A stretch of 64,000 bases of DNA from Candidatus Saccharimonadota bacterium (GCA_002746885.1 PDRS01000006.1:186001-250000); one strand, 5' to 3'; numbered from the stretch's first letter, positions 1 to 64,000 are shown. Numbers and translations: made by a program. Notes: a model not told the origin generated them from the letters alone.

Positions 1-45
1 GAATTATTGCACGATACTCGAAAAAATGTTAGGTTGTTCAACAAT

Positions 46-846
46 ATGAACAACATCGATGACCTACAATCAAAACTTGTCCAGCTCGGTCTCCGCCTCG
101 ACGAGGCAAAAATCTACCTCGCACTTCTCGAAAAACCGGCAACACATCTTGAGCTCGCCCGTCAAACGGGAGTCAACCGTACAAGTATTTATCGTATCGC
201 TGACGAGCTGAAGAAGCGCGGTCTCATAGCTATGACCACCCGAGATAACGGCAAGCGATTGTCTGCCAGCCCGCCAGAACATCTAGAGATAGAACTGGTC
301 AACAAAACCCAAAAAGTTGCTGCTCAAAAACGCGCCTACAACGACTCGATCGCCTATTTGCGAGACATATATACTGGTAAAAGCCAGCAAAACGCCAATT
401 CGTTTGCTGTCAAAACGTACAATGGGATCGACGGCATAAAACAGATGCTGTGGAATGAGTTAAAAACAAAAAGTAAAACTATACTGCTCATTGGATCGGC
501 GAATATTGACGAACTAGTAGACGATGCCGCCTGGGCAGAACGACACCGCGAACGAACCGTAGAGGCTGGCCATTCACTGCGCGAATTGCGCACACCAGAA
601 AACAGCAGCCGTGCCTTCACGCAAAACCAGCATTTTATGAAAATATACCAGGAGCGGACTATCAACGATTCCCTGCTACCCATCTCTGGCCAGATCACTA
701 TTTACGACCAGACTGTCGCTATCTACAACTGGCAAAACAACGTTCGTGTCGGAGTCGAAATCGTTAGCGCATCGTTTGCCGAGACGTTGCGTTCCGTGTT
801 TAACCACTACTGGGACTTAGCGTCGGCCGAGACTGAGCAGCATTGA
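46..846 (+). CDS. TrmB-like winged-helix transcriptional regulator (start uncertain, ORF opens at 7)
   Basis: N-terminal wHTH (LRLDEAKIYLALLEKPATHLELARQTGVNRTSIYRIADELKKRGLI) plus C-terminal effector-like region. Confidence 0.7.
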   Translation: MNNIDDLQSKLVQLGLRLDEAKIYLALLEKPATHLELARQTGVNRTSIYRIADELKKRGLIAMTTRDNGKRLSASPPEHLEIELVNKTQKVAAQKRAYNDSIAYLRDIYTGKSQQNANSFAVKTYNGIDGIKQMLWNELKTKSKTILLIGSANIDELVDDAAWAERHRERTVEAGHSLRELRTPENSSRAFTQNQHFMKIYQERTINDSLLPISGQITIYDQTVAIYNWQNNVRVGVEIVSASFAETLRSVFNHYWDLASAETEQH

Positions 847-1004
847 TCACCGTGTACTGACAGCACGAGTTCACAAACTTTGCGGAAACTGCCCAACCGA
901 GGACGGTGGCGAGAAAAATCCTGTTGTATTCCTACTGATACGTTGCGGATAGCGGCGCGTTTTGTACACGTCGCCAACATATCAACTGTTATACTGGAAT
1001 CATA

Positions 1005-2057
1005 ATGCCTGAGGTTTTGACATTACCGGGGCTGGTTGACGTGCACGTGCATTTGCGTGAGCCCGGACAAACAGACAAAGAGGACTTTACGAGCGGCACA
1101 CGTGCGGCGCTGGCAGGTGGCTTTACGACACTGTGCGACATGCCCAACAACGCCGAACCCATCACAACGCCAGAACGACTAAAGGCAAAGGTTGCTCTCG
1201 CCAAAACAAAAACCGCCTGCGATATAGGCTTTCACTACGGATCGCTCGGTGATAACCTCGAAACATTCAACGAAGCCGCCAAATACTCGGTAGGACTCAA
1301 GGTATACCTCAACAACACAACGGGCGGCTATACACTTGACCCCGCCCGTCTCAAAGAGATTTATGCCGCGTGGCCGCGCGAGCAAGTGGTTTTGCTCCAT
1401 ACCGAGGAGGATACTATCGATATCGCCATCGAATCACTGGAGGGCCTCGACCGCCCAGTGCATGTTTGCCACATGCCAAGCCGCGAGATGTTACAAAAAA
1501 TCATCGCCGCAAAGCAAAAGGGCATACCAGTAACCTGCGGTGTTACGCCGCACCACATGTTTTTGACCGAAAACGACAGAAATCGACTCGGCGTATACGG
1601 TATGATGAAGCCCCCGCTCAAAACACAAGCAGACCAAGACTTCTTATGGGAACATCTCGATGACATAGATATTTTTGAGAGCGACCATGCACCACACACA
1701 CGCGCAGACAAAAAAGCTGGCGCATTTGGCGTACCGAACCTCGACACTACGTTGCCGTTGCTCCTGAAGGCACGCGCCGAGGGAAAGGTTACGCTGAGTC
1801 AAATAGTCGAAAAATGCTACGCCAAGCCAAACGAACTTTTTGGTCTGAAGGGCGACGACACGACATATGTCGAAGTGACGATGAAACCGTATGTTATACG
1901 AAATGCCGACCTACAAACCAAATGCGGCTGGTCGCCATTCGATGGCGTCGAAGTCCCTGGACGCGTCAGTAAGGTTGTCCTGCGTGGCCAGACCGTTTAC
2001 GAAAACGGCCAGTTTCCTACCGAGCCAGCGGGTACAATTCTCGCCCCCTTCTCTTAA
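1005..2057 (+). CDS. pyrC: Dihydroorotase
   Basis: GLVDVHVHLREPGQTDKEDFTSGTRAALAGGFTTLCDMPN amidohydrolase signature; ESDHAPH motif. Confidence 0.92.
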   Translation: MPEVLTLPGLVDVHVHLREPGQTDKEDFTSGTRAALAGGFTTLCDMPNNAEPITTPERLKAKVALAKTKTACDIGFHYGSLGDNLETFNEAAKYSVGLKVYLNNTTGGYTLDPARLKEIYAAWPREQVVLLHTEEDTIDIAIESLEGLDRPVHVCHMPSREMLQKIIAAKQKGIPVTCGVTPHHMFLTENDRNRLGVYGMMKPPLKTQADQDFLWEHLDDIDIFESDHAPHTRADKKAGAFGVPNLDTTLPLLLKARAEGKVTLSQIVEKCYAKPNELFGLKGDDTTYVEVTMKPYVIRNADLQTKCGWSPFDGVEVPGRVSKVVLRGQTVYENGQFPTEPAGTILAPFS

Positions 2058-2170
2058 GACGCCGTACGGCACAAAACAGGTGCGGCCACAGACTGGCTTT
2101 GTAGACTTCCCGTGAGAGCGAGTGTTATTTGACGAAGCGAAGTACGCAACCAAGACTGCACAGCAGTACA

Positions 2171-3091
2171 TCACCTCTGGCTAAAAAGATGGCTCAGCAG
2201 TGCCATTCGCGCATACACGCCATTGTGCGATTGCCGAAAATACGCTGCTCGCGGATCAGCATCGACGCCAGGCGTTATTTCTACTACGCGCGGTAGCGGG
2301 TGCATTACGACAGATTTATCTTTCATGTTCGCCACGACACTTTCATCGATAACGAAACTGTCCTCCACGCTCGGGTCTTCCAGCCGTTCTTTTTGCAGAC
2401 GCGTCCAGTAGACTACATCCGCCTGCCTGGCTGCTTCGTTGACATCTTCTGTTTCGCTGAAAGCGATACCTTTTTCTTGCAAGAGCGCCTTAATGTCTTC
2501 ACCGATCTGCAGTTGCGGTACGGATACAAACGTAAAGCTCGTACCTTTGTACTGCGCCATGACCTGTGCCAGCGAACGCACTGTACGCCCATGTGCCAGA
2601 TCACCACCCATCACAATGTTTAGCCCTTCTAGCGTCCCCATTTCCCGCCAGATAGTGTACACATCCAACAAAGCCTGTGTTGGGTGTTCGCCCGTACCGT
2701 CTCCAGCGTTAATGACAGGCACCGGACTGGCTGCTTGCGCGCGGTCAAGAATGCCCGTTTCTTTGTGTCGAATAACGATGACGTCTGCATAACCGGCTAC
2801 GACACGCACCGTGTCTTCTATGGTTTCTCCTTTTATGGCAGAAGAAAACTCCATGGCGTTTTCAGTGCTTACTACGCCCGCCCCCAGGCGCTGTGCAGCA
2901 GACTCGTGACTCAGGCGCGTTCGCGTCGATGGTTCGTAAAACAATGTCGCGACCACTTTGTCCGGATACAATTCACGTAACTGTTTGCGACCGTCAGCTG
3001 ATTCAAGCAGTTGCCGATACTGCTCAGCGCTCTGTATGAGTTCGCTCAAAATTTCCGGCGTAAGCTGCTTCGCCGCCACTAAATGCTGCAT
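2171..3091 (-). CDS. pyrB: Aspartate carbamoyltransferase catalytic subunit
   Basis: FYEPSTRTRLSHESAAQRLG motif, HPTQALLDVYTI, MHPLPRV; SD AGGAGG upstream. Confidence 0.93.
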   Translation of the reverse strand: MQHLVAAKQLTPEILSELIQSAEQYRQLLESADGRKQLRELYPDKVVATLFYEPSTRTRLSHESAAQRLGAGVVSTENAMEFSSAIKGETIEDTVRVVAGYADVIVIRHKETGILDRAQAASPVPVINAGDGTGEHPTQALLDVYTIWREMGTLEGLNIVMGGDLAHGRTVRSLAQVMAQYKGTSFTFVSVPQLQIGEDIKALLQEKGIAFSETEDVNEAARQADVVYWTRLQKERLEDPSVEDSFVIDESVVANMKDKSVVMHPLPRVVEITPGVDADPRAAYFRQSHNGVYARMALLSHLFSQR

Positions 3092-3127
3092 AGACCCTCC
3101 TTTTTCGTACTCTATTGTACTACAGAG

Positions 3128-3655
3128 TTATGCAACCTGAGATTGAAGCGCGCGAGCTGCGCTTAAATCTCGCACAACGCACGCTCGTTGTTCTTCGTCC
3201 GAAGTATGTGCAATCCCTTGCGTATAGCCCGCCTTGAAAAATCGTTGTTGACTGCTTTGTGTCCGACAAAATGCATAGAGGGTCTGTAGCGAGAAGTCTT
3301 CCGGTACATTATTTTCAAAGGACCGTATTACCGCCACCGCAAGACCTTCGCGCCTATGCGCAGGGTGCACCCAGAGCGAGCCGAGCTGTAATGCGCTGTC
3401 AAGCGATATGTTTCTTTCACCCTCATCGAGTGTGATACTCTGAATCGGAAATTCCTCTGGTCGCTTGAGCCGCCCAAAAGCCGCCAACTGATTACCCAGC
3501 GTATACACCACGCTAAGAGGGCTCGCTAGAAGCGTGCGCATATCTACATCCCGCATTTTTGACTCTGCCGCTATTGCATTTGTAAGCTGCTCGGCAATAC
3601 TGTGCGGCGGTGGATTTTCTGGCGAATAAAACTTATGGGTAATAGTTTCGATCAT
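3128..3655 (-). CDS. GNAT-like N-acetyltransferase
   Basis: LGSLWVHPAHRREGLAVAVIRSF resembles acetyl-CoA binding motif A. Confidence 0.65.
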   Translation of the reverse strand: MIETITHKFYSPENPPPHSIAEQLTNAIAAESKMRDVDMRTLLASPLSVVYTLGNQLAAFGRLKRPEEFPIQSITLDEGERNISLDSALQLGSLWVHPAHRREGLAVAVIRSFENNVPEDFSLQTLYAFCRTQSSQQRFFKAGYTQGIAHTSDEEQRACVVRDLSAARALQSQVA

Positions 3656-3938
3656 AGTTTTTCCGTTTGTTAGACTAAAAAGTCTTCGTCATCGCACGAG
3701 GGCGTATGCTTTTGGGATTATTACAAATGCATGCCGCTAAGAGCGCGGGCGGAGCACAAAGCTACTGGCATACATACATCATAAGAGTGTACTATATGCC
3801 ATTGTTTGTAAATTTGCAAAAATCAAATATTTCTTGTCGTATGTGATGATAGGCTCTCCTTGCCTGTGGCTACATAAACAGCTACAGGCCAACTGCAGGC
3901 GCGTTTGCTTTCTGCTGCATTTTTATTTAATAAAATTA

Positions 3939-5699
3939 TTAGCCTAGAATGTTCGTCAGCCCAAGTTCTTTGAGCTGTGTGTCGTCTACGGCAGAGGGTG
4001 ATTGCATCATGACGTCTTGGCCAGAACCGTTCTTTGGAAATGCAACGATTTCGCGGATGTTTGATTCGCCCATCAGCTCCATAAACATACGATCGACACC
4101 ATACGCGAGACCGGCGTGCGGCGGCGCGCCGTATTTGAAAGCATTGATCATGGCGCCGAATTTTTCCTCGACATATTCCTGGCTGAAGCCGAGCTTGGCA
4201 AACACAGCGTGCAGCACGTCTGGGTTGTGGTTGCGCACCCCGCCAGAGCAGATTTCATAGCCGTTCATGACCATGTCGTATTGGTCGGCCAGCAGCGCTA
4301 GTTTTTGCTCGTCGGTCTCGGCTGCCTGGACGGCCTCGAGGCCGCCTTTTGGCATACTAAATGGGTTGTGGCCAAAATCGACTTTGCCGGTCGATTCGTT
4401 GATTTCGTAGAATGGAAAATCGACGATCCAGCATAATGCGATTTTGTCTGGTTTTTTCAGCTCGAAATGGTCGGCAAAGGCAGCGCGCAGCTTGCCAAGC
4501 ACAGGATTAACAACCGAGCGCTTGTCGGTACCAAAGAAAACAGCATCGCCGTCACTGGCACCCAGGCGCTGTTTTAGCGCAGCAAGCTCCGCTTCGCTCA
4601 AAAACTTGACGATCGGGCTTTTAGCCTCGCCATCCTCGTAGGTGATATAGGCCAAGCCGCCGGCGCCCTCGTTTTTGGCGATTTCGGTGAAGTGGTCGAT
4701 TTGTTTGCGGCTCAGGCGAGCGCCGCCTTTGACACAGACTGCTTTGATACATTCGGCTTGTTTGAAGACACCAAATTCGGTGTTCTCGAATATATCGGTC
4801 AGCTCGACCAGCTCCATACCATAGCGCAGGTCAGGCTTGTCTGAGCCGTATTTTTCCATCGCCTCCGAGTACGGAATGCGCGGGATGTCTTCGCCAAATG
4901 TCAGTTTTTTGCCGGCAAACTCGGTCGCCAGCCGCTTGATCAGCGGGTCAAACGTAGTGCGCACTTCCTCGCCGTCTTCGACAAAACTCATCTCGGCGTC
5001 CAGCTGGTAGAATTCGCCGTACAGGCGATCGGCCCGCGGGTCTTCGTCGCGGAAACAGGCTGCCAGCTGGTAATAGCGCGGCACGCCGCCGACCATCAGC
5101 AATTGCTTGAACTGCTGCGGCGCTTGCGGCAGCGCGTAGAACTTACCCGGATGCATACGCGAAGGAATGAGAAAATCACGCGCACCTTCGGGGCTGCTAT
5201 TGGCCAGCATGGGCGTTGTGACCTCGATGAAATCGCGCGATTCTACGTAATCGCGAATGAGCTTGTAGTACTCGGCTCGTTTCCTCAGCATGCGCTGCAT
5301 TTTGGCGCGGCGCAGATCGAGAAAGCGGTAGCGCAGACGAAGTTCTTCGTTTGCTTGAGCTTCAGCAAAAGGCTGAATAGGCAGAGTTTCGGCTCGGTTC
5401 AAAATACGCAGTTCGGTAACTTTCACTTCTATATTACCTGTCGCGAGATTGGGGTTGCGCAGACTTTCTTCTCGTTCCAGTACAGTGCCGGTGACCGTGA
5501 TAACAAACTCGTCACGTAGCTCTTCGGCGATCGAAAAAGCCTCGGCCGCTTCGGGGTTGATGACGAGCTGCAGCAGCCCAGTATGGTCGCGTAGGTCTAC
5601 GAAAATCAGTCCGCCATGGTCGCGGCGCGACTGCACCCATCCCATAACAGTAAGTGTTTGACCGATCTGATTGATAGTTTCAGTAGCAAGAGTTCTCAT
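3939..5699 (-). CDS. aspS: Aspartyl-tRNA synthetase (bacterial type)
   Basis: N-terminal OB fold (VMGWVQSRRDHGGLIFVDLRDHTG), class II motifs, FRDEDPRADRLYGEFYQLDAEMSF, GAPPHAGLAYGVDR. Confidence 0.95.
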   Translation of the reverse strand: MRTLATETINQIGQTLTVMGWVQSRRDHGGLIFVDLRDHTGLLQLVINPEAAEAFSIAEELRDEFVITVTGTVLEREESLRNPNLATGNIEVKVTELRILNRAETLPIQPFAEAQANEELRLRYRFLDLRRAKMQRMLRKRAEYYKLIRDYVESRDFIEVTTPMLANSSPEGARDFLIPSRMHPGKFYALPQAPQQFKQLLMVGGVPRYYQLAACFRDEDPRADRLYGEFYQLDAEMSFVEDGEEVRTTFDPLIKRLATEFAGKKLTFGEDIPRIPYSEAMEKYGSDKPDLRYGMELVELTDIFENTEFGVFKQAECIKAVCVKGGARLSRKQIDHFTEIAKNEGAGGLAYITYEDGEAKSPIVKFLSEAELAALKQRLGASDGDAVFFGTDKRSVVNPVLGKLRAAFADHFELKKPDKIALCWIVDFPFYEINESTGKVDFGHNPFSMPKGGLEAVQAAETDEQKLALLADQYDMVMNGYEICSGGVRNHNPDVLHAVFAKLGFSQEYVEEKFGAMINAFKYGAPPHAGLAYGVDRMFMELMGESNIREIVAFPKNGSGQDVMMQSPSAVDDTQLKELGLTNILG

Positions 5700-5890
5700 G
5701 TGTATTATTCCTTTAGTGCTTAGTGTTTCGGCTACAGCGGGTCGCTATCACGCGCAGCCTCGACCAGGCTGCCCGCCGACCCGTTGATTATCGTTTACGC
5801 GAAAGCACCAATTCATTTTCTCATTCTACCACCCTCCCTGTTCAATCCCTCATTTTCATAACAAATGTGTCGCGATTGCGATGTTTTTGT

Positions 5891-5896
5891 TATAAT
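5891..5896 (+). promoter_or_regulatory. Extended -10 box (TGTTATAAT) 6 nt before ATG of the PaaX-like gene
   Basis: tgttataatttgggcATG read directly. Confidence 0.55.
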
Positions 5897-5902
5897 TTGG
5901 GC

Positions 5903-6415
5903 ATGAAGGTTCGGCCTATTGATTACCGCTTGGATTACCGCAGCAAAAAACATCCGGCACTTATCTTTGTTTTGCGCGGACTTTTGCCCTACACCATGGA
6001 AAACGTTTTACTCAGTTTTAAGCCAGGGCTGTTCTTTGCGGAGCTCGAGAAAGTGTCTGGATACAAACGCTCAACATTAAGCGCGACCTACTACCGTGCC
6101 AAACAGCAAGGTCTCATCGAGCAAGATATTGTCCCGACCCTAACCGAAAAAGGTCTGCAAAAAGTCAGACCCTACACGGCAAAAAAACTTGGAGATCACG
6201 CACGGCTCATTGTGTTTTTTGACATTCCCCAAGACAGAGCCTATGTCCGCGAAAATTTGCGGCGGCTTTTAAAAAATTTGGGCTTTGAAATGATACAGCG
6301 CAGCGTATGGGTAAGCGATATGGACTACCGCAGCGTACTCTTGCAGGCAATAGAAAAGTTCCAACTCCAAGACTGCGTCGAAGTACACGAAAGCCTTCGT
6401 CTTTTCCCGAAGTAG
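5903..6415 (+). CDS. PaaX/Cas2-like domain protein with N-terminal HTH
   Basis: LIVFFDIPQDRAYVRENLRRLLKNLGFEMIQRSVWVS resembles the PaaX C-terminal/Cas2 ferredoxin-like fold; the ORF start at 5723 is upstream of the likely promoter. Confidence 0.7.
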   Translation: MKVRPIDYRLDYRSKKHPALIFVLRGLLPYTMENVLLSFKPGLFFAELEKVSGYKRSTLSATYYRAKQQGLIEQDIVPTLTEKGLQKVRPYTAKKLGDHARLIVFFDIPQDRAYVRENLRRLLKNLGFEMIQRSVWVSDMDYRSVLLQAIEKFQLQDCVEVHESLRLFPK

Positions 6416-6467
6416 CAGCAGCGGGCGCAAAGAGATACGCTCAGAGGTAAGAACAGATAAGAACTAG

Positions 6468-7511
6468 TTAGTCGCGGGTCATAGGGGCGTGCGATGCCGC
6501 GCGGGCGGCATGTTCTTTTTTGGCAGCCGCGGCAGCAACAGCACGGAGGTCGTCGTAGCGGTCAAATTCATCGACGATAAGCTTGCCAATAACCTGTTCC
6601 AACACATCTTCTATTGTGATGATGCCGACGTATTCTTCAAAACTATTCACGACAATAAAGAGATGTTGTTTGGTTTTTAAGAACGCTTGTAGCGTCTGGT
6701 ATAAACTAAAATCTTCGTGAACATATGTAATTTTTTTGCGCATGACGCCTTTCACTTGGCCAGATCGTTCCGTCGAAACAAGATCATGCAAATACAGCAC
6801 GCCGACAATAGTATCCTTTCGTACTTCGTACACGGGAAAACGGCTATGGCCGCTGCCGTGCAGCTCGCCCATAAGTACTGGTCCAACCAATTCGTCTACA
6901 GAAACCGACTTTACTACTCGCTTCGGTATGAGCGCGTCGGCAACTGTTTTATCACCAAAACTCAGCGCGTTGGTGAGTAAATCTATTTCGCCGCTAGGGA
7001 TGCGGTTGTCTGGCTGCGTCTTTTGGGCGTGCAGCAGTTCAACCAGATCTTCTTTTTCGTACAGTCCGCTGTGAAAATGGAGCGGCAGCAGTCGCCTGAA
7101 TGCTTTACTGAGACCGTCAAAAATGGGGTGAAGCCGTTCAAGTAACCATGCCAATACTGGCGAGATTTTGGCGGCAAGCCAAAGGGAGGTTTTACTTGCG
7201 CCGCCTTTTGTTTCTACGAAAAGCACCCCAGCGACTCCTACCACCAATAGCACCGGAACCGCCAACCACATCCCAAGCGCTCGCTCAAGCAGCGCAACTG
7301 CGAGGTATACAAATAACACCATAAATCCGCCCAGCAGCAGCCTGACGCTCAGACCATACGAAACAGAACGATATAACAGCACAGCGACTTCGTCGCCTCG
7401 GCGAGCCCGACGCTTTAGCTCACGGGGCGACACATGACCAAAAGCATGAAATAACACAGCAGTGATAATGGCGGCGCTGGCACAGAGGAGTCCGAGAAGA
7501 AATTGTGTCAC
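6468..7511 (-). CDS. CBS-domain (CNNM/CorC-like) membrane protein
   Basis: N-terminal TM segments, then CBS pair (VADALIPKRVVKSVSVDELVG..., RFPVYEVRKDTIVGVLYLHDL, EEYVGIITIEDVLEQVIG); GTG start. Confidence 0.82.
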   Translation of the reverse strand: MTQFLLGLLCASAAIITAVLFHAFGHVSPRELKRRARRGDEVAVLLYRSVSYGLSVRLLLGGFMVLFVYLAVALLERALGMWLAVPVLLVVGVAGVLFVETKGGASKTSLWLAAKISPVLAWLLERLHPIFDGLSKAFRRLLPLHFHSGLYEKEDLVELLHAQKTQPDNRIPSGEIDLLTNALSFGDKTVADALIPKRVVKSVSVDELVGPVLMGELHGSGHSRFPVYEVRKDTIVGVLYLHDLVSTERSGQVKGVMRKKITYVHEDFSLYQTLQAFLKTKQHLFIVVNSFEEYVGIITIEDVLEQVIGKLIVDEFDRYDDLRAVAAAAAKKEHAARAASHAPMTRD

Positions 7512-7679
7512 CTACACAGTATACCGCACTTCGCTCTAGGTCACATACCCTGTACCATTTCACTAGAAATGCAAGTTTGCTATCACGCTATAGTGAGGTG
7601 CGAGCGAAAACGGCTGACATAGATTGAATTTTGTAGTACCATACGGGTACTATTCAGGTACTACTCTGGAGGATTGATC

Positions 7680-8372
7680 ATGGATAAACGGTTTTTGGCT
7701 ATTTTGGGAGTGATTTTGTTAGCGTTTGGCGGCATTGTGATGGCAAATCATAAGTCGGCTGATACGTCCGGCAACACCAAGGGCGATACCCCCGCGCAAA
7801 CAACGAATCATCTCGCTGGTAAGCTCGACAGCGACGTCGTTCTCGTTGAGTACGGTGATTACCAATGTCCTGCATGTAAGTCCTTCTACCCCGTCACAAA
7901 ACAGGTCAAAGAAAAATATGCAGACCGCGTCCGATACCAATTCCGCAACCTGCCGCTTGTTTCACTGCATCCTAACGCCTTTGCTGGAGCACGTGCAGCA
8001 GAAGCGGCTGCCCTCCAGGATAAATTCTGGGAAATGCACGATCTTTTGTACGAAAACCAAGACCCGCGCGGTGCGAGCGGCTGGGTTGCGAGCAAAGACC
8101 CACTCAGTGATTATTTTGTGGGTTTTGCCAAGCAGCTAGGGCTCGACACGGCAAAGTTTAGGACAGATTTTGCTAGCGGCATCGTCAACAAACGCATCAA
8201 TGCCGACTTTGACTCTTTCAAGGAAACAGGCGAGCAGATGTCTACGCCAACTTTCTTCATCAACGGCAAACGCGTTGATGGCGTCCGGCTTGCTGGCAGC
8301 GACGGCAGACCGTCTGTCGAAAGTTTCAGTCGAGTTCTCGACGAAGCCCTCGCAAATGCAAAATCAGAATAA
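7680..8372 (+). CDS. DsbA-family thiol oxidoreductase (membrane-anchored)
   Basis: YGDYQCPACKSFYP CxxC motif; TPTFFINGKRVDG; N-terminal TM; SD GGAGG. Confidence 0.88.
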   Translation: MDKRFLAILGVILLAFGGIVMANHKSADTSGNTKGDTPAQTTNHLAGKLDSDVVLVEYGDYQCPACKSFYPVTKQVKEKYADRVRYQFRNLPLVSLHPNAFAGARAAEAAALQDKFWEMHDLLYENQDPRGASGWVASKDPLSDYFVGFAKQLGLDTAKFRTDFASGIVNKRINADFDSFKETGEQMSTPTFFINGKRVDGVRLAGSDGRPSVESFSRVLDEALANAKSE

Positions 8373-8546
8373 AAGGCAGCGACGTTTCACCGTCGCAACA
8401 CACCATGGTTACTGCGTGAGCCACGAACGTTGCATTCCGCCTGATACACTATCTCCAAGCAGAAAAGAATGTTGATTGCGACTCGCTAGGTACGCCGCCG
8501 AACAACAATCAACGAATGTAAGCAAACTATTTGGCGTCGATTAAGC

Positions 8547-8639
8547 TTAGTAGTGGATGTACTGCTGCCAGCCGGGCCGCTTGACTCGCACCCGCACCAG
8601 CGATGGCATATCGTACGCTAACTTTACAGGTATGGACAT
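8547..8639 (-). CDS. Candidate 30-aa small basic peptide MSIPVKLAYDMPSLVRVRVKRPGWQQYIHY
   Basis: Perfect SD (AGGAGG) 5 nt before ATG on minus strand; not in the ORF track because it is short. Confidence 0.35.
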   Translation of the reverse strand: MSIPVKLAYDMPSLVRVRVKRPGWQQYIHY

Positions 8640-8862
8640 AATAACCTCCTGGTAGCCTACGTGCCTCGCACTCACAGCAAACTACGCTGTCTGTTTTTGT
8701 ATGTTTTGTAAATAATATTTTTGTATCTATTTGCACCTCGCCATGCAAAAGAACATGCCTTGATTGTATCAAGACGTTTGTGCTTTAGTCAAGGTCAATC
8801 GACTCTGGGTCAGTCGCGAGTGAGCTGCTGCCGCCTGGTCGTTAGTATCTTTTCTGCGTACC

Positions 8863-9456
8863 TCAAATGTATAGCCATTCTTGCTGCGCATATGCTTTGA
8901 CGCTTGCCAAAAGTCCCCGTACAGTGCGTTTTTCTCGCAGCGCTTTTCGGACCTGACTAGAGCTGACTTTTGGCGCGTAGCTTTGTACTATCCTGGCCGC
9001 TCGCGGCGCAACCGGCAAACCCATCACACTCCGCAAAACCGTTTCTTTTGTTTCATTATGGCGCTGTGCTATGCACAACTCTGTTTTCGGTAGCAGCGTT
9101 TTGACATGCGCCCACTGTGCCATGTGCGCCACAACGTCTGAACCGCACAAGAAAACCAACGTAGCGCCTGGGAACTGCCGCATTAGCCGGGGCAAAGTGT
9201 GCGCCACGGAAAACCGCTTGTCTTCGAGCTCTAGCACATGAAGCTGCGCGTGCGGTCGCACCGCCCGTCGAATCATCGTTGTCCTGTGTGCAAAATGCGT
9301 TACTCGACGTTTACCGCGAGGGATTCGTTCTGGCGCAAAATATACGCCGTCTAGCTGTGCTTTTTCGATAGCCTGCAAGGCAAACGAGATATGTCCGCTA
9401 TGTACCGGATCAAAAGTGCCGCTATATATGCCTATGCGCTGCGTACGCTTTGCCAT
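8863..9456 (-). CDS. nadD: Nicotinate-nucleotide adenylyltransferase
   Basis: GIYSGTFDPVHSGHISFALQAIE nucleotidyltransferase motif; C-terminal SSSQVRKALRE. Confidence 0.88.
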   Translation of the reverse strand: MAKRTQRIGIYSGTFDPVHSGHISFALQAIEKAQLDGVYFAPERIPRGKRRVTHFAHRTTMIRRAVRPHAQLHVLELEDKRFSVAHTLPRLMRQFPGATLVFLCGSDVVAHMAQWAHVKTLLPKTELCIAQRHNETKETVLRSVMGLPVAPRAARIVQSYAPKVSSSQVRKALREKRTVRGLLASVKAYAQQEWLYI

Positions 9457-9473
9457 ACTTTTATCTTACACTG

Positions 9474-11060
9474 CTACGCAGCGAGTGTTAAATCACTGCG
9501 CCGAAGTTTTTTGGGGTTCTGAGCGGGTTGCTGCGGGATCTTTGCGTCTTTTGAGACAAGCTTCTTCAGCGCTTCTATTAGCAGCTCAGACCCAGAAACA
9601 GACTTTTTCTGGCCCTCCTGAGAGGCAGCTTGCGCTAACTCTGTTCCGCTGCAGCCAACGCTTCCCGGCTTGCATGGTTGATGTTTGCATGCGGTCAGCA
9701 ACTCCCCCCGCCTGCGTGTATTTTTATGCCCCTCGGTACAGTAAAAGGTGAGAGGGCCGTATTCATCTGAGTCGTCGCTTGGGTCTTTTTCTTCTCGCTC
9801 TCGCTCAATTTGCTCAACAGTTTTGAGTGTGCCGTCGTCGTTGTACGGCGAGTTCTCGTTACTGATCGACGCGCCGCTCGCGCATGAACCTGAACGAGCA
9901 TTTTTACGCGCACTGTTCATAGCACTTTGTACCTGCTGCATGTTCCCTCTTTCATAATGAAAACGTGCTTCGGCAAGATCCATGGCCGCTTTTGCGCCAA
10001 ACACCCGCGCATCAATAGAATGATCGATAAGCGCCCTGTCTAACATGTGCTTTTCGGCTATTTTGCTCAGCGCATTTGTTGCCTCAAGCGGAGTTTTCAG
10101 AACAGGCGAAAGCGACATCAGTTCAGCAACAACACGCTCCGCAGTAGGCTCAAGCGCCCTTTCTCGAGCACGGCACACTTCTAGGTATGCGGCATAATCT
10201 TGCCGAGGCTTGAGCTGGCCAAAGAATGTGCCGCCAGCCATATCATCCCAGAGTTTTACTAAGTCAACGATGCCATTTGGCATTGCGCTTTTCGGTATCA
10301 GCAACACGTGGCCGATCATTTCTGCATCGCTCAATCCGCTCCATTCTGCGCCAAAATGCGCAGCAAACTGAACAGCGACTTCGTAGTCGTGACGAGGCGC
10401 ATCGCTCGCTTCCACCCCCGCAACGAAAGCCGATTCAGTCGTAATCGCGCCCTGTTCTTCGGTCGTCGCCTGAAGGGAAAGCGACTTTGACTCGGGGAAG
10501 AAACCAGCTCGCCTGAGAGTTTCATCGTCCGCCTCGGGACACAACGACACGACTACAGCGTAATTTTCCTCAAGCAACCCTGCGCGCCGCAGGCTATCGA
10601 TATAGTACATATTTGTCACCTCAGCTATCGTGCGTTCGCGCAGGAGCGGATTTGCGTTTGCATATTTCAGCGTGTTGAACTGAACTTGTTCGCTCGTTTG
10701 GCCGTGTTGTGCAATCTGTTCGTCATCGACAGCCTGATATATCTTTGTGACATGACCCGCCTTGAACGTGCGCTCGACGATGTCTGTTTGAACATTTGCT
10801 TTGACCAGGGCTTCGTTACCTTCCTGTATTGCCTTGAGGAGCGTCGTTTCTGGCTCAGCCTGAGTCGTCACCTCCTGGCCCTGAAGAGCAAGTCCGCCAA
10901 CCGCACGAGCAAGCGCTTCGGCTTTCTCCGCTGCTTCGCGCCGGATAACCGAAAGAAGGGGCGTCAGATCGTTCGGACAACGCCCCTCAGCATCCCGCCA
11001 TGTCGCGCCTAACTCTGCTCGTGTAGCCTGTTCGTCGTGTTTTTCGACTATCGCAGCCAT
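9474..11060 (-). CDS. Protein of unknown function, Cys-rich C-terminal region
   Basis: Long ORF; MAAIVEK is the likely start, downstream of a riboswitch-like leader; no family recognised. Confidence 0.75.
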   Translation of the reverse strand: MAAIVEKHDEQATRAELGATWRDAEGRCPNDLTPLLSVIRREAAEKAEALARAVGGLALQGQEVTTQAEPETTLLKAIQEGNEALVKANVQTDIVERTFKAGHVTKIYQAVDDEQIAQHGQTSEQVQFNTLKYANANPLLRERTIAEVTNMYYIDSLRRAGLLEENYAVVVSLCPEADDETLRRAGFFPESKSLSLQATTEEQGAITTESAFVAGVEASDAPRHDYEVAVQFAAHFGAEWSGLSDAEMIGHVLLIPKSAMPNGIVDLVKLWDDMAGGTFFGQLKPRQDYAAYLEVCRARERALEPTAERVVAELMSLSPVLKTPLEATNALSKIAEKHMLDRALIDHSIDARVFGAKAAMDLAEARFHYERGNMQQVQSAMNSARKNARSGSCASGASISNENSPYNDDGTLKTVEQIEREREEKDPSDDSDEYGPLTFYCTEGHKNTRRRGELLTACKHQPCKPGSVGCSGTELAQAASQEGQKKSVSGSELLIEALKKLVSKDAKIPQQPAQNPKKLRRSDLTLAA

Positions 11061-11126
11061 AAAAAATACCCTCGGACTTCCGAAGGCAAAGAATAGCCAA
11101 ACCATTGGCTCGCTTCTGCTCGGAAG

Positions 11127-11225
11127 ACTTTACGTCGTATCTGGCTTATGCGAAAGACTCCATCTCGCGCACTTACAGTTGCGGCACAGCCGAGGATTTA
11201 CACCCCGTTCCGACATTGTTTATTA
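11127..11225 (-). ncRNA. Cobalamin-riboswitch-like aptamer
   Basis: Minus strand: AUGUCGGAACGGGGUGUAAAUCCUCGGCUGUGCCGCAACUGUAAG...AUAAGCCAGAUACGACGU, matching the GGUG..AAUCC..GCUG.CCCGCAACUGUAA...AAGCCAG core; closing helix AUGUCG/CGACGU. Confidence 0.8.
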
Positions 11226-11280
11226 AAACGGTTACTTTTAGAGTCTAGCACGAGCATCACTACGCTAGATATAGTAATTT

Positions 11281-11958
11281 TTACTTAAAGCGAACACTAG
11301 AGAGTATTTCGTAGAGCGTTGAATAGTCTGGGCCTATACTGTTGTCAACATAGACAATAAACAGCTTGTGCGTTCCCTGGGTTGGTGTTGCGACCTGCAA
11401 GAAATTGGGACCGTCTTTCGACACCGTGCCAACAACCGCCCGCGAAGTATTTGCGGCATCGCATAAAAAGTCTATGCCCTGCCATTTCGCTGGAATTGCG
11501 CTGTCATTAGGTCCTTTGCGGCTTGCGTCGGTGTATTTGACGCAGTTTTCGGAAACAGCGTCATACTGCAGAGCACTGCCGTCGGTCGACAAAGCAAGCG
11601 CTTTGTTAAAGCTGAGGTTCGTCGGAATCTTGTCTATAAAAAACTCAATTGTTTGCGCATCATCTGTTGGACTTTGAAATCGATAGGCGGGCGCTGTTGG
11701 CCCTGAGGGTGCAGACACTTCTTTCCAGCCCGCAAGCAGCTTCATTCGAAACAGCGGTTTTTCCACGGCAATTTTTTCAGCGCGCCTGCTAGCATACGCT
11801 TTGCTGAGCGACGGAGCATTCCGAATCTCCTGCTGGGGCGCGATTTGCAGGCGAGACAATCCAAAAACAGCTCCCGCAAAAAGGAGTACAGCCGCGATCT
11901 TCAGAGCACGGCGGCGGGCGCGGTGATGCCGGTGAGTGCGTCGGTCTACTTGGTACAT
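11281..11958 (-). CDS. Hypothetical membrane-anchored extracytoplasmic protein
   Basis: N-terminal TM (ALKIAAVLLFAGAVFGL); SD AAGGA before MYQVDRR. Confidence 0.7.
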   Translation of the reverse strand: MYQVDRRTHRHHRARRRALKIAAVLLFAGAVFGLSRLQIAPQQEIRNAPSLSKAYASRRAEKIAVEKPLFRMKLLAGWKEVSAPSGPTAPAYRFQSPTDDAQTIEFFIDKIPTNLSFNKALALSTDGSALQYDAVSENCVKYTDASRKGPNDSAIPAKWQGIDFLCDAANTSRAVVGTVSKDGPNFLQVATPTQGTHKLFIVYVDNSIGPDYSTLYEILSSVRFK

Positions 11959-11983
11959 ACCGATTCCTTCTGATCTTACTATA

Positions 11984-12496
11984 TCATTTTGCTTGTGTTT
12001 TGCGTATCGCTGCGAGCCGAGCAGCAAAATGCTGCGAAACCGATTCAAGCCCGAGTACGCGCAGCGCAGCCAGCACAACCGCAATATCTTCGAGCTGGTT
12101 CGGGGTGGCTATCGCCTGGGTTTCAATGTCTTGGAATAGTTTTTCAACTTTTTCGGTGAGCCATTTTTCCTGCGCGGGCTTAATTTCATTCGTTAGTAAA
12201 GGCTTTTCGGCGAACATGGTCGGCGACACAACTTCGATCGATCGGGCGCTGTGGTCGCGCTTGATGAGGTGACCCCGCTTGATGAGATTACCCACATGCA
12301 ACGCCACAGTTGCTACCGATGTGTAGTTGAGTCCTGTCATGATTTCGCGGTAACTAGGGCTATACCCATGCTCGACAATAAACTGTTCTATAAATGCCAG
12401 CAGCTCCTTTTGTTTTTTCGTGGGTCGAACTCGTTTGCTGTTTTGTTCTTCGCCGCTACCCACAGAACCAGTGTTCGTTGTTTGCTTTTCGTTCAT
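11984..12496 (-). CDS. LexA-type winged-helix DNA-binding protein without a recognisable peptidase domain
   Basis: RPTKKQKELLAFIEQFIVEHGYSPSYREIMTGLNYTSVATVALHVGNLIKRGHLIKRDHSARSIEV resembles the LexA N-terminal domain. Confidence 0.75.
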   Translation of the reverse strand: MNEKQTTNTGSVGSGEEQNSKRVRPTKKQKELLAFIEQFIVEHGYSPSYREIMTGLNYTSVATVALHVGNLIKRGHLIKRDHSARSIEVVSPTMFAEKPLLTNEIKPAQEKWLTEKVEKLFQDIETQAIATPNQLEDIAVVLAALRVLGLESVSQHFAARLAAIRKTQAK

Positions 12497-12646
12497 GCTT
12501 ATTGTAAAATAGGTGACATGCGTTTAGCGCTCGGTGCTTTGTTTTTAAAGAAAAATACTTGACAGACTTTGTCAAGAGGTGTTATTATTGACTCATAACC
12601 ACGACTGGCTAGCCCTAAGGTTTCGACCGACCGGCGAGGCCAGTTT

Positions 12647-13219
12647 TCATTTTGTGACATTGTGCTGCCCTTTAGGTACATATTCGAGCTTCTTGCGCAA
12701 ATCTTGATTATTGCCCAGCACCACTATTTGCGGCGCAAATTTTTTCAACAGACTTGAATATCGATGATTCGGCGCCAAAACCTTAAGTAATTTATTTTCA
12801 GCGTCCAGATACTCTAATAAGCAAAGGAAATCGCCATCGCCGCTTACAATCAGTGCTTTGTCATACTGTGAAAATGTTAAAGCAGAAGAATACAGAACCA
12901 GTTCGGCGTCGACATTACCTTTCGTGTTCTTCTGGCCATTTTCGTAGTACGGCATTGTCGGCTTGAGTACTACTATAAACCCCGCTTCCTGTAGGCGGCT
13001 ATACAGCATTTCGTTACCAGGCTTGCTTCCTATAAAGTAGTAGGCCTTCGCAACGTTATACTTATTTTTTAAGTAGAGGCGAAACTTTTTTTGGTCAAGC
13101 TTCCACCCCTCATAATCTACTTTTCCACTCTTAGGATTAACGATGTCTCGGCTAACGCCAATGTTCAGATTCTGGCCGTCAACAAATGCGTAGACGATTG
13201 GCTTTGAATCATCTTTCAT
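12647..13219 (-). CDS. NYN/LabA-like PIN-fold protein
   Basis: AFVDGQNLNIG...; KGNVDAELVLYSSALTFSQYDKALIVSGDGDFLCLLEYL. Confidence 0.85.
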   Translation of the reverse strand: MKDDSKPIVYAFVDGQNLNIGVSRDIVNPKSGKVDYEGWKLDQKKFRLYLKNKYNVAKAYYFIGSKPGNEMLYSRLQEAGFIVVLKPTMPYYENGQKNTKGNVDAELVLYSSALTFSQYDKALIVSGDGDFLCLLEYLDAENKLLKVLAPNHRYSSLLKKFAPQIVVLGNNQDLRKKLEYVPKGQHNVTK

Positions 13220-13239
13220 GGCACTAGTATACCATTGCG

Positions 13240-13761
13240 CTACCTCGAAAACACCCAGTGCTTATACCAGAGCCATTTCCACGCTGTGAAGAAAAGACTG
13301 GAGGCCCAAAGGCCGATGAATGGCGTTACACCAAACCACCTAAGACCAGCAACAATGGCGTAGTCTATGGGAATGTTTATGAGGCTGAACGGAACAAATT
13401 TTTTCAGAATCGCTTTGTGGCCCTGCTGCCGCGCAGATGCGCTGAACGCTATATAGTGCTGTATAAGATAGTTAAGCGACCAGCCAACGAGGTCGGCGAT
13501 ACCTTTTGCAAGGAGCCAATGCCAGTGGAGAAAACCATAAAGCAGCACAAAAACAAGGTAGCCGCTCGCAAAAAACACGACCCCTCCGAGGTTAAAATAA
13601 GCAAATTGCACAAGCCCATTTGCAACACAGACTTTGTGTTCCGTTTGCTTTGCGGTGCGTCGTGCTTGGCGCTTTGGCGGTCTTTCCCCGCCCTGTAACG
13701 TTTCCTGTTTGGCTGCCACTGCCTCGGTAGTAGGCAGCCTTAAACGTATCCAGCGTTTCAA
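13240..13761 (-). CDS. GtrA-like membrane protein
   Basis: FAYFNLGGVVFFASGYLVFVLLYGF...WSLNYLIQHYIAF...WLWYKHWVF; probable TTG start overlapping the upstream TGA (TTGA). Confidence 0.7.
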   Translation of the reverse strand: MKRWIRLRLPTTEAVAAKQETLQGGERPPKRQARRTAKQTEHKVCVANGLVQFAYFNLGGVVFFASGYLVFVLLYGFLHWHWLLAKGIADLVGWSLNYLIQHYIAFSASARQQGHKAILKKFVPFSLINIPIDYAIVAGLRWFGVTPFIGLWASSLFFTAWKWLWYKHWVFSR

Positions 13762-15083
13762 GCCATTTCCTTCTTTTGCGAACCAGTTAGCGCAATCGCA
13801 GCTAAGCCCCACCACAGATAGGCAAGCGTGACATCTGCCCAGGCGTACGAAAGTAAGTTGACGAGTGTCAAACCAACAAGCGTCGCAAGCATTGTCCATG
13901 CAAGAACAGTTTTTTGCCTATATAGCAGCTTGCTCAAAACAAGACAAATGGCAATAAAAAGCCCCATACCAAGCCAGCCAATTTCTTGCCCAAGCCCGAG
14001 AAAATAGTTTTCGCTGTTGCGAGCAGGCACTGTGTCCTCCAGCATGGAGGCCGGCCCTGCAGTGCCAAGACCCCGACCAAGCGGCTCATTTACGACGTCG
14101 CCGAGTCCCTGCTGGAGAGCTGCGACACGACCCTCGTTTGAGGTTAGTTCGGCCGTAGAACGATCGTTAACATGGAAGATAGCGTTTTGGACGCCGTGGT
14201 TCGTTTGCAAGAAAAGTAGTAGTATTCCAAGGCTCGCAGCTACCGCAACCGCAGCAAGTAGATTTTCTCTAGCATTTCGCCACACCCCTTTTGTAACCGT
14301 CAGCCAGACGAGCCCGCTCATGATTAAGCCAAGCCACGCACTTCTCGAAAAACTGAGAAACAAAGCCGCCAACACCAGCACAGCAAATGCATATTTTCTC
14401 ACGCGAGAAAACGCTGCTATCCATACTAACCCAATACCAACAAGCAGATACGCGCCGAGAGGATTTGGTCCCCGTAGAAACGATTGAGCGCGAATGGTTT
14501 CGGTGTCCTGGTTTATCGTATGGGCAGGCGAGATGGTAATGCCTTTTTGATACCCAAAATGCCCGAGAAAGTCAGGCGGCAGTACAAAAAATTGCAGTAC
14601 GGCAAAAACCGACACAGCGGCGAGCGGGATCAGCGCTATTGGCTGCCAGTTGCGCCGAAGCCAATTACTGCGATAGCCCACCGCGCAAACCGCCGCAAAC
14701 CACACCACATGACGCGTGTTGAGCAGCAAACCATAGGCCGCCGCCTGAACGTCAAGCTGTTTTACCGCAACAGAAACCCCGTAATATACAAGGTTCACTA
14801 TAAGATACGCGGCCACAAGCCAAGCAAGTTTTTGTCCAGACAGCTGCTGCCACAACAACTTAAGACGCCCAGAGAACACCAACCAGAACAGCAGAATAAG
14901 TAGTGCAAACTCGGGTACGAGTCGTAACAAGGTGTAGTTTCCGCCGACTTTCGCTCCGGCTACGGCGAGAAACGCCTGAAACGGTACAAGCAATAAGACG
15001 GCAGCAACGATATAGTCTGGCAACTTGCCCGCTAATAATTTTCTAGGAAGACCTGTCGCTTTCCGTACAGTCTTTTCTCGCAT
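13758..15083 (-). CDS. O-antigen ligase/polymerase-like membrane protein
   Basis: Multi-TM protein with LSFSRSAWLGLIMSGLVWL and a large extracytoplasmic loop (GRGLGTAGPAS..ENYFLGLGQEIGWLGM). Confidence 0.8.
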   Translation of the reverse strand: MREKTVRKATGLPRKLLAGKLPDYIVAAVLLLVPFQAFLAVAGAKVGGNYTLLRLVPEFALLILLFWLVFSGRLKLLWQQLSGQKLAWLVAAYLIVNLVYYGVSVAVKQLDVQAAAYGLLLNTRHVVWFAAVCAVGYRSNWLRRNWQPIALIPLAAVSVFAVLQFFVLPPDFLGHFGYQKGITISPAHTINQDTETIRAQSFLRGPNPLGAYLLVGIGLVWIAAFSRVRKYAFAVLVLAALFLSFSRSAWLGLIMSGLVWLTVTKGVWRNARENLLAAVAVAASLGILLLFLQTNHGVQNAIFHVNDRSTAELTSNEGRVAALQQGLGDVVNEPLGRGLGTAGPASMLEDTVPARNSENYFLGLGQEIGWLGMGLFIAICLVLSKLLYRQKTVLAWTMLATLVGLTLVNLLSYAWADVTLAYLWWGLAAIALTGSQKKEMA

Positions 15084-15154
15084 ACCTAGTAGTATAGCCG
15101 ATACGGACTCGACCTGCGATCACTGCGTGCAAAGCCGTGTTATACTGAGCTCAC

Positions 15155-15250
15155 TTAACAACTGAGATATCGAGAGTGCGGCGAGCGGACTAGCGTGATG
15201 ACCCGTCAGCAACCTACGGAATATTCCGCAAGGTGCTTCATCTAGCCCTA
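15155..15250 (+). ncRNA. SAM-I (S-box)-like riboswitch
   Basis: AUCGAGAGUGCGGCGAGCGGACUAGCGUGAUGACCCGUCAGCAACCUACGGAAUAUUCCGCAAGGUGCUUCAUCUAGCCC matches the S-box core; located before metK. Confidence 0.85.
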
Positions 15251-15264
15251 TTACTAAATGTAAT

Positions 15265-15309
15265 GGCGGAAAGATATGTAGACGCATTATCCTTTCCCGC
15301 CAGGAAAGG
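15265..15309 (+). promoter_or_regulatory. metK expression platform: mutually exclusive hairpins controlling SD access
   Basis: ggcggaaag(15265-15273)/ctttcccgcc(15292-15301) versus cctttcc(15291-15297)/ggaaagg(15303-15309), the latter covering the SD aggaaagg. Confidence 0.6.
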
Positions 15310-15316
15310 ATTTTTC

Positions 15317-16447
15317 ATGACAAACACAGTTGGTGATTCTACACTTTTTACAAGCGAGTCGGTCTGCGCCGGTCATCCGGACAAACTGGCAGACGCCGTG
15401 AGCGACGCGTTAGTAGATGCAATTTTGGCAAAGGATCCGGCCGCTCGGACAGGCATTGAAACAGTCGTCGGCGCAAATCAAATTAGTCTGTTTGGCGAAA
15501 TAAAAACAACGGCGAGCATAGACTTTGAGAAGGTCGTTCGCAATACCGTAAAACGGCTTGGCTACACCAATCCGGAATGGAAGTTTTCGGCAACTGAGTC
15601 ACGTTTTACAAACTTTTTGCATCAGCAGTCCCCCGAAATTGCGCTGGGCGTAGACGCCGATGGCGCCGGCGACCAAGGTATGATGTTTGGATTCGCTTGC
15701 AATGAAACACCCGAGCTCATGCCGCTCCCAATCGCGCTCGCACATGCACTTGCGCGCCGAATAGACGAGTGCCGCGAAAACGGTGTACTTCGTTGGCTAC
15801 GACCTGACGGCAAAGCTCAGGCGACCATACGTTACGATGAAGACGGTCAGCCTGCGGCGGTCGAGAAACTCGTTGCGGCGGTGGCGCACGACGAAAAGAC
15901 CTCGGCCGAACAGGTTCGCAAGGACGTTATAGAGCATGTGTTTGCGCCAGTGCTTCGCCGCTACAAATTAAAGCTGCCCGCCGAACATAACATCGTCGTC
16001 AACGGCACTGGTCTGTGGCACATTCCTGGCCCTGAGTCAGACGCAGGACTGACGGGACGCAAAATAGTCGTGGACACGTACGGTGGATATGCCCGCGTAG
16101 GCGGCGGGGCTTTTAGTGGAAAAGACCCGAGCAAAGTTGATCGCAGCGGCGCATATGCCGCGCGCTACATTGCAAAAAACATTGTCGCAGCAAAACTAGC
16201 AACAAAGTGCGAGGTCGGCCTTGCTTACGTCATCGGGCAACCAAAGCCGCTCATGCAAACCATTGACAGCTTTGGCACCGCCACCGTGAGCGAAGCCGAG
16301 CTGTATGCTTTCAAAGATAAACTCATCGACACTAGCGTGAAAGGGATTATCGAAACTCTCGATCTGTGCCGCCCTATTTACAGCGCGACGAGCGCCTACG
16401 GTCATTTCGGAAAAAACGATTTGCCATGGGAACAGCTCGCTTTGTAG
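15317..16447 (+). CDS. metK: S-adenosylmethionine synthetase
   Basis: FTSESVCAGHPDKLADAVSDALVDAIL; GAGDQGMMFGFACNETPELMP; GGGAFSGKDPSKVDRSGAYAARY; track start at 15233 lies in the riboswitch. Confidence 0.95.
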   Translation: MTNTVGDSTLFTSESVCAGHPDKLADAVSDALVDAILAKDPAARTGIETVVGANQISLFGEIKTTASIDFEKVVRNTVKRLGYTNPEWKFSATESRFTNFLHQQSPEIALGVDADGAGDQGMMFGFACNETPELMPLPIALAHALARRIDECRENGVLRWLRPDGKAQATIRYDEDGQPAAVEKLVAAVAHDEKTSAEQVRKDVIEHVFAPVLRRYKLKLPAEHNIVVNGTGLWHIPGPESDAGLTGRKIVVDTYGGYARVGGGAFSGKDPSKVDRSGAYAARYIAKNIVAAKLATKCEVGLAYVIGQPKPLMQTIDSFGTATVSEAELYAFKDKLIDTSVKGIIETLDLCRPIYSATSAYGHFGKNDLPWEQLAL

Positions 16448-16455
16448 CGAGAGTC

Positions 16456-17256
16456 TTATGCGGCGCGCTGAAGTACAACACCCGATATGGTTTCGTTAGC
16501 GCCCGCATGATATGCGCCTATTTCCTTAAATCCTGAGATGCAGATATCCTCTGCGCCTGCGTAAAGCAACCGTCTATTACCTTCCGAGGTCCTCAGTACA
16601 ACGCGTGTATCCGAACTAGCAGTTTTCTGAATTCTATCTAGTACCTTTTGTTTGGGCTGGGCGAGCAGCGCTACGACAACGACGTCATATTCACTCATTT
16701 CACCTGGCGCTGAAGCACTCGGCAATCGAGCGTCTTGACCTGCCTTGCGGTCAATCGTAATCGCTCGTTGAAGACCCAGCCTTGCAACGAGACGCCGCGA
16801 TGTGTCGCACGCCTCTTGAGAACTATCAAAACAGTGTATACGAGCACCGCCTGATTGTTGGTGCAGCAAAATAGGCGAAACTGGAAAAGGCCCGCTACCG
16901 ATAAACAACACGTTGTCGGTTTTTTGTATTTCGGCAGCTGCTATTTCTTTAGCAGTCAAGCCCCCAAATCGTTCATACAAGGGATAGGTTTCTACCTGTG
17001 CGTCTCTGTCGATCACGCGTTCGGCGTATTTCTTTTCGAGATTGGTCTCATAGCGTTCATATAGTGCATGTAGCGCGGCAACGGTTTCTGACGTGACGTC
17101 TACGGGTGCTTCGCTGTGTTGCGCTGACCTCTGCAGTAAAACACTTTCGAGTCGTAAAGCCGCCCCGTTAACAGCACGAGGAGACGTAAGCTCTAACCGG
17201 CTCAAAGATGGCAGCTCTAGCTTTAGCTTTTTTTCTGAATCGTACAATGAAGACAT
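16456..17256 (-). CDS. Nicotianamine synthase-family protein
   Basis: NVLFIGSGPFPVSPILLHQQ; VVVVALLAQPKQKVL; VVLRTSEGNRRLLYAGAEDICISGFKEIGAYHAGANETISGVVL aligns by eye with NAS motifs (FIGSGPLPLTS; LRSAHGARAFLYP; GFEVL..YHP...N.VV). Confidence 0.8.
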   Translation of the reverse strand: MSSLYDSEKKLKLELPSLSRLELTSPRAVNGAALRLESVLLQRSAQHSEAPVDVTSETVAALHALYERYETNLEKKYAERVIDRDAQVETYPLYERFGGLTAKEIAAAEIQKTDNVLFIGSGPFPVSPILLHQQSGGARIHCFDSSQEACDTSRRLVARLGLQRAITIDRKAGQDARLPSASAPGEMSEYDVVVVALLAQPKQKVLDRIQKTASSDTRVVLRTSEGNRRLLYAGAEDICISGFKEIGAYHAGANETISGVVLQRAA

Positions 17257-17295
17257 GCCAAACAGTATAACGCAAATAATTTGACTTTACAAAAA

Positions 17296-17658
17296 CTATA
17301 ATGTTTCGTATACCATATCGACCGACTCTATGGTAGAACGCGTAAACGCAACGACCGCACTTACATCAAACTGTTTGCAAGTATACACATCTGCCGTAAA
17401 CAGTTTTGTTTCCGAGAAAGCATAAACGTGGCAGCCAGACTCTTTCCATGTGATAAATCCATTCAGGTCTACGAGCTGCACTTCCGGATGAGAGCGTTCA
17501 TCGGGCGGCCAGCAATACGGCCCAGCAAAAACCGTCATACCTGTTATTTCAGAGAGACGCGTTAGATATTCTTTGATACTTTCGCTTGTGAGATTGGCGC
17601 GAAAGTGCCCTTCCATGATGAGCCGCTGCCGAAAAACACGAGGTTCAATGTTGCGCAT
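17296..17658 (-). CDS. S-adenosylmethionine decarboxylase (SpeD)-like protein
   Basis: KESGCHVYAFSETKLFTADVYTCKQFD aligns without gaps to the SpeD segment [23 protein letters not shown] (from memory). Confidence 0.6.
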   Translation of the reverse strand: MRNIEPRVFRQRLIMEGHFRANLTSESIKEYLTRLSEITGMTVFAGPYCWPPDERSHPEVQLVDLNGFITWKESGCHVYAFSETKLFTADVYTCKQFDVSAVVAFTRSTIESVDMVYETL

Positions 17659-17788
17659 ATCATCATTATACCCTGAACGCCATGCTTGAGCCTAGCAACA
17701 CTACGTGAAACCTAGGCTGGTGCAGCAAAATGTGTTCGTTCGCTGCAGGCTCGCGTCTCACCCCCGTTGGTGGTACAATTGCGAGTAG

Positions 17789-19255
17789 ATGAAAAATAAT
17801 GCGTCGCTTGTCTACAACATGTTTTTGGTGGTGGGTGATGCAGTTGCGCTGCTCGCAAGCTTCATTGCAGCCTTTATTATTCGCAGCGCCAGCGATGTTG
17901 CCGTCGCAAACCCCATGAGCGGGGAAACCTATGTGCTGATATTTGTTAGCCTGCTTCCTTTCTGGATTTTCATTTTCGCGCTGCTGGGTCTTTACAACGC
18001 CAACATATACGAGCGTCGCTTCGCTGAGGCCGGCCGACTGTTTGTTGGTGCTTTCATAGGTTTGCTGTTCATGGTGTTTTGGGATTACATGAGTTTGCAG
18101 GCAGTTTTCCCGGCCAAATTGGTGCCAGTGTATGGTTTCGCCATTGCCTTTTTGCTTTTGCTCTTACTTCGCAATATCGCACGTATCGTCAGGACAGCTT
18201 TGTTCAACTTTGGAGTAGGACTTAATCATATCGTCATCGTCGGCAAAACGCCTATTACCCGCGAACTTGTCGACTCGCTCGCCAACACGAAGCTTTCGGG
18301 CTACCGTATCGCTGCGGTCGTGGGGTATGGCAAACGCCTGCCCGACGGCATACCAACTTACCCAAACTTTGGCACATTCCTAAAATCGCAGCCCGATGAC
18401 ATTCACAACATACTGCAAACCGAGCTATACGCCGATGAGCAGCGGAACGCCGAAATATTTGATTACGCGCAGCAGCATCACATTAGCTATCGGTTTGTGC
18501 CAGGCAATGACGAGCTGTTCATGGGAAATATAGACGTAGATCTGTTTCGCAATAGCATACCGGTTATACACGTACACCACACCGCGCTGTTTGGGTGGGG
18601 CCGTATTTTGAAACGACTTACCGATATACTGTTTGGCGGTCTGCTGCTGCTGGTCAGTCTGCCGCTGTGGCTACTTGCCGCCATTCTCATAAAAATAAGT
18701 GATGTTTCTGGACCAGTTTTTTACCGAGCAAAGCGTATGAGCCGATTTGGCGCACCAATTTACGTGTATAAGTTTCGCACCATGAAACAAGCTTACAACA
18801 ACATGTCCCCCGAAGAAGGTTTTGCTAAAATGGGCAGACCAGAGCTGGCAAAACAATACCGCAGACAGGGCGATCAGCTCGCCAATGACCCGCGTGTTAC
18901 TGCGGTTGGCCGCCTACTCCGCAGCGCCAGTCTAGACGAGTTGCCGCAGCTCTGGAATGTCGTACACGGCGACATCAGCCTTGTGGGACCGAGAGCACTC
19001 GACAGCTACGAACTAGAGCAGTACGAAAAGCGCAGCCTGATCCTCAGCGTCAAATCTGGCTTAACCAGTCTTGCGCTCGTTTCAGGACGGCACGCGATGA
19101 GTTTTGAAGAACGACGAAAGCTCGACGTGTACTACGTGCAAAACTGGAGCTTCTGGCTCGACATCGTTATCATAACTAAAACTATTCGCGTTGTCGTTGA
19201 ACGGCTTTTCAGGCGCGGCGCGCGCTATGATGGAGCAGCAGATGGCAGGCAATAA
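17789..19255 (+). CDS. Polyprenyl-phosphate sugar-1-phosphate transferase (exopolysaccharide priming enzyme)
   Basis: N-terminal TM bundle; C-terminal bacterial sugar transferase domain ([23 protein letters not shown]...[20 protein letters not shown]). Confidence 0.92.
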
Positions 19256-19342
19256 ACAACAGCAAGACAGTATGGCGCATGAGCGGCTTCGAGGCTTGCT
19301 GGTTTTACGAAAACAAAGTCATGCTCTAGGATCGCTACTTCC

Positions 19343-20461
19343 ATGACTAAGAAACCTCAGTCCTCTCTCAGAGTAGCGATTGTGCATGACTGGTTGGTTG
19401 GCGGCGGAGCGGAGCTAGTTGTCGAACAACTCCACACGCTCTTCCCTGAAGCACCCATTTATACCTCGTACGCCACCGAGGAATGGCGGCGGCGATTAGG
19501 CGGTAAGGTTGTGACCGGCTGGCTACAACCTCTCGGAGCCCTACGAAAATACCTGCCCTTTTTACGCATATGGTACTTTACGCACCTGAAGCTGCAGGAC
19601 TACGATCTCGTTATCAGCAGTTCTGGCGCAGAGGCAAAGGGTATACGCGTACCAAAAACCACTCTGCACATAAACTACTGCCATGCCCCGACGCATTATT
19701 ACTGGAGCCGTTATGAAGAATATATGAAGCGGCCGGGTTTTGGCGTGTTCGATCCGCTTGCTCGTTTTGGGCTGTGGTTACTCGTCAAACCGCTCCGACG
19801 CTGGGATTTGCGGGCAGCACAACGACCAGACTATATGATCGCAAACTCAACGCACACGCAGCACGAGATTGAAAAATATTATGGCCGCAAAAGTAGCGTT
19901 ATTTTTCCGCCCGTACATGTGGCGCGCTTTCAGCAACGCCGCAGCGGTGCGCGCAAAGGACTGCTCATTTCCGGCAGACAAACACCGTACAAACGGTTTG
20001 ATCTCGCAGTGGTTGCCTGCACGAAGCTTGGTTTGCCGCTAACAGTCATAGGAGACGGACCAGACAACGCGCGGCTAAAGCGGCTGAGCGGTAAGAGCGT
20101 TACGTTTTTGGGCATGGTTTCGGACGAAATTTTAGCGGAAGAGCTTGCGCGGGCCGAAGGTTTTATTTTCCCTGGTATAGATGATTTTGGCATCATGGCG
20201 GTTGAGGCAATGGCGGCAGGCACACCGGTCTTGGCGTACAAAGCAGGCGGGGCGCTCGACTACATAAAACCAGGTGTCACTGGAAGCTTTTTTGGCGCGC
20301 AAACACTCAAATCGCTGGCTAGCGCGCTCAAACAATTTAATCCCAAAGGATATAGCAGCGCTGCCATACGCGCCTACGCGCAGAAGTTTTCAGAAGTACG
20401 TTTTCAGCAGGAGATGCAAAAATACCTCACACAATGCCGTAAAAAGGCGTCGACGAAATAA
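19343..20461 (+). CDS. GT4-like glycosyltransferase
   Basis: VAIVHDWLVGGGAELVVEQL; LISGRQTPYKRFDLAVVA; GFIFPGIDDFGIMAVEAMAAGTPVLAYKAGG. Confidence 0.9.
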   Translation: MTKKPQSSLRVAIVHDWLVGGGAELVVEQLHTLFPEAPIYTSYATEEWRRRLGGKVVTGWLQPLGALRKYLPFLRIWYFTHLKLQDYDLVISSSGAEAKGIRVPKTTLHINYCHAPTHYYWSRYEEYMKRPGFGVFDPLARFGLWLLVKPLRRWDLRAAQRPDYMIANSTHTQHEIEKYYGRKSSVIFPPVHVARFQQRRSGARKGLLISGRQTPYKRFDLAVVACTKLGLPLTVIGDGPDNARLKRLSGKSVTFLGMVSDEILAEELARAEGFIFPGIDDFGIMAVEAMAAGTPVLAYKAGGALDYIKPGVTGSFFGAQTLKSLASALKQFNPKGYSSAAIRAYAQKFSEVRFQQEMQKYLTQCRKKASTK

Positions 20462-20649
20462 AGACTTTGCGCAAACATTCAAATACGCTAGCAGTTCGTT
20501 CATGGCGCGACGTACACAAGAAAATAGCGCAACAAAGACAAATAGCGCTCCGTAGAGTAGGCTATGAACACCATTTTTGTGCAGAGATGGATTTTCGGGC
20601 GTATAGTAGTACGTACGAACAATGACCTCCCTAGAGAAAGGATGTTTGC

Positions 20650-22485
20650 ATGTGCGGAATTGTCGGTTATATAGGAACTGAGAAAAAAGGTGTTTCGGTC
20701 GTACTTACGGGCCTAGAGGCTCTTGAGTATCGCGGATATGATTCGGCGGGTATTGCCTTTGCAGCCAACGGACAGATCACCGCAACAAAGCAAACCGGAC
20801 GCGTCCACGCGCTTGCTGAATCGCTAGGCAATCCGCATACGGAAAGTATGACCGCCATTGGCCACACTCGCTGGGCCACACACGGCACGCCAACCGTTGC
20901 AAACGCGCACCCGCACTATAACGCAGACCGAACCATCATGGTCGTACATAACGGCATCATAGAGAACCATGCCGAGCTGCGTGATAGCTTGCAAAAACAA
21001 GGCTATGAATTTGTAACCGACACAGACACAGAAGTCATTCCACATTTGCTAGATTTCTACGCGCGAACTTCTCAGAACTTTCAAGACGCTTTTCGTCGAA
21101 CGCTTGAGCAGCTGCGGGGGGCGTATGGCTTAGTCGTTATGACATCGTATGAGCCAGATGCACTCTACGCCGCACGGTTAGGTAGTCCGCTTGTGCTCGG
21201 TATTACTGAAGACAAAGGTCTTATTCTGGCTTCTGATCCGACCGCACTCATGGCGCATACTAAGCAAGTTGTATACCTAAACGACTCTGAATACGTGGTT
21301 GCGCGGCGCGGCGGCGAGTACACACTGCACGACCTCACAAAAGATATGCCTGTTGTGCGGCCAACCGAAACACTCGATTATGACGCCGATAAAGCACTGC
21401 TGGGCGATTATCCACATTTTATGCTGAAAGAAATATATGAAGCGCCGCAAACAATTCGCTCGGCGACGCTTGGGCGCATAAAGCCAGAGAGCGGGATTGT
21501 GAAGTTGGGCGGCCTGGAGAACGTGGCCGATCAACTGAAGTATATTGATCGCATCGTTATTGTTGCTTGCGGTACTTCATACTACGCTGGGTTGGTTGGC
21601 GAGTACCTCATCGAAGAAGTAGCGGGCATACCCGTAGAAGTGCAGCTGGCGAGCGAGTTTAAGTATCGAGACGAGCCGTTTTCACGCAGTACCGTCCTGC
21701 TCGCCATTTCGCAGTCTGGCGAAACAGCCGACACCATCGCCGCCATACAGAAAGTTGAAAACTACGGTGTATTGAAGCTTGGCGTCGTAAACGCAACCGG
21801 TAGTACCATCGCCCGCATGACTGACGCGGGCGTATATTGCCATGCCGGCCCAGAGCAAGCCGTCGCCAGCACAAAAGCCTTTTTGGCCCAGGTAACGGTG
21901 CTTTCGCTGATAGCCTTGTACCTGAGTGATGGCAAAAGCCCGCTCTACAAACCACTACTCACCGAGCTAGACACTCTACCTCAAAAGGCCGAAGCGATCC
22001 TCGCCGGAGCTGAAAATACAAAAAATATTGCGCTACAGTACAAAGATTGCCGCGATTTTCTGTTCATTGGCCGCAAGTATGGTTTTCCATGTGCACTTGA
22101 GGGAGCTTTAAAACTCAAAGAAGTTAGCTACCTACACGCCGAAGGCTACGCGGCAGGAGAAATGAAACATGGGCCGCTCGCCATGATTGACCCCAACTTT
22201 CCTAGCTTTGCCATTGCGCCAAATAACGATTTGCTCGAAAAAATGTACAGCAACATGGAAGAAATACGTGCTCGCGATGGCAAAATCGTTGCCGTTGGCA
22301 CCAAAGGAAACACGCAGCTACACGAACTCGCCAGCGACGTTATAACCATACCAGAAACAATGGAACAAACTTCGCCCCTGCTTGTTGCTATCGTCATGCA
22401 GTTGTTTGCCTACTACATCGCCGTAGAAAAAGGGCTCGATGTCGATAAGCCTCGCAACCTCGCCAAATCCGTCACCGTTGAGTAG
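20650..22485 (+). CDS. glmS: Glutamine-fructose-6-phosphate aminotransferase (isomerizing)
   Basis: MCGIVGYIGTEKKG N-terminal nucleophile; two SIS domains (AISQSGETADTIAAI); C-terminal NLAKSVTVE. Confidence 0.96.
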   Translation: MCGIVGYIGTEKKGVSVVLTGLEALEYRGYDSAGIAFAANGQITATKQTGRVHALAESLGNPHTESMTAIGHTRWATHGTPTVANAHPHYNADRTIMVVHNGIIENHAELRDSLQKQGYEFVTDTDTEVIPHLLDFYARTSQNFQDAFRRTLEQLRGAYGLVVMTSYEPDALYAARLGSPLVLGITEDKGLILASDPTALMAHTKQVVYLNDSEYVVARRGGEYTLHDLTKDMPVVRPTETLDYDADKALLGDYPHFMLKEIYEAPQTIRSATLGRIKPESGIVKLGGLENVADQLKYIDRIVIVACGTSYYAGLVGEYLIEEVAGIPVEVQLASEFKYRDEPFSRSTVLLAISQSGETADTIAAIQKVENYGVLKLGVVNATGSTIARMTDAGVYCHAGPEQAVASTKAFLAQVTVLSLIALYLSDGKSPLYKPLLTELDTLPQKAEAILAGAENTKNIALQYKDCRDFLFIGRKYGFPCALEGALKLKEVSYLHAEGYAAGEMKHGPLAMIDPNFPSFAIAPNNDLLEKMYSNMEEIRARDGKIVAVGTKGNTQLHELASDVITIPETMEQTSPLLVAIVMQLFAYYIAVEKGLDVDKPRNLAKSVTVE

Positions 22486-22525
22486 GATTACTTATGTATA
22501 ACTGACTGCTACGCGGCGCGGCGAA

Positions 22526-22978
22526 TTAGTCGGCCTCGTAGCCAGTTGCTCTGTTTATGCGCGTCGAAGAGTCTGGTTTTCCTGCGCCCGCGTCGAAGCG
22601 CATGACTATACCGTAGCGCTCACATACTTCTGTTTCGGGAATTGCGGCTGTCGAATTACGATCGCCGCCGTTTGCAAATGTGAGCTCGTCATTTGGATAC
22701 TTTTTCGCCAGCATCTCCAAGGTTTTGATTTGCGGCTGAGAGCTCGATGTACCCTGTGTATCGATAGACAAAACGACCTCGTCAACATCTCGGAGGGCGC
22801 GCATGAGCCGCATGCGGTTTTGTTCATCAAGGATAATCTTCCCTTTTTTGAGGAGTTGTTGTTTGTCATTATTAACAATAACGATGAGCCTATCGCCCAT
22901 TGCCTTGGCCGCTTCTATCATGTCGAGATGACCGCCGTGAAGGGGGTTAAAATATCCGCTGATAATTGTGGTTTTCAT
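22526..22978 (-). CDS. Cytidylyltransferase-like nucleotidyltransferase
   Basis: TIISGYFNPLHGGHLDMIEAAKAMGDRLIVIVNNDKQQ. Confidence 0.85.
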   Translation of the reverse strand: MKTTIISGYFNPLHGGHLDMIEAAKAMGDRLIVIVNNDKQQLLKKGKIILDEQNRMRLMRALRDVDEVVLSIDTQGTSSSQPQIKTLEMLAKKYPNDELTFANGGDRNSTAAIPETEVCERYGIVMRFDAGAGKPDSSTRINRATGYEAD

Positions 22979-23041
22979 GACGCACATTATACAGAGTTGC
23001 AGCGAAACGGTATACTATACGAGTGAACTAAGGAGGATGTT

Positions 23042-24391
23042 TTGGGAAATATAGCGGGAATTTTTAAGGCGTACGATATACGAGGAGCGGTCGGCACAGA
23101 ACTCAATGAAGCCGTGGCGAAGGGCATCGGCAAAGCGCTAGCCGATATACTCGGACCAGGTAAGGTTGCCGTAGGCCGAGACATGCGGCCTGATTCGGGC
23201 GCACTGGCAGATGCAGTTATTGCGGGATTGACTGAACAGGGGCGAGACATTATTGACATCGGACAAGTCACGTCGGATATGATCTACTTTGCTGTTGGGT
23301 CTATGGGTCTAGCCGGCGGCGCCATGATTACCGCCAGCCACAACCCTGGCAAAGATAACGGTATCAAGCTTTGTCGCGAACAAGCAAAACCCATTGGCCA
23401 CGAGAGCGGCTTGTTTGATATACGCGACGCGGTCATGCAAGACAGCTACGCCGATCCTGCCCCGCAGCGCGGTAGCGTCGAACAAAAAACCATCGATGAA
23501 GCCTGGATACAGCACGTGCTTTCCTTTGTTGACGCCGATAAACTAAAGCCGATGCACATCGCTGTTGACGCCGGTAACGGCATGGCGGGCAAGATAGTTC
23601 CGCAGCTAGCACCCCGTGTTCCGTGGAAAATCGAAGAAATGTACTTCGAACTAGACGGCACATTCCCTAACCACGAAGCTAATCCGCTGAAGTTTGAAAC
23701 ACTGGCAGATATGATTGACCTCATCAAAGAAAAAGGTCTCGACGGCGGGGCGGCATTCGACGGCGACGGCGACCGAGCATTTCTGGTCGACGAAACCGGC
23801 ACCGTACTAACGGGCGGCGTCATGAGCGCCATGATGGCGGACTATTTCCTACAACAACACCCGGGCGCAAAAATTGTATATGACGTCCGCAACAGTCGAA
23901 CAGTACCACACGTCGTTGCATCGGGCGGCGGTACGCCGCTGCTAGAGCGCGTTGGCCACGCCAACATCAAACGTCGTATGCTCGAAGAAGACGCTGTTTT
24001 TGGCGGTGAAGCCAGCGGCCATTTCTTTTTCCGCGACAACTGGTACGCAGATAGCGGTCTCATAGGCGCAGTCATTGGCCTGTATGTCGCAGGCTTGAGC
24101 GGCAAAAAGCTGTCCGAACTACGCGAACAATACACTCATTTTGCCGCGATACCAGAGATCAACTTCGTCGTCGAAGAAAAAGACGAGGCCATCGACCGTC
24201 TCAGCCAAGCTTTTGGCGAATACAAGCAAAGTCGACTGGACGGTTTGACCGTCGAGCTCGGCAACGACACCTGGTTTAATGTCCGCCCCAGCAACACCGA
24301 GCCCGTCATGCGCCTCAACGCCGAATCCAGTGACCAAGCGACTCTGGACGACCTGGTAGAAAAAGTAAAGCAACTAATCGCAGGAGAATAG
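23042..24391 (+). CDS. Phosphomannomutase/phosphoglucomutase
   Basis: FKAYDIRG; MITASHNPGKDNGIKL; FDGDGDRAFLVDE; RPSNTEPVMRL; TTG start after SD AAGGAGG. Confidence 0.93.
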   Translation: MGNIAGIFKAYDIRGAVGTELNEAVAKGIGKALADILGPGKVAVGRDMRPDSGALADAVIAGLTEQGRDIIDIGQVTSDMIYFAVGSMGLAGGAMITASHNPGKDNGIKLCREQAKPIGHESGLFDIRDAVMQDSYADPAPQRGSVEQKTIDEAWIQHVLSFVDADKLKPMHIAVDAGNGMAGKIVPQLAPRVPWKIEEMYFELDGTFPNHEANPLKFETLADMIDLIKEKGLDGGAAFDGDGDRAFLVDETGTVLTGGVMSAMMADYFLQQHPGAKIVYDVRNSRTVPHVVASGGGTPLLERVGHANIKRRMLEEDAVFGGEASGHFFFRDNWYADSGLIGAVIGLYVAGLSGKKLSELREQYTHFAAIPEINFVVEEKDEAIDRLSQAFGEYKQSRLDGLTVELGNDTWFNVRPSNTEPVMRLNAESSDQATLDDLVEKVKQLIAGE

Positions 24392-25974
<1,583 letters not shown>

Positions 25975-26832
25975 ATGGACGATCGAAAAATCTTTATCGT
26001 TGGTGCAAATGGTCAACTAGGAACAGCTCTGCGTCAAAAATATCCCCAGGCACGTTATGCTGACATTGAAGAAATGGATATCACTGACCCCGTTTCTGTA
26101 GCAAATTACGACTGGTCAGGAATAGAGATTTTAATAAACGCCGCCGCCTACACAAACGTTGACGGCGCTGAAACTTCAGAAGGCCGAGTTGCTGCCTGGA
26201 AAGTAAACGCTAGCTCCGTTGCTCATTTAGCTGCGGCATGCCAAAAACATGATATGACCCTCGTGCACATATCGAGTGACTATGTGTTTGACGGCACACA
26301 AGATCCACATACTGAGGATGAGTCGTTTAGTCCACTCGGCGTGTACGGGCAAAGTAAAGCAGCCGGCGACCTGGTGACGGCAACGCTCGAGAAATATTAC
26401 ATTTTGCGAGCGACTTGGGTTATCGGCGAAGGCAAAAACTTTGTTCGAACTATGCTCGGTCTAGCCGAAAAAGGTATTTCGCCGACCGTTGTGTGCGATC
26501 AGGTGGGGCGACTTACCTTTACGGGCGAGCTCGTACGAATTGTCGACCACCTCCTGACGACTGGTGCCGATTACGGCACCTATAACGCCACAAACAGCGG
26601 GAAAGTTGCGAGCTGGTCAGAGATTACGCGCGACATTTTCACTCTTGCTGGTTACGACGAGTTGACTGTCACCGACATTTCCACGGCCGACTACTATGCC
26701 GGCAAAGAGGGTATCGCCCCTCGCCCGCTTAATAGCAACATGAATCTCAGCAAACTACACGCAACTGGTTTTACGTCACACGACTGGATGGAAGATATGA
26801 CTGCGTACATCAAGAAGGAGCTACAACAATGA
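25975..26832 (+). CDS. rfbD: dTDP-4-dehydrorhamnose reductase
   Basis: [59 protein letters not shown]. Confidence 0.93.
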
Positions 26833-27686
26833 AAGGAATTATTCTCGCTGGCGGTTCGGGCACACGACTGCACCCTATCACCAAAGCAATTAGCAAACAA
26901 CAGATACCTATTTACGATAAGCCGATGGTCTACTACCCCCTGACCACCCTCATGCAAGCGGGCATACGGGATATTTTGATTATCACGACGCCCGAAGACC
27001 AGGCCGGATTTCAGCGCCTGCTCGGTGACGGCAGTCAGTGGGGTATTGCCCTGCAATACGCCGTGCAACCCTCGCCAGATGGACTGGCTCAAGCGTTTAT
27101 TATCGGCGAGACCTTCATCGGAAATGACACCGTCGCGCTCGTGCTTGGAGACAATATTTTTCACGGCCACCGGCTCGATGAATCACTCAAAGGCTGCACT
27201 AATCCAGATGGCGGCATTGTCTTTGCATACCAAGTTTCTGATCCAGAACGCTACGGTGTTGTAGAGTTTGACGCCAACATGAAGGCAGTTTCCATAGAGG
27301 AAAAACCAGCTGAACCAAAATCAAACTACGCGGTTGTGGGGTTGTACTTTTACGACAACGACGTGGTAGAAATCGCTAAATCAATCAAACCAAGTAGCCG
27401 CGGCGAACTGGAAATTACCACTGTCAACGAAGTGTACCTACAGCGCAATAAGCTCAAAGTAACCACGCTGGACGAAGGGGACGTTTGGCTCGACACCGGC
27501 ACGATTGATTCGCTACACGACGCGACTGACTACGTCCGCGTCATACAAAAACGCACTGGGCAAATCATCGGTTCGCCAGAAATGATAGCTTACGAACAGG
27601 GCTTCATCAGCACCGATCAACTCGCCGCACTCGCCGAACCGCTCCGAAAGTCTGGCTATGGCGCGTATTTATCGAACTCCCGATAA
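26829..27686 (+). CDS. rfbA: Glucose-1-phosphate thymidylyltransferase
   Basis: [41 protein letters not shown] overlap with rfbD. Confidence 0.96.
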
Positions 27687-27844
27687 CCTCCCAAGTAAGC
27701 CTAACGCCTGTTCACTGCTCTCTTGTACTGTAGCCATAGTCATCGTCAATGATGTTTAAGCAGCCGAGAGTGGATGGTTTTCTTTTTTATTTCATAACAT
27801 AGTATTGCATTCATTTCGCTCATGGTTTATAATATAGTCATAGA

Positions 27845-28459
27845 ATGCGCAAACAAATACAAGAAATGCAGGGCTCAAAACCAATGAAAAAAAACTATCA
27901 TCAAAACGTAAATCCTCTTCGTATCACACTTATTATTGCTGGTCTTGTTGTTGGCTTAGCGCTTGTTTTCGTTATACTCGAGAAAACTCATGTCATAGAC
28001 CTCGTGAAAGACCCAGACAATTCTACAAACCAAACTGGGCCAACAAAGGAAGAGCGAGAACAGCAGACAAAAACAGATGCAGCCACAAAACAACGCTATC
28101 TGGATGATGCTTACAAGCCTGATACTCAAAACAGCAATACCCCTCCAGACGAACCCGAAACAAATAACCAAACGGCGGCTTCGCTTGATCTTTCTGCGTC
28201 ACAGAACGGGGATTCAGTGACAGTCCTCACAAAAATCACCGGGATAACCGATGGGAAGTGCACACTGCGCATCACGAACGGAAGCACGACCCCCGCAAAC
28301 AAAGAGGCAGCCGTCATCTATCAGCCCGAATTTTCTTCGTGTGCTGGTTTTAGCGTGCCGACTAGCTATGCTGGCACCGGTACGTGGAGCATCACTGTAA
28401 GTGTTGACCCGCTCAGCGGTTCGGGCGTCACCGAAACAGTGACACTGGAGGTAAAGTAG
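27845..28459 (+). CDS. Hypothetical membrane-anchored extracytoplasmic protein (start uncertain; 27887 possible)
   Basis: Single TM (ITLIIAGLVVGLALVFVIL) followed by polar linker and beta-rich domain. Confidence 0.65.
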   Translation: MRKQIQEMQGSKPMKKNYHQNVNPLRITLIIAGLVVGLALVFVILEKTHVIDLVKDPDNSTNQTGPTKEEREQQTKTDAATKQRYLDDAYKPDTQNSNTPPDEPETNNQTAASLDLSASQNGDSVTVLTKITGITDGKCTLRITNGSTTPANKEAAVIYQPEFSSCAGFSVPTSYAGTGTWSITVSVDPLSGSGVTETVTLEVK

Positions 28460-28460
28460 C

Positions 28461-30887
28461 ATGAAGTGGTTTGTGCGTTTGCTCGTCACTTCGTTTGTGC
28501 TCACAACTGTGGTGTCGAGCGCGCTCCCACAGCCTAGTGGCGCGGTAACCGCTTCGGACTGGAAAGCCGGCCGCATAGTTGATGATGGCATTTTCACGAA
28601 CGAGCACGACATGTCCGTATCGGACATTCAAAACTTCTTAAACAGTAAGGTGCCCAACTGCGATACGAACGGCACGCAGCCTGCGAGTGAGTATGGTCGA
28701 CCAGATCTGACGCACGCTCAGTACGCCGCCAGTCGTGGCTGGCCAGGTCCGCCATATGTCTGCTTGCGCAACTACCATGAGGTGCCCAAGACTACTCCAG
28801 GGCCAGGCGTACCAGACAATAGCTACAACCACGGCGGCGGCGCCTTCCCTGGCGGAGTCAGCGCTGCCCAGCTCATACACGATGCAGCCGTGCAGCACCG
28901 CATCAGCCCCAAAGTTTTGCTCGTAAAGCTCGGGACCGAGTCTGCGGGACCGCTCACGACGGACACATGGCCATTACAAAACCAATTCACCTACGCAATG
29001 GGGGCGCACTGCCCCGACAGCGGCCCCGGCGGCAGCGCAAACTGCGACGGTAACTATGCAGGGTTTTCGATCCAGATTTCTGAAGCGGCCGCGTTGCTGC
29101 GTTGGTATTTGGATAGTATGTCGCAGCCCTGGTGGCAGTACAAAAAACCATATCAAGTGAACAGTATTTTATGGAATGTTGCTCCCTCAGGCTGCGGTGC
29201 TGGTAATGTGTATATTGAGTCTAAATCAACAGCCGCTTTATATACCTACACCCCTTATCAACCCAATGCGGCTGCGCTAGCAAATATGTACGGGACGGGG
29301 GACGGGTGCAGCGCGTACGGCAACCGAAATTTTTGGCGAGTTTTCAACGACTGGTTCGGTCGCTCTTCGGGGTCAATGCTCGTCCAAGCTCCCAGCTCTA
29401 CCACCGTCTACCTACTGACACAGAACAAACGATTCGCCATCCCCGACAGCGACATCTTGTATGCCTACGGCCTACATACGACACCCGTTGAGGCAGTCAG
29501 CGATCAGTTTATTGCAGCAACAGAAGATGGCGGTGTCATAGGCCCACTTTTCATGACACCAGGTGACAACACCGTCTATTTGGCAGATGGCGGACAAAAG
29601 AACGGTATTGCCAGTAACGATTATTGTGTAATGTGGGGTCTTGACTGCGACAACCCCGACGCGGTTAAAGTTATAGGTCTCGAAATCGCCAACAGCCTTA
29701 CCTTAAACCCACCGCTCCAACCAATAATGAAGTTTAGCGGCAAATACTACCTAATGCAGAAAGGCAAGAAATGCCCATTCCTGTCGACCAAGGCTGCCCA
29801 AGAGCGAGGCTACAACCTTTCGCACAGCACACGCGTTATCAACTGGACAAATGCCATTCGACCATTTGGTGTAGCCTACCCAGAAAACAATAGTTTCATG
29901 AAAACCGCGTCTTCCGACGCTATCTATCTTTTCTCGCACGATATGTTCTACCAGATACCCGACTATGCAACGTTCATGCTCTGGATCGGAGAAGGCGGTC
30001 GGTTTGTGCTTGATACACACTCCGCGTACAACAAAACACCTCCAACAACATCAGGAACACTTCGCTCCGTCATCAAGACGTCCGACGGTTCGATCAGCGC
30101 GCTTGGTAAAACCTGGACATTGACGCTCCCAAACGCTTCATCAACGGCAAGTAACTACACCGACCTGTCAACTATGCCCGATGCACAGAATCTGTTTGCC
30201 AATCGCTCTAACATGCAGCTACAAGAGAATCAGGTAGTAGCAATACCCAGCGGAACGATTGTGGCTTTTAAGAACAATGAACTACGGCCTATACCATCCA
30301 TGACCGATCTAACAATTCAATATTCCACCGACGGTATTCTGGACGTCCCGTCTGACATTACAAAATTCTACCCAATCGGGAAGCTGGATATAGCGTCTGG
30401 TCGCCCCATTCGACCCAATGAGGCGGGCGGCAGTATGTACTTATATGGCGCAGATAAACAACTGTGGGCACTGAGAAGTCTATCCGAACTCAATGCTGCA
30501 AACCGTTGGTCGCCTGGCTTTGTAAAGACAAGCTTTGGCGAGATTGACTCGTCAGGCATAAAGATCTATGTGCGATTAGTATCTATCGCAAATAAAACCT
30601 ACGTGGTGCGCGACGACGGCACGGCTCAATCAATCCCCAATGCAACCCTAACGGCAAATCCATCAGTAATGCCAATCGAAGGTAGTCTTGTCGGCAAAAT
30701 CCCCACCTCATCCACGCCGATACGGTTTATTCGGCTCGACAACGGAACTATCTTCGCCGTCAAGACCAACTCAATTCATCCGATCCGCTCATTTTCGACG
30801 TATTCTGCCATGGGGGGTAGTCCCTCAAACACAGCTTCTCTGCCGCTGGAAGCAGTTTCTAGCTTCAAAATAGGCGATGTGCTTTAA
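28461..30887 (+). CDS. Secreted protein with N-terminal muramidase-like region and C-terminal repeats
   Basis: Signal peptide; AAQLIHDAAVQHRISPKVLLVKLGTESAG...; repeated ~60-aa units (NKRFAIPD, NELRPIPS, KQLWALRS, GTAQSIPN, NSIHPIRS). Confidence 0.7.
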   Translation: MKWFVRLLVTSFVLTTVVSSALPQPSGAVTASDWKAGRIVDDGIFTNEHDMSVSDIQNFLNSKVPNCDTNGTQPASEYGRPDLTHAQYAASRGWPGPPYVCLRNYHEVPKTTPGPGVPDNSYNHGGGAFPGGVSAAQLIHDAAVQHRISPKVLLVKLGTESAGPLTTDTWPLQNQFTYAMGAHCPDSGPGGSANCDGNYAGFSIQISEAAALLRWYLDSMSQPWWQYKKPYQVNSILWNVAPSGCGAGNVYIESKSTAALYTYTPYQPNAAALANMYGTGDGCSAYGNRNFWRVFNDWFGRSSGSMLVQAPSSTTVYLLTQNKRFAIPDSDILYAYGLHTTPVEAVSDQFIAATEDGGVIGPLFMTPGDNTVYLADGGQKNGIASNDYCVMWGLDCDNPDAVKVIGLEIANSLTLNPPLQPIMKFSGKYYLMQKGKKCPFLSTKAAQERGYNLSHSTRVINWTNAIRPFGVAYPENNSFMKTASSDAIYLFSHDMFYQIPDYATFMLWIGEGGRFVLDTHSAYNKTPPTTSGTLRSVIKTSDGSISALGKTWTLTLPNASSTASNYTDLSTMPDAQNLFANRSNMQLQENQVVAIPSGTIVAFKNNELRPIPSMTDLTIQYSTDGILDVPSDITKFYPIGKLDIASGRPIRPNEAGGSMYLYGADKQLWALRSLSELNAANRWSPGFVKTSFGEIDSSGIKIYVRLVSIANKTYVVRDDGTAQSIPNATLTANPSVMPIEGSLVGKIPTSSTPIRFIRLDNGTIFAVKTNSIHPIRSFSTYSAMGGSPSNTASLPLEAVSSFKIGDVL

Positions 30888-30913
30888 GCAGTATGCTTGC
30901 TATACTGGACTGT

Positions 30914-31756
30914 ATGCATCAGAAAAATCAAGCACTCGACCTTTCTGTAATAATTCCGTTTAAAGACAAGGCCGCGATGACGCTCGATTGCGTTCGCTCG
31001 CTCATAGCGTACGGTCCGCCAACGCGAGAGATCCTACTCGTCAGCAACAACTCCACCGAATCCGAATTACAGAAAGTAACGTCGGGTGTTCGCAATATAG
31101 ACTTAGTAAAAATCATCGAGTACAACCACCCATTTAACTACCAGAAAGTCAACAACTGGGCAGTAAAGCAATCGACCGGCGAAACAATTCTCTTCTTAAA
31201 CAACGACACCGAGCTGCGACCCGCTTCGCGCGGGCTATTAGAGCGCATGTTTACCAAAGCTCACGAGAAGTCTGTTGGTATCGTCGGCTGCCTGCTGCTG
31301 TTTGGCGGCGAAAAGACCATCCAACATGCTGGCGTTTACCTCATGCCAGGCGGACAAGCAGATCATCTATACGTCACTAAATCATATGCAAAAGCACTCA
31401 AAGACGCGGGGTCGGCCGACTTCCCATATGACATATCCAAAGACATGCCGATGAGCGCTGTAACTGGCGCCGTCTCAATGGTTCAGCGCAAGAAATTTGA
31501 CGCCATAAAAGGTTTTGACGAGCGTTTTATTATCTGCGGCGGAGATGTCGATCTGTGCCTGCGGTCGAACAAAAAAGGCTACCAGACCTGGTATGTTGGT
31601 GGCGGCTACATACTACACAAGGAAAGCCAGTCTAGAAAATTTTCTCCCATACCCTACAACGACTTCTACTGGTCATACCTAAGCTATATCCAGGGATTTG
31701 ACGCCAACGTAGGCGACCCTTTCTTACCCGAGATAACTAAGGAGATGCACGAATGA
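30914..31756 (+). CDS. GT2 family glycosyltransferase
   Basis: DLSVIIPFKDKAAMTLDCVRSL; FLNNDTELRP; likely start MHQKN just after TATACT. Confidence 0.88.
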   Translation: MHQKNQALDLSVIIPFKDKAAMTLDCVRSLIAYGPPTREILLVSNNSTESELQKVTSGVRNIDLVKIIEYNHPFNYQKVNNWAVKQSTGETILFLNNDTELRPASRGLLERMFTKAHEKSVGIVGCLLLFGGEKTIQHAGVYLMPGGQADHLYVTKSYAKALKDAGSADFPYDISKDMPMSAVTGAVSMVQRKKFDAIKGFDERFIICGGDVDLCLRSNKKGYQTWYVGGGYILHKESQSRKFSPIPYNDFYWSYLSYIQGFDANVGDPFLPEITKEMHE

Positions 31757-33093
31757 AGCACATCAAAAGAACGTCTCTAAGGACTGTTCGTAAAACGGCA
31801 TACGTCAGCAATAAGTCCCTACACAAAATATTGAGCTTTACGACTCGAGTCGAAAACAAGGCAACCCGTCTTATTGACGGTACGGATTTTGATGCGCTGG
31901 TCGATCGGGTTGTTCCAATGGAGAAGATATATTACAACTCGCTTCAATATATCACACCCCTAAATCCAGCGATGCCCCTGGTGGGCCAGAAGGCTTCGGT
32001 TGTTCTGCTGATACCCAGCCTAGATGGCAGTTCATTTTATGGCGGAACGGCAACTGCCTTAATTGTTGCCGCAAAAATGGCCGCGGCGCTGGGACGTCCT
32101 CTGCGAATAGTGCAAACACTCAAAACAGGCAAACCAACAGGCATCGTCACATTTCTGCAAAGTGCAGGTGTCAAAATCAACGCTTCCAACGTTCATGTAA
32201 GCTCGGTCGCAGATAGAAGATACAACTTTTACGGCTACCTGCCCACGCACAAAGACGACGTGTACGTCGCCTCTGCCTGGTGGGACGCATACCTCATCAA
32301 TCAATTACCGCTTACAAAAAAGTTTGTCTACCTAGTTCAGGACTTCGAGCCAGTATTCTACAACAATAGCGACCTCTACGTCTTAGCCGAGTCAACTTAC
32401 CAGATGGATAGTTTCGTGCCGCTCTGCAACACAAAACTAATATATGACTTTATGCGCCAAAGAAACTACCCGCCATTCAGCAAGAAATCCGCAGCCTACT
32501 TTGAGCCAGCCGTCAGCTGTGCTAGCAGCGGTCTACGGCAGAAAAAGTCTCCTGGGGAGAAAAAGAGGCTATTCCTGTACGGCAGACCAAATGTACACCG
32601 CAACCTATTCCTTACAGCACTAAGCGCAATTAACCAGTCGTTTGAGGCGGGTTTTCTCGACAAAGATGAATGGGAACTGTTCATGGCTGGCCAAGACAAA
32701 CTACCCGATATAAAACTCAGCTCTGGACCAGTGATCCACAATAAGGGCAAAATGGCGTTAGCCGATTACGTTGCCTTTAGCAAGACCGTGGATGTCGCCG
32801 TCTCGCCAATGATGGCACCGCACCCGAATTACCCAACCCTAGAATTTGCTTCCATAGGATCAATGGTTGTCACGACAAAATACGCCAACAAGGTCGACCT
32901 CTCAAACTATTCAAAAAATATCATTCTGACCGATGTCTTCAGCGAATCCATAGCAGAAGGTATCCGTCTTGCAGCAACACAGATAAAAGCATCCGCCGCC
33001 AAAGACATAAAACCAGCTCGCGGTATACTAGATGACTGGGACAGCGCTCTTGACGAGCCACTACGCAAGGTATTGCAATCACTTGATAAGTAA
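31753..33093 (+). CDS. Rhamnosyltransferase WsaF-like glycosyltransferase
   Basis: VVLLIPSLDGSSFYGGTATALIVAAKMA; KKFVYLVQDFEPVFY; HPNYPTLEFASIGSMVVTTKYANK. Confidence 0.7.
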   Translation: MKHIKRTSLRTVRKTAYVSNKSLHKILSFTTRVENKATRLIDGTDFDALVDRVVPMEKIYYNSLQYITPLNPAMPLVGQKASVVLLIPSLDGSSFYGGTATALIVAAKMAAALGRPLRIVQTLKTGKPTGIVTFLQSAGVKINASNVHVSSVADRRYNFYGYLPTHKDDVYVASAWWDAYLINQLPLTKKFVYLVQDFEPVFYNNSDLYVLAESTYQMDSFVPLCNTKLIYDFMRQRNYPPFSKKSAAYFEPAVSCASSGLRQKKSPGEKKRLFLYGRPNVHRNLFLTALSAINQSFEAGFLDKDEWELFMAGQDKLPDIKLSSGPVIHNKGKMALADYVAFSKTVDVAVSPMMAPHPNYPTLEFASIGSMVVTTKYANKVDLSNYSKNIILTDVFSESIAEGIRLAATQIKASAAKDIKPARGILDDWDSALDEPLRKVLQSLDK

Positions 33094-33317
33094 ATACAGC
33101 TGGTGGGTTGGCATCTTTACACGAGGACGAGAGGAAGAAAAGCTCCACGAAAGTGCCTACAACTGGCAAAATGTGTATTCAGCTAGCGGTAACAAGCCTG
33201 CCCCGTCGCACTGCGCCAAGAGCCTTTTTACGCCCTTACGTCACAGATGTTCAATAAGACGAAACGTTCATACGCCGCCATTGCGCGATAGCGATGTCGT
33301 TCAGTTGGAGCTTGGTA

Positions 33318-34310
33318 TTAACGTTTGGCTTTTTTCTTCAGTATCTTATAGCCTTTGCTCGCTTTTCTAAGAGGGGCTGTTATCCTCCACGAAATCGACC
33401 CCACTAACGCGCTGTTTTCCTGCTGGAGTTTGTTGTTCATTGCACCAAGGGCATTATTTTGTTGCCGAAGCTGGTTATTTGCTGTGTTGAGGGCATTATT
33501 TTGTTTCCGAAGCTCGCCGTTCTCCTGCTTTTGCGCCTCATATGCAGCACCAAAGACATCCGCAAACAAAGTGCCAATTAATTTGACAAGGTCAAATTGC
33601 TCGGGATAGCGTTTGGCATATTTTTCGATTACGTAGCAATACATTTCGACATACTGTCGCTGAGAGGTGGCCGAACCCAACGTGTTATTCCTCGCGTTAC
33701 CGTGAATTCTGTAGTTAAGAACTGTGTCTTGGCACTTTATTGCCGTACAGCCAGCCGCACAAAGTCCCAGAAAAAAATCCCAGTCTTCGTGCGTTCTGTT
33801 GCTCAGATGCTCATCAAATCGCTGCTTACGAATCGCCGCCCGCCGTATAAGACAGCTGATATTGATAAAATTACCCTCCTTGAGCCGATCAAAGTCATAG
33901 TTTGGAAAAGCGCTCCGGCCCGTTTCGTCGCCAAACATCTTGTAGTCCGCATAAACGATGTCGGCATTCTTCTCTGTTGCCACTCGCAGCATCTTCTTGA
34001 CGTAGCCACTGGGTATTGTGTCGTCCGCGTCAAGCTGCATCACGTACTGACCGCTCGCCTTAGCTATGGCCTCGTTTCTGGTGGCAACGACCCCTCTGTG
34101 GCCTCTAGAGATGTACTTAAACGGTCTTTTTTTGCGCATCCTATTTATTTCACTGTCGCTGTTATCACTCGACCCATCATTAATAACGATCAGCTCAATA
34201 TTCTCATACGATTGCGCAAACACGCTCTCTATAGCCTCTGCAACGTATTTGCCATAGTTGTAACATGTAACTACGACCGACACCAAAGGCGCCGCATTGG
34301 TTTTACTCAT
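33318..34310 (-). CDS. GT2 family glycosyltransferase with C-terminal coiled-coil tail
   Basis: VSVVVTCYNYGKYVAEAIESVFAQSYENIELIVINDGSSD; tail QNNALNTANNQLRQQNNALGAMNNKLQQENSALVGSISWRITAPLR. Confidence 0.88.
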   Translation of the reverse strand: MSKTNAAPLVSVVVTCYNYGKYVAEAIESVFAQSYENIELIVINDGSSDNSDSEINRMRKKRPFKYISRGHRGVVATRNEAIAKASGQYVMQLDADDTIPSGYVKKMLRVATEKNADIVYADYKMFGDETGRSAFPNYDFDRLKEGNFINISCLIRRAAIRKQRFDEHLSNRTHEDWDFFLGLCAAGCTAIKCQDTVLNYRIHGNARNNTLGSATSQRQYVEMYCYVIEKYAKRYPEQFDLVKLIGTLFADVFGAAYEAQKQENGELRKQNNALNTANNQLRQQNNALGAMNNKLQQENSALVGSISWRITAPLRKASKGYKILKKKAKR

Positions 34311-34346
34311 TGCAAATAATATAACATATTCTTGTTTATTTCAGCA

Positions 34347-36830
34347 CTATTTCAGAGATTCCAGTAGCCATCTCCCGCTTTCTGTGCGGTATTTCGCTCG
34401 TTTCGCGTTCATTTCTTGCCAATCGATTGGCTTCAGGTTGGCTATATCAAATTGGTCAAGTTTTCCTTCTTCGACGAGCCTGCCTACGATGCCATATTTT
34501 TTTAGAAAATCTTTTATCCTAGCCAGTCCGCCCGCTTCTTTGCCGATAATAATAAAGTCTGTATTATTAATGATCGCAAACATCATGCCATGAAATGAGT
34601 TGGTGATCACCAGTTCAGCATCACGAAAACCCTTGAGCCAGAGTTCAACCGGCGGGAGAATATCATCCTCCGATCCAGCATGAGCGCGTATGCGCGTGAT
34701 TGCTTGCTGCCGTTTGTCTTGTAGACGACGGATAAATGTTCGTATCTCAGGCGTTTCGCCCAGAATATAGCTAAACATAGGCTGAATCTTCTCATGTCTT
34801 ACTTTTTCATTTGCGTCGATAATTTCTGTATACTCATCAGCACTAAGTAATAGTGTCGGGTCAACAACCTCAACGGCATCATTACGCCCCCATGTCTGTT
34901 TGAGAATTTTTTTACCCGTCGCCTCGCGCACTGAAATGTGATCAAAAGTCTCTACGTAAGGCCGTACATACTCGATGTCATCGTGACTCATAACGTCCTC
35001 GATTGTGTCTTTTCCGAAGCTCGCCGCATACGCGATGCGGTTTGCCTTTCTCCCCTTTAGAAAGTTCAAGAAATAATAGGCTACCTTTTCGCGATCGCCC
35101 CACCAGTTTCTCCACACTTGATCCGAACCAACAATATACGTTTTGTAGGTGTCGTTCGGATTAAACGGCTTGATCCATATATACCGATTGACGAATTCAA
35201 TGATATTCTCCCACCCATGTACATCTGTGAACAGTTCATTGTACGTCGGGCGATACCAGTATGGTTTTTCATAGTTAAAGAATCGCTTTATAGCTACGTG
35301 TATCTTTTCTAGCGTAGTTCGAGTATTAACTGGGTATATATCCCTAGGCGCGGAGTAACGATCAACGTATGACACAAACTTGTAGCCGTTGTTACGCAGG
35401 AACTTTTGCAGTGCATATCGCTGTAGAACGTTCCCGTAATTAAAATAGCCCGTCAGTGTCAGTATTGCCCCGTCAGCCTTTACTGGCTTTGTGGTGTCGT
35501 AAGGTTGTTTGTAGAGGTCTTTATACTTGTTCACAAGTGGTTGCATTTTTTTTACAAAATACGCGAAATCACCCCTATCGATGGCTTGTTTGTAGTAGAT
35601 GTGGCTCTTTTTGGCGATTTGCTGACGAATATCTTGAACCTTCTCTCTGTCGGCTGTCAGCGGTTGAGCTGTATTGTATCGTTTATGTGGAGTCCAGCCT
35701 TTTGCTTCTTGCTCTTTTTGGAGTCTATATGGAAGCTCGTCACGCGTATGATGAATCAGACCCTGCTGAGAACGTTTTATCGTGTCTGCCGATACAGCAT
35801 CGAGCTTCAATTCTGCGTCACGCATTCCCTTTTTTAGCAATTCCAGAAGCGCTTTGTTTCTGACGATCACAATATTATTGCCGTGAGGGTCGTCATTGTA
35901 TTCATCTAGCCAGGCGTCACCAAACGTAATGTCTGCGTTTTCGTTAAACGTGTTGTCCGTAAAATCCGAGAACCGCGCTTTGAAAAAACCGTGCGCCCAG
36001 CTCGAAACAAACGGTTCGTTGTTTCTGACTGTGTACGTCTTGGTTTTTCCGTCATGTTTTGTTTTTCCAGTGAACACCATGTCGTATTCAATCGCCTGAC
36101 CGCTGTCTTTTTTCACTCTAAAGTCAATGCTCTCTAGATCACCGGGCTCTATACCATATTCCCACGCTATAGCTTCGGCGTATTTTGTAGTTTTTTGGTG
36201 GCCGCAGACTAAACCAAAATAATACTTGATTCTCTTCGCGATGTCCGGATCGTTTTCTGCTAACAATCGCACCTCAGTGATGATTTCGGGAATACCAATC
36301 ACAGTATATGTACCCGGAGTCTTCTTTACCTCCTTGAGTACAGAAGAAAGCTCTGCGGGGTAGTATCTTGATTTCGAGCCAGCTTGGATATCTTGCGTTG
36401 TTCTAGAGATGCCATACTCGAAAAGTATGCCAGGCTTTTTTGACTTTACGACGTGTATAAACCCGTCGACCATTCCCGCTTCAAGCATTTTTGACGCCAC
36501 CCAAGACACAAGCCCACCCGAGCTACCACGCGCACGATATTCACCCTCAATCGTGTGTCCGGCATATAGCTTCAGATAGTATCCTATGTGCTCGTCTTGC
36601 TTTATACCCCGAATCCCGGAGAATATGGTGTCTGAAATATCGTTCTCATTTCTGCTTTCCTGGGCATTCAACGTCACTTTTTCCACCCCAGACGCATCGT
36701 TATCACTATACTGAGGTTCATACTGACCGTATTGATTCAGGTTTGTTTGTGTGCCGCTGTCGACAATCGACTCAACTCCGCTACCAACAAACAGCCCATG
36801 GTCTTTTACTGTTTTGAGGTTTTTATTCAA
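34347..36830 (-). CDS. Fusion: degenerate ferredoxin + FrhB/FdhB-like domain + polysaccharide pyruvyl transferase
   Basis: N-terminal FrhB features (ARGSSGGLVSWVASKMLEAGMVDGFIHV; YYFGLVCGHQKT; NENADITFGDAWL); C-terminal pyruvyl transferase (AILTLTGYFNYGNVLQRYALQKFLRNNGY; VGSDQVWR; LVITNSFHGMMFAIINNTDFI). Confidence 0.82.
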   Translation of the reverse strand: MNKNLKTVKDHGLFVGSGVESIVDSGTQTNLNQYGQYEPQYSDNDASGVEKVTLNAQESRNENDISDTIFSGIRGIKQDEHIGYYLKLYAGHTIEGEYRARGSSGGLVSWVASKMLEAGMVDGFIHVVKSKKPGILFEYGISRTTQDIQAGSKSRYYPAELSSVLKEVKKTPGTYTVIGIPEIITEVRLLAENDPDIAKRIKYYFGLVCGHQKTTKYAEAIAWEYGIEPGDLESIDFRVKKDSGQAIEYDMVFTGKTKHDGKTKTYTVRNNEPFVSSWAHGFFKARFSDFTDNTFNENADITFGDAWLDEYNDDPHGNNIVIVRNKALLELLKKGMRDAELKLDAVSADTIKRSQQGLIHHTRDELPYRLQKEQEAKGWTPHKRYNTAQPLTADREKVQDIRQQIAKKSHIYYKQAIDRGDFAYFVKKMQPLVNKYKDLYKQPYDTTKPVKADGAILTLTGYFNYGNVLQRYALQKFLRNNGYKFVSYVDRYSAPRDIYPVNTRTTLEKIHVAIKRFFNYEKPYWYRPTYNELFTDVHGWENIIEFVNRYIWIKPFNPNDTYKTYIVGSDQVWRNWWGDREKVAYYFLNFLKGRKANRIAYAASFGKDTIEDVMSHDDIEYVRPYVETFDHISVREATGKKILKQTWGRNDAVEVVDPTLLLSADEYTEIIDANEKVRHEKIQPMFSYILGETPEIRTFIRRLQDKRQQAITRIRAHAGSEDDILPPVELWLKGFRDAELVITNSFHGMMFAIINNTDFIIIGKEAGGLARIKDFLKKYGIVGRLVEEGKLDQFDIANLKPIDWQEMNAKRAKYRTESGRWLLESLK

Positions 36831-37744
36831 CGTTGCCTCCTCTTGTAAAGCATCACTACACCATATGGCATCACTGCTTTTATTGCCCGCTTTATAAACG
36901 TTCTGAGCGGGAAGCGTCTGGGTTTTACAACGCTGCCTACTGTATGCTGGTAGACTTGCTTGAGCAAGTGTTTGTGGTATGCGCGCTGTAGCGGTAATGT
37001 CGCAAGCGTATGTTTAATTGCTCTGTAGTACACCGCTTGCCGCATGTCGTTGGTCGATACATTTCTGCTGTGCGAATCGTCGTGCGCAACAATACTATAC
37101 AGATATTGTTCAATTGTGAGACATTTTTGCTTGTAAAGCAGCGGCAAATAGAGCTGGAAGTTCTGACCAGCAGTCTTTTCTGTATATATTTCTCTGTTGG
37201 GAATGTGTTTGTCGAGTGCAGACATTTTAGCCATGTAACCGCCTGGCGGATACCAGAAACCATTTGTGCCAAAAATGGCATCTTCAAACAAATCAACCTT
37301 GTAGCGCGTGTCGTCGTTGACACCTAGACTGTGTATGATAGCGCCGTTTTCATCTCTAACTCTATACTGTACCCGCACCATACTGACATCGTCATCACTC
37401 CCATCCAACACCTTAACCATTTCGCTGATGCATGTTTTGTCGTGGTAGTAGTCATCTGCATCTGGCCACACGACATATTCACCCGTTACCTGCGCCAGAC
37501 CGTTACGTACTGCGACGGATTGACCTTGGTTCGGTTGGTGTACATATGTGAGCTGGTACCGTTTCTTTGTAAACTTCGGTATGTATGACTTGATAATCTC
37601 TGCAGATTGGTCGGTAGATCCGTCATCAACCACATACATCTCAATGTGCGGGTACGTCTGCGACAGCACAGAGTCGAGTAGCTTGCTGATAAACCTCTCG
37701 CCGTTATAGCAAGGGGTTACTACACTGACGAATCCTTTTTTCAC
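36827..37744 (-). CDS. GT2 family glycosyltransferase
   Basis: VSVVTPCYNGERFISKLLDSVLSQTYPHIEMYVVDDGSTDQSAEI; WPDADDYYH. Confidence 0.9.
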   Translation of the reverse strand: MKKGFVSVVTPCYNGERFISKLLDSVLSQTYPHIEMYVVDDGSTDQSAEIIKSYIPKFTKKRYQLTYVHQPNQGQSVAVRNGLAQVTGEYVVWPDADDYYHDKTCISEMVKVLDGSDDDVSMVRVQYRVRDENGAIIHSLGVNDDTRYKVDLFEDAIFGTNGFWYPPGGYMAKMSALDKHIPNREIYTEKTAGQNFQLYLPLLYKQKCLTIEQYLYSIVAHDDSHSRNVSTNDMRQAVYYRAIKHTLATLPLQRAYHKHLLKQVYQHTVGSVVKPRRFPLRTFIKRAIKAVMPYGVVMLYKRRQR

Positions 37745-38931
37745 TTATGTAGCCTCATTTTTGCGTGGTTTATGAGCAGACCACCACTACTGCTCGTGTC
37801 TCGGTTATCAATCACGATCACAGTGCTGCCGCCCTCGTATCCATAGCGCGCTATATTAACTTTTGTTTCGATATCTTCAAGCAGTGCCACTACTTTATAC
37901 TCACCTTTGTTAAAGTTTTCTAGAGACAGTTCATACATTGCGGTATGTTGCTTCGTGTCGCGAGTAATCATCTCGTCCCAACCAAGCAGTACCGGGTTTG
38001 TCGCCATAATTGCCTGACCTCTGAAGTCTATATATGCTTTAGCTGTAACTGGTCGCGTATCTAGCGCTTTGTACTTGATCTCAACCTTCAGCGTATCCTC
38101 GTTAGTAAGCGTGCGCTTGCCAACGATCTTGGCTGATAGCATTGGCTTGTGTGTGTCGACCTTCTCTTTTGCGCCCTCTTGCAAAAGGTTAATTCCCGTA
38201 TATTCATCAGCTATTTCGTTCGGGTCTCCAAATAACTTCACCCGTCCATCTACGACCAACATCGCTTTGCTGCAATATTTGCGAACGCTCTCCATGGAGT
38301 GCGTTACCAACACCACTGTTTTCTTGTTACGCTTTAACTTTGCAAAATACTGAAAACACTTACGCTGAAAAGCTTCGTCGCCCACAGCAAGAACCTCGTC
38401 CAGGAGTAAAATATCACTCTGCGCGCGGATAGCAATAGAAAACGCCAGCCGGACTTGCATACCGGAACTATAGTTTTTGAGCTTTTGATCCATGAATCGT
38501 TCTAGTTCGGCAAACTCGACAATATCATCGTACATCTCAGACATCTCTTCGCGATTAAAGCCCAGGAGTGCACCGTTCAGAAACACGTTGTCGCGGCCAG
38601 TAAGATCGGGATTAAACCCAACACCAAGCTCAATAAAAGGCGTCAAGGAGCCATTTATTTGAATGTCGCCGCTGGTCGTTGTGTATATACCAGCAAGCAT
38701 TTTAAGTAACGTGCTTTTACCAGAACCATTTCGGCCGACTATTCCGAAGAATTCACCCTTTTTTATCTCAAATGAGATGTCTTTAAGAACCTCTTGGGTT
38801 TCATATGTTCGTTTTTTGCCTCTTGCCAGGCTAATGAGACCGCCTTTTATAGAGTTCTGTTTGTCGTGCGGCAGCCTGAAGCTTTTACTAGCATGATCTA
38901 CTTTGATTGCAATATTATCGCGGCGTGCCAT
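37741..38931 (-). CDS. wzt: Polysaccharide ABC exporter ATPase (Wzt/TagH-like) with C-terminal Wzt-type domain
   Basis: GIVGRNGSGKSTLLKMLAGIY Walker A; YSSGMQVRLAFSIAI signature; LLLDEVLAVGDEAF; C-terminal beta domain. Confidence 0.93.
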   Translation of the reverse strand: MARRDNIAIKVDHASKSFRLPHDKQNSIKGGLISLARGKKRTYETQEVLKDISFEIKKGEFFGIVGRNGSGKSTLLKMLAGIYTTTSGDIQINGSLTPFIELGVGFNPDLTGRDNVFLNGALLGFNREEMSEMYDDIVEFAELERFMDQKLKNYSSGMQVRLAFSIAIRAQSDILLLDEVLAVGDEAFQRKCFQYFAKLKRNKKTVVLVTHSMESVRKYCSKAMLVVDGRVKLFGDPNEIADEYTGINLLQEGAKEKVDTHKPMLSAKIVGKRTLTNEDTLKVEIKYKALDTRPVTAKAYIDFRGQAIMATNPVLLGWDEMITRDTKQHTAMYELSLENFNKGEYKVVALLEDIETKVNIARYGYEGGSTVIVIDNRDTSSSGGLLINHAKMRLHK

Positions 38932-39798
38932 CTATAGGTTCTCCGCAAAACTTGCCGATTGGCTTTTAAAATACATGAGACCCAGAACAAACATAGAAAA
39001 TACGATCAGCAAGGGAATAAAAGCATACCATCCTCCGTCAAATATTTTCCAAGTCGTGATAACCTTGTCGTCGTGGCTGACGATCGCATAGCGAGCGTCC
39101 TGAATTGCTTGTGCCATAGGGCTCAGAAGTAGCAACTTCTGAAATGTTACGTTCGCGACAAGCGCCAGGGGATAAAGTATGGGCGTTAGGTAAAATCCTG
39201 CCTGCAAACACACCTCCCATATGTACCCGATATCTCGGTACTTTACGAATGCAGCGGAAAGAAAGAGAGACAGCCCGAGACCAAAAATATAAATCTCCAC
39301 CAGGTAGAGCGGCAGCAAATAAAACGTGTCCATAGGCACGGCTTTGCTCAATAGCATCAAGAGGGCGATCACGATCAAGTTAAAACCCAGATTTATCAGG
39401 GCGCCTATAGTGCTACTGAACACTATCATCCAACGAGGGATCTTTATCTTTCGTATAAGATCACCTCTGACGACTATACTGCCAAGACTCTGAGCTGTCG
39501 TATCGGCAAAAAAAATCCAAAGCACTATACCAAACAATAGGTATATGGGGTAGTGCGGTATGTCGCCGCCTATGCGTAAGAACTTGACGAAAACCACGTA
39601 CAGTATGGCGAACATGAGCATGGGGCGCAATAGCGACCACGCATAACCAAGAACAGAGCCTTGATAGCGAAGCTTGAAGTCGGTACGAACCAACTCGGCC
39701 AGAAGCGCTCGGTTTTTCTTGGAGAACGCCTTTTGAAATGTAACTTTTAGTCCCATTACTGAGAGCATATTATAGAGGAAATCACCCACCATCGCCAC
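38932..39798 (-). CDS. wzm: Polysaccharide ABC exporter permease (Wzm/TagG-like)
   Basis: DFKLRYQGSVLGYAWSLLRPMLMFAILYVVF; six-TM ABC-2 permease pattern; adjacent to wzt. Confidence 0.92.
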   Translation of the reverse strand: MAMVGDFLYNMLSVMGLKVTFQKAFSKKNRALLAELVRTDFKLRYQGSVLGYAWSLLRPMLMFAILYVVFVKFLRIGGDIPHYPIYLLFGIVLWIFFADTTAQSLGSIVVRGDLIRKIKIPRWMIVFSSTIGALINLGFNLIVIALLMLLSKAVPMDTFYLLPLYLVEIYIFGLGLSLFLSAAFVKYRDIGYIWEVCLQAGFYLTPILYPLALVANVTFQKLLLLSPMAQAIQDARYAIVSHDDKVITTWKIFDGGWYAFIPLLIVFSMFVLGLMYFKSQSASFAENL

Positions 39799-39822
39799 AC
39801 CTTTTACGATATACTATTGCGT

Positions 39823-40851
39823 ATGGCAAAACACCCACCTGTCGTAGTCATCCCAAACCTCAATGGCGGCCAGGCGCTGCTCGACGCCCTGTCTTCGTTG
39901 CACAAACAAACCCTTCGGCCGCACATCATCGTTGTCGATAACGCCAGTAGCGACGGATCAGCCGAACGTGCACAAAAAAAATTCCCCGACATTGAGGTTA
40001 TTTGGCACAAAAGAAACAAAGGCTATGCCGGCGGCGTTAACCCCGGTTTTGAGCGAGCAATCGAGCGCGGAGCCACTTATGTTGCGCCTTTTAACGATGA
40101 CGCGGCAGCTGATCCGAAGTGGCTAAAGCACCTGGTGGGTTTTCTCGACACACACCCCAACCATGGCGCGGTCTGCTGCAAAGTACTCAAGGACGACGGT
40201 AAGCACCTTGATAGCACTGGGGATTTTCTGACTGTTTGGGGACTACCATACCCCCGCGGCCGCGACGAGCTAGATAGCGGTCAATACGATGACGGCGCTG
40301 ATGTGTTTGCCGCCAGCGGAGCCGCTAGCCTATTCCGTGTTGCTACACTCAAAAAAGTCGGGCTGTTTGACGAGGCTTTCTTTGCATACTACGAGGACGT
40401 GGACCTAGGGTTTCGCATGCAGAACCAGGGCTGGAAAGTGGGCTACGAGCCGCGGGCTATTGTTCACCATGCCGTCGGCATGACAAGCGGACGCATCAAG
40501 GGCTTCACTACTTATCAGACTCTCAAAAACCTTCCTTTGCTCGTCTGGAAAAACGTCCCGTTCCTACTACTTTTTCGCATACTGCCTCGGTTTTATTTCG
40601 CTTACATTCTATTCTTTTTTCGAGCGTTTTTACGCGGACATGGCATATCAGCAATACGCGGCGTTTGCATGTCTGCGTTTTGGCTTGGCTGGAAGTTGCC
40701 CGAAATAACGTTGCTTGACTTGAAGCGCAAACTGAACTCCCGACAGGTGTGGTCGCTCCTTGTTCATGATTTGCCCCCCAACGCAAAAACGTTGCGCTCG
40801 CTGAGAACAAAATGGCATAAACTAACATTTCGCGGGAGTAAAGATGACTAA
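39823..40851 (+). CDS. GT2 family glycosyltransferase (rhamnosyltransferase-like)
   Basis: VVVIPNLNGGQALLDALSSLHKQTLRPHIIVVDNASSDGSAE; AFFAYYEDVDLGFRMQNQGWKVGYEP. Confidence 0.9.
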   Translation: MAKHPPVVVIPNLNGGQALLDALSSLHKQTLRPHIIVVDNASSDGSAERAQKKFPDIEVIWHKRNKGYAGGVNPGFERAIERGATYVAPFNDDAAADPKWLKHLVGFLDTHPNHGAVCCKVLKDDGKHLDSTGDFLTVWGLPYPRGRDELDSGQYDDGADVFAASGAASLFRVATLKKVGLFDEAFFAYYEDVDLGFRMQNQGWKVGYEPRAIVHHAVGMTSGRIKGFTTYQTLKNLPLLVWKNVPFLLLFRILPRFYFAYILFFFRAFLRGHGISAIRGVCMSAFWLGWKLPEITLLDLKRKLNSRQVWSLLVHDLPPNAKTLRSLRTKWHKLTFRGSKDD

Positions 40852-41947
40852 ACATATTGTTTTCGATGCGCGCGAATCCGGCACAACGACTGGTCGCTAC
40901 ATGGACAAGCTCATTGAGCACATGCACAAACTGCACCCGCAATACCAAATCACACTGCTGGCAAAACCTGGCCGCGTACAGTATCTGCAAAAGCTCGCCC
41001 CAAATTTCCCTGTACTGGAAAGCGATGTCAAAGAGTTTACGTTTGCCGAGCAAATAAAGCTTCTTCGCCAAATCAACGCGCTGAGAGCCGACCTCGTGCA
41101 TTTTCCCATCGTACAGCAACCTATTCTATACCGAGGTAAATCTGTCACAACCATGCAAGATCTTACGACGATACGGTTTCGAAACCCTGCCAAAAACCTT
41201 GCGGTGTTTTGGGTAAAACAGACAGTTTACAAATGGGTTAACCGCTACGTCGCCCGAAAGTCTATTGCCCTACTCGCCATATCTGCACATACTCAGCACG
41301 ACATTGCAACATACTGTCGCATTCCGCTTGAAAAAATTACGGTTACGCACCTTGCCGCCGACCCCATCAGCGACAACGCCGAACCTTACAAGCCCGTGGC
41401 GGGTAAGCAATTTATCGTATATGTCGGACGACCGCTGCCACATAAGAACCTTGGGCGACTACTTGACGCATTTGCGGTGTTGCAGAAAACACACCCCGAA
41501 CTCGTGCTCGTCCTGGTCGGTAAAAAGGATGCAAATTACGCGCGGCACGAGGAGCGCGTTTTGCGCGAAGGTATACAGAATGTGGTGTTTACGGACTTTA
41601 TATCCGAGGGTCAACTTCGGTGGCTGTATGAAAACTGTGCGGCATACGTGTTTCCAAGCCTGAGCGAGGGGTTTGGGTTGCCCGGGCTAGAAGCGATGGT
41701 GCACGGGGCGCCAGTGGTGAGCAGCAGTGCAACGTGCCTACCAGAGGTATACGGCGATGCCGCCGAATATTTTGACCCGCTCAGCGCGGACGATATAGCG
41801 GCAAAGATCGCAAGCGTACTCGACAACGAAACAAAACGCCGCACGTTGATCAAAAAGGGTAAAAGACAGGCCGCAAAATACTCGTGGGAACGCACCGCCC
41901 GCCAAACGCTCGCCGTCTATGAAAAAGCTTTGAAGCCAACACGCTAA
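40844..41947 (+). CDS. GT4 family glycosyltransferase
   Basis: IVYVGRPLPHKNLGRLLDAFAVL; AYVFPSLSEGFGLPGLEAMVHGAPVVSSSATCLPEV. Confidence 0.93.
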   Translation: MTKHIVFDARESGTTTGRYMDKLIEHMHKLHPQYQITLLAKPGRVQYLQKLAPNFPVLESDVKEFTFAEQIKLLRQINALRADLVHFPIVQQPILYRGKSVTTMQDLTTIRFRNPAKNLAVFWVKQTVYKWVNRYVARKSIALLAISAHTQHDIATYCRIPLEKITVTHLAADPISDNAEPYKPVAGKQFIVYVGRPLPHKNLGRLLDAFAVLQKTHPELVLVLVGKKDANYARHEERVLREGIQNVVFTDFISEGQLRWLYENCAAYVFPSLSEGFGLPGLEAMVHGAPVVSSSATCLPEVYGDAAEYFDPLSADDIAAKIASVLDNETKRRTLIKKGKRQAAKYSWERTARQTLAVYEKALKPTR

Positions 41948-42549
41948 AAGTGTTCTTTGAGGGCTAAGCCGGTGCAGCCCACTTCTACTAGGAGGATACT
42001 TTTATTGTGAATTGTAATCTTTTCGCCTCTGTCATTTTCCTTGTACCTGTAGTCAACGCTACAAGACAGATCGCCCTTGTCGTACACGCTCGTGCGGATA
42101 TAGTTTTTCGAGGTGTATTCTTGGCTGCCTGCCGTAGTGTCGAGCATATTGCTCCAGCCAAGATTTTTTTCAAGTGATTTGGCTTGTTCGACGGTATTGA
42201 TGATACTGGCTTCTTCTGCCGCACGATACGTAAGTACTGCGCCTACCGTACAGCTAAGCGGGCCTTTGCTGAATTTCTCAGATCCGTATCCGCACGCCGC
42301 ATATGTCTTTTTACTACTTGATGCGAGTTTGGCGGCTTTGTCTACAAAAGAGGCTATCTGTGCTTCCGCTTCGTTATACATTTGTTTTTCTCGGTAGATA
42401 TCTGCTTGGTGCCATAGGAATAGAATAGCTATGGCTATACATAGCATGGCTATGAGTTTTTGGAGTGATGAGAGTTTTTGCAGATTGGTTATTGTTTTTG
42501 TGATGAGTGAGGGTTTTGGCTGGCGAGGTTTAGGGTTCTTTTTGGGCAT
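41944..42549 (-). CDS. Single-pass membrane protein, tandem paralogue 1
   Basis: MPKKNPKPRQPKPSLITKTITNLQKLSSLQKLIAMLCIAIAILFLWHQ plus ectodomain. Confidence 0.75.
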   Translation of the reverse strand: MPKKNPKPRQPKPSLITKTITNLQKLSSLQKLIAMLCIAIAILFLWHQADIYREKQMYNEAEAQIASFVDKAAKLASSSKKTYAACGYGSEKFSKGPLSCTVGAVLTYRAAEEASIINTVEQAKSLEKNLGWSNMLDTTAGSQEYTSKNYIRTSVYDKGDLSCSVDYRYKENDRGEKITIHNKSILLVEVGCTGLALKEHF

Positions 42550-42565
42550 GGGGTTATTGTAGCAG
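42390..42565. repeat. Direct repeat copy 1 (176 bp) covering promoter and N-terminal codons
   Basis: Same sequence as 43022-43197 with about four mismatches by my count (offset 632). Confidence 0.9.
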
Positions 42566-42584
42566 GGTTTGGTTGAGAAGTTGG

Positions 42585-43181
42585 CTATTTGTAGTGTTCT
42601 TTGAGGGCTGAGCCGGTGCAGCCAGCCTCGACGACTAAGATATTTGGGTCGTATACTTCGCCGTAAGGATCGCTTGACTTATAGTCATACGAAACACTGC
42701 ATGTTAGGGCTTGGTAGTTATAGACCACTATTTTGATGACGGCTGGCGTATCTTTGTTTTGGTCTGTGTTGTCATATGCAAAAACCCAGTCCGACGGCCT
42801 ATGTATTGCTTCGAGCCGCGCAATGGTGTTACCCACTTCTTCCTCTGTCATAGGCTTGTATTCGAGATTGCTTCTTACCGCGCAGCTCAAAAACCCGTCA
42901 TCAAACTTGGCTGAACTGCGAGAACAGTACTTGCGTACTTCCTTTGTGCTCGGTGCGAGTTTGGCGGCTTTGTCTATGAAGGCGGTGATTTGTTTCTCTG
43001 CCTGTTTGTATGTGTTGTGCTCTCGGTAGATGTTTGCTTGGTGCCATAGGAATAGAATAGCTATGGCTATACATAGCATGGCTATGAGTTTTTGGAGTGA
43101 TGAGAGTTTTTGCAGATTGGTTGTTGTTTTTGTGATGAGTGAGGGTTTTGACTGGCGAGGTTTAGGGTTCTTTTTGGGCAT
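42585..43181 (-). CDS. Single-pass membrane protein, tandem paralogue 2
   Basis: Near-identical N-terminus to the neighbour at 41944-42549, diverged ectodomain. Confidence 0.75.
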   Translation of the reverse strand: MPKKNPKPRQSKPSLITKTTTNLQKLSSLQKLIAMLCIAIAILFLWHQANIYREHNTYKQAEKQITAFIDKAAKLAPSTKEVRKYCSRSSAKFDDGFLSCAVRSNLEYKPMTEEEVGNTIARLEAIHRPSDWVFAYDNTDQNKDTPAVIKIVVYNYQALTCSVSYDYKSSDPYGEVYDPNILVVEAGCTGSALKEHYK

Positions 43182-43197
43182 GGGGTTATTGTAGCAG
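43022..43197. repeat. Direct repeat copy 2 (176 bp)
   Basis: See copy at 42390-42565. Confidence 0.9.
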
Positions 43198-46173
43198 ATG
43201 GCGGACTTTTCGGTATACCAGCGGTACTAGCACCAAAACAACTGGCCCTGCAAAGTATGCGAGTTTGCTGTGTGCGCCACCTCCCGTTTCGCTGCGCTCA
43301 AAACCATTACCGAAAAGCGTCGATGTGCGAGCCTCGCTGTTCTTGGGCGTTTTTGGTTGCGTAAAAATACCGCCGTTTATTCCTGCGCCACCCTCTGCCG
43401 CAATGGCCGCCAAAAAGTCTGGGCGAGCACTGCGCGCCAGCGCACCAGTGTTCCGCGCGTTTTCTGCGGTTTTTATGCTGGTCCCAGCTTTTTTCTTGTT
43501 TTGCGCCGCAGCGTTTTCTTCTTGGCTTTCGTTTTCGCTCGGCACATACGGGACGGCGAGGTCTTGGCTGCCGTATTCGCCCCCGCCATCGCCCTCTGTC
43601 TCATCAAACGAAGCGGGTGCTTTGACGTGCCCTGGCTGCGTTTCGTCTATCAGCTCGTCTCGTAGCTCGCCGTCACATGCATCGTCGATACCGTCGCTAT
43701 CTTCGTCAATGCCGCTTGGGTCAACGAACAAACACGCCTCTTGATCGTTTTTTATACCATCGCCGTCAAAATCATCGGCATTTTCTGCCACAAAAACCAC
43801 TTGGCGCAAATCGATTGGCGCACCAGCGGCAGATGTGGTGTATATGTCGAGCGTATGAAATCCTGTCGGTGTACTTTCTGGTATCGCAAAGGTCGCAGGC
43901 ACGTTTTCGTCGTATACGCCTTCAAGTAAGGTTATCGGCTCCGACCGCAGGGTAATTTTCATAGTGGCACCGTGACGCACAGTGCCTTTCGGCAAGTTCG
44001 TTTGGTAGGTGCCGCCCCTTTTGAACAGTGTTGCGCCGCTGTCGGTCCATTTGATTACTCCGCGGGGCCTGAGCTGCTCTGGTGCATGATCAACGTTTTT
44101 CAGTAGCGCACTTGTATAGTCAAGATCTGGTTTGTTGTTTGGAATCGGCGTCGGCATAAGTTCCGTGAGATTGGTTGTGTTCGCAAGTATTCGGCGCGCA
44201 ATTAGCCGGTGTCCTAGTAGCGTAGGGTGGTAACTCTCGTTCCCTATGCCAACATTTACCGCGTATGTCTTCCCGCCTCCGGAGATTTGTATTGGCATGG
44301 TTAGCTTGTCATTGCCGTTGGTTAGACCGTTTACGCCGGCTGTGTTTTTGCTGGCCTCGCAAAGTCGATGGCCGTTGAGCGCAGCTTCGGTGTCGACATA
44401 GTATACCCCAGCTTCGGCAGTAGCCCGCTTAATAATGCTGTTGAAGTAGGTGATAAGCCTAGACGCAAACCGTACTTCGGCCGCATTGAAGCGTACATTT
44501 ACCCCGCAGTTTCCACCTTCTTTAAATATTTGCGGGTAGCCAACCACATACACCCGCGCACCACCGCTCTCTGCAAGTACGTCCTTATATGTTGCGACGA
44601 GGCGATCATACTGTCCGAGTATTTGCTCCATTACCTGTACGCGATCTTCGTAGTACTGGTAACAGGTCCCAACTATGCCGCCCGTAATACACGATGTCAG
44701 TATTTTTGCAAACCCAATGTCGTTGCCACCTATAGAGAGAAGGATGGTGCGGGGTTTGTATTTACGGGCAAAAATAGTTTGCTGCGCATAGCCGGGAGAG
44801 AATGAATCTATTACTTTGTTTTTGCCCCTTTTATTCCATTCTTTTTTATTCCCGACTTGCCCTTCGTAATCGTCCTCTCTCACAACCTCCCCCCTTGGGT
44901 CGCCTGCCGCTATACTCACGTCAAACAGCTTCGCGCCAGAGCAGGCGACAGAGCGGCCATGATGAAACTCTTTTGCGTTTATCCGAAATGGGTATGAATA
45001 CCATGAGAGATGGCATTTATTTTGCCTGGTATCGGTGCCAGTAAAGTACGTACCTGGCACACCCTCTCCAGAAATATACGAGTCGCCCATACCGAGTACA
45101 CCGACATACTCACGAGCGGTTTGTTTCGGCATGGTTACTTGGTAGCGAGCCACCTTAAACGAGGCTGGGCCAGTTCTGTCATATACCGTGTCGAAAGTCA
45201 TGACGTTATTTTTCACAAACCGAACGCGGCGAGGATATTCAGCCGTCGGCAATACATCGCGCAGGCCGCGCGTGTTGCCGGTGCGATACTCGCCGCTCCA
45301 AAGATCTTTGTATTCGCAGCCATTGTGCGCGGTCGGCTCGGTTTGGTTTGCGTGCTGATTGGGGCAAGTAAACACATCGTAGACGCGTAGCGCAGGACGA
45401 GTCGTACCATTGCTCGGTACCGAGAGTGTTACGGCGACGAACCGACCATTTTCGCTAATCGCGAGATTATTTTTCCCTCGGTATGCATTGGCGCTGGACT
45501 GGTACGAACCTGTATGCCAGGCGATGAGTTTTCCCCGCTTGTTTTCAAGATCATAGCGATATATCCCCTTACCGCTTACGATCGCTGCCATCCATTTACC
45601 GTTAGTTGCATAAGCTATATCTGTGCCCCTAAAATGCAGCGCCTCGCCATTGGGTGCTCGCAAAACAGTATTTGGCTGCTCGTGATGATACTGGTACTTT
45701 TTCGCAGGCGGCAGACCATAGTACGACACAAGTCGTAGCTGTGAGGCGCTGTATGTGCCGATCCTCAACAGATTTGCACCATCTATCCATGATCTCGGAT
45801 ACGTAGCCGTAATGAGCATATTGGGATGCCCTGGAATACTTGGCAACACATTGCCGCCATAGAACGGGTCATATGCATGCGTTCCGCTCGGACCATTCAG
45901 CAAAATGCTGTTTGCCATCAAGCCAAGCGGTGTTACATACTCACACGTATCTATAGGCATGGTGCTCGCACCGTTAGGCAGCTGAATGGGAATGCAGTCT
46001 TGACTCAGACTGAACGGCCCCTGGTTGTCTGGCAAGTCAGAAACTTTTTCGACCCTTGGTTCGACAGAACTTAGCCACATTGGCACTGGCGTACGAGACG
46101 CCCACGCCACTCCCCCGCCCGCCATAAGCGTAACGAGACAAAACACGGCCGACCACTGCTTTTTTAGTCGCAT
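43186..46173 (-). CDS. Surface-anchored SGNH/GDSL hydrolase with N-terminal WD-like region and C-terminal calcium-binding (TSP3-like) repeats
   Basis: GMGDSYISGEG; ILLSIGGNDIGFA; SYHPTLLGHRLIA; DFDGDGIKNDQEACLFVDPSGIDEDSDGIDDACDG; C-terminal TM and basic tail. Confidence 0.85.
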   Translation of the reverse strand: MRLKKQWSAVFCLVTLMAGGGVAWASRTPVPMWLSSVEPRVEKVSDLPDNQGPFSLSQDCIPIQLPNGASTMPIDTCEYVTPLGLMANSILLNGPSGTHAYDPFYGGNVLPSIPGHPNMLITATYPRSWIDGANLLRIGTYSASQLRLVSYYGLPPAKKYQYHHEQPNTVLRAPNGEALHFRGTDIAYATNGKWMAAIVSGKGIYRYDLENKRGKLIAWHTGSYQSSANAYRGKNNLAISENGRFVAVTLSVPSNGTTRPALRVYDVFTCPNQHANQTEPTAHNGCEYKDLWSGEYRTGNTRGLRDVLPTAEYPRRVRFVKNNVMTFDTVYDRTGPASFKVARYQVTMPKQTAREYVGVLGMGDSYISGEGVPGTYFTGTDTRQNKCHLSWYSYPFRINAKEFHHGRSVACSGAKLFDVSIAAGDPRGEVVREDDYEGQVGNKKEWNKRGKNKVIDSFSPGYAQQTIFARKYKPRTILLSIGGNDIGFAKILTSCITGGIVGTCYQYYEDRVQVMEQILGQYDRLVATYKDVLAESGGARVYVVGYPQIFKEGGNCGVNVRFNAAEVRFASRLITYFNSIIKRATAEAGVYYVDTEAALNGHRLCEASKNTAGVNGLTNGNDKLTMPIQISGGGKTYAVNVGIGNESYHPTLLGHRLIARRILANTTNLTELMPTPIPNNKPDLDYTSALLKNVDHAPEQLRPRGVIKWTDSGATLFKRGGTYQTNLPKGTVRHGATMKITLRSEPITLLEGVYDENVPATFAIPESTPTGFHTLDIYTTSAAGAPIDLRQVVFVAENADDFDGDGIKNDQEACLFVDPSGIDEDSDGIDDACDGELRDELIDETQPGHVKAPASFDETEGDGGGEYGSQDLAVPYVPSENESQEENAAAQNKKKAGTSIKTAENARNTGALARSARPDFLAAIAAEGGAGINGGIFTQPKTPKNSEARTSTLFGNGFERSETGGGAHSKLAYFAGPVVLVLVPLVYRKVRHLLQ

Positions 46174-46248
46174 AAAACACCTTTTTCTACGCTAACTATA
46201 ACGTGTTTTTAGTTTATGTACAACTAAGTTATGTGGTTTGTGCTTTTG

Positions 46249-46719
46249 CTACTCGGCGGCGGGCCTAAGGACAATGTGGCGTTCGCGGCCTTCGCCTTCA
46301 GAGTCACTGACGAGCCCCGCTTCTGAGGCTACGCGGTGTATCGTACGGCGATCGGCAGCATTCATCGGTTTTACACTATACGCTTCGCCCGTTTCTTTAA
46401 CCTTCTTTATCCATGCTTCGGCAGTTTTGGCCAAACGCTCAGCACGATGATGTTTGTAGTCAGCTACATCTACATTTACGCGCACGACGCTAAAGTTCTG
46501 GTTTTTCAGCGCGTTACTCACAATAAACTGTATGGAGCGCATGGTTTCGCCGCGCTGACCAATGAGAAAACCGTTTAGGTGCGTCGAGGGTATGTTAAGC
46601 TCTATAACCTCATTGTCTTCGGTGCTGGCGTACACATCTGTATTGAGCCCAAAAAAGGACAACAGGTCTTCGACGTACTTTTTGGCGTACCGAATCGCTG
46701 CTTCGACATCTTCGTTCAT
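46249..46719 (-). CDS. jag: Jag/KhpB RNA-binding protein (KH-R3H)
   Basis: NGFLIGQRGETMRSIQFIVSNAL KH motif; AERLAKTAEAWIKKV; MNAADRRTIHRVA R3H. Confidence 0.9.
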   Translation of the reverse strand: MNEDVEAAIRYAKKYVEDLLSFFGLNTDVYASTEDNEVIELNIPSTHLNGFLIGQRGETMRSIQFIVSNALKNQNFSVVRVNVDVADYKHHRAERLAKTAEAWIKKVKETGEAYSVKPMNAADRRTIHRVASEAGLVSDSEGEGRERHIVLRPAAE

Positions 46720-46724
46720 GGTGG

Positions 46725-47705
46725 TTACCTCCGTTTTTTCTTAGTTTTTTTGGAGGGTTTGGCGGTTTTTTGTTTTGGCGTTTTTTTGGCTGGCTTTTTG
46801 GCTGGCCTGGAAACAACTTCTGCTTCGGGGGTAGATGAGTAAGATATTTTGCTACCGCGGTCGGTTTTGAGCGGTTTGTCGGACTCGGCTGCTTCGACGA
46901 GCTGTTCGGCGTCATCCCGCAGCGCTCTTTTTTGCTGCAAGTACGCAACAACGCCGCCAGTAAACCAGTAGAGGCTCAAAGCGGCGGCAAGATGCACCGT
47001 AAAGAAAAACACCATAAAAGGAATGATGTACTGCATGCTGCGGCTCACTGCTGCACTCACTTCGGTCTGGTCGGCCGGCTTCCCTGCGCCGGCAGCTTTC
47101 AGTATGTGGCGAAGCTTGCGGGCGTCCTTTTCAGTGGGCATTAGCTGGCGACTCGTCAAAAACTGAATACCCGCGCTGAGCGTTACCAGCAGAAGCGCAG
47201 GAAAGTACACGCTGCCAGTTCCGATAGCCGTACGAGACAGGTCAATCAGTCCAAACAAAGAGTTATCAAACGCTTTGATGTTTTCGGACAAGTGCTGTAG
47301 CCACGGAAGCTGCTGGAGCGGCCCGTAGGCAAACTGCACGATTTGGTTTGGGTCTTTTATAACCTTTACAAGCCCTATGTACAGACCGATGAGCACCACC
47401 ATCTGCACGATAAGCGTCGGAAACATGCCGAAGGGATTGACGCCGCGCTCTTTGTAAAGCTCCATCATCATCTGGGCTTCGCGCTGACGATCGCCTTTCG
47501 CTTCTTTTTTGATACGTTTCAGTTCTGGCTGGAGCGCACGGGTTATTTTGGTTTGGCGCAGCTGTTTTTTGACCAGCGGCCACATAAACAGACGAATCAC
47601 AATCGTGAAGATGATGATAGCTAGGCCAAAGTTATGGCCTGGCACGAGCGCATAAATGAGCACGAGCAAATTGAAGATGGGTTGAACGACAAAATCTGTA
47701 AACAT
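46725..47705 (-). CDS. yidC: Membrane protein insertase YidC
   Basis: HNFGLAIIIFTIVIRLFMWPLVKKQLRQTKITRALQPELKRIKKEAKGDRQ; five-TM core; lysine-rich tail. Confidence 0.93.
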   Translation of the reverse strand: MFTDFVVQPIFNLLVLIYALVPGHNFGLAIIIFTIVIRLFMWPLVKKQLRQTKITRALQPELKRIKKEAKGDRQREAQMMMELYKERGVNPFGMFPTLIVQMVVLIGLYIGLVKVIKDPNQIVQFAYGPLQQLPWLQHLSENIKAFDNSLFGLIDLSRTAIGTGSVYFPALLLVTLSAGIQFLTSRQLMPTEKDARKLRHILKAAGAGKPADQTEVSAAVSRSMQYIIPFMVFFFTVHLAAALSLYWFTGGVVAYLQQKRALRDDAEQLVEAAESDKPLKTDRGSKISYSSTPEAEVVSRPAKKPAKKTPKQKTAKPSKKTKKKRR

Positions 47706-47826
47706 ATATTCCTCTTTTCTTCTACTATACCACGTGCCGTGCTCAGTATGCCACTATATTACAAAACAACTTGTGTAATACACACACGCTGTTGTAATAG
47801 TTAAATATTTTGCCCGAAACGGCTGG

Positions 47827-48165
47827 TTAGTTTTGTGTTTTGGCAAATAGGTGGGCGATGTGACGGCGGAGTTCCTTAGCAGGTAGCGCGACTAAAGAGG
47901 CGTCAAAAACCGTTACTATCACCTGGACGCCGTCTAGTTGGGCGGCGTAGTCCGCGCGGAGTATCTCGTAGATACGCCGACGAATGCGATTTCGCACCAC
48001 AGCAGATTTATGAACCTTGCGGCTCACAACAACGGCGGCGCGAAACGGTTGTTTTGGCGTCGTTAGGTATCGCACGCTTAGCATTCTGCCGCGCCGCGAT
48101 TGACCCGCTCGGTAGACGCGCTGAATAGAGCGGCGACCCTGAAACCGATGCTTTTTTGCGAGCAT
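47827..48165 (-). CDS. rnpA: Ribonuclease P protein component
   Basis: VSRKVHKSAVVRNRIRRRIYEILR RNR motif; next to rpmH. Confidence 0.9.
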   Translation of the reverse strand: MLAKKHRFQGRRSIQRVYRAGQSRRGRMLSVRYLTTPKQPFRAAVVVSRKVHKSAVVRNRIRRRIYEILRADYAAQLDGVQVIVTVFDASLVALPAKELRRHIAHLFAKTQN

Positions 48166-48189
48166 AGCTTTCTCCTCCGCCCGCCTAGA

Positions 48190-48327
48190 CTACGCGCTCA
48201 GGCGAGTGCGGCCTTTGTTGCGGCGGCGTTGCAGAACATTTCGCCCAGCCTTCGTCGCCATGCGCTTAAAAAAGCCGTGTTCTTTCGCGCGCTGGCGTTT
48301 TTTTGGCTGGTAGGTTCGTTTTGGCAT
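48190..48327 (-). CDS. rpmH: 50S ribosomal protein L34 (missing from the ORF track)
   Basis: Minus-strand translation [45 protein letters not shown]. Confidence 0.97.
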
Positions 48328-48539
48328 CTCTTGTTCCTTTAGTGATTAGTTACTAGCTGTTGGGCTTGCCGAAAATAGCGCTATTCCCTGCTCTGGCGCA
48401 ACTGCGACATGTTTTTGGTTCAATGCGCGCATTTCGCCGTGGGTCACTCTTGTCGGCGTGATTCCTATCGGTTGTATAGTATACCACGCCTCGCCGAGAG
48501 CGCTGGTTTTTTTCGGGAAAAATTTGCTATTCGCTTTAT

Positions 48540-48700
48540 AGTATAGCAAAGTTATCCCCCTTTTCCCAGTGTTTTCCACATTTTCTAAGGTGTTAGAAAC
48601 GCCTGTGGAAAACTATACCCCTTTTCGGCTCATTTTTGATGTCATGAAATAGTTGTAGAAAAAGCTGTGGAAAACTATGTCTGTTTTCGACTATAGTTAG
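48540..48700. other. Candidate oriC segment with DnaA-box-like repeats
   Basis: GTTTTCCACA 48571-48580, TGTGGAAAAC 48604-48613, TGTGGAAAAC 48666-48675, between rpmH and dnaA; further TGTGGAAAA sites at 50176 and 50408. Confidence 0.7.
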
Positions 48701-50142
48701 TGGTGATAGCGAACTCAGATAACGTTCGCAGCGAAGTGGAGAGTACCGTGCATACCGTCAACTATGATCAGTTGTGGCGAACCGTCCAGGGGGAGGTAGA
48801 GATTTCGCTTTCTCGCGGAAACTACATAACCTGGTTTAAAAACACGCGGCTTATTCAGGTTGATAAAGAGTCGGCCACGCTCGGCGTGCAAAATGTTTTT
48901 GTTAAACAGCAGTTCGAGGGTAAATATCGCGACATGGTGCTCCAGACACTCGCAAAAAACGGCGTGCACGTTTCGCGTTTGAATGTCAAAATTCAGCCAG
49001 TGACAAAAACTCGCGAAAGCGACGACGAACTCATCACCAACGCAGTGAATAGCGCGAAGACCGCGGCAAACTCAACCAGCACGCAACCTTCCGCGCGGCA
49101 AAGGAGCGGCCTAGCGCACGCCTATCGCCAAGGAGTGAACGAAAAATATCGTTTCGAAAACTTTATCGTCGGCTCTGGCAACGAACTGGCGTATGCTGCC
49201 TGCCAAGCCGTTGCGGCTGATTTGGGTAACAAATACAACCCGCTGTTTCTGTACGGCGGCGTTGGTATCGGCAAAACCCATCTTATACAAGCAGTGGGCA
49301 ACGAGATTTTAGCCAATCGACCAGGTTCGCATGTGGTGTATGTTTCGAGTGAACAATTTGTGCAGGAGTTTGTAGACGCCCTTCGTTTCAAAAAAAACAC
49401 CGACTTTGCCGACTACTACCGAGGTGCTGATGTTCTCATCGTAGACGATGTGCAGTTTTTGGCCGGCAAAGAAAAAATTCAGGAAGAATTTTTTCACACT
49501 TTTAATGCCCTTCACCAAGCGAACAAACAAATCATTATAAGCAGCGACAAACCACCGAAAGATATTCCTACACTCGAAGAGCGTCTACGTAGCCGTTTTG
49601 TGTGGGGAATGAGTATAGATATGCAAAACCCAGACTTTGAAACTCGCTGCGCCATCATTCAGTCAAAGGCGGAGGAAAAGAATATTTCCCTTCCGCATGA
49701 TGTTGTTGAATATCTCTCTACCCAGTTTCAGACCAATATACGAGAACTTGAGGGCGCGCTCAACCAGGTGCTCGCGTTTTGCGAAATGCGCGGTCTTGCA
49801 CCAAACCTGGCGATTGTGAGCGGGCTTTTAGGTTCGGGTCGAGGCCGCCCAAAACACCTTAGTGCGCGGCAGATCATTGAGCGCTGCGCAAAGTACTACC
49901 AAGTTGCTGTCGAGGATATGCTCGGACCGAAACGAGATAAAGACATTGTCACACCAAGGCAGATTGCCATGTATCTACTGAGGAGCGAGTTACACCTGAG
50001 TTTTCCAAAAATCGCCCAAGAGCTTGGCCGCAAAGACCACACCACCGCGATTCATTCTGTTGAAAAAATAGAAAAAGAAACTGATCTCAACCCAGCTATA
50101 CGAACCGCCCTTGCGGACATTAAGGAGCGATTATATGCGTAG
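48700..50142 (+). CDS. dnaA: Chromosomal replication initiator DnaA (GTG start, 48700 or 48703)
   Basis: NPLFLYGGVGIGKTHLIQAVGNEI; DVLIVDDVQFLAGKEKIQEEFFHTFNAL; domain IV GRKDHTTAIHSVEKI. Confidence 0.97.
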   Translation: MVIANSDNVRSEVESTVHTVNYDQLWRTVQGEVEISLSRGNYITWFKNTRLIQVDKESATLGVQNVFVKQQFEGKYRDMVLQTLAKNGVHVSRLNVKIQPVTKTRESDDELITNAVNSAKTAANSTSTQPSARQRSGLAHAYRQGVNEKYRFENFIVGSGNELAYAACQAVAADLGNKYNPLFLYGGVGIGKTHLIQAVGNEILANRPGSHVVYVSSEQFVQEFVDALRFKKNTDFADYYRGADVLIVDDVQFLAGKEKIQEEFFHTFNALHQANKQIIISSDKPPKDIPTLEERLRSRFVWGMSIDMQNPDFETRCAIIQSKAEEKNISLPHDVVEYLSTQFQTNIRELEGALNQVLAFCEMRGLAPNLAIVSGLLGSGRGRPKHLSARQIIERCAKYYQVAVEDMLGPKRDKDIVTPRQIAMYLLRSELHLSFPKIAQELGRKDHTTAIHSVEKIEKETDLNPAIRTALADIKERLYA

Positions 50143-50424
50143 CTTCTGGGTTTTGTGGAGGGTGTGGGGGTGTTTTGTGGAAAAAACCTGTGTTTTTGGT
50201 CGGTTTTTCCATAAAACAACTGCGCGGTGTTTTTTGCCTGTGGGAACGTTCGTGTCTTTTCCCCGCGTTTTCTCACAGTCTATCCGTGGTTTTCTCCACA
50301 TAGCTCATAGTAATTTCACCACTGTTTTAGGGTATTTTTCCACTTTTTCCCCAGGCCTAATAATAAGAATAGTTTTGTATAAAAAATATAGTTTATATAG
50401 TAGAGCGTGTGGAAAGGATGGTAT

Positions 50425-51516
50425 ATGAAACTAAAAGTTACTCAAGAAAATCTCTCGAAGGCACTTGGATATGTTGCGCGCGTCGCGAACAACCGAGGGA
50501 CGCTCCCTGTTCTTGCAAACGTTTTGCTTTCTATAGAAAACAACCGCCTAAAACTAGCGACGACAAATCTTGAGATTGCAATCTCGTGCACAATAGGTGC
50601 ACAGGTGCAAAACGAAGGAACAATAACAGTTCCTGCTCGACTATTTCAAGAACTTGTATCTGGGCTGCCGAGCGGTGTTATAGAGCTTGAACAAGATGAG
50701 CAGCGCTTAAAAATCTCAGCAGACCAATACAAATCAGTTATAAACGGCGTGAGTGCCGATGAGTTTCCAGTTATGCCGGCGATAGAAAAGGGCGCGACAC
50801 TTACTATTTCTGCGCAAACTATGAAAGAGGCGCTGCAACAGGTTTTGTTTGCTGCATCGAATGACGAGAGTCGGCCGGTTTTGACGGGTGTATGCGTGCG
50901 TTCACGGGATGGCGCGCTATATTTTGCTGCAACCGACAGCTATCGTTTGGCCGAAAAGAAGCTACATGAATTGAATCAGGATATTGCGGTGTTGATTCCG
51001 GCGTCTGCTCTTCATGATGTTCTTCGGGTGATTTCAGATAAAGATGAAGATGTCACTGTGTTATATGACGAGCAACAAGCATTGTTTACAGTGGGCGATG
51101 TGGAGATTGTAGCGCGTCTTATAGAAGGAAACTACCCAGACTATCGAAAACTAATTTCCTCAACATTTCAGACGACAGCGACGCTTTCTCGCGCCGAGTT
51201 TGTGAACATCGTAAAAGTCACGAGTTTATTTGCTCGCGAAAGCGCCGGTAGCGTGATGGTGAATGTGGACGAAGCGAGCAACAGTATATGGGTTCGGGCG
51301 GTTGCTTCACAGCTTGGGGAAAACAACGCGACCACCTCAGTAAAAGCCGAGGGTAGCGGTTCGATCACACTAAACTCACGCTATCTCCTGGAGGCGCTGC
51401 AAGCGATGAACGGAAAAGACGTCACAATTGGCTTTAACGGCAAAATAGAAGCCGTACTGCTCAGCGACCCCACGGAAGATGACTACAAACATATCATCAT
51501 GCCTCTGAAGAGCTAA
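50425..51516 (+). CDS. dnaN: DNA polymerase III beta subunit (sliding clamp)
   Basis: MKLKVTQENLSKALGYVARVA...; RPVLTGVCVRSRDGALYFAATDSYRLAEKK; downstream of dnaA. Confidence 0.95.
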   Translation: MKLKVTQENLSKALGYVARVANNRGTLPVLANVLLSIENNRLKLATTNLEIAISCTIGAQVQNEGTITVPARLFQELVSGLPSGVIELEQDEQRLKISADQYKSVINGVSADEFPVMPAIEKGATLTISAQTMKEALQQVLFAASNDESRPVLTGVCVRSRDGALYFAATDSYRLAEKKLHELNQDIAVLIPASALHDVLRVISDKDEDVTVLYDEQQALFTVGDVEIVARLIEGNYPDYRKLISSTFQTTATLSRAEFVNIVKVTSLFARESAGSVMVNVDEASNSIWVRAVASQLGENNATTSVKAEGSGSITLNSRYLLEALQAMNGKDVTIGFNGKIEAVLLSDPTEDDYKHIIMPLKS

Positions 51517-51517
51517 A

Positions 51518-52153
51518 CTAGTACGCGTTTACCGCGTCGAGTACGGGTATGGGTATATCTTTGGTGTTGTATTTAGTGAACACTAGTTTTGGTGTGCCTA
51601 CCAACTGCCAAGAGTCACCGTCTTTTTTGATAAGAACTTTCAAGATGTCAGTATCACTATCCCCGGCTTGATCTTCGGTTGGTGTGAGGGTTGATATATA
51701 CCACGTGCCATGGTCGCGGAGTGTTCCCTCTGCTAAAACGTAGCTAGACCCGTTTTGAATATTACTAAACACAGCCTGCGAAAGAGCTTCGCGGTTTTCT
51801 TTGAGTATCATCTTGATTTTTTCTTTGGAATATTCTGGGTTTATGACAACTGTGTCGCTAGCACCATTTTCGAACCCATCGGCGTAGCCGGGTGCTCCGT
51901 CGTAACGCACAAACACAGTTAACTCTTTTTGTATACGAACACTGTCGCCGCTTTTCTGTATGCGAGCGATTTCTTTCTCGGTAACTCCAGCTTGTGCACC
52001 AGAAACATCGACAACACGAACGTTTTTAGCGTTCTTGAAAGAAACGGTTAGTACTCGAGTTGAGGATATGTGTCGAAAATAAACAAATCCAACCACACCT
52101 AAAATAATGAAAGGAACAGCGATTAGTACTAGACGAAATTTGCGGCGCATCAT
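51518..52153 (-). CDS. Hypothetical membrane-anchored protein
   Basis: N-terminal TM (FRLVLIAVPFIILGVVGFVYF); adjoining the PEGA-like gene. Confidence 0.65.
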   Translation of the reverse strand: MMRRKFRLVLIAVPFIILGVVGFVYFRHISSTRVLTVSFKNAKNVRVVDVSGAQAGVTEKEIARIQKSGDSVRIQKELTVFVRYDGAPGYADGFENGASDTVVINPEYSKEKIKMILKENREALSQAVFSNIQNGSSYVLAEGTLRDHGTWYISTLTPTEDQAGDSDTDILKVLIKKDGDSWQLVGTPKLVFTKYNTKDIPIPVLDAVNAY

Positions 52154-52764
52154 TACTGTTTTTCTCCTGTTGTGGGGTTAACGAAATCATCAAAGCGGAT
52201 ATCGAGTTCACTGAGTTTATAGCCGGAGTCTTGCAACCACTGGAGCGCCTTTTGTCTGCCGGCTGCTGTGCTGTTGCCGATGAGGAGATAGACGCTGTTA
52301 TCATCTTTGAGCCCATAATCAATACTGTATGGGCCAGCAATTTCATAGTGTGGTAGTAGAGTAGTGATGGGTGATTCGTCGCTGATACTCTCGCCGATAA
52401 TATTGGCCATTTGCCCAGCATAGGCTTCGCGGCGAGCCGTTGTGTCGTTTTGGTTTGCCCATTCTTTGGCGCTTTCCGAAATGGGTCGGGGCGCAAAATA
52501 CAAATCAGTCGTTTTTAGTGAAACAGATACGACGTGCTTCTCTGTTTCAAAACCTTCTTTGCTAGCCGCGAAGGTGTGAGCGCCGGGTTTTAGGAAAATA
52601 CTTCCGCCGGCATCCTTGCCATCTACGCTGAATGTTACATCTTCGGGGAGCGCATGGAGGTTGACGCGTATTTTTCCGGCGTTTGACGATGAATTGAGTA
52701 GTAAAACAACCACCAGACCGACTACACCTATAACAAGGAGAAGTTTTGCTTTTATATTATTCAT
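52153..52764 (-). CDS. PEGA-like domain membrane protein
   Basis: IRVNLHALPEDVTFSVDGKDAGGSIFLKPGAHTFAASKEGFETEKHVVSV. Confidence 0.75.
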   Translation of the reverse strand: MNNIKAKLLLVIGVVGLVVVLLLNSSSNAGKIRVNLHALPEDVTFSVDGKDAGGSIFLKPGAHTFAASKEGFETEKHVVSVSLKTTDLYFAPRPISESAKEWANQNDTTARREAYAGQMANIIGESISDESPITTLLPHYEIAGPYSIDYGLKDDNSVYLLIGNSTAAGRQKALQWLQDSGYKLSELDIRFDDFVNPTTGEKQ

Positions 52765-54754
52765 TGCTGCCTCCTATGTAACGATAAATATGATCCGCCG
52801 TGAGCGGGTTTTCTCTTCCTGCCATTGGTGATCGCCAGCTTCTACCACCACGACCGCCGATCGAAGCTGACGCGACAGCTGTTGCGAACTCAGCGGGGCT
52901 ACCGTCTGCGTTTGAGCCGGTTTGGCCTGGTCCAACATATATGAATGTGTGTCCCTCACCCTTACTGATGGCAATGTCGCCTGGTTGTAGGTCGGCGGTT
53001 GTTTCGACATCAATTTTTCTATACAAACCACTTTTTTGTATATGTTCATGTTGGCGTTCGACGTTTCCGCCGCCACCGTATTTTGGATCGACACCACTAT
53101 CTCGCATGACGAGCGTTACAAAACCACCACAGTCAACACCGGGCTTTGCAAGAGTACCCACATACCGACCGCCCTCTTTTAGTGCGCTCTTTACAGCCGA
53201 CTCGTATGACGGTTTGAGTTTGGTGTATGGCGGGGATGTGTAGGTCGGCCAGGCGTAGTTAAGCGCGGTTTGCACGGCATCGCCTGCTGCCGCGCCAGAG
53301 CATCCTTCGGAGTTTGACCGAGAGGCGTCCTTTGCGGGGCGAACTGCTCGCATAATCCCATCAGCAATACCCTTTGCGTATATGTCGGTATTGAAGCCTG
53401 TCTGTCCGACTTCGTTATATATCCAGGGTACCTTCGAAAGAAGCTGCACAACGGGTAAATTACCAGCGGAGAGCCCTGGTCTTCCATCAAAGACGATGTC
53501 GTGTATCTTTGCTCCAGGTTCCCCCGCCGCCTTTCGTGCGGCTACCATCGCCTGCGCATAGGCTTGGCTTTTTTGAGCGAGTGCTTTATCTTCAAAAACC
53601 GTTTTTTTGCCGTTTTCATTCGTTCGGTAGTTGCCTACTTTTTGCGGCGACACCCAGGAGGAGGAGCCGCCGAACTTTCCTGGTGTGTTATGTATGCTCA
53701 CGGCTATGGCAGCATTTGCTTTGTTGGCTATTAAGGCACGTTGCTTGAGGTTAACGTAGTCTTTTTCTGATTTTTTTGTCATAATAACGGTGTAACCTTT
53801 TTCTTCGAGAGTTTTTTTGACTTTTTGTGCAACTTCCCATACCTGTTTGCGTTCGGTGGGGTTTGAGCTGTCGCCGATGTATAGGCCGGTTTCGGAGTCT
53901 TTCTCGGCTCCCTGTTTGTCTATGCCGGAATGACCAGGGTCAAGCACAACCTTTCCGGCGCTCCCACGGAGCAAGGAGTCATCCGATACGCACTCGCAGC
54001 CCGTGCTGGCGCTTATGGTGGTGTTTCCTGTTTTGGGGTATTTCAGGGCAATTTGGGCGGCCTTGAAGCGTTCGGTATAGGCTTTGTCTCCCGCACCCTC
54101 CATGGTTATTTCGTAGTATTTTACTGCCTCCATAAGGTCTGTTTGCGTAAACCCAGCAAGCATATTCATGTGGGCCGTGGGGCTTCTGTTGTTCATGTGC
54201 CACCACACAAGGTCAAGCTGTGTCTGTAGTTCGTATATTGGGCCGGTTATACCGGCATCCTCGGCGGCTCTTATGACTTTGCGGGCGGGTGTCCACTGAA
54301 TAAGTCCCCAACCGCCATTTGCGGGGGTTACTTCATTTGGGTCTTTTGTGCGGTCTGGGGTGAACTTGGTTTGTGTGTTTTGCGGGTCTCCTGTCGATTC
54401 GCGCGCGATATTGCCAATGATGGCTGCCGCCTGAATATCTGTCAGAATCGGATTGCCGTTGGCGTCTTTTTTCGAAAGAAAATAGTTATAAGCCTGCTCA
54501 AGGTTTTTTTGGAAATCGCTTGAGGTGACAACAGACCCCGCCGAGCTTTCGCCACAGGAATTAGCGCTGTCTGGCACCCAGTCCTCCCAGCCAAACTTCA
54601 ATGCTTGGCAGTCTAGGTCTGACATTCCGCTTGGGCAGTCTTCCACGGCAACCGCTGGCGGCGCCATAGAGAGAGTGGTAATTATAAGCATACACAATGC
54701 TACTCCAATATACTTAACTCGCTGAAAAAACATTAGCTCCCTCCTCCTGCACAA
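52757..54754 (-). CDS. Three-domain peptidoglycan hydrolase: phage-tail-lysozyme-like + amidase_3 + NlpC/P60-like
   Basis: IIGNIARESTGDPQNTQTKF..GGWGLIQWTPARK; VVLDPGHSG..IAVSIHN; VDCGGFVTLVMRDSG..GHTFIYVG; signal peptide. Confidence 0.85.
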   Translation of the reverse strand: MCRRRELMFFQRVKYIGVALCMLIITTLSMAPPAVAVEDCPSGMSDLDCQALKFGWEDWVPDSANSCGESSAGSVVTSSDFQKNLEQAYNYFLSKKDANGNPILTDIQAAAIIGNIARESTGDPQNTQTKFTPDRTKDPNEVTPANGGWGLIQWTPARKVIRAAEDAGITGPIYELQTQLDLVWWHMNNRSPTAHMNMLAGFTQTDLMEAVKYYEITMEGAGDKAYTERFKAAQIALKYPKTGNTTISASTGCECVSDDSLLRGSAGKVVLDPGHSGIDKQGAEKDSETGLYIGDSSNPTERKQVWEVAQKVKKTLEEKGYTVIMTKKSEKDYVNLKQRALIANKANAAIAVSIHNTPGKFGGSSSWVSPQKVGNYRTNENGKKTVFEDKALAQKSQAYAQAMVAARKAAGEPGAKIHDIVFDGRPGLSAGNLPVVQLLSKVPWIYNEVGQTGFNTDIYAKGIADGIMRAVRPAKDASRSNSEGCSGAAAGDAVQTALNYAWPTYTSPPYTKLKPSYESAVKSALKEGGRYVGTLAKPGVDCGGFVTLVMRDSGVDPKYGGGGNVERQHEHIQKSGLYRKIDVETTADLQPGDIAISKGEGHTFIYVGPGQTGSNADGSPAEFATAVASASIGGRGGRSWRSPMAGRENPLTADHIYRYIGGSNE

Positions 54755-57700
54755 CGACTACTACTTTGGATTGGATCCCAGTGCCATGACTCGCCCGCAA
54801 GCTGCCGAAATCCGTACTTTTCCGCATTATTATACAACCAGTTCCACACAGGGCTGCTCGGGTCTTTTACCCTATTATTACAGCTAGCGCCCACAAGCTT
54901 TATCCCCGTGCCAGCAAAGTCTATCGCGATACCCATCTGGTGATTTGAATCCCCGGGCTTGGCGACGGCGTAGTACGAGTTGCGGTTACATGAATTGTTT
55001 CTGTAGCAAGCTCGGCAGGCGGCGTTATTGTCGCATAGCTCAATAGAGTGTTGCATAGAGCGGTACCCGCTTGCCGCAGAAAGCGTGAGCCCCGAAGCTT
55101 TTGCGTCTTTGAACATTGCAACAGTGTTTGCCGAAATGCGTGCATTTACGACAAGATCTCCATGCGCACCCACAACACCACCCCCTCCATTACTCTCCGA
55201 CGAGGTGCTTTTGAAGCCTGAAACCGCACAAATACGAATCGGTATTTTCTGGCCGTCGTTGTAGCCGTCTACGATACCTAGGTCTCGCGTGCCGTCTGCA
55301 CAGCCCAAAGATTCTGAGCTCGCAAACAACTCAGACTGGTCAATGCTCGAACTATTGCTGTCTATGCTTGTCGTACCGGCGAACGACCCTGTTGGTAGCA
55401 GACCCGCATCAAACATGCCGCCAGCAGAGCTCGCTATTGAACGTATGAGTAGGCACGGCTCGGGTTTATTTGGGGTAGCTTCACCTGTGTCTGGATCCTG
55501 TTCCATACTGTCGAGGAATTCCTTTTCAAAACTACGGTTGGCGCACCGGTCGTTCCAGTATTTTTCTGGGTCGCTTGGGATTTCGGAGGCACCGTAGCCG
55601 AAATGTTTTACGCCGAATGGACTCGATGTTCCGGTCGTTACGGCATTGGCTTTTTGGGCGGAAAAAAGACTTCCCAGACCAGCTCCGAGTCGTTGCGCTG
55701 GCCCTGTGAATAGACTTGCGATGCTCGCGGAGGGTATGCTAGAGCGTGCCGGTAAGCGTAGCGCCAACTGAGAAGTCAGCGAATATGGGGTTTCTGTGCT
55801 CGTTAATCTTGCTAGCAGTGATTTTTCTCGGAAGTTTGCTCGTTCGTCGGCTAGATACTGGTTCTGAATCCGTGTATACGCCGTGTTGGTGATTGGGGCG
55901 GCTCCAGTTTCTAGCATAGCCGCTTTTTCGAACGTTACTTGAGCTCCTGCGGTACTCATCGCTAAAATTCTGCCGCCACTTAGGTTTAGAAAAGGATTGG
56001 GTTTTAGGTGGTCGATGATCCACTGAACGGCGTCACCGATATGCTGTTTTCCCCAGTCGAGAAGAGTCTTGCACGGCCCAATACAGGTCTTTTCGAAGGC
56101 TAGGTTTGCGACTCCGCCGACCCCATCCTCGATTAACAGATATATATCGTTGATTCCGTTGAGCACAGCATCGTTCACGGCCATAAAATTAAAGTAGCCC
56201 TCCACGAAGGGGTTGTGGCGTACGTCGTAGGCTACGTTTGCGGCGTCGCCTGCATTTGTGAAATCTTCCTCGGGGCAGATTTGCATGCCTTGTGGAATAG
56301 GGTTGCCGTCATCGCAAATAAATCCAAGTGAGTTTGGTGCCTGCGCAGAAGCAGTGCCGATAAGCCGCCCGAAAGACGTGAAAACATTATTTTGCGCGAC
56401 TGTTTTTCCGAAATAACTTTCGTATATTGGATGCGTAGTCATGTCCTGCCCTTCGCTGAGCGTATCGGCGAGCGAGCCTGCTGCGGTAAGGTCTATGTTT
56501 CCGCTCTTTAGTTCTCCTGCAGAGCTTTGATACATCGCAAACATACTGGCCGCTGTAGCGGCATTTGTCTCATATGACATATACTTCATGAAAGCTGGCG
56601 CAGTGCTAACAAAGTTTTTTATACTAATGAGCAATGAAATTTGTCCGGCATATGGTATAACCTTCCCGATTGCCTTTCCTGTGGCCTTGCCAGCGGTCTC
56701 AAAGCCAAGTTTTTGACCAAGTTTTTCGCCAATTTTACTAGATAAATATCCACTAAAACCAAGCTTATTGATATCTTTCGCTCTTGTGACTAGTGTGCCT
56801 AACTTTTCAGCCCCCGGACCTCGTATATATGCCTTGAGTTTTGTGTCGAGCTCCCTATGAAAACGGGATTTTGGTTCTTCTCTAGGGTCTGTGGACGGGG
56901 TGATAGTTGCGTCGCAAAAATCTGGATCCATGATACAGTCAATTAGTAGGCCGTATGTTTCACCGGCAACCCCCGAGACTTTTTGCGTAAGCCATAGTTT
57001 ACCGGCGAGGAGCTTGGCTTCTTTTTTATCTGTAAATTTATCTCGAATATCACACGCCATGAGGCAGCGTTTTACGTGGAAACGTCTCTCCAGCAGCTTG
57101 CCATACTGATAGCGTTTATAGGTTTTGTCCCATAAGGTTCCTTCTCTCAGGGCGGTATTTATTGCTCGACGAATGTCGCTCCGTTTCACTTCCTTTGCGT
57201 CAAGGTCAAACAGAGATATCTCGCCCTTTTGTAGCTTGAGGAACTGAGCATCATTCCCTATACTGTGTCCGTTCACAGTCATATAAAACTTGTTAGTTTT
57301 TGTGTTTTTACCAATTATTATGCCGTGCTTTTTCCCAAGCTCCTGCTGGAGCTTACTTTGAGACCAGGCTTGGTACATTTTTGCAATTGGGGTCGTACCT
57401 GAAACAACAACAACGCACCCAGGGTCTATGCTTTTTTTGCACCCAGGGGTGCCAAGAGCTCGCATAACGTGCTTCCCGAGGTATACGCCGAAGGCATTGC
57501 TAATGCCCCTTTGCATGGCTTCTTGCGTTGAAGCCATAGCTTTTCCCTCAATCATGCCCACGAAGGATCCCACTTTAAGGGGTAGCATCAGGAAGAAGAT
57601 AAGAGCGGCGCTGCCTCCACCAACCCCCGCCGCCGCTGTAGCAACAGCAAGCCGTTTGCGGATATTTGACTTACCCTTAAAGCTCTTTGCGAGTCTATCG

Positions 57701-58005
57701 TCTTTCTGTGAGCCTTTTCCGGTAAAGCCTAAGCCAAGTCGTTCCTGGATGTCTCCGAGGGCGCTGTTGCCGTATTTGCTATCTGGTCTTTCCTCTTGGT
57801 CTTTCAGGTCTTTGGCTCTTGCGGCCGTCTCTTTCCTCCATTTTCGCGGATCCCACCAGGGTGCACCCGGCTGCTCTGCGCTACTGGGGGCGCCGGGTGT
57901 GTTGCTGTTTTCTGGGGGTCTGTCGTGGACCTGCGTCGGCTGAACACCTGGATCATTATGGTCGTCGGGGGTGTTATCTTGTTGTTCGTCATCGTAAACT
58001 GACAT
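54733..58005 (-). CDS. Large membrane protein with C-terminal VanY-type D,D-carboxypeptidase domain
   Basis: ASGYRSMQHSIELC...GDSNHQMGIAIDFAGTG...ESWHWDP zinc-ligand motifs; N-terminal TM region after an acidic/proline-rich tail. Confidence 0.85.
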   Translation of the reverse strand: MSVYDDEQQDNTPDDHNDPGVQPTQVHDRPPENSNTPGAPSSAEQPGAPWWDPRKWRKETAARAKDLKDQEERPDSKYGNSALGDIQERLGLGFTGKGSQKDDRLAKSFKGKSNIRKRLAVATAAAGVGGGSAALIFFLMLPLKVGSFVGMIEGKAMASTQEAMQRGISNAFGVYLGKHVMRALGTPGCKKSIDPGCVVVVSGTTPIAKMYQAWSQSKLQQELGKKHGIIIGKNTKTNKFYMTVNGHSIGNDAQFLKLQKGEISLFDLDAKEVKRSDIRRAINTALREGTLWDKTYKRYQYGKLLERRFHVKRCLMACDIRDKFTDKKEAKLLAGKLWLTQKVSGVAGETYGLLIDCIMDPDFCDATITPSTDPREEPKSRFHRELDTKLKAYIRGPGAEKLGTLVTRAKDINKLGFSGYLSSKIGEKLGQKLGFETAGKATGKAIGKVIPYAGQISLLISIKNFVSTAPAFMKYMSYETNAATAASMFAMYQSSAGELKSGNIDLTAAGSLADTLSEGQDMTTHPIYESYFGKTVAQNNVFTSFGRLIGTASAQAPNSLGFICDDGNPIPQGMQICPEEDFTNAGDAANVAYDVRHNPFVEGYFNFMAVNDAVLNGINDIYLLIEDGVGGVANLAFEKTCIGPCKTLLDWGKQHIGDAVQWIIDHLKPNPFLNLSGGRILAMSTAGAQVTFEKAAMLETGAAPITNTAYTRIQNQYLADERANFREKSLLARLTSTETPYSLTSQLALRLPARSSIPSASIASLFTGPAQRLGAGLGSLFSAQKANAVTTGTSSPFGVKHFGYGASEIPSDPEKYWNDRCANRSFEKEFLDSMEQDPDTGEATPNKPEPCLLIRSIASSAGGMFDAGLLPTGSFAGTTSIDSNSSSIDQSELFASSESLGCADGTRDLGIVDGYNDGQKIPIRICAVSGFKSTSSESNGGGGVVGAHGDLVVNARISANTVAMFKDAKASGLTLSAASGYRSMQHSIELCDNNAACRACYRNNSCNRNSYYAVAKPGDSNHQMGIAIDFAGTGIKLVGASCNNRVKDPSSPVWNWLYNNAEKYGFRQLAGESWHWDPIQSSSRCAGGGS

Positions 58006-58013
58006 TTTTTCAC

Positions 58014-59945
58014 CTATGAAATATTATTTGCGCTTCCTGGGTATAGTTGATTTTGAAGGTCTATGGTACCTTGCGTCTGATCCAGGCTGCCCTGCTTCAT
58101 TGCCTGGATTTGCTGGGGGTTTGTGGTGATAAGACCGGTTTCGGTAGGGCTGGCAACCACTTGAATGTGGACGTGGTTCTGTCCAGCAAAGAATAGACCC
58201 TGCCCCACGGGGAACTGTCCAAGCCGTTTCTTTTCTTCTTCGGTGAGCTTGAAAACATCGGCCAGCACGTCGACAGCGCTACTCGACTGCTTCAGGAGCA
58301 TCTGCATGCTGGCGTTCGCGACGATGGCGCGACCCATGCGCGAGCCCATGAAGTCTTCCACGTCTTGGGTAATGGTGGTAATGCCCAGGTTGTATTTGCG
58401 CGCCCGCTTCGCGAGACTAAAGAGAAAGTTTGCGCTATCTTCATATTTCATGAGCTGCCAGGCTTCATCAACGACCAAAATTCGTTTTTTCTGATCGCCT
58501 TTTGTCTTGTTCCATATGTAGTTTAGTACTATGTACATGGCAACTGGCCGCAGTTCATCTTCGAGGTCGCGAATATTAAACACCACCAGAGGATTGTTGA
58601 TATTGATATTACTTTGTTGACTGAAAATACCCGCAAAAGTGCCGCTTGTATATTTGCGTAGGCGTTGTGCGAGTTGTGGGCCAGTTCCGCCCATGTGAAG
58701 TAATGTGTCGTAGAGGTCAGTAATGGTGGGTGGTACGGATGAATGTGTGAGTGGGTCTTGGGTGATACCCGCTTTGGCGTAGGTGTCCATGAGTGCGGCG
58801 TCTAGATCGGCTTCTTCTGCGGGCGAGAGAGCGGGGGCGAGTGTGTTGTTGCCGCCAAGCAGTTGGGCTTGTGCTCCCCCCATCATGAGGCGCAGTAGTC
58901 CGTGTAGCGTGATGAGGTTTGAGCGCAGGGCGTTATCGGCTTCTTCATCGCTGTCAACTGCTCGCGGCAGGTCAAATGGGTTTATGCGTGTGGTTGAGTT
59001 TAGGCTGAGACGGACATACGCACCGGCGACGGCGTCGCACATTCGCTCGTATTCGTTTTCTGGGTCGATGATGAAAATTTCAGTGCCAAACATAAGGCTA
59101 CGCAGCGCTTCTAGTTTTACGGTAAAGCTCTTTCCTGCGCCAGATTTTGCAAAAACCACCGAATTGCCATTTTCCAGACTGAAACGATCAAATATGACGA
59201 GGCCGCTGTTATGCATGTTTATGCCGTATAAAATACCGTTGTCCTGGCTGAGGTCGGCACTCGTGAACGGAAAGCTCGTGCTGATAGCGCCGGTGCTCAT
59301 GTTGCGGCGTATTTGGAGCTGATCAAGCATTTGTGGGATGACGCTGTTTAGGCCCTGCTCCTGTTGCGAAGTGGCTGGTTTGCTGTAAACGAGCTGTTGG
59401 CCGAGCATACTTTCCACTTTATGGCTGACAAACTCAAGCTCTTCTTGGCTGCTGGCATATATCGTGAAATACAAACCAAAGCGGAAGAAGCGCTCTTCGC
59501 CGACCTGGAGTTTGTCGCGCATTTCTTCGGCGTCAAGTATGGCGGCTTGCTTGCCAGGATCGCGTACGCGGCCTTTTTCTGAATCTATTTGTAGGCCAGC
59601 TTCTAGTTGCGTCACCTTTTTCCGCAAGTTTTCTAGCACAACCTGACTTTCTACGGGGTATACATAAATGGACAGATCCATCACCTCGTCGAGGTTTACC
59701 AACCCGCTCAGCCAACCAGTGTATATCTGTCGCGGATAGCCGTAAACGTAATATGTTCGGGCAAAACGAGTGCCAAGTCTGAAAAACGAACTGGAAAACT
59801 CCAAGCTGCTTGGAGCAATGAAGTCTCTCAGGGCGGTAATACCTTTACGGAAGGCTTCATTTACCTCGGCCTGCTCCTTTGCTTGCTGTGCCTGCGCGAG
59901 CGCAACTGGATCTACTGGCGGCTGCTTCTTTTTACCAAACAGCAT
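58014..59945 (-). CDS. virB4: VirB4/TraC-like type IV secretion ATPase
   Basis: VVFAKSGAGKSFTVKLEALRSLMFGTEIFIIDPENEYERM; RILVVDEAWQLMKYEDSANFLFSLAKRARKYNLGITTITQDVEDF. Confidence 0.92.
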   Translation of the reverse strand: MLFGKKKQPPVDPVALAQAQQAKEQAEVNEAFRKGITALRDFIAPSSLEFSSSFFRLGTRFARTYYVYGYPRQIYTGWLSGLVNLDEVMDLSIYVYPVESQVVLENLRKKVTQLEAGLQIDSEKGRVRDPGKQAAILDAEEMRDKLQVGEERFFRFGLYFTIYASSQEELEFVSHKVESMLGQQLVYSKPATSQQEQGLNSVIPQMLDQLQIRRNMSTGAISTSFPFTSADLSQDNGILYGINMHNSGLVIFDRFSLENGNSVVFAKSGAGKSFTVKLEALRSLMFGTEIFIIDPENEYERMCDAVAGAYVRLSLNSTTRINPFDLPRAVDSDEEADNALRSNLITLHGLLRLMMGGAQAQLLGGNNTLAPALSPAEEADLDAALMDTYAKAGITQDPLTHSSVPPTITDLYDTLLHMGGTGPQLAQRLRKYTSGTFAGIFSQQSNININNPLVVFNIRDLEDELRPVAMYIVLNYIWNKTKGDQKKRILVVDEAWQLMKYEDSANFLFSLAKRARKYNLGITTITQDVEDFMGSRMGRAIVANASMQMLLKQSSSAVDVLADVFKLTEEEKKRLGQFPVGQGLFFAGQNHVHIQVVASPTETGLITTNPQQIQAMKQGSLDQTQGTIDLQNQLYPGSANNIS

Positions 59946-60024
59946 CAGAAGCTCCTCCCATAAGACAGCCTATGGCGACTGTCGCTTGTTCGAAACCACA
60001 TATCGCTTAGCTGTCTAGCTATCA

Positions 60025-60909
60025 TCATTCCATTTCCCTCTGTAGGTGTTGTTGTGTTGCCCTGCCCTCGCCTTTTTGTATGACTTCGGCAGTGAGGTCG
60101 TTGAAGTTTTTGAGCTGCTGTCTTGTGGCGGTGTCGGGGTTGTAGGTGTCGTAGTACAGCTCTATGAGCTCTTGGGTATCGAGCGGTAAACCCTGCACGC
60201 CGCACTGTTGGAGGCCGCCCAATACTGCCTGAACGCGGTTGCGTAGCTCATCTTTTGCTTTTACAAGGTCTGGTTCGTTGATGACGACGTGACTTTCTGC
60301 TTTGTTAAACAGCTCAATAAAGCCGCTAAAGAAGTTTTTGCTCTGCGTGATCGCCGCCTGTCGCGAATCAGCATTTGGTTCGTACGGTATAACCACATAG
60401 AATTTTTTGTCCATGATGTTGGTTTGCAGTGCAAGTTGATCAATGTAGCCGATGTAATCATCCATCAGTAGGGCAAGAAGCATGTTGTCGTGTTCGGTGC
60501 GGATTTTGTCGAGTTTCTCTATGTATGGCTGAAGGTCAACTTTCTGTGAGCGAACAAAAATTTGGATAGGAAAATAGAGCGAATTCAAAAACCCCTGGTA
60601 AGCGTACTCGGTGCTTTCTTGCTCCTGGGCGCTCATAAGATCAAAGTTAATGCTTTTGACCATGACAACTGCTCGGTATGTTCCGTCGTTCATAATGACG
60701 ATACCGTCGCGAATTTCGGCAATCTGGAGCGCGTTTTGTGTGCTGTTTTGGTTGCTCTTTGGTTTGGTGGCGGCTGTCGGTGGGGTTTGCTGTTGTACGT
60801 TGCCCGCTTGCGTTGCTTGTGTCTGCGGTTGCGGGGCTGGGGGCGACGCATAACCTGTAGGAGGGACTGGCGGTGGTTGAGTTGGGTATGGTTGCTGATC
60901 TGGACTCAT
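60025..60909 (-). CDS. TraC/VirB4 N-terminal-like protein (T4SS cluster)
   Basis: IRDGIVIMNDGTYRAVVMVKSINFDLMSAQEQESTEYAYQGFLNSLYFPIQIFVRSQKVDL. Confidence 0.7.
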   Translation of the reverse strand: MSPDQQPYPTQPPPVPPTGYASPPAPQPQTQATQAGNVQQQTPPTAATKPKSNQNSTQNALQIAEIRDGIVIMNDGTYRAVVMVKSINFDLMSAQEQESTEYAYQGFLNSLYFPIQIFVRSQKVDLQPYIEKLDKIRTEHDNMLLALLMDDYIGYIDQLALQTNIMDKKFYVVIPYEPNADSRQAAITQSKNFFSGFIELFNKAESHVVINEPDLVKAKDELRNRVQAVLGGLQQCGVQGLPLDTQELIELYYDTYNPDTATRQQLKNFNDLTAEVIQKGEGRATQQHLQREME

Positions 60910-60926
60910 AGTGTATACCTGCTAGT

Positions 60927-62075
60927 TTAGCGTAGAGGGATCACGACCTCGCTGTTATCGGTTTCGTCTTTATGGACCTGCCGGGCAATTGTCGCTAGGT
61001 CTAGGTCGTCGTTGCTTGCCAGACTTTTTATTATAGCAGCCTGTCTTTCTGAAGTCATTTGTGCTTTTGCTTTTTCTGCTTGTTGTGCGGCCTGTTCGGC
61101 GGCTCTTTGCTGAGCGGCTGCTCGTGCGTCTGCGGCGATCTCATCGGGTGTTTTTATGTGTTTGAGGTGGTCGTTGGCTATAGTTTGATTGCTACTCTCG
61201 GCTTTTAGTTTTTCGACAAGAGCTTTTTCTTCGGCGGTTGGCGTTGCGGCCTGCGGAATGGGCAGTGTTTCCGTGGCGGCTGTGCTACCCGGTGCGACAA
61301 CGGTGCTGTTCGCGAAGGTTGCTTCATTGGGTGCGGGTTGCGGCTGGTGCATGAACCAATAGTCGTTTGGTGCGGCAGACGGAGTTTGTTGTGGGGTTTG
61401 GGTTTGTGGGGCGGCGCTGTCTGGCTGGTTTGGCGCCCGCATTTGTTGCAGCAGTTTCTGTCGTTGGGATGCGGCTGCGTTTTGTATCATCGAGTCGAAT
61501 TGTTGTGCGACAGGGCTTGTGTCTGTATCGAGCATGTCATCGTCAGCGCGAACGTCAACTCCGCTTACGTCCTGCGGTAACATCGAGGCGTCTACGAGCC
61601 GGTCAGATGCGGCGTAGCTGGGCTGTACGGCGCTCAGATTGACGTTGACGTTCTTGACTGCCCAGCCGCGGCTGTCAATGGTGTCTGCTAGGGCGTGGAG
61701 CCGGCTGCGTACTTCAGTCTGGCTGAGCCCGCTCGAGAGACTATGTTCAACTTTTTTTGGTACGGTTATGGTTACGAGTTCTTTTGCACCGCTTTGATCC
61801 CAGATGCGCTTGCGCGGTTTCACGAAAAACCGCAACTTTGCTATGGCCCACACCTCTGTTGGTTGGTCGCTGCGCCATGGGATAGCTAAAAACGCGGCAA
61901 AAAGCGCCGGAGGTACAAAAAACAGCAGCAAAAACCCTAAACTTTTTGTAGTTGCCCAAAAAGACAGATACAGCAAAAACGCCGCTATGGCAGCGTAAAT
62001 AAACTGCCGCAGCGTTAGTCCGCCGACAATTTTGTCTTCTGCCTCAACATCCTGGAGTACTTTATACGTTGCCAC
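60927..62075 (-). CDS. PrgI family T4SS membrane protein
   Basis: ATYKVLQDVEAEDKIVGGLTLRQFIYAAIAAFLLYLSFWAT; likely GTG start at 62075. Confidence 0.8.
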   Translation of the reverse strand: MATYKVLQDVEAEDKIVGGLTLRQFIYAAIAAFLLYLSFWATTKSLGFLLLFFVPPALFAAFLAIPWRSDQPTEVWAIAKLRFFVKPRKRIWDQSGAKELVTITVPKKVEHSLSSGLSQTEVRSRLHALADTIDSRGWAVKNVNVNLSAVQPSYAASDRLVDASMLPQDVSGVDVRADDDMLDTDTSPVAQQFDSMIQNAAASQRQKLLQQMRAPNQPDSAAPQTQTPQQTPSAAPNDYWFMHQPQPAPNEATFANSTVVAPGSTAATETLPIPQAATPTAEEKALVEKLKAESSNQTIANDHLKHIKTPDEIAADARAAAQQRAAEQAAQQAEKAKAQMTSERQAAIIKSLASNDDLDLATIARQVHKDETDNSEVVIPLR

Positions 62076-62209
62076 AATATAAGTATAACCGATAATCATT
62101 GTGACGGTGAATAGCTATGTAACTGGCTGGTCTGATTTTCGCAAATACTCAAAGGGACGACGATCGCCATGTTTGGCTTGTTAAGCTTACGCTGGATTTA
62201 GGAGGAGCC

Positions 62210-64000
62210 TCAAGGCCCTCCCTGTCCTTGACCTCCTGGACCCATTCCGGCATTTGCCGCTGCGAGAGCTGCGGTAAGCTGGGCATTTTGATTCATCCAT
62301 TCTTTGCGTACATCGTGGAATGCGGCGCTTCTTGCGTCGAATGCTGCCTGTGCCTGTTGCTGCTGCTGTTGTTGTTGTTGCGTCAGAGGGCCCATGAACG
62401 GCTGCGGTAGCTGCCCGCCAGTTCGCAAGGCTTCTTCGAATTCTCGGACGCTTACGCCAGTGTTTCCTGCGGGAACAGAAGTCAACAGGTCTGCGAGAAG
62501 GCGCTTATTCTCTGGGTTATAGTAGTTTATCGAATCGCGAAGACTGGCAACGTTAGCCGTTGCACGACCAATAGCAGTATTGTCGCCGCTGGCGAGTGCT
62601 GCGTTGAGTCGACGCGCAAAGTGATTGGCAAAACCCTCGATCGTTTCGTGTCTCGCGCCAGCTAGCTGACTGGGCTGCAAATACTGTGCGGCAGAGTCGA
62701 ACATGTCAAACGCATCTGTGTTTGTGGCTGCACGCCCCGCTCCGTTATCATATGTAGCCAGATCATGTATTCGGTTAATACCTGTGCCGTAGCTAATGTT
62801 GCTAAACTCCATCCGTTGGGATTGTTTAATGATGCCCATTGCTTGCATGTCTGACATGTGGCCCCGTCTGACCATATCGCTTGTGTCGTTAAGCAATTCT
62901 TTCATGCCTTCTTCGCCTTCGTCGTATCCAGTTTTCGAGAGCACGCGGGCTGTCCATGCGGCCGTTTGCATCGTGCGCGTACCGAGTGCCGCGCCGCTGC
63001 CTTGTTCTAGGATTGCGAGAGCTTGTTGGGCTTGCTCCGCGGTTCTTTGTTCTCCTCTTCTTGCAGCTTCTGCTATGTAGCGCTCATTCCAGTTTTCGCG
63101 CGTTGTGCCCTCCCTGTGTGCTACTGCGAGTGCATAGTCGTCATTAATCCACTGTAGTCTGTTGTTTTTGATGGCTTCCATTGCTGCCGTCGTGCTCCGG
63201 TTTGCACGAATCATTTGACGTCCTTCGGCCGAGCTGAGCTTACGGAGTCCGACTCCGGGTTCTTTTGCGGCATCGGCATATGCCAAGCTATTTCCAATAA
63301 CGCGACCCAAGCCGCTCTGTCCTCTTAGGCCTGTGGCATATTCACCCTTTCGGCGCTGGAAAGATTCTTGGCGGAACTTTCTGGCGCGGTCGAATAGGCC
63401 GCGGCTTTTGTCGTTTGCGATGGAGAATATTGTCGTCATGAGGCCGCCGGCAAGCTTAAAGGCGAATGGAAGCATAAAGTACGGTGCGAAAAAGATCAGC
63501 AAAGCGAACAAATTCAGAGTGTTGCTCCCATCACCAGATGCGGGTTCTCGGGATGCTTGGGCTAACATGCGCGAAAGCGCTTCTCCAGAAGCAAGAAACG
63601 CCATAATAATTGGGAACATCGCTAGTGTTGTGAGCAGAGTGTTCTTCCAAAAACCCCACAGCTTTTGCGTACCGGGGAGGATATAGGCCGCCATTGCTAT
63701 GGGCGCCAGCAGTACGCTTGCTATAATGATGACCTGTCTCACGCTGAGCACCAGTAAGCCAATGAGCAGGGCGAGTACTATTGTAAACAAGAGTGAAAGT
63801 ATCCCTGCCCAACCTAGTATCACGGCTCCAACCAATAAAGCCGCGCCGCTTGCGCCGACAAGGAATCTCTCCAAAACGCCATTAATGATACCTGAGCCGC
63901 TCAAGCCTGCTTCGTAGCCAATGTTTTGAAATGGTTTGACGATAATGCTGTGCGCCCATAACCCCAGGTCGTTAAACAGTACGATCATTGCCTGCAAGAG
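62210..64000 (-). CDS. VirB6/TrbL-like T4SS membrane protein, 5' end runs off the window
   Basis: Multiple TM helices; LASGEALSRMLAQASREP; FFAPYFMLPFAFKLAGGLMTTIFSIANDKSRGLFDRARKFRQESF; Q-rich tail. Confidence 0.75.
   Translation of the reverse strand, partial: LLQAMIVLFNDLGLWAHSIIVKPFQNIGYEAGLSGSGIINGVLERFLVGASGAALLVGAVILGWAGILSLLFTIVLALLIGLLVLSVRQVIIIASVLLAPIAMAAYILPGTQKLWGFWKNTLLTTLAMFPIIMAFLASGEALSRMLAQASREPASGDGSNTLNLFALLIFFAPYFMLPFAFKLAGGLMTTIFSIANDKSRGLFDRARKFRQESFQRRKGEYATGLRGQSGLGRVIGNSLAYADAAKEPGVGLRKLSSAEGRQMIRANRSTTAAMEAIKNNRLQWINDDYALAVAHREGTTRENWNERYIAEAARRGEQRTAEQAQQALAILEQGSGAALGTRTMQTAAWTARVLSKTGYDEGEEGMKELLNDTSDMVRRGHMSDMQAMGIIKQSQRMEFSNISYGTGINRIHDLATYDNGAGRAATNTDAFDMFDSAAQYLQPSQLAGARHETIEGFANHFARRLNAALASGDNTAIGRATANVASLRDSINYYNPENKRLLADLLTSVPAGNTGVSVREFEEALRTGGQLPQPFMGPLTQQQQQQQQQAQAAFDARSAAFHDVRKEWMNQNAQLTAALAAANAGMGPGGQGQGGP

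Follow-up and report, generated by a model that had tools for sequence, protein, structure and literature searches.

We describe here a Saccharibacteria locus in which a conserved T4SS engine is joined to a variable outer layer, with modular enzyme tails, discrete replacements and mosaic sharing between species. The window, by which we mean the whole 64,000-nucleotide stretch analyzed (G000:C11:186001-250000), belongs to a 1.06 Mb genome in 17 contigs that is 96.85% complete. The explanation that we favor, and that we consider probable, is that a monoderm T4SS has been co-opted and that recombination diversifies its outer wall-cutting layer, plausibly in keeping with host cell walls.

The cluster is sited near dnaA-dnaN, adjoining the replication origin. 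On the minus strand the order is VirB6 (cut at the window end), PrgI/VirB3, TrsD, VirB4, a giant protein, a hydrolase, p203 and p211, with dnaN and then dnaA following on the plus strand at the downstream side. All of the genes that the initial annotation had assigned to a T4SS-like cluster (VirB4, a TraC N-domain-like protein, PrgI, a VirB6-like protein and a giant protein with a VanY end) are found on the minus strand. The features are:

48700-50142, plus strand: dnaA, conserved flank close to the replication origin
50407-51516, plus strand: dnaN, conserved flank
51518-52153, minus strand: p211, with a TM segment, a beta domain and an alpha/beta C-terminal domain
52153-52764, minus strand: p203, with a TM segment, a PEGA-like domain and a conserved C-terminal domain
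52757-54733, minus strand: secreted peptidoglycan hydrolase, 658 aa from the ATG at 54733, with Phage_lysozyme2, Amidase_3 and NlpC/P60-like modules
54733-58005, minus strand: giant T4SS-linked protein, 1090 aa, with a scaffold at about residues 90-837, a TM helix near 125-152 and an exchangeable tail
54804-55151, minus strand: VanY/M15B carboxypeptidase tail domain of the giant, residues 953-1067 (PF02557, 57 bits, cut-off 25, E=2.6e-15)
51518-58005, minus strand: hypervariable cassette (giant, hydrolase, p203 and p211) between conserved flanks
58014-59945, minus strand: VirB4 ATPase, 643 aa (NCBIfam NF045971, conju_CD1110, 361 bits, cut-off 325)
60025-60909, minus strand: TrsD-like (TraC-N-like) protein, 294 aa, a split-off N-domain of a VirB4-type ATPase (NF041427, NF045975, NF045971)
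60927-62099, minus strand: PrgI/VirB3-like protein, 390 aa (PF12666, 49 bits, cut-off 27, E=7.7e-13)
62210-64000, minus strand: C-terminal part of a VirB6-like polytopic membrane protein with TM segments, whose 1017-aa gene runs on upstream past the window

The T4SS cluster runs on past the end of the window, where the remaining part of VirB6 is joined by one lipoprotein-like gene and, on the plus strand, five pilin genes. These five form a VirB2-like pilin array; all match PF18895 above the cut-off and one has two pilin stretches. The TrsD-like protein matches NF041427 at E=1.3e-5, below the curated cut-off, and also the N-terminal part of the VirB4 profiles NF045975 and NF045971, both below cut-off, and it stands beside VirB4 in the same position throughout the class. 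The window VirB6-like protein has no Pfam match, and its putative identity is based on synteny, on topology and on PF04610 (TrbL/VirB6), which 2 of 25 relatives match.

Homology of VirB4, PrgI, TrsD and the pilins to conjugation parts raises the question of whether the locus is an integrative conjugative element with wall hydrolases as incidental cargo. The genome has no PF03432 relaxase in a search whose control worked (a PF13814 search, in which the control stayed silent, is left out of account), and its sole integrase-family protein is a Xer-like recombinase on another contig. No tRNA gene occurs in locus L002 or in the last 20 kb of the window, and two tRNA-Ser genes are located on the far side of comF, about 7 kb outside the window; GC content is uniform, the neighbors are only housekeeping genes, and the position next to dnaN-dnaA is fixed throughout the class. 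A coupling protein was not found within the cluster, and a VirD4-like homologue of 1007 aa is encoded on another contig (C4), adjoining gyrA and gyrB. The initial annotation had proposed searching the flanks for VirD4 and relaxase genes, and had named a nearby relaxase or oriT with an integrase, or a lack of conserved synteny, as grounds for abandoning its reading; with synteny conserved, no PF03432 relaxase, and no tRNA gene or integrase in the locus, these tests fail to refute it. On the relaxase, integrase, tRNA and GC evidence we reject a conjugative element, which we regard as very improbable. A chromosomal, non-conjugative, monoderm-type T4SS of Saccharibacteria is instead part of the explanation that we consider the probable one as a whole.

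The synteny that the initial annotation had suggested examining is conserved across Saccharimonadia. We sampled 80 genomes of the class, and took 60 loci from whole genomes and 80 from named genome records. VirB4 is present in 77 of the 80 sampled genomes, with a class-type copy in 75 by our own count, which leaves out G063 and G069. The recurring order in the fetched loci is pilins, VirB6, PrgI, TrsD, VirB4, giant, hydrolase, p203/p211, dnaN and dnaA, and the next co-directional gene after virB4 is the scaffold gene in 113 of 138 loci. A chance arrangement is ruled out by the repetition of the same order throughout the class. In gut lineages the giant is often away from virB4, with extra scaffold copies elsewhere, and tailless scaffold copies adjoin VirB6 paralogues and pilins. 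As a separate observation, a RecF-like gene lies between p203/p211 and dnaN in most relatives and is missing in the window.

The conserved scaffold of the giant is about 700 aa long and belongs to no Pfam family; neither profile nor fold comparison found a relative in the PDB, and its structure model is of low confidence (pLDDT 67.8). Searched with a profile of the scaffold, 74 of the 80 Saccharimonadia genomes contain the giant; the same profile among 177 genomes of other classes gave no substantial hit, with five marginal ones covering fewer than 100 positions each. By these profile searches the giant is a Saccharimonadia-specific family. It co-occurs closely with class-type VirB4: 74 genomes have both, five have neither, and one assembly has only a contig-end VirB4 fragment, such that the giant is missing exactly in the genomes lacking class-type VirB4 plus the one with the fragment.

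The C-terminal domain of the window giant resembles the M15B carboxypeptidases VanYB and LdcB in sequence, in fold (match probability 1.0) and in its zinc-ligand motifs. The motifs HQMGIAID and ESWHW have intact zinc ligands, and the underlying HxxGxAxD and ExWH patterns align with VanYB. Other giants carry other enzymes on the common scaffold. Because a local-profile domain label can be wrong for weak tails, we take Pfam tallies as the reference, and among 95 tails these give 21 M23, 21 VanY, six DNase-like EEP (which come together with M23), three M74 and two CHAP, together with single occurrences of M14, Amidase_2, GDSL and others. A recognized domain is absent in 27 of 102 tails (about a quarter) and 12 giants are practically tailless, and thus an enzyme tail is not obligatory. 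Mapped on the VirB4 tree of 102 loci, tail class changes 47 times as against a mean of 64 in shuffles; it is partly inherited and often replaced. The window itself illustrates this, with a VanY tail as opposed to the M23 tail of its VirB4 neighbor L126, whose VirB4 is 90% identical.

The stop codon of the giant overlaps the ATG of the hydrolase in the sequence TAATG at 54735-54731, so the two genes are probably translationally coupled, and this ATG at 54733 is the likely start in preference to a TTG at 54754. The hydrolase matches Phage_lysozyme2 (E=7e-20), a tail-lysozyme family, and Amidase_3 (E=3e-18), and its NlpC/P60 module is below cut-off at E=0.03, with relatives reaching E=1.2e-5. The amidase motifs DPGH, SIH and NEVG are present and align with solved enzymes, and RES (lysozyme) and DCGGF...GHTFIY (NlpC) are also seen in the sequence. 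The three wall-cutting modules that the initial annotation ascribed to a secreted protein are thus recognizable, the third of them below cut-off, but the protein lies outside the interval 54733-63997 that was given for the cluster. Its N-terminus has a hydrophobic segment followed by an AVA-like site, which fits an anchor or a signal peptide alike. Across the class (n=86) the second protein carries Phage_lysozyme2 (53), C39 (13), CHAP (13), GDSL (11) and M23 (10), as well as amidases, NlpC, SLT, glucosaminidase, GH3 or GH43; judged by its predicted domains, it is as modular as the giant. The p203 family has 87 proteins in the fetched loci, and p203 gave no match in a Pfam search. We considered p211 as a candidate VirB8; its structure model (pLDDT 88.6) has no significant match in the PDB, with VirB8-like OrfG and NTF2-like folds at E of about 0.4 and probability <0.2.

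Variability across the locus is sharply partitioned. The window shares DNA homology with its genus-mates in PrgI-VirB4 and in DnaN-DnaA, and little or none in 51518-58005. For locus pairs with VirB4 identities of 94-97%, median identities are 89% for DnaN, 84% for TrsD and 73% for PrgI, as against 49% for VirB6, 33% for the giant scaffold and 35% for the hydrolase. The pair L094 and L095, from one genus, shows the pattern most plainly: DnaA is 100% identical, DnaN 99%, VirB4 98%, TrsD 92% and PrgI 89%, whereas VirB6 is 40%, the giant 35% and the hydrolase 33%. Their DNA is homologous from PrgI up to a point some 105 bp within the giant gene, shows no homology over the next 4.5 kb, and is homologous again (91%) where the cassette ends. 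Judged by the flanks L095 is nearest to L094 and not to L244, yet the hydrolases of L095 and L244 are 82% identical and their DNA homology is unbroken onward to dnaA, with different giants. Several giants are closest to those of more distant species; that of L094 is 49% identical to that of L088 (VirB4 93%) and only 35% to that of L095 (VirB4 98%). Over 100 loci, the rank correlation with VirB4 similarity (rho) is 0.88 for TrsD and PrgI, 0.86 for DnaN, 0.49 for the giant and 0.23 for the hydrolase. The argument for exchange is carried by these correlations and by the breakpoints and not by nearest-partner agreement, which by itself is weak since even the control genes' nearest partner agrees with VirB4 in just 44-47%. 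We reject an assembly artefact as the source of the divergence because in the four decisive genomes the contigs that enclose the locus measure 296-796 kb and its reading frames are intact, and because the pattern recurs in many genomes. Very fast divergence could account for part of the low cassette identities.

These features suggest how such a system might work. The cytoplasmic ATPases are highly conserved, and the layer expected outside the membrane (the giant and its tail, the hydrolase, p203/p211 and VirB6) is a hypervariable mosaic in which one common scaffold bears different enzyme tails by exchange. The giant would be a membrane-anchored T4SS component presenting at the contact site a domain that cuts the wall or, in some cases, is a nuclease, and the neighboring hydrolase would cut glycan strands and stem peptides in the manner of a Gram-positive VirB1, making room for a channel or pilus through the wall of the epibiont, the host or both. 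Cassettes may be swapped by homologous recombination between related genomes, for which the conserved flanks virB4 and dnaN would serve as guides, with the DNA probably acquired by the natural competence known in these bacteria (PMC10633639). Selection would come from the diversity of host walls, and by swapping its cassette a lineage would be able to switch to other host envelopes. We infer from this an attack on the host wall and a role in host-range control. Points against this explanation are the giants whose tails are missing or unrecognized, the detached or multiplied scaffold genes of gut lineages, the low-confidence scaffold model, the partial inheritance of tail class, and the share of the low identities that very fast divergence could explain.

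Two other accounts of the wall-cutting layer deserve consideration. The hydrolases might serve only the epibiont's own wall, making a VirB1-like hole for T4SS assembly, with their diversity reflecting neutral drift of secreted proteins. In Gram-positive VirB1 proteins, which work on the wall of the donor, glycan-cutting and peptide-cutting activities are indeed paired (PMC12857230), and the predicted extracellular glycan and peptide cutter encoded with the window T4SS has that layout. However, the walls of sister species should differ little, and yet such species exchange enzyme classes; drift would not be expected to produce discrete breakpoints or mosaic sharing, and nuclease tails have no obvious role in opening the epibiont's own wall. 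We find this account doubtful.

The T4SS might alternatively export the scaffold as a carrier, in the style of polymorphic toxins, with the tail delivered into or onto a neighboring cell. A scaffold that stays constant at the N-terminus and carries interchangeable enzymes at the C-terminus, among them the DNase-like EEP with M23, would be consistent with this, as would the extra scaffold copies unlinked to virB4, and the TM7x genes of this system have been called putative effectors (PMC10768705). However, inspection of the genes that follow the tails reveals no immunity gene; these are the hydrolases and p203/p211, none of which tracks tail type, and both the location directly after virB4 with its co-occurrence and the tailless copies beside VirB6 paralogues and pilins suggest a machine part. 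We consider export as a toxin unlikely, and favor recombinational diversification of a wall-cutting layer on a co-opted T4SS.

The function of the essential Saccharibacteria T4SS has been described as completely unknown (PMC11665869), and among oral isolates strain-level host range did not follow phylogeny and was described as possibly fast-evolving (PMC9040727). We tentatively propose that the giant-hydrolase cassette may be a Saccharibacteria host-range locus, in which lineages exchange the outer wall-attack tip of the essential T4SS by recombination, such that cassette type and not phylogeny would predict the actinobacterial hosts whose walls can be opened. With its small size, clear limits, recombination and exchangeable wall-cutters, the cassette is a testable candidate both for T4SS function and for the determinant of which bacteria can serve as hosts. 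Cassette type is also a marker that genome sequences reveal and that can be set against host panels already measured.

The system, a T4SS of the Patescibacteria (MPF_FATA-like) type, has close published counterparts. Southlakia epibionticum has an essential T4SS of this composition, in a cluster without recognizable coupling or relaxase proteins, and is naturally competent (PMC10633639, PMC12102498). Its T4SS (SEML1_0006-0019), along with the Patescibacteria VirB4 clade, has in common with the window VirB4, TrsD, PrgI, a putative VirB6 and a VirB2-like pilin array, together with peptidase and lysozyme genes after virB4, a site near dnaA and no relaxase. The operon noted in oral TM7 (VirB4, VirB6 and a MepM-like peptidase), with VirB4 conserved and VirB6 variable, is the same operon (PMC7739484). 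The initial annotation's reading of the locus as a cell-wall-penetrating secretion machine therefore holds up in part, on synteny and on the absence of a PF03432 relaxase, but is not new as it was put, since the T4SS, its essentiality and the downstream peptidase and lysozyme genes are already published (PMC10633639, PMC12102498, PMC7739484). VanYB and LdcB are resistance or housekeeping enzymes, whereas VanY here is the C-terminal domain of a 1090-aa protein. PrgK of pCF10, TraG of pIP501 and Orf14 of Tn916 are likewise multi-domain hydrolases encoded with a monoderm T4SS, but here there are two proteins, one of them built on a 700-aa scaffold for which no relatives are known, and species have exchanged the domains. 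Like the giant, polymorphic toxins and phage tail-tip lysins join a constant carrier to exchangeable C-terminal enzymes; in contrast to polymorphic toxins, immunity genes are not seen here and the carrier is linked to, and co-occurs with, a T4SS ATPase. The passages of the S. epibionticum accounts available to us describe no class-specific scaffold family, tail swapping or recombining cassette (PMC10633639, PMC12102498), and those of the oral TM7 account report no variability of the peptidase-bearing protein, its scaffold or breakpoints (PMC7739484). As far as these papers show, what is new in the open-access literature is thus a class-specific scaffold with swapped tails, a modular hydrolase beside it, and the recombining hypervariable cassette that contains them both.

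The end of p211, one of the two small membrane proteins encoded after the wall-cutting hydrolase, directly abuts dnaN in the window (51516-51518), which lacks the RecF-like gene that separates p203/p211 from dnaN in most relatives. In gut lineages (loci L225, L227, L231, L235, and L236), dnaN is adjoined by a short scaffold gene without a tail, and the slot after virB4 is either lost or filled by the hydrolase. Two further features of the window are:

11117-11247, minus strand: cobalamin riboswitch match, 32.6 bits, barely above the gathering score of 31.5
43186-46173: secreted protein of 995 residues, close to the origin region, that has SGNH/GDSL-like motifs; a membrane segment lies at its C-terminus

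Scaffold paralogues with no recognised tail adjoin VirB6 paralogues at three loci (L220, L229, and L233), with pilin genes also present at L229 and L233, and these associations suggest that some lineages have a second T4SS-like cluster. Among the pilin genes at L003, one (3561-4727; 388 residues) has two T4SS_pilin stretches, a fused double pilin. Several genomes encode an additional, distant VirB4 (38-40% identity), which is the sole VirB4 of genome G063; one search places an in-frame TGA in two copies, although another, with a shorter match, finds none. Examples of these copies, among others, are:

G068, contig C1, 148387-150084: distant VirB4
G063, contig C1, 554480-556177: distant VirB4

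In six giants, the T4SS scaffold bears M23 along with either one or two domains of the EEP type (DNase I/phosphatase-like):

L080, L083, L084, L085, L147, L167: EEP plus M23 tails

It is possible that these giants provide a route to host nucleotides.
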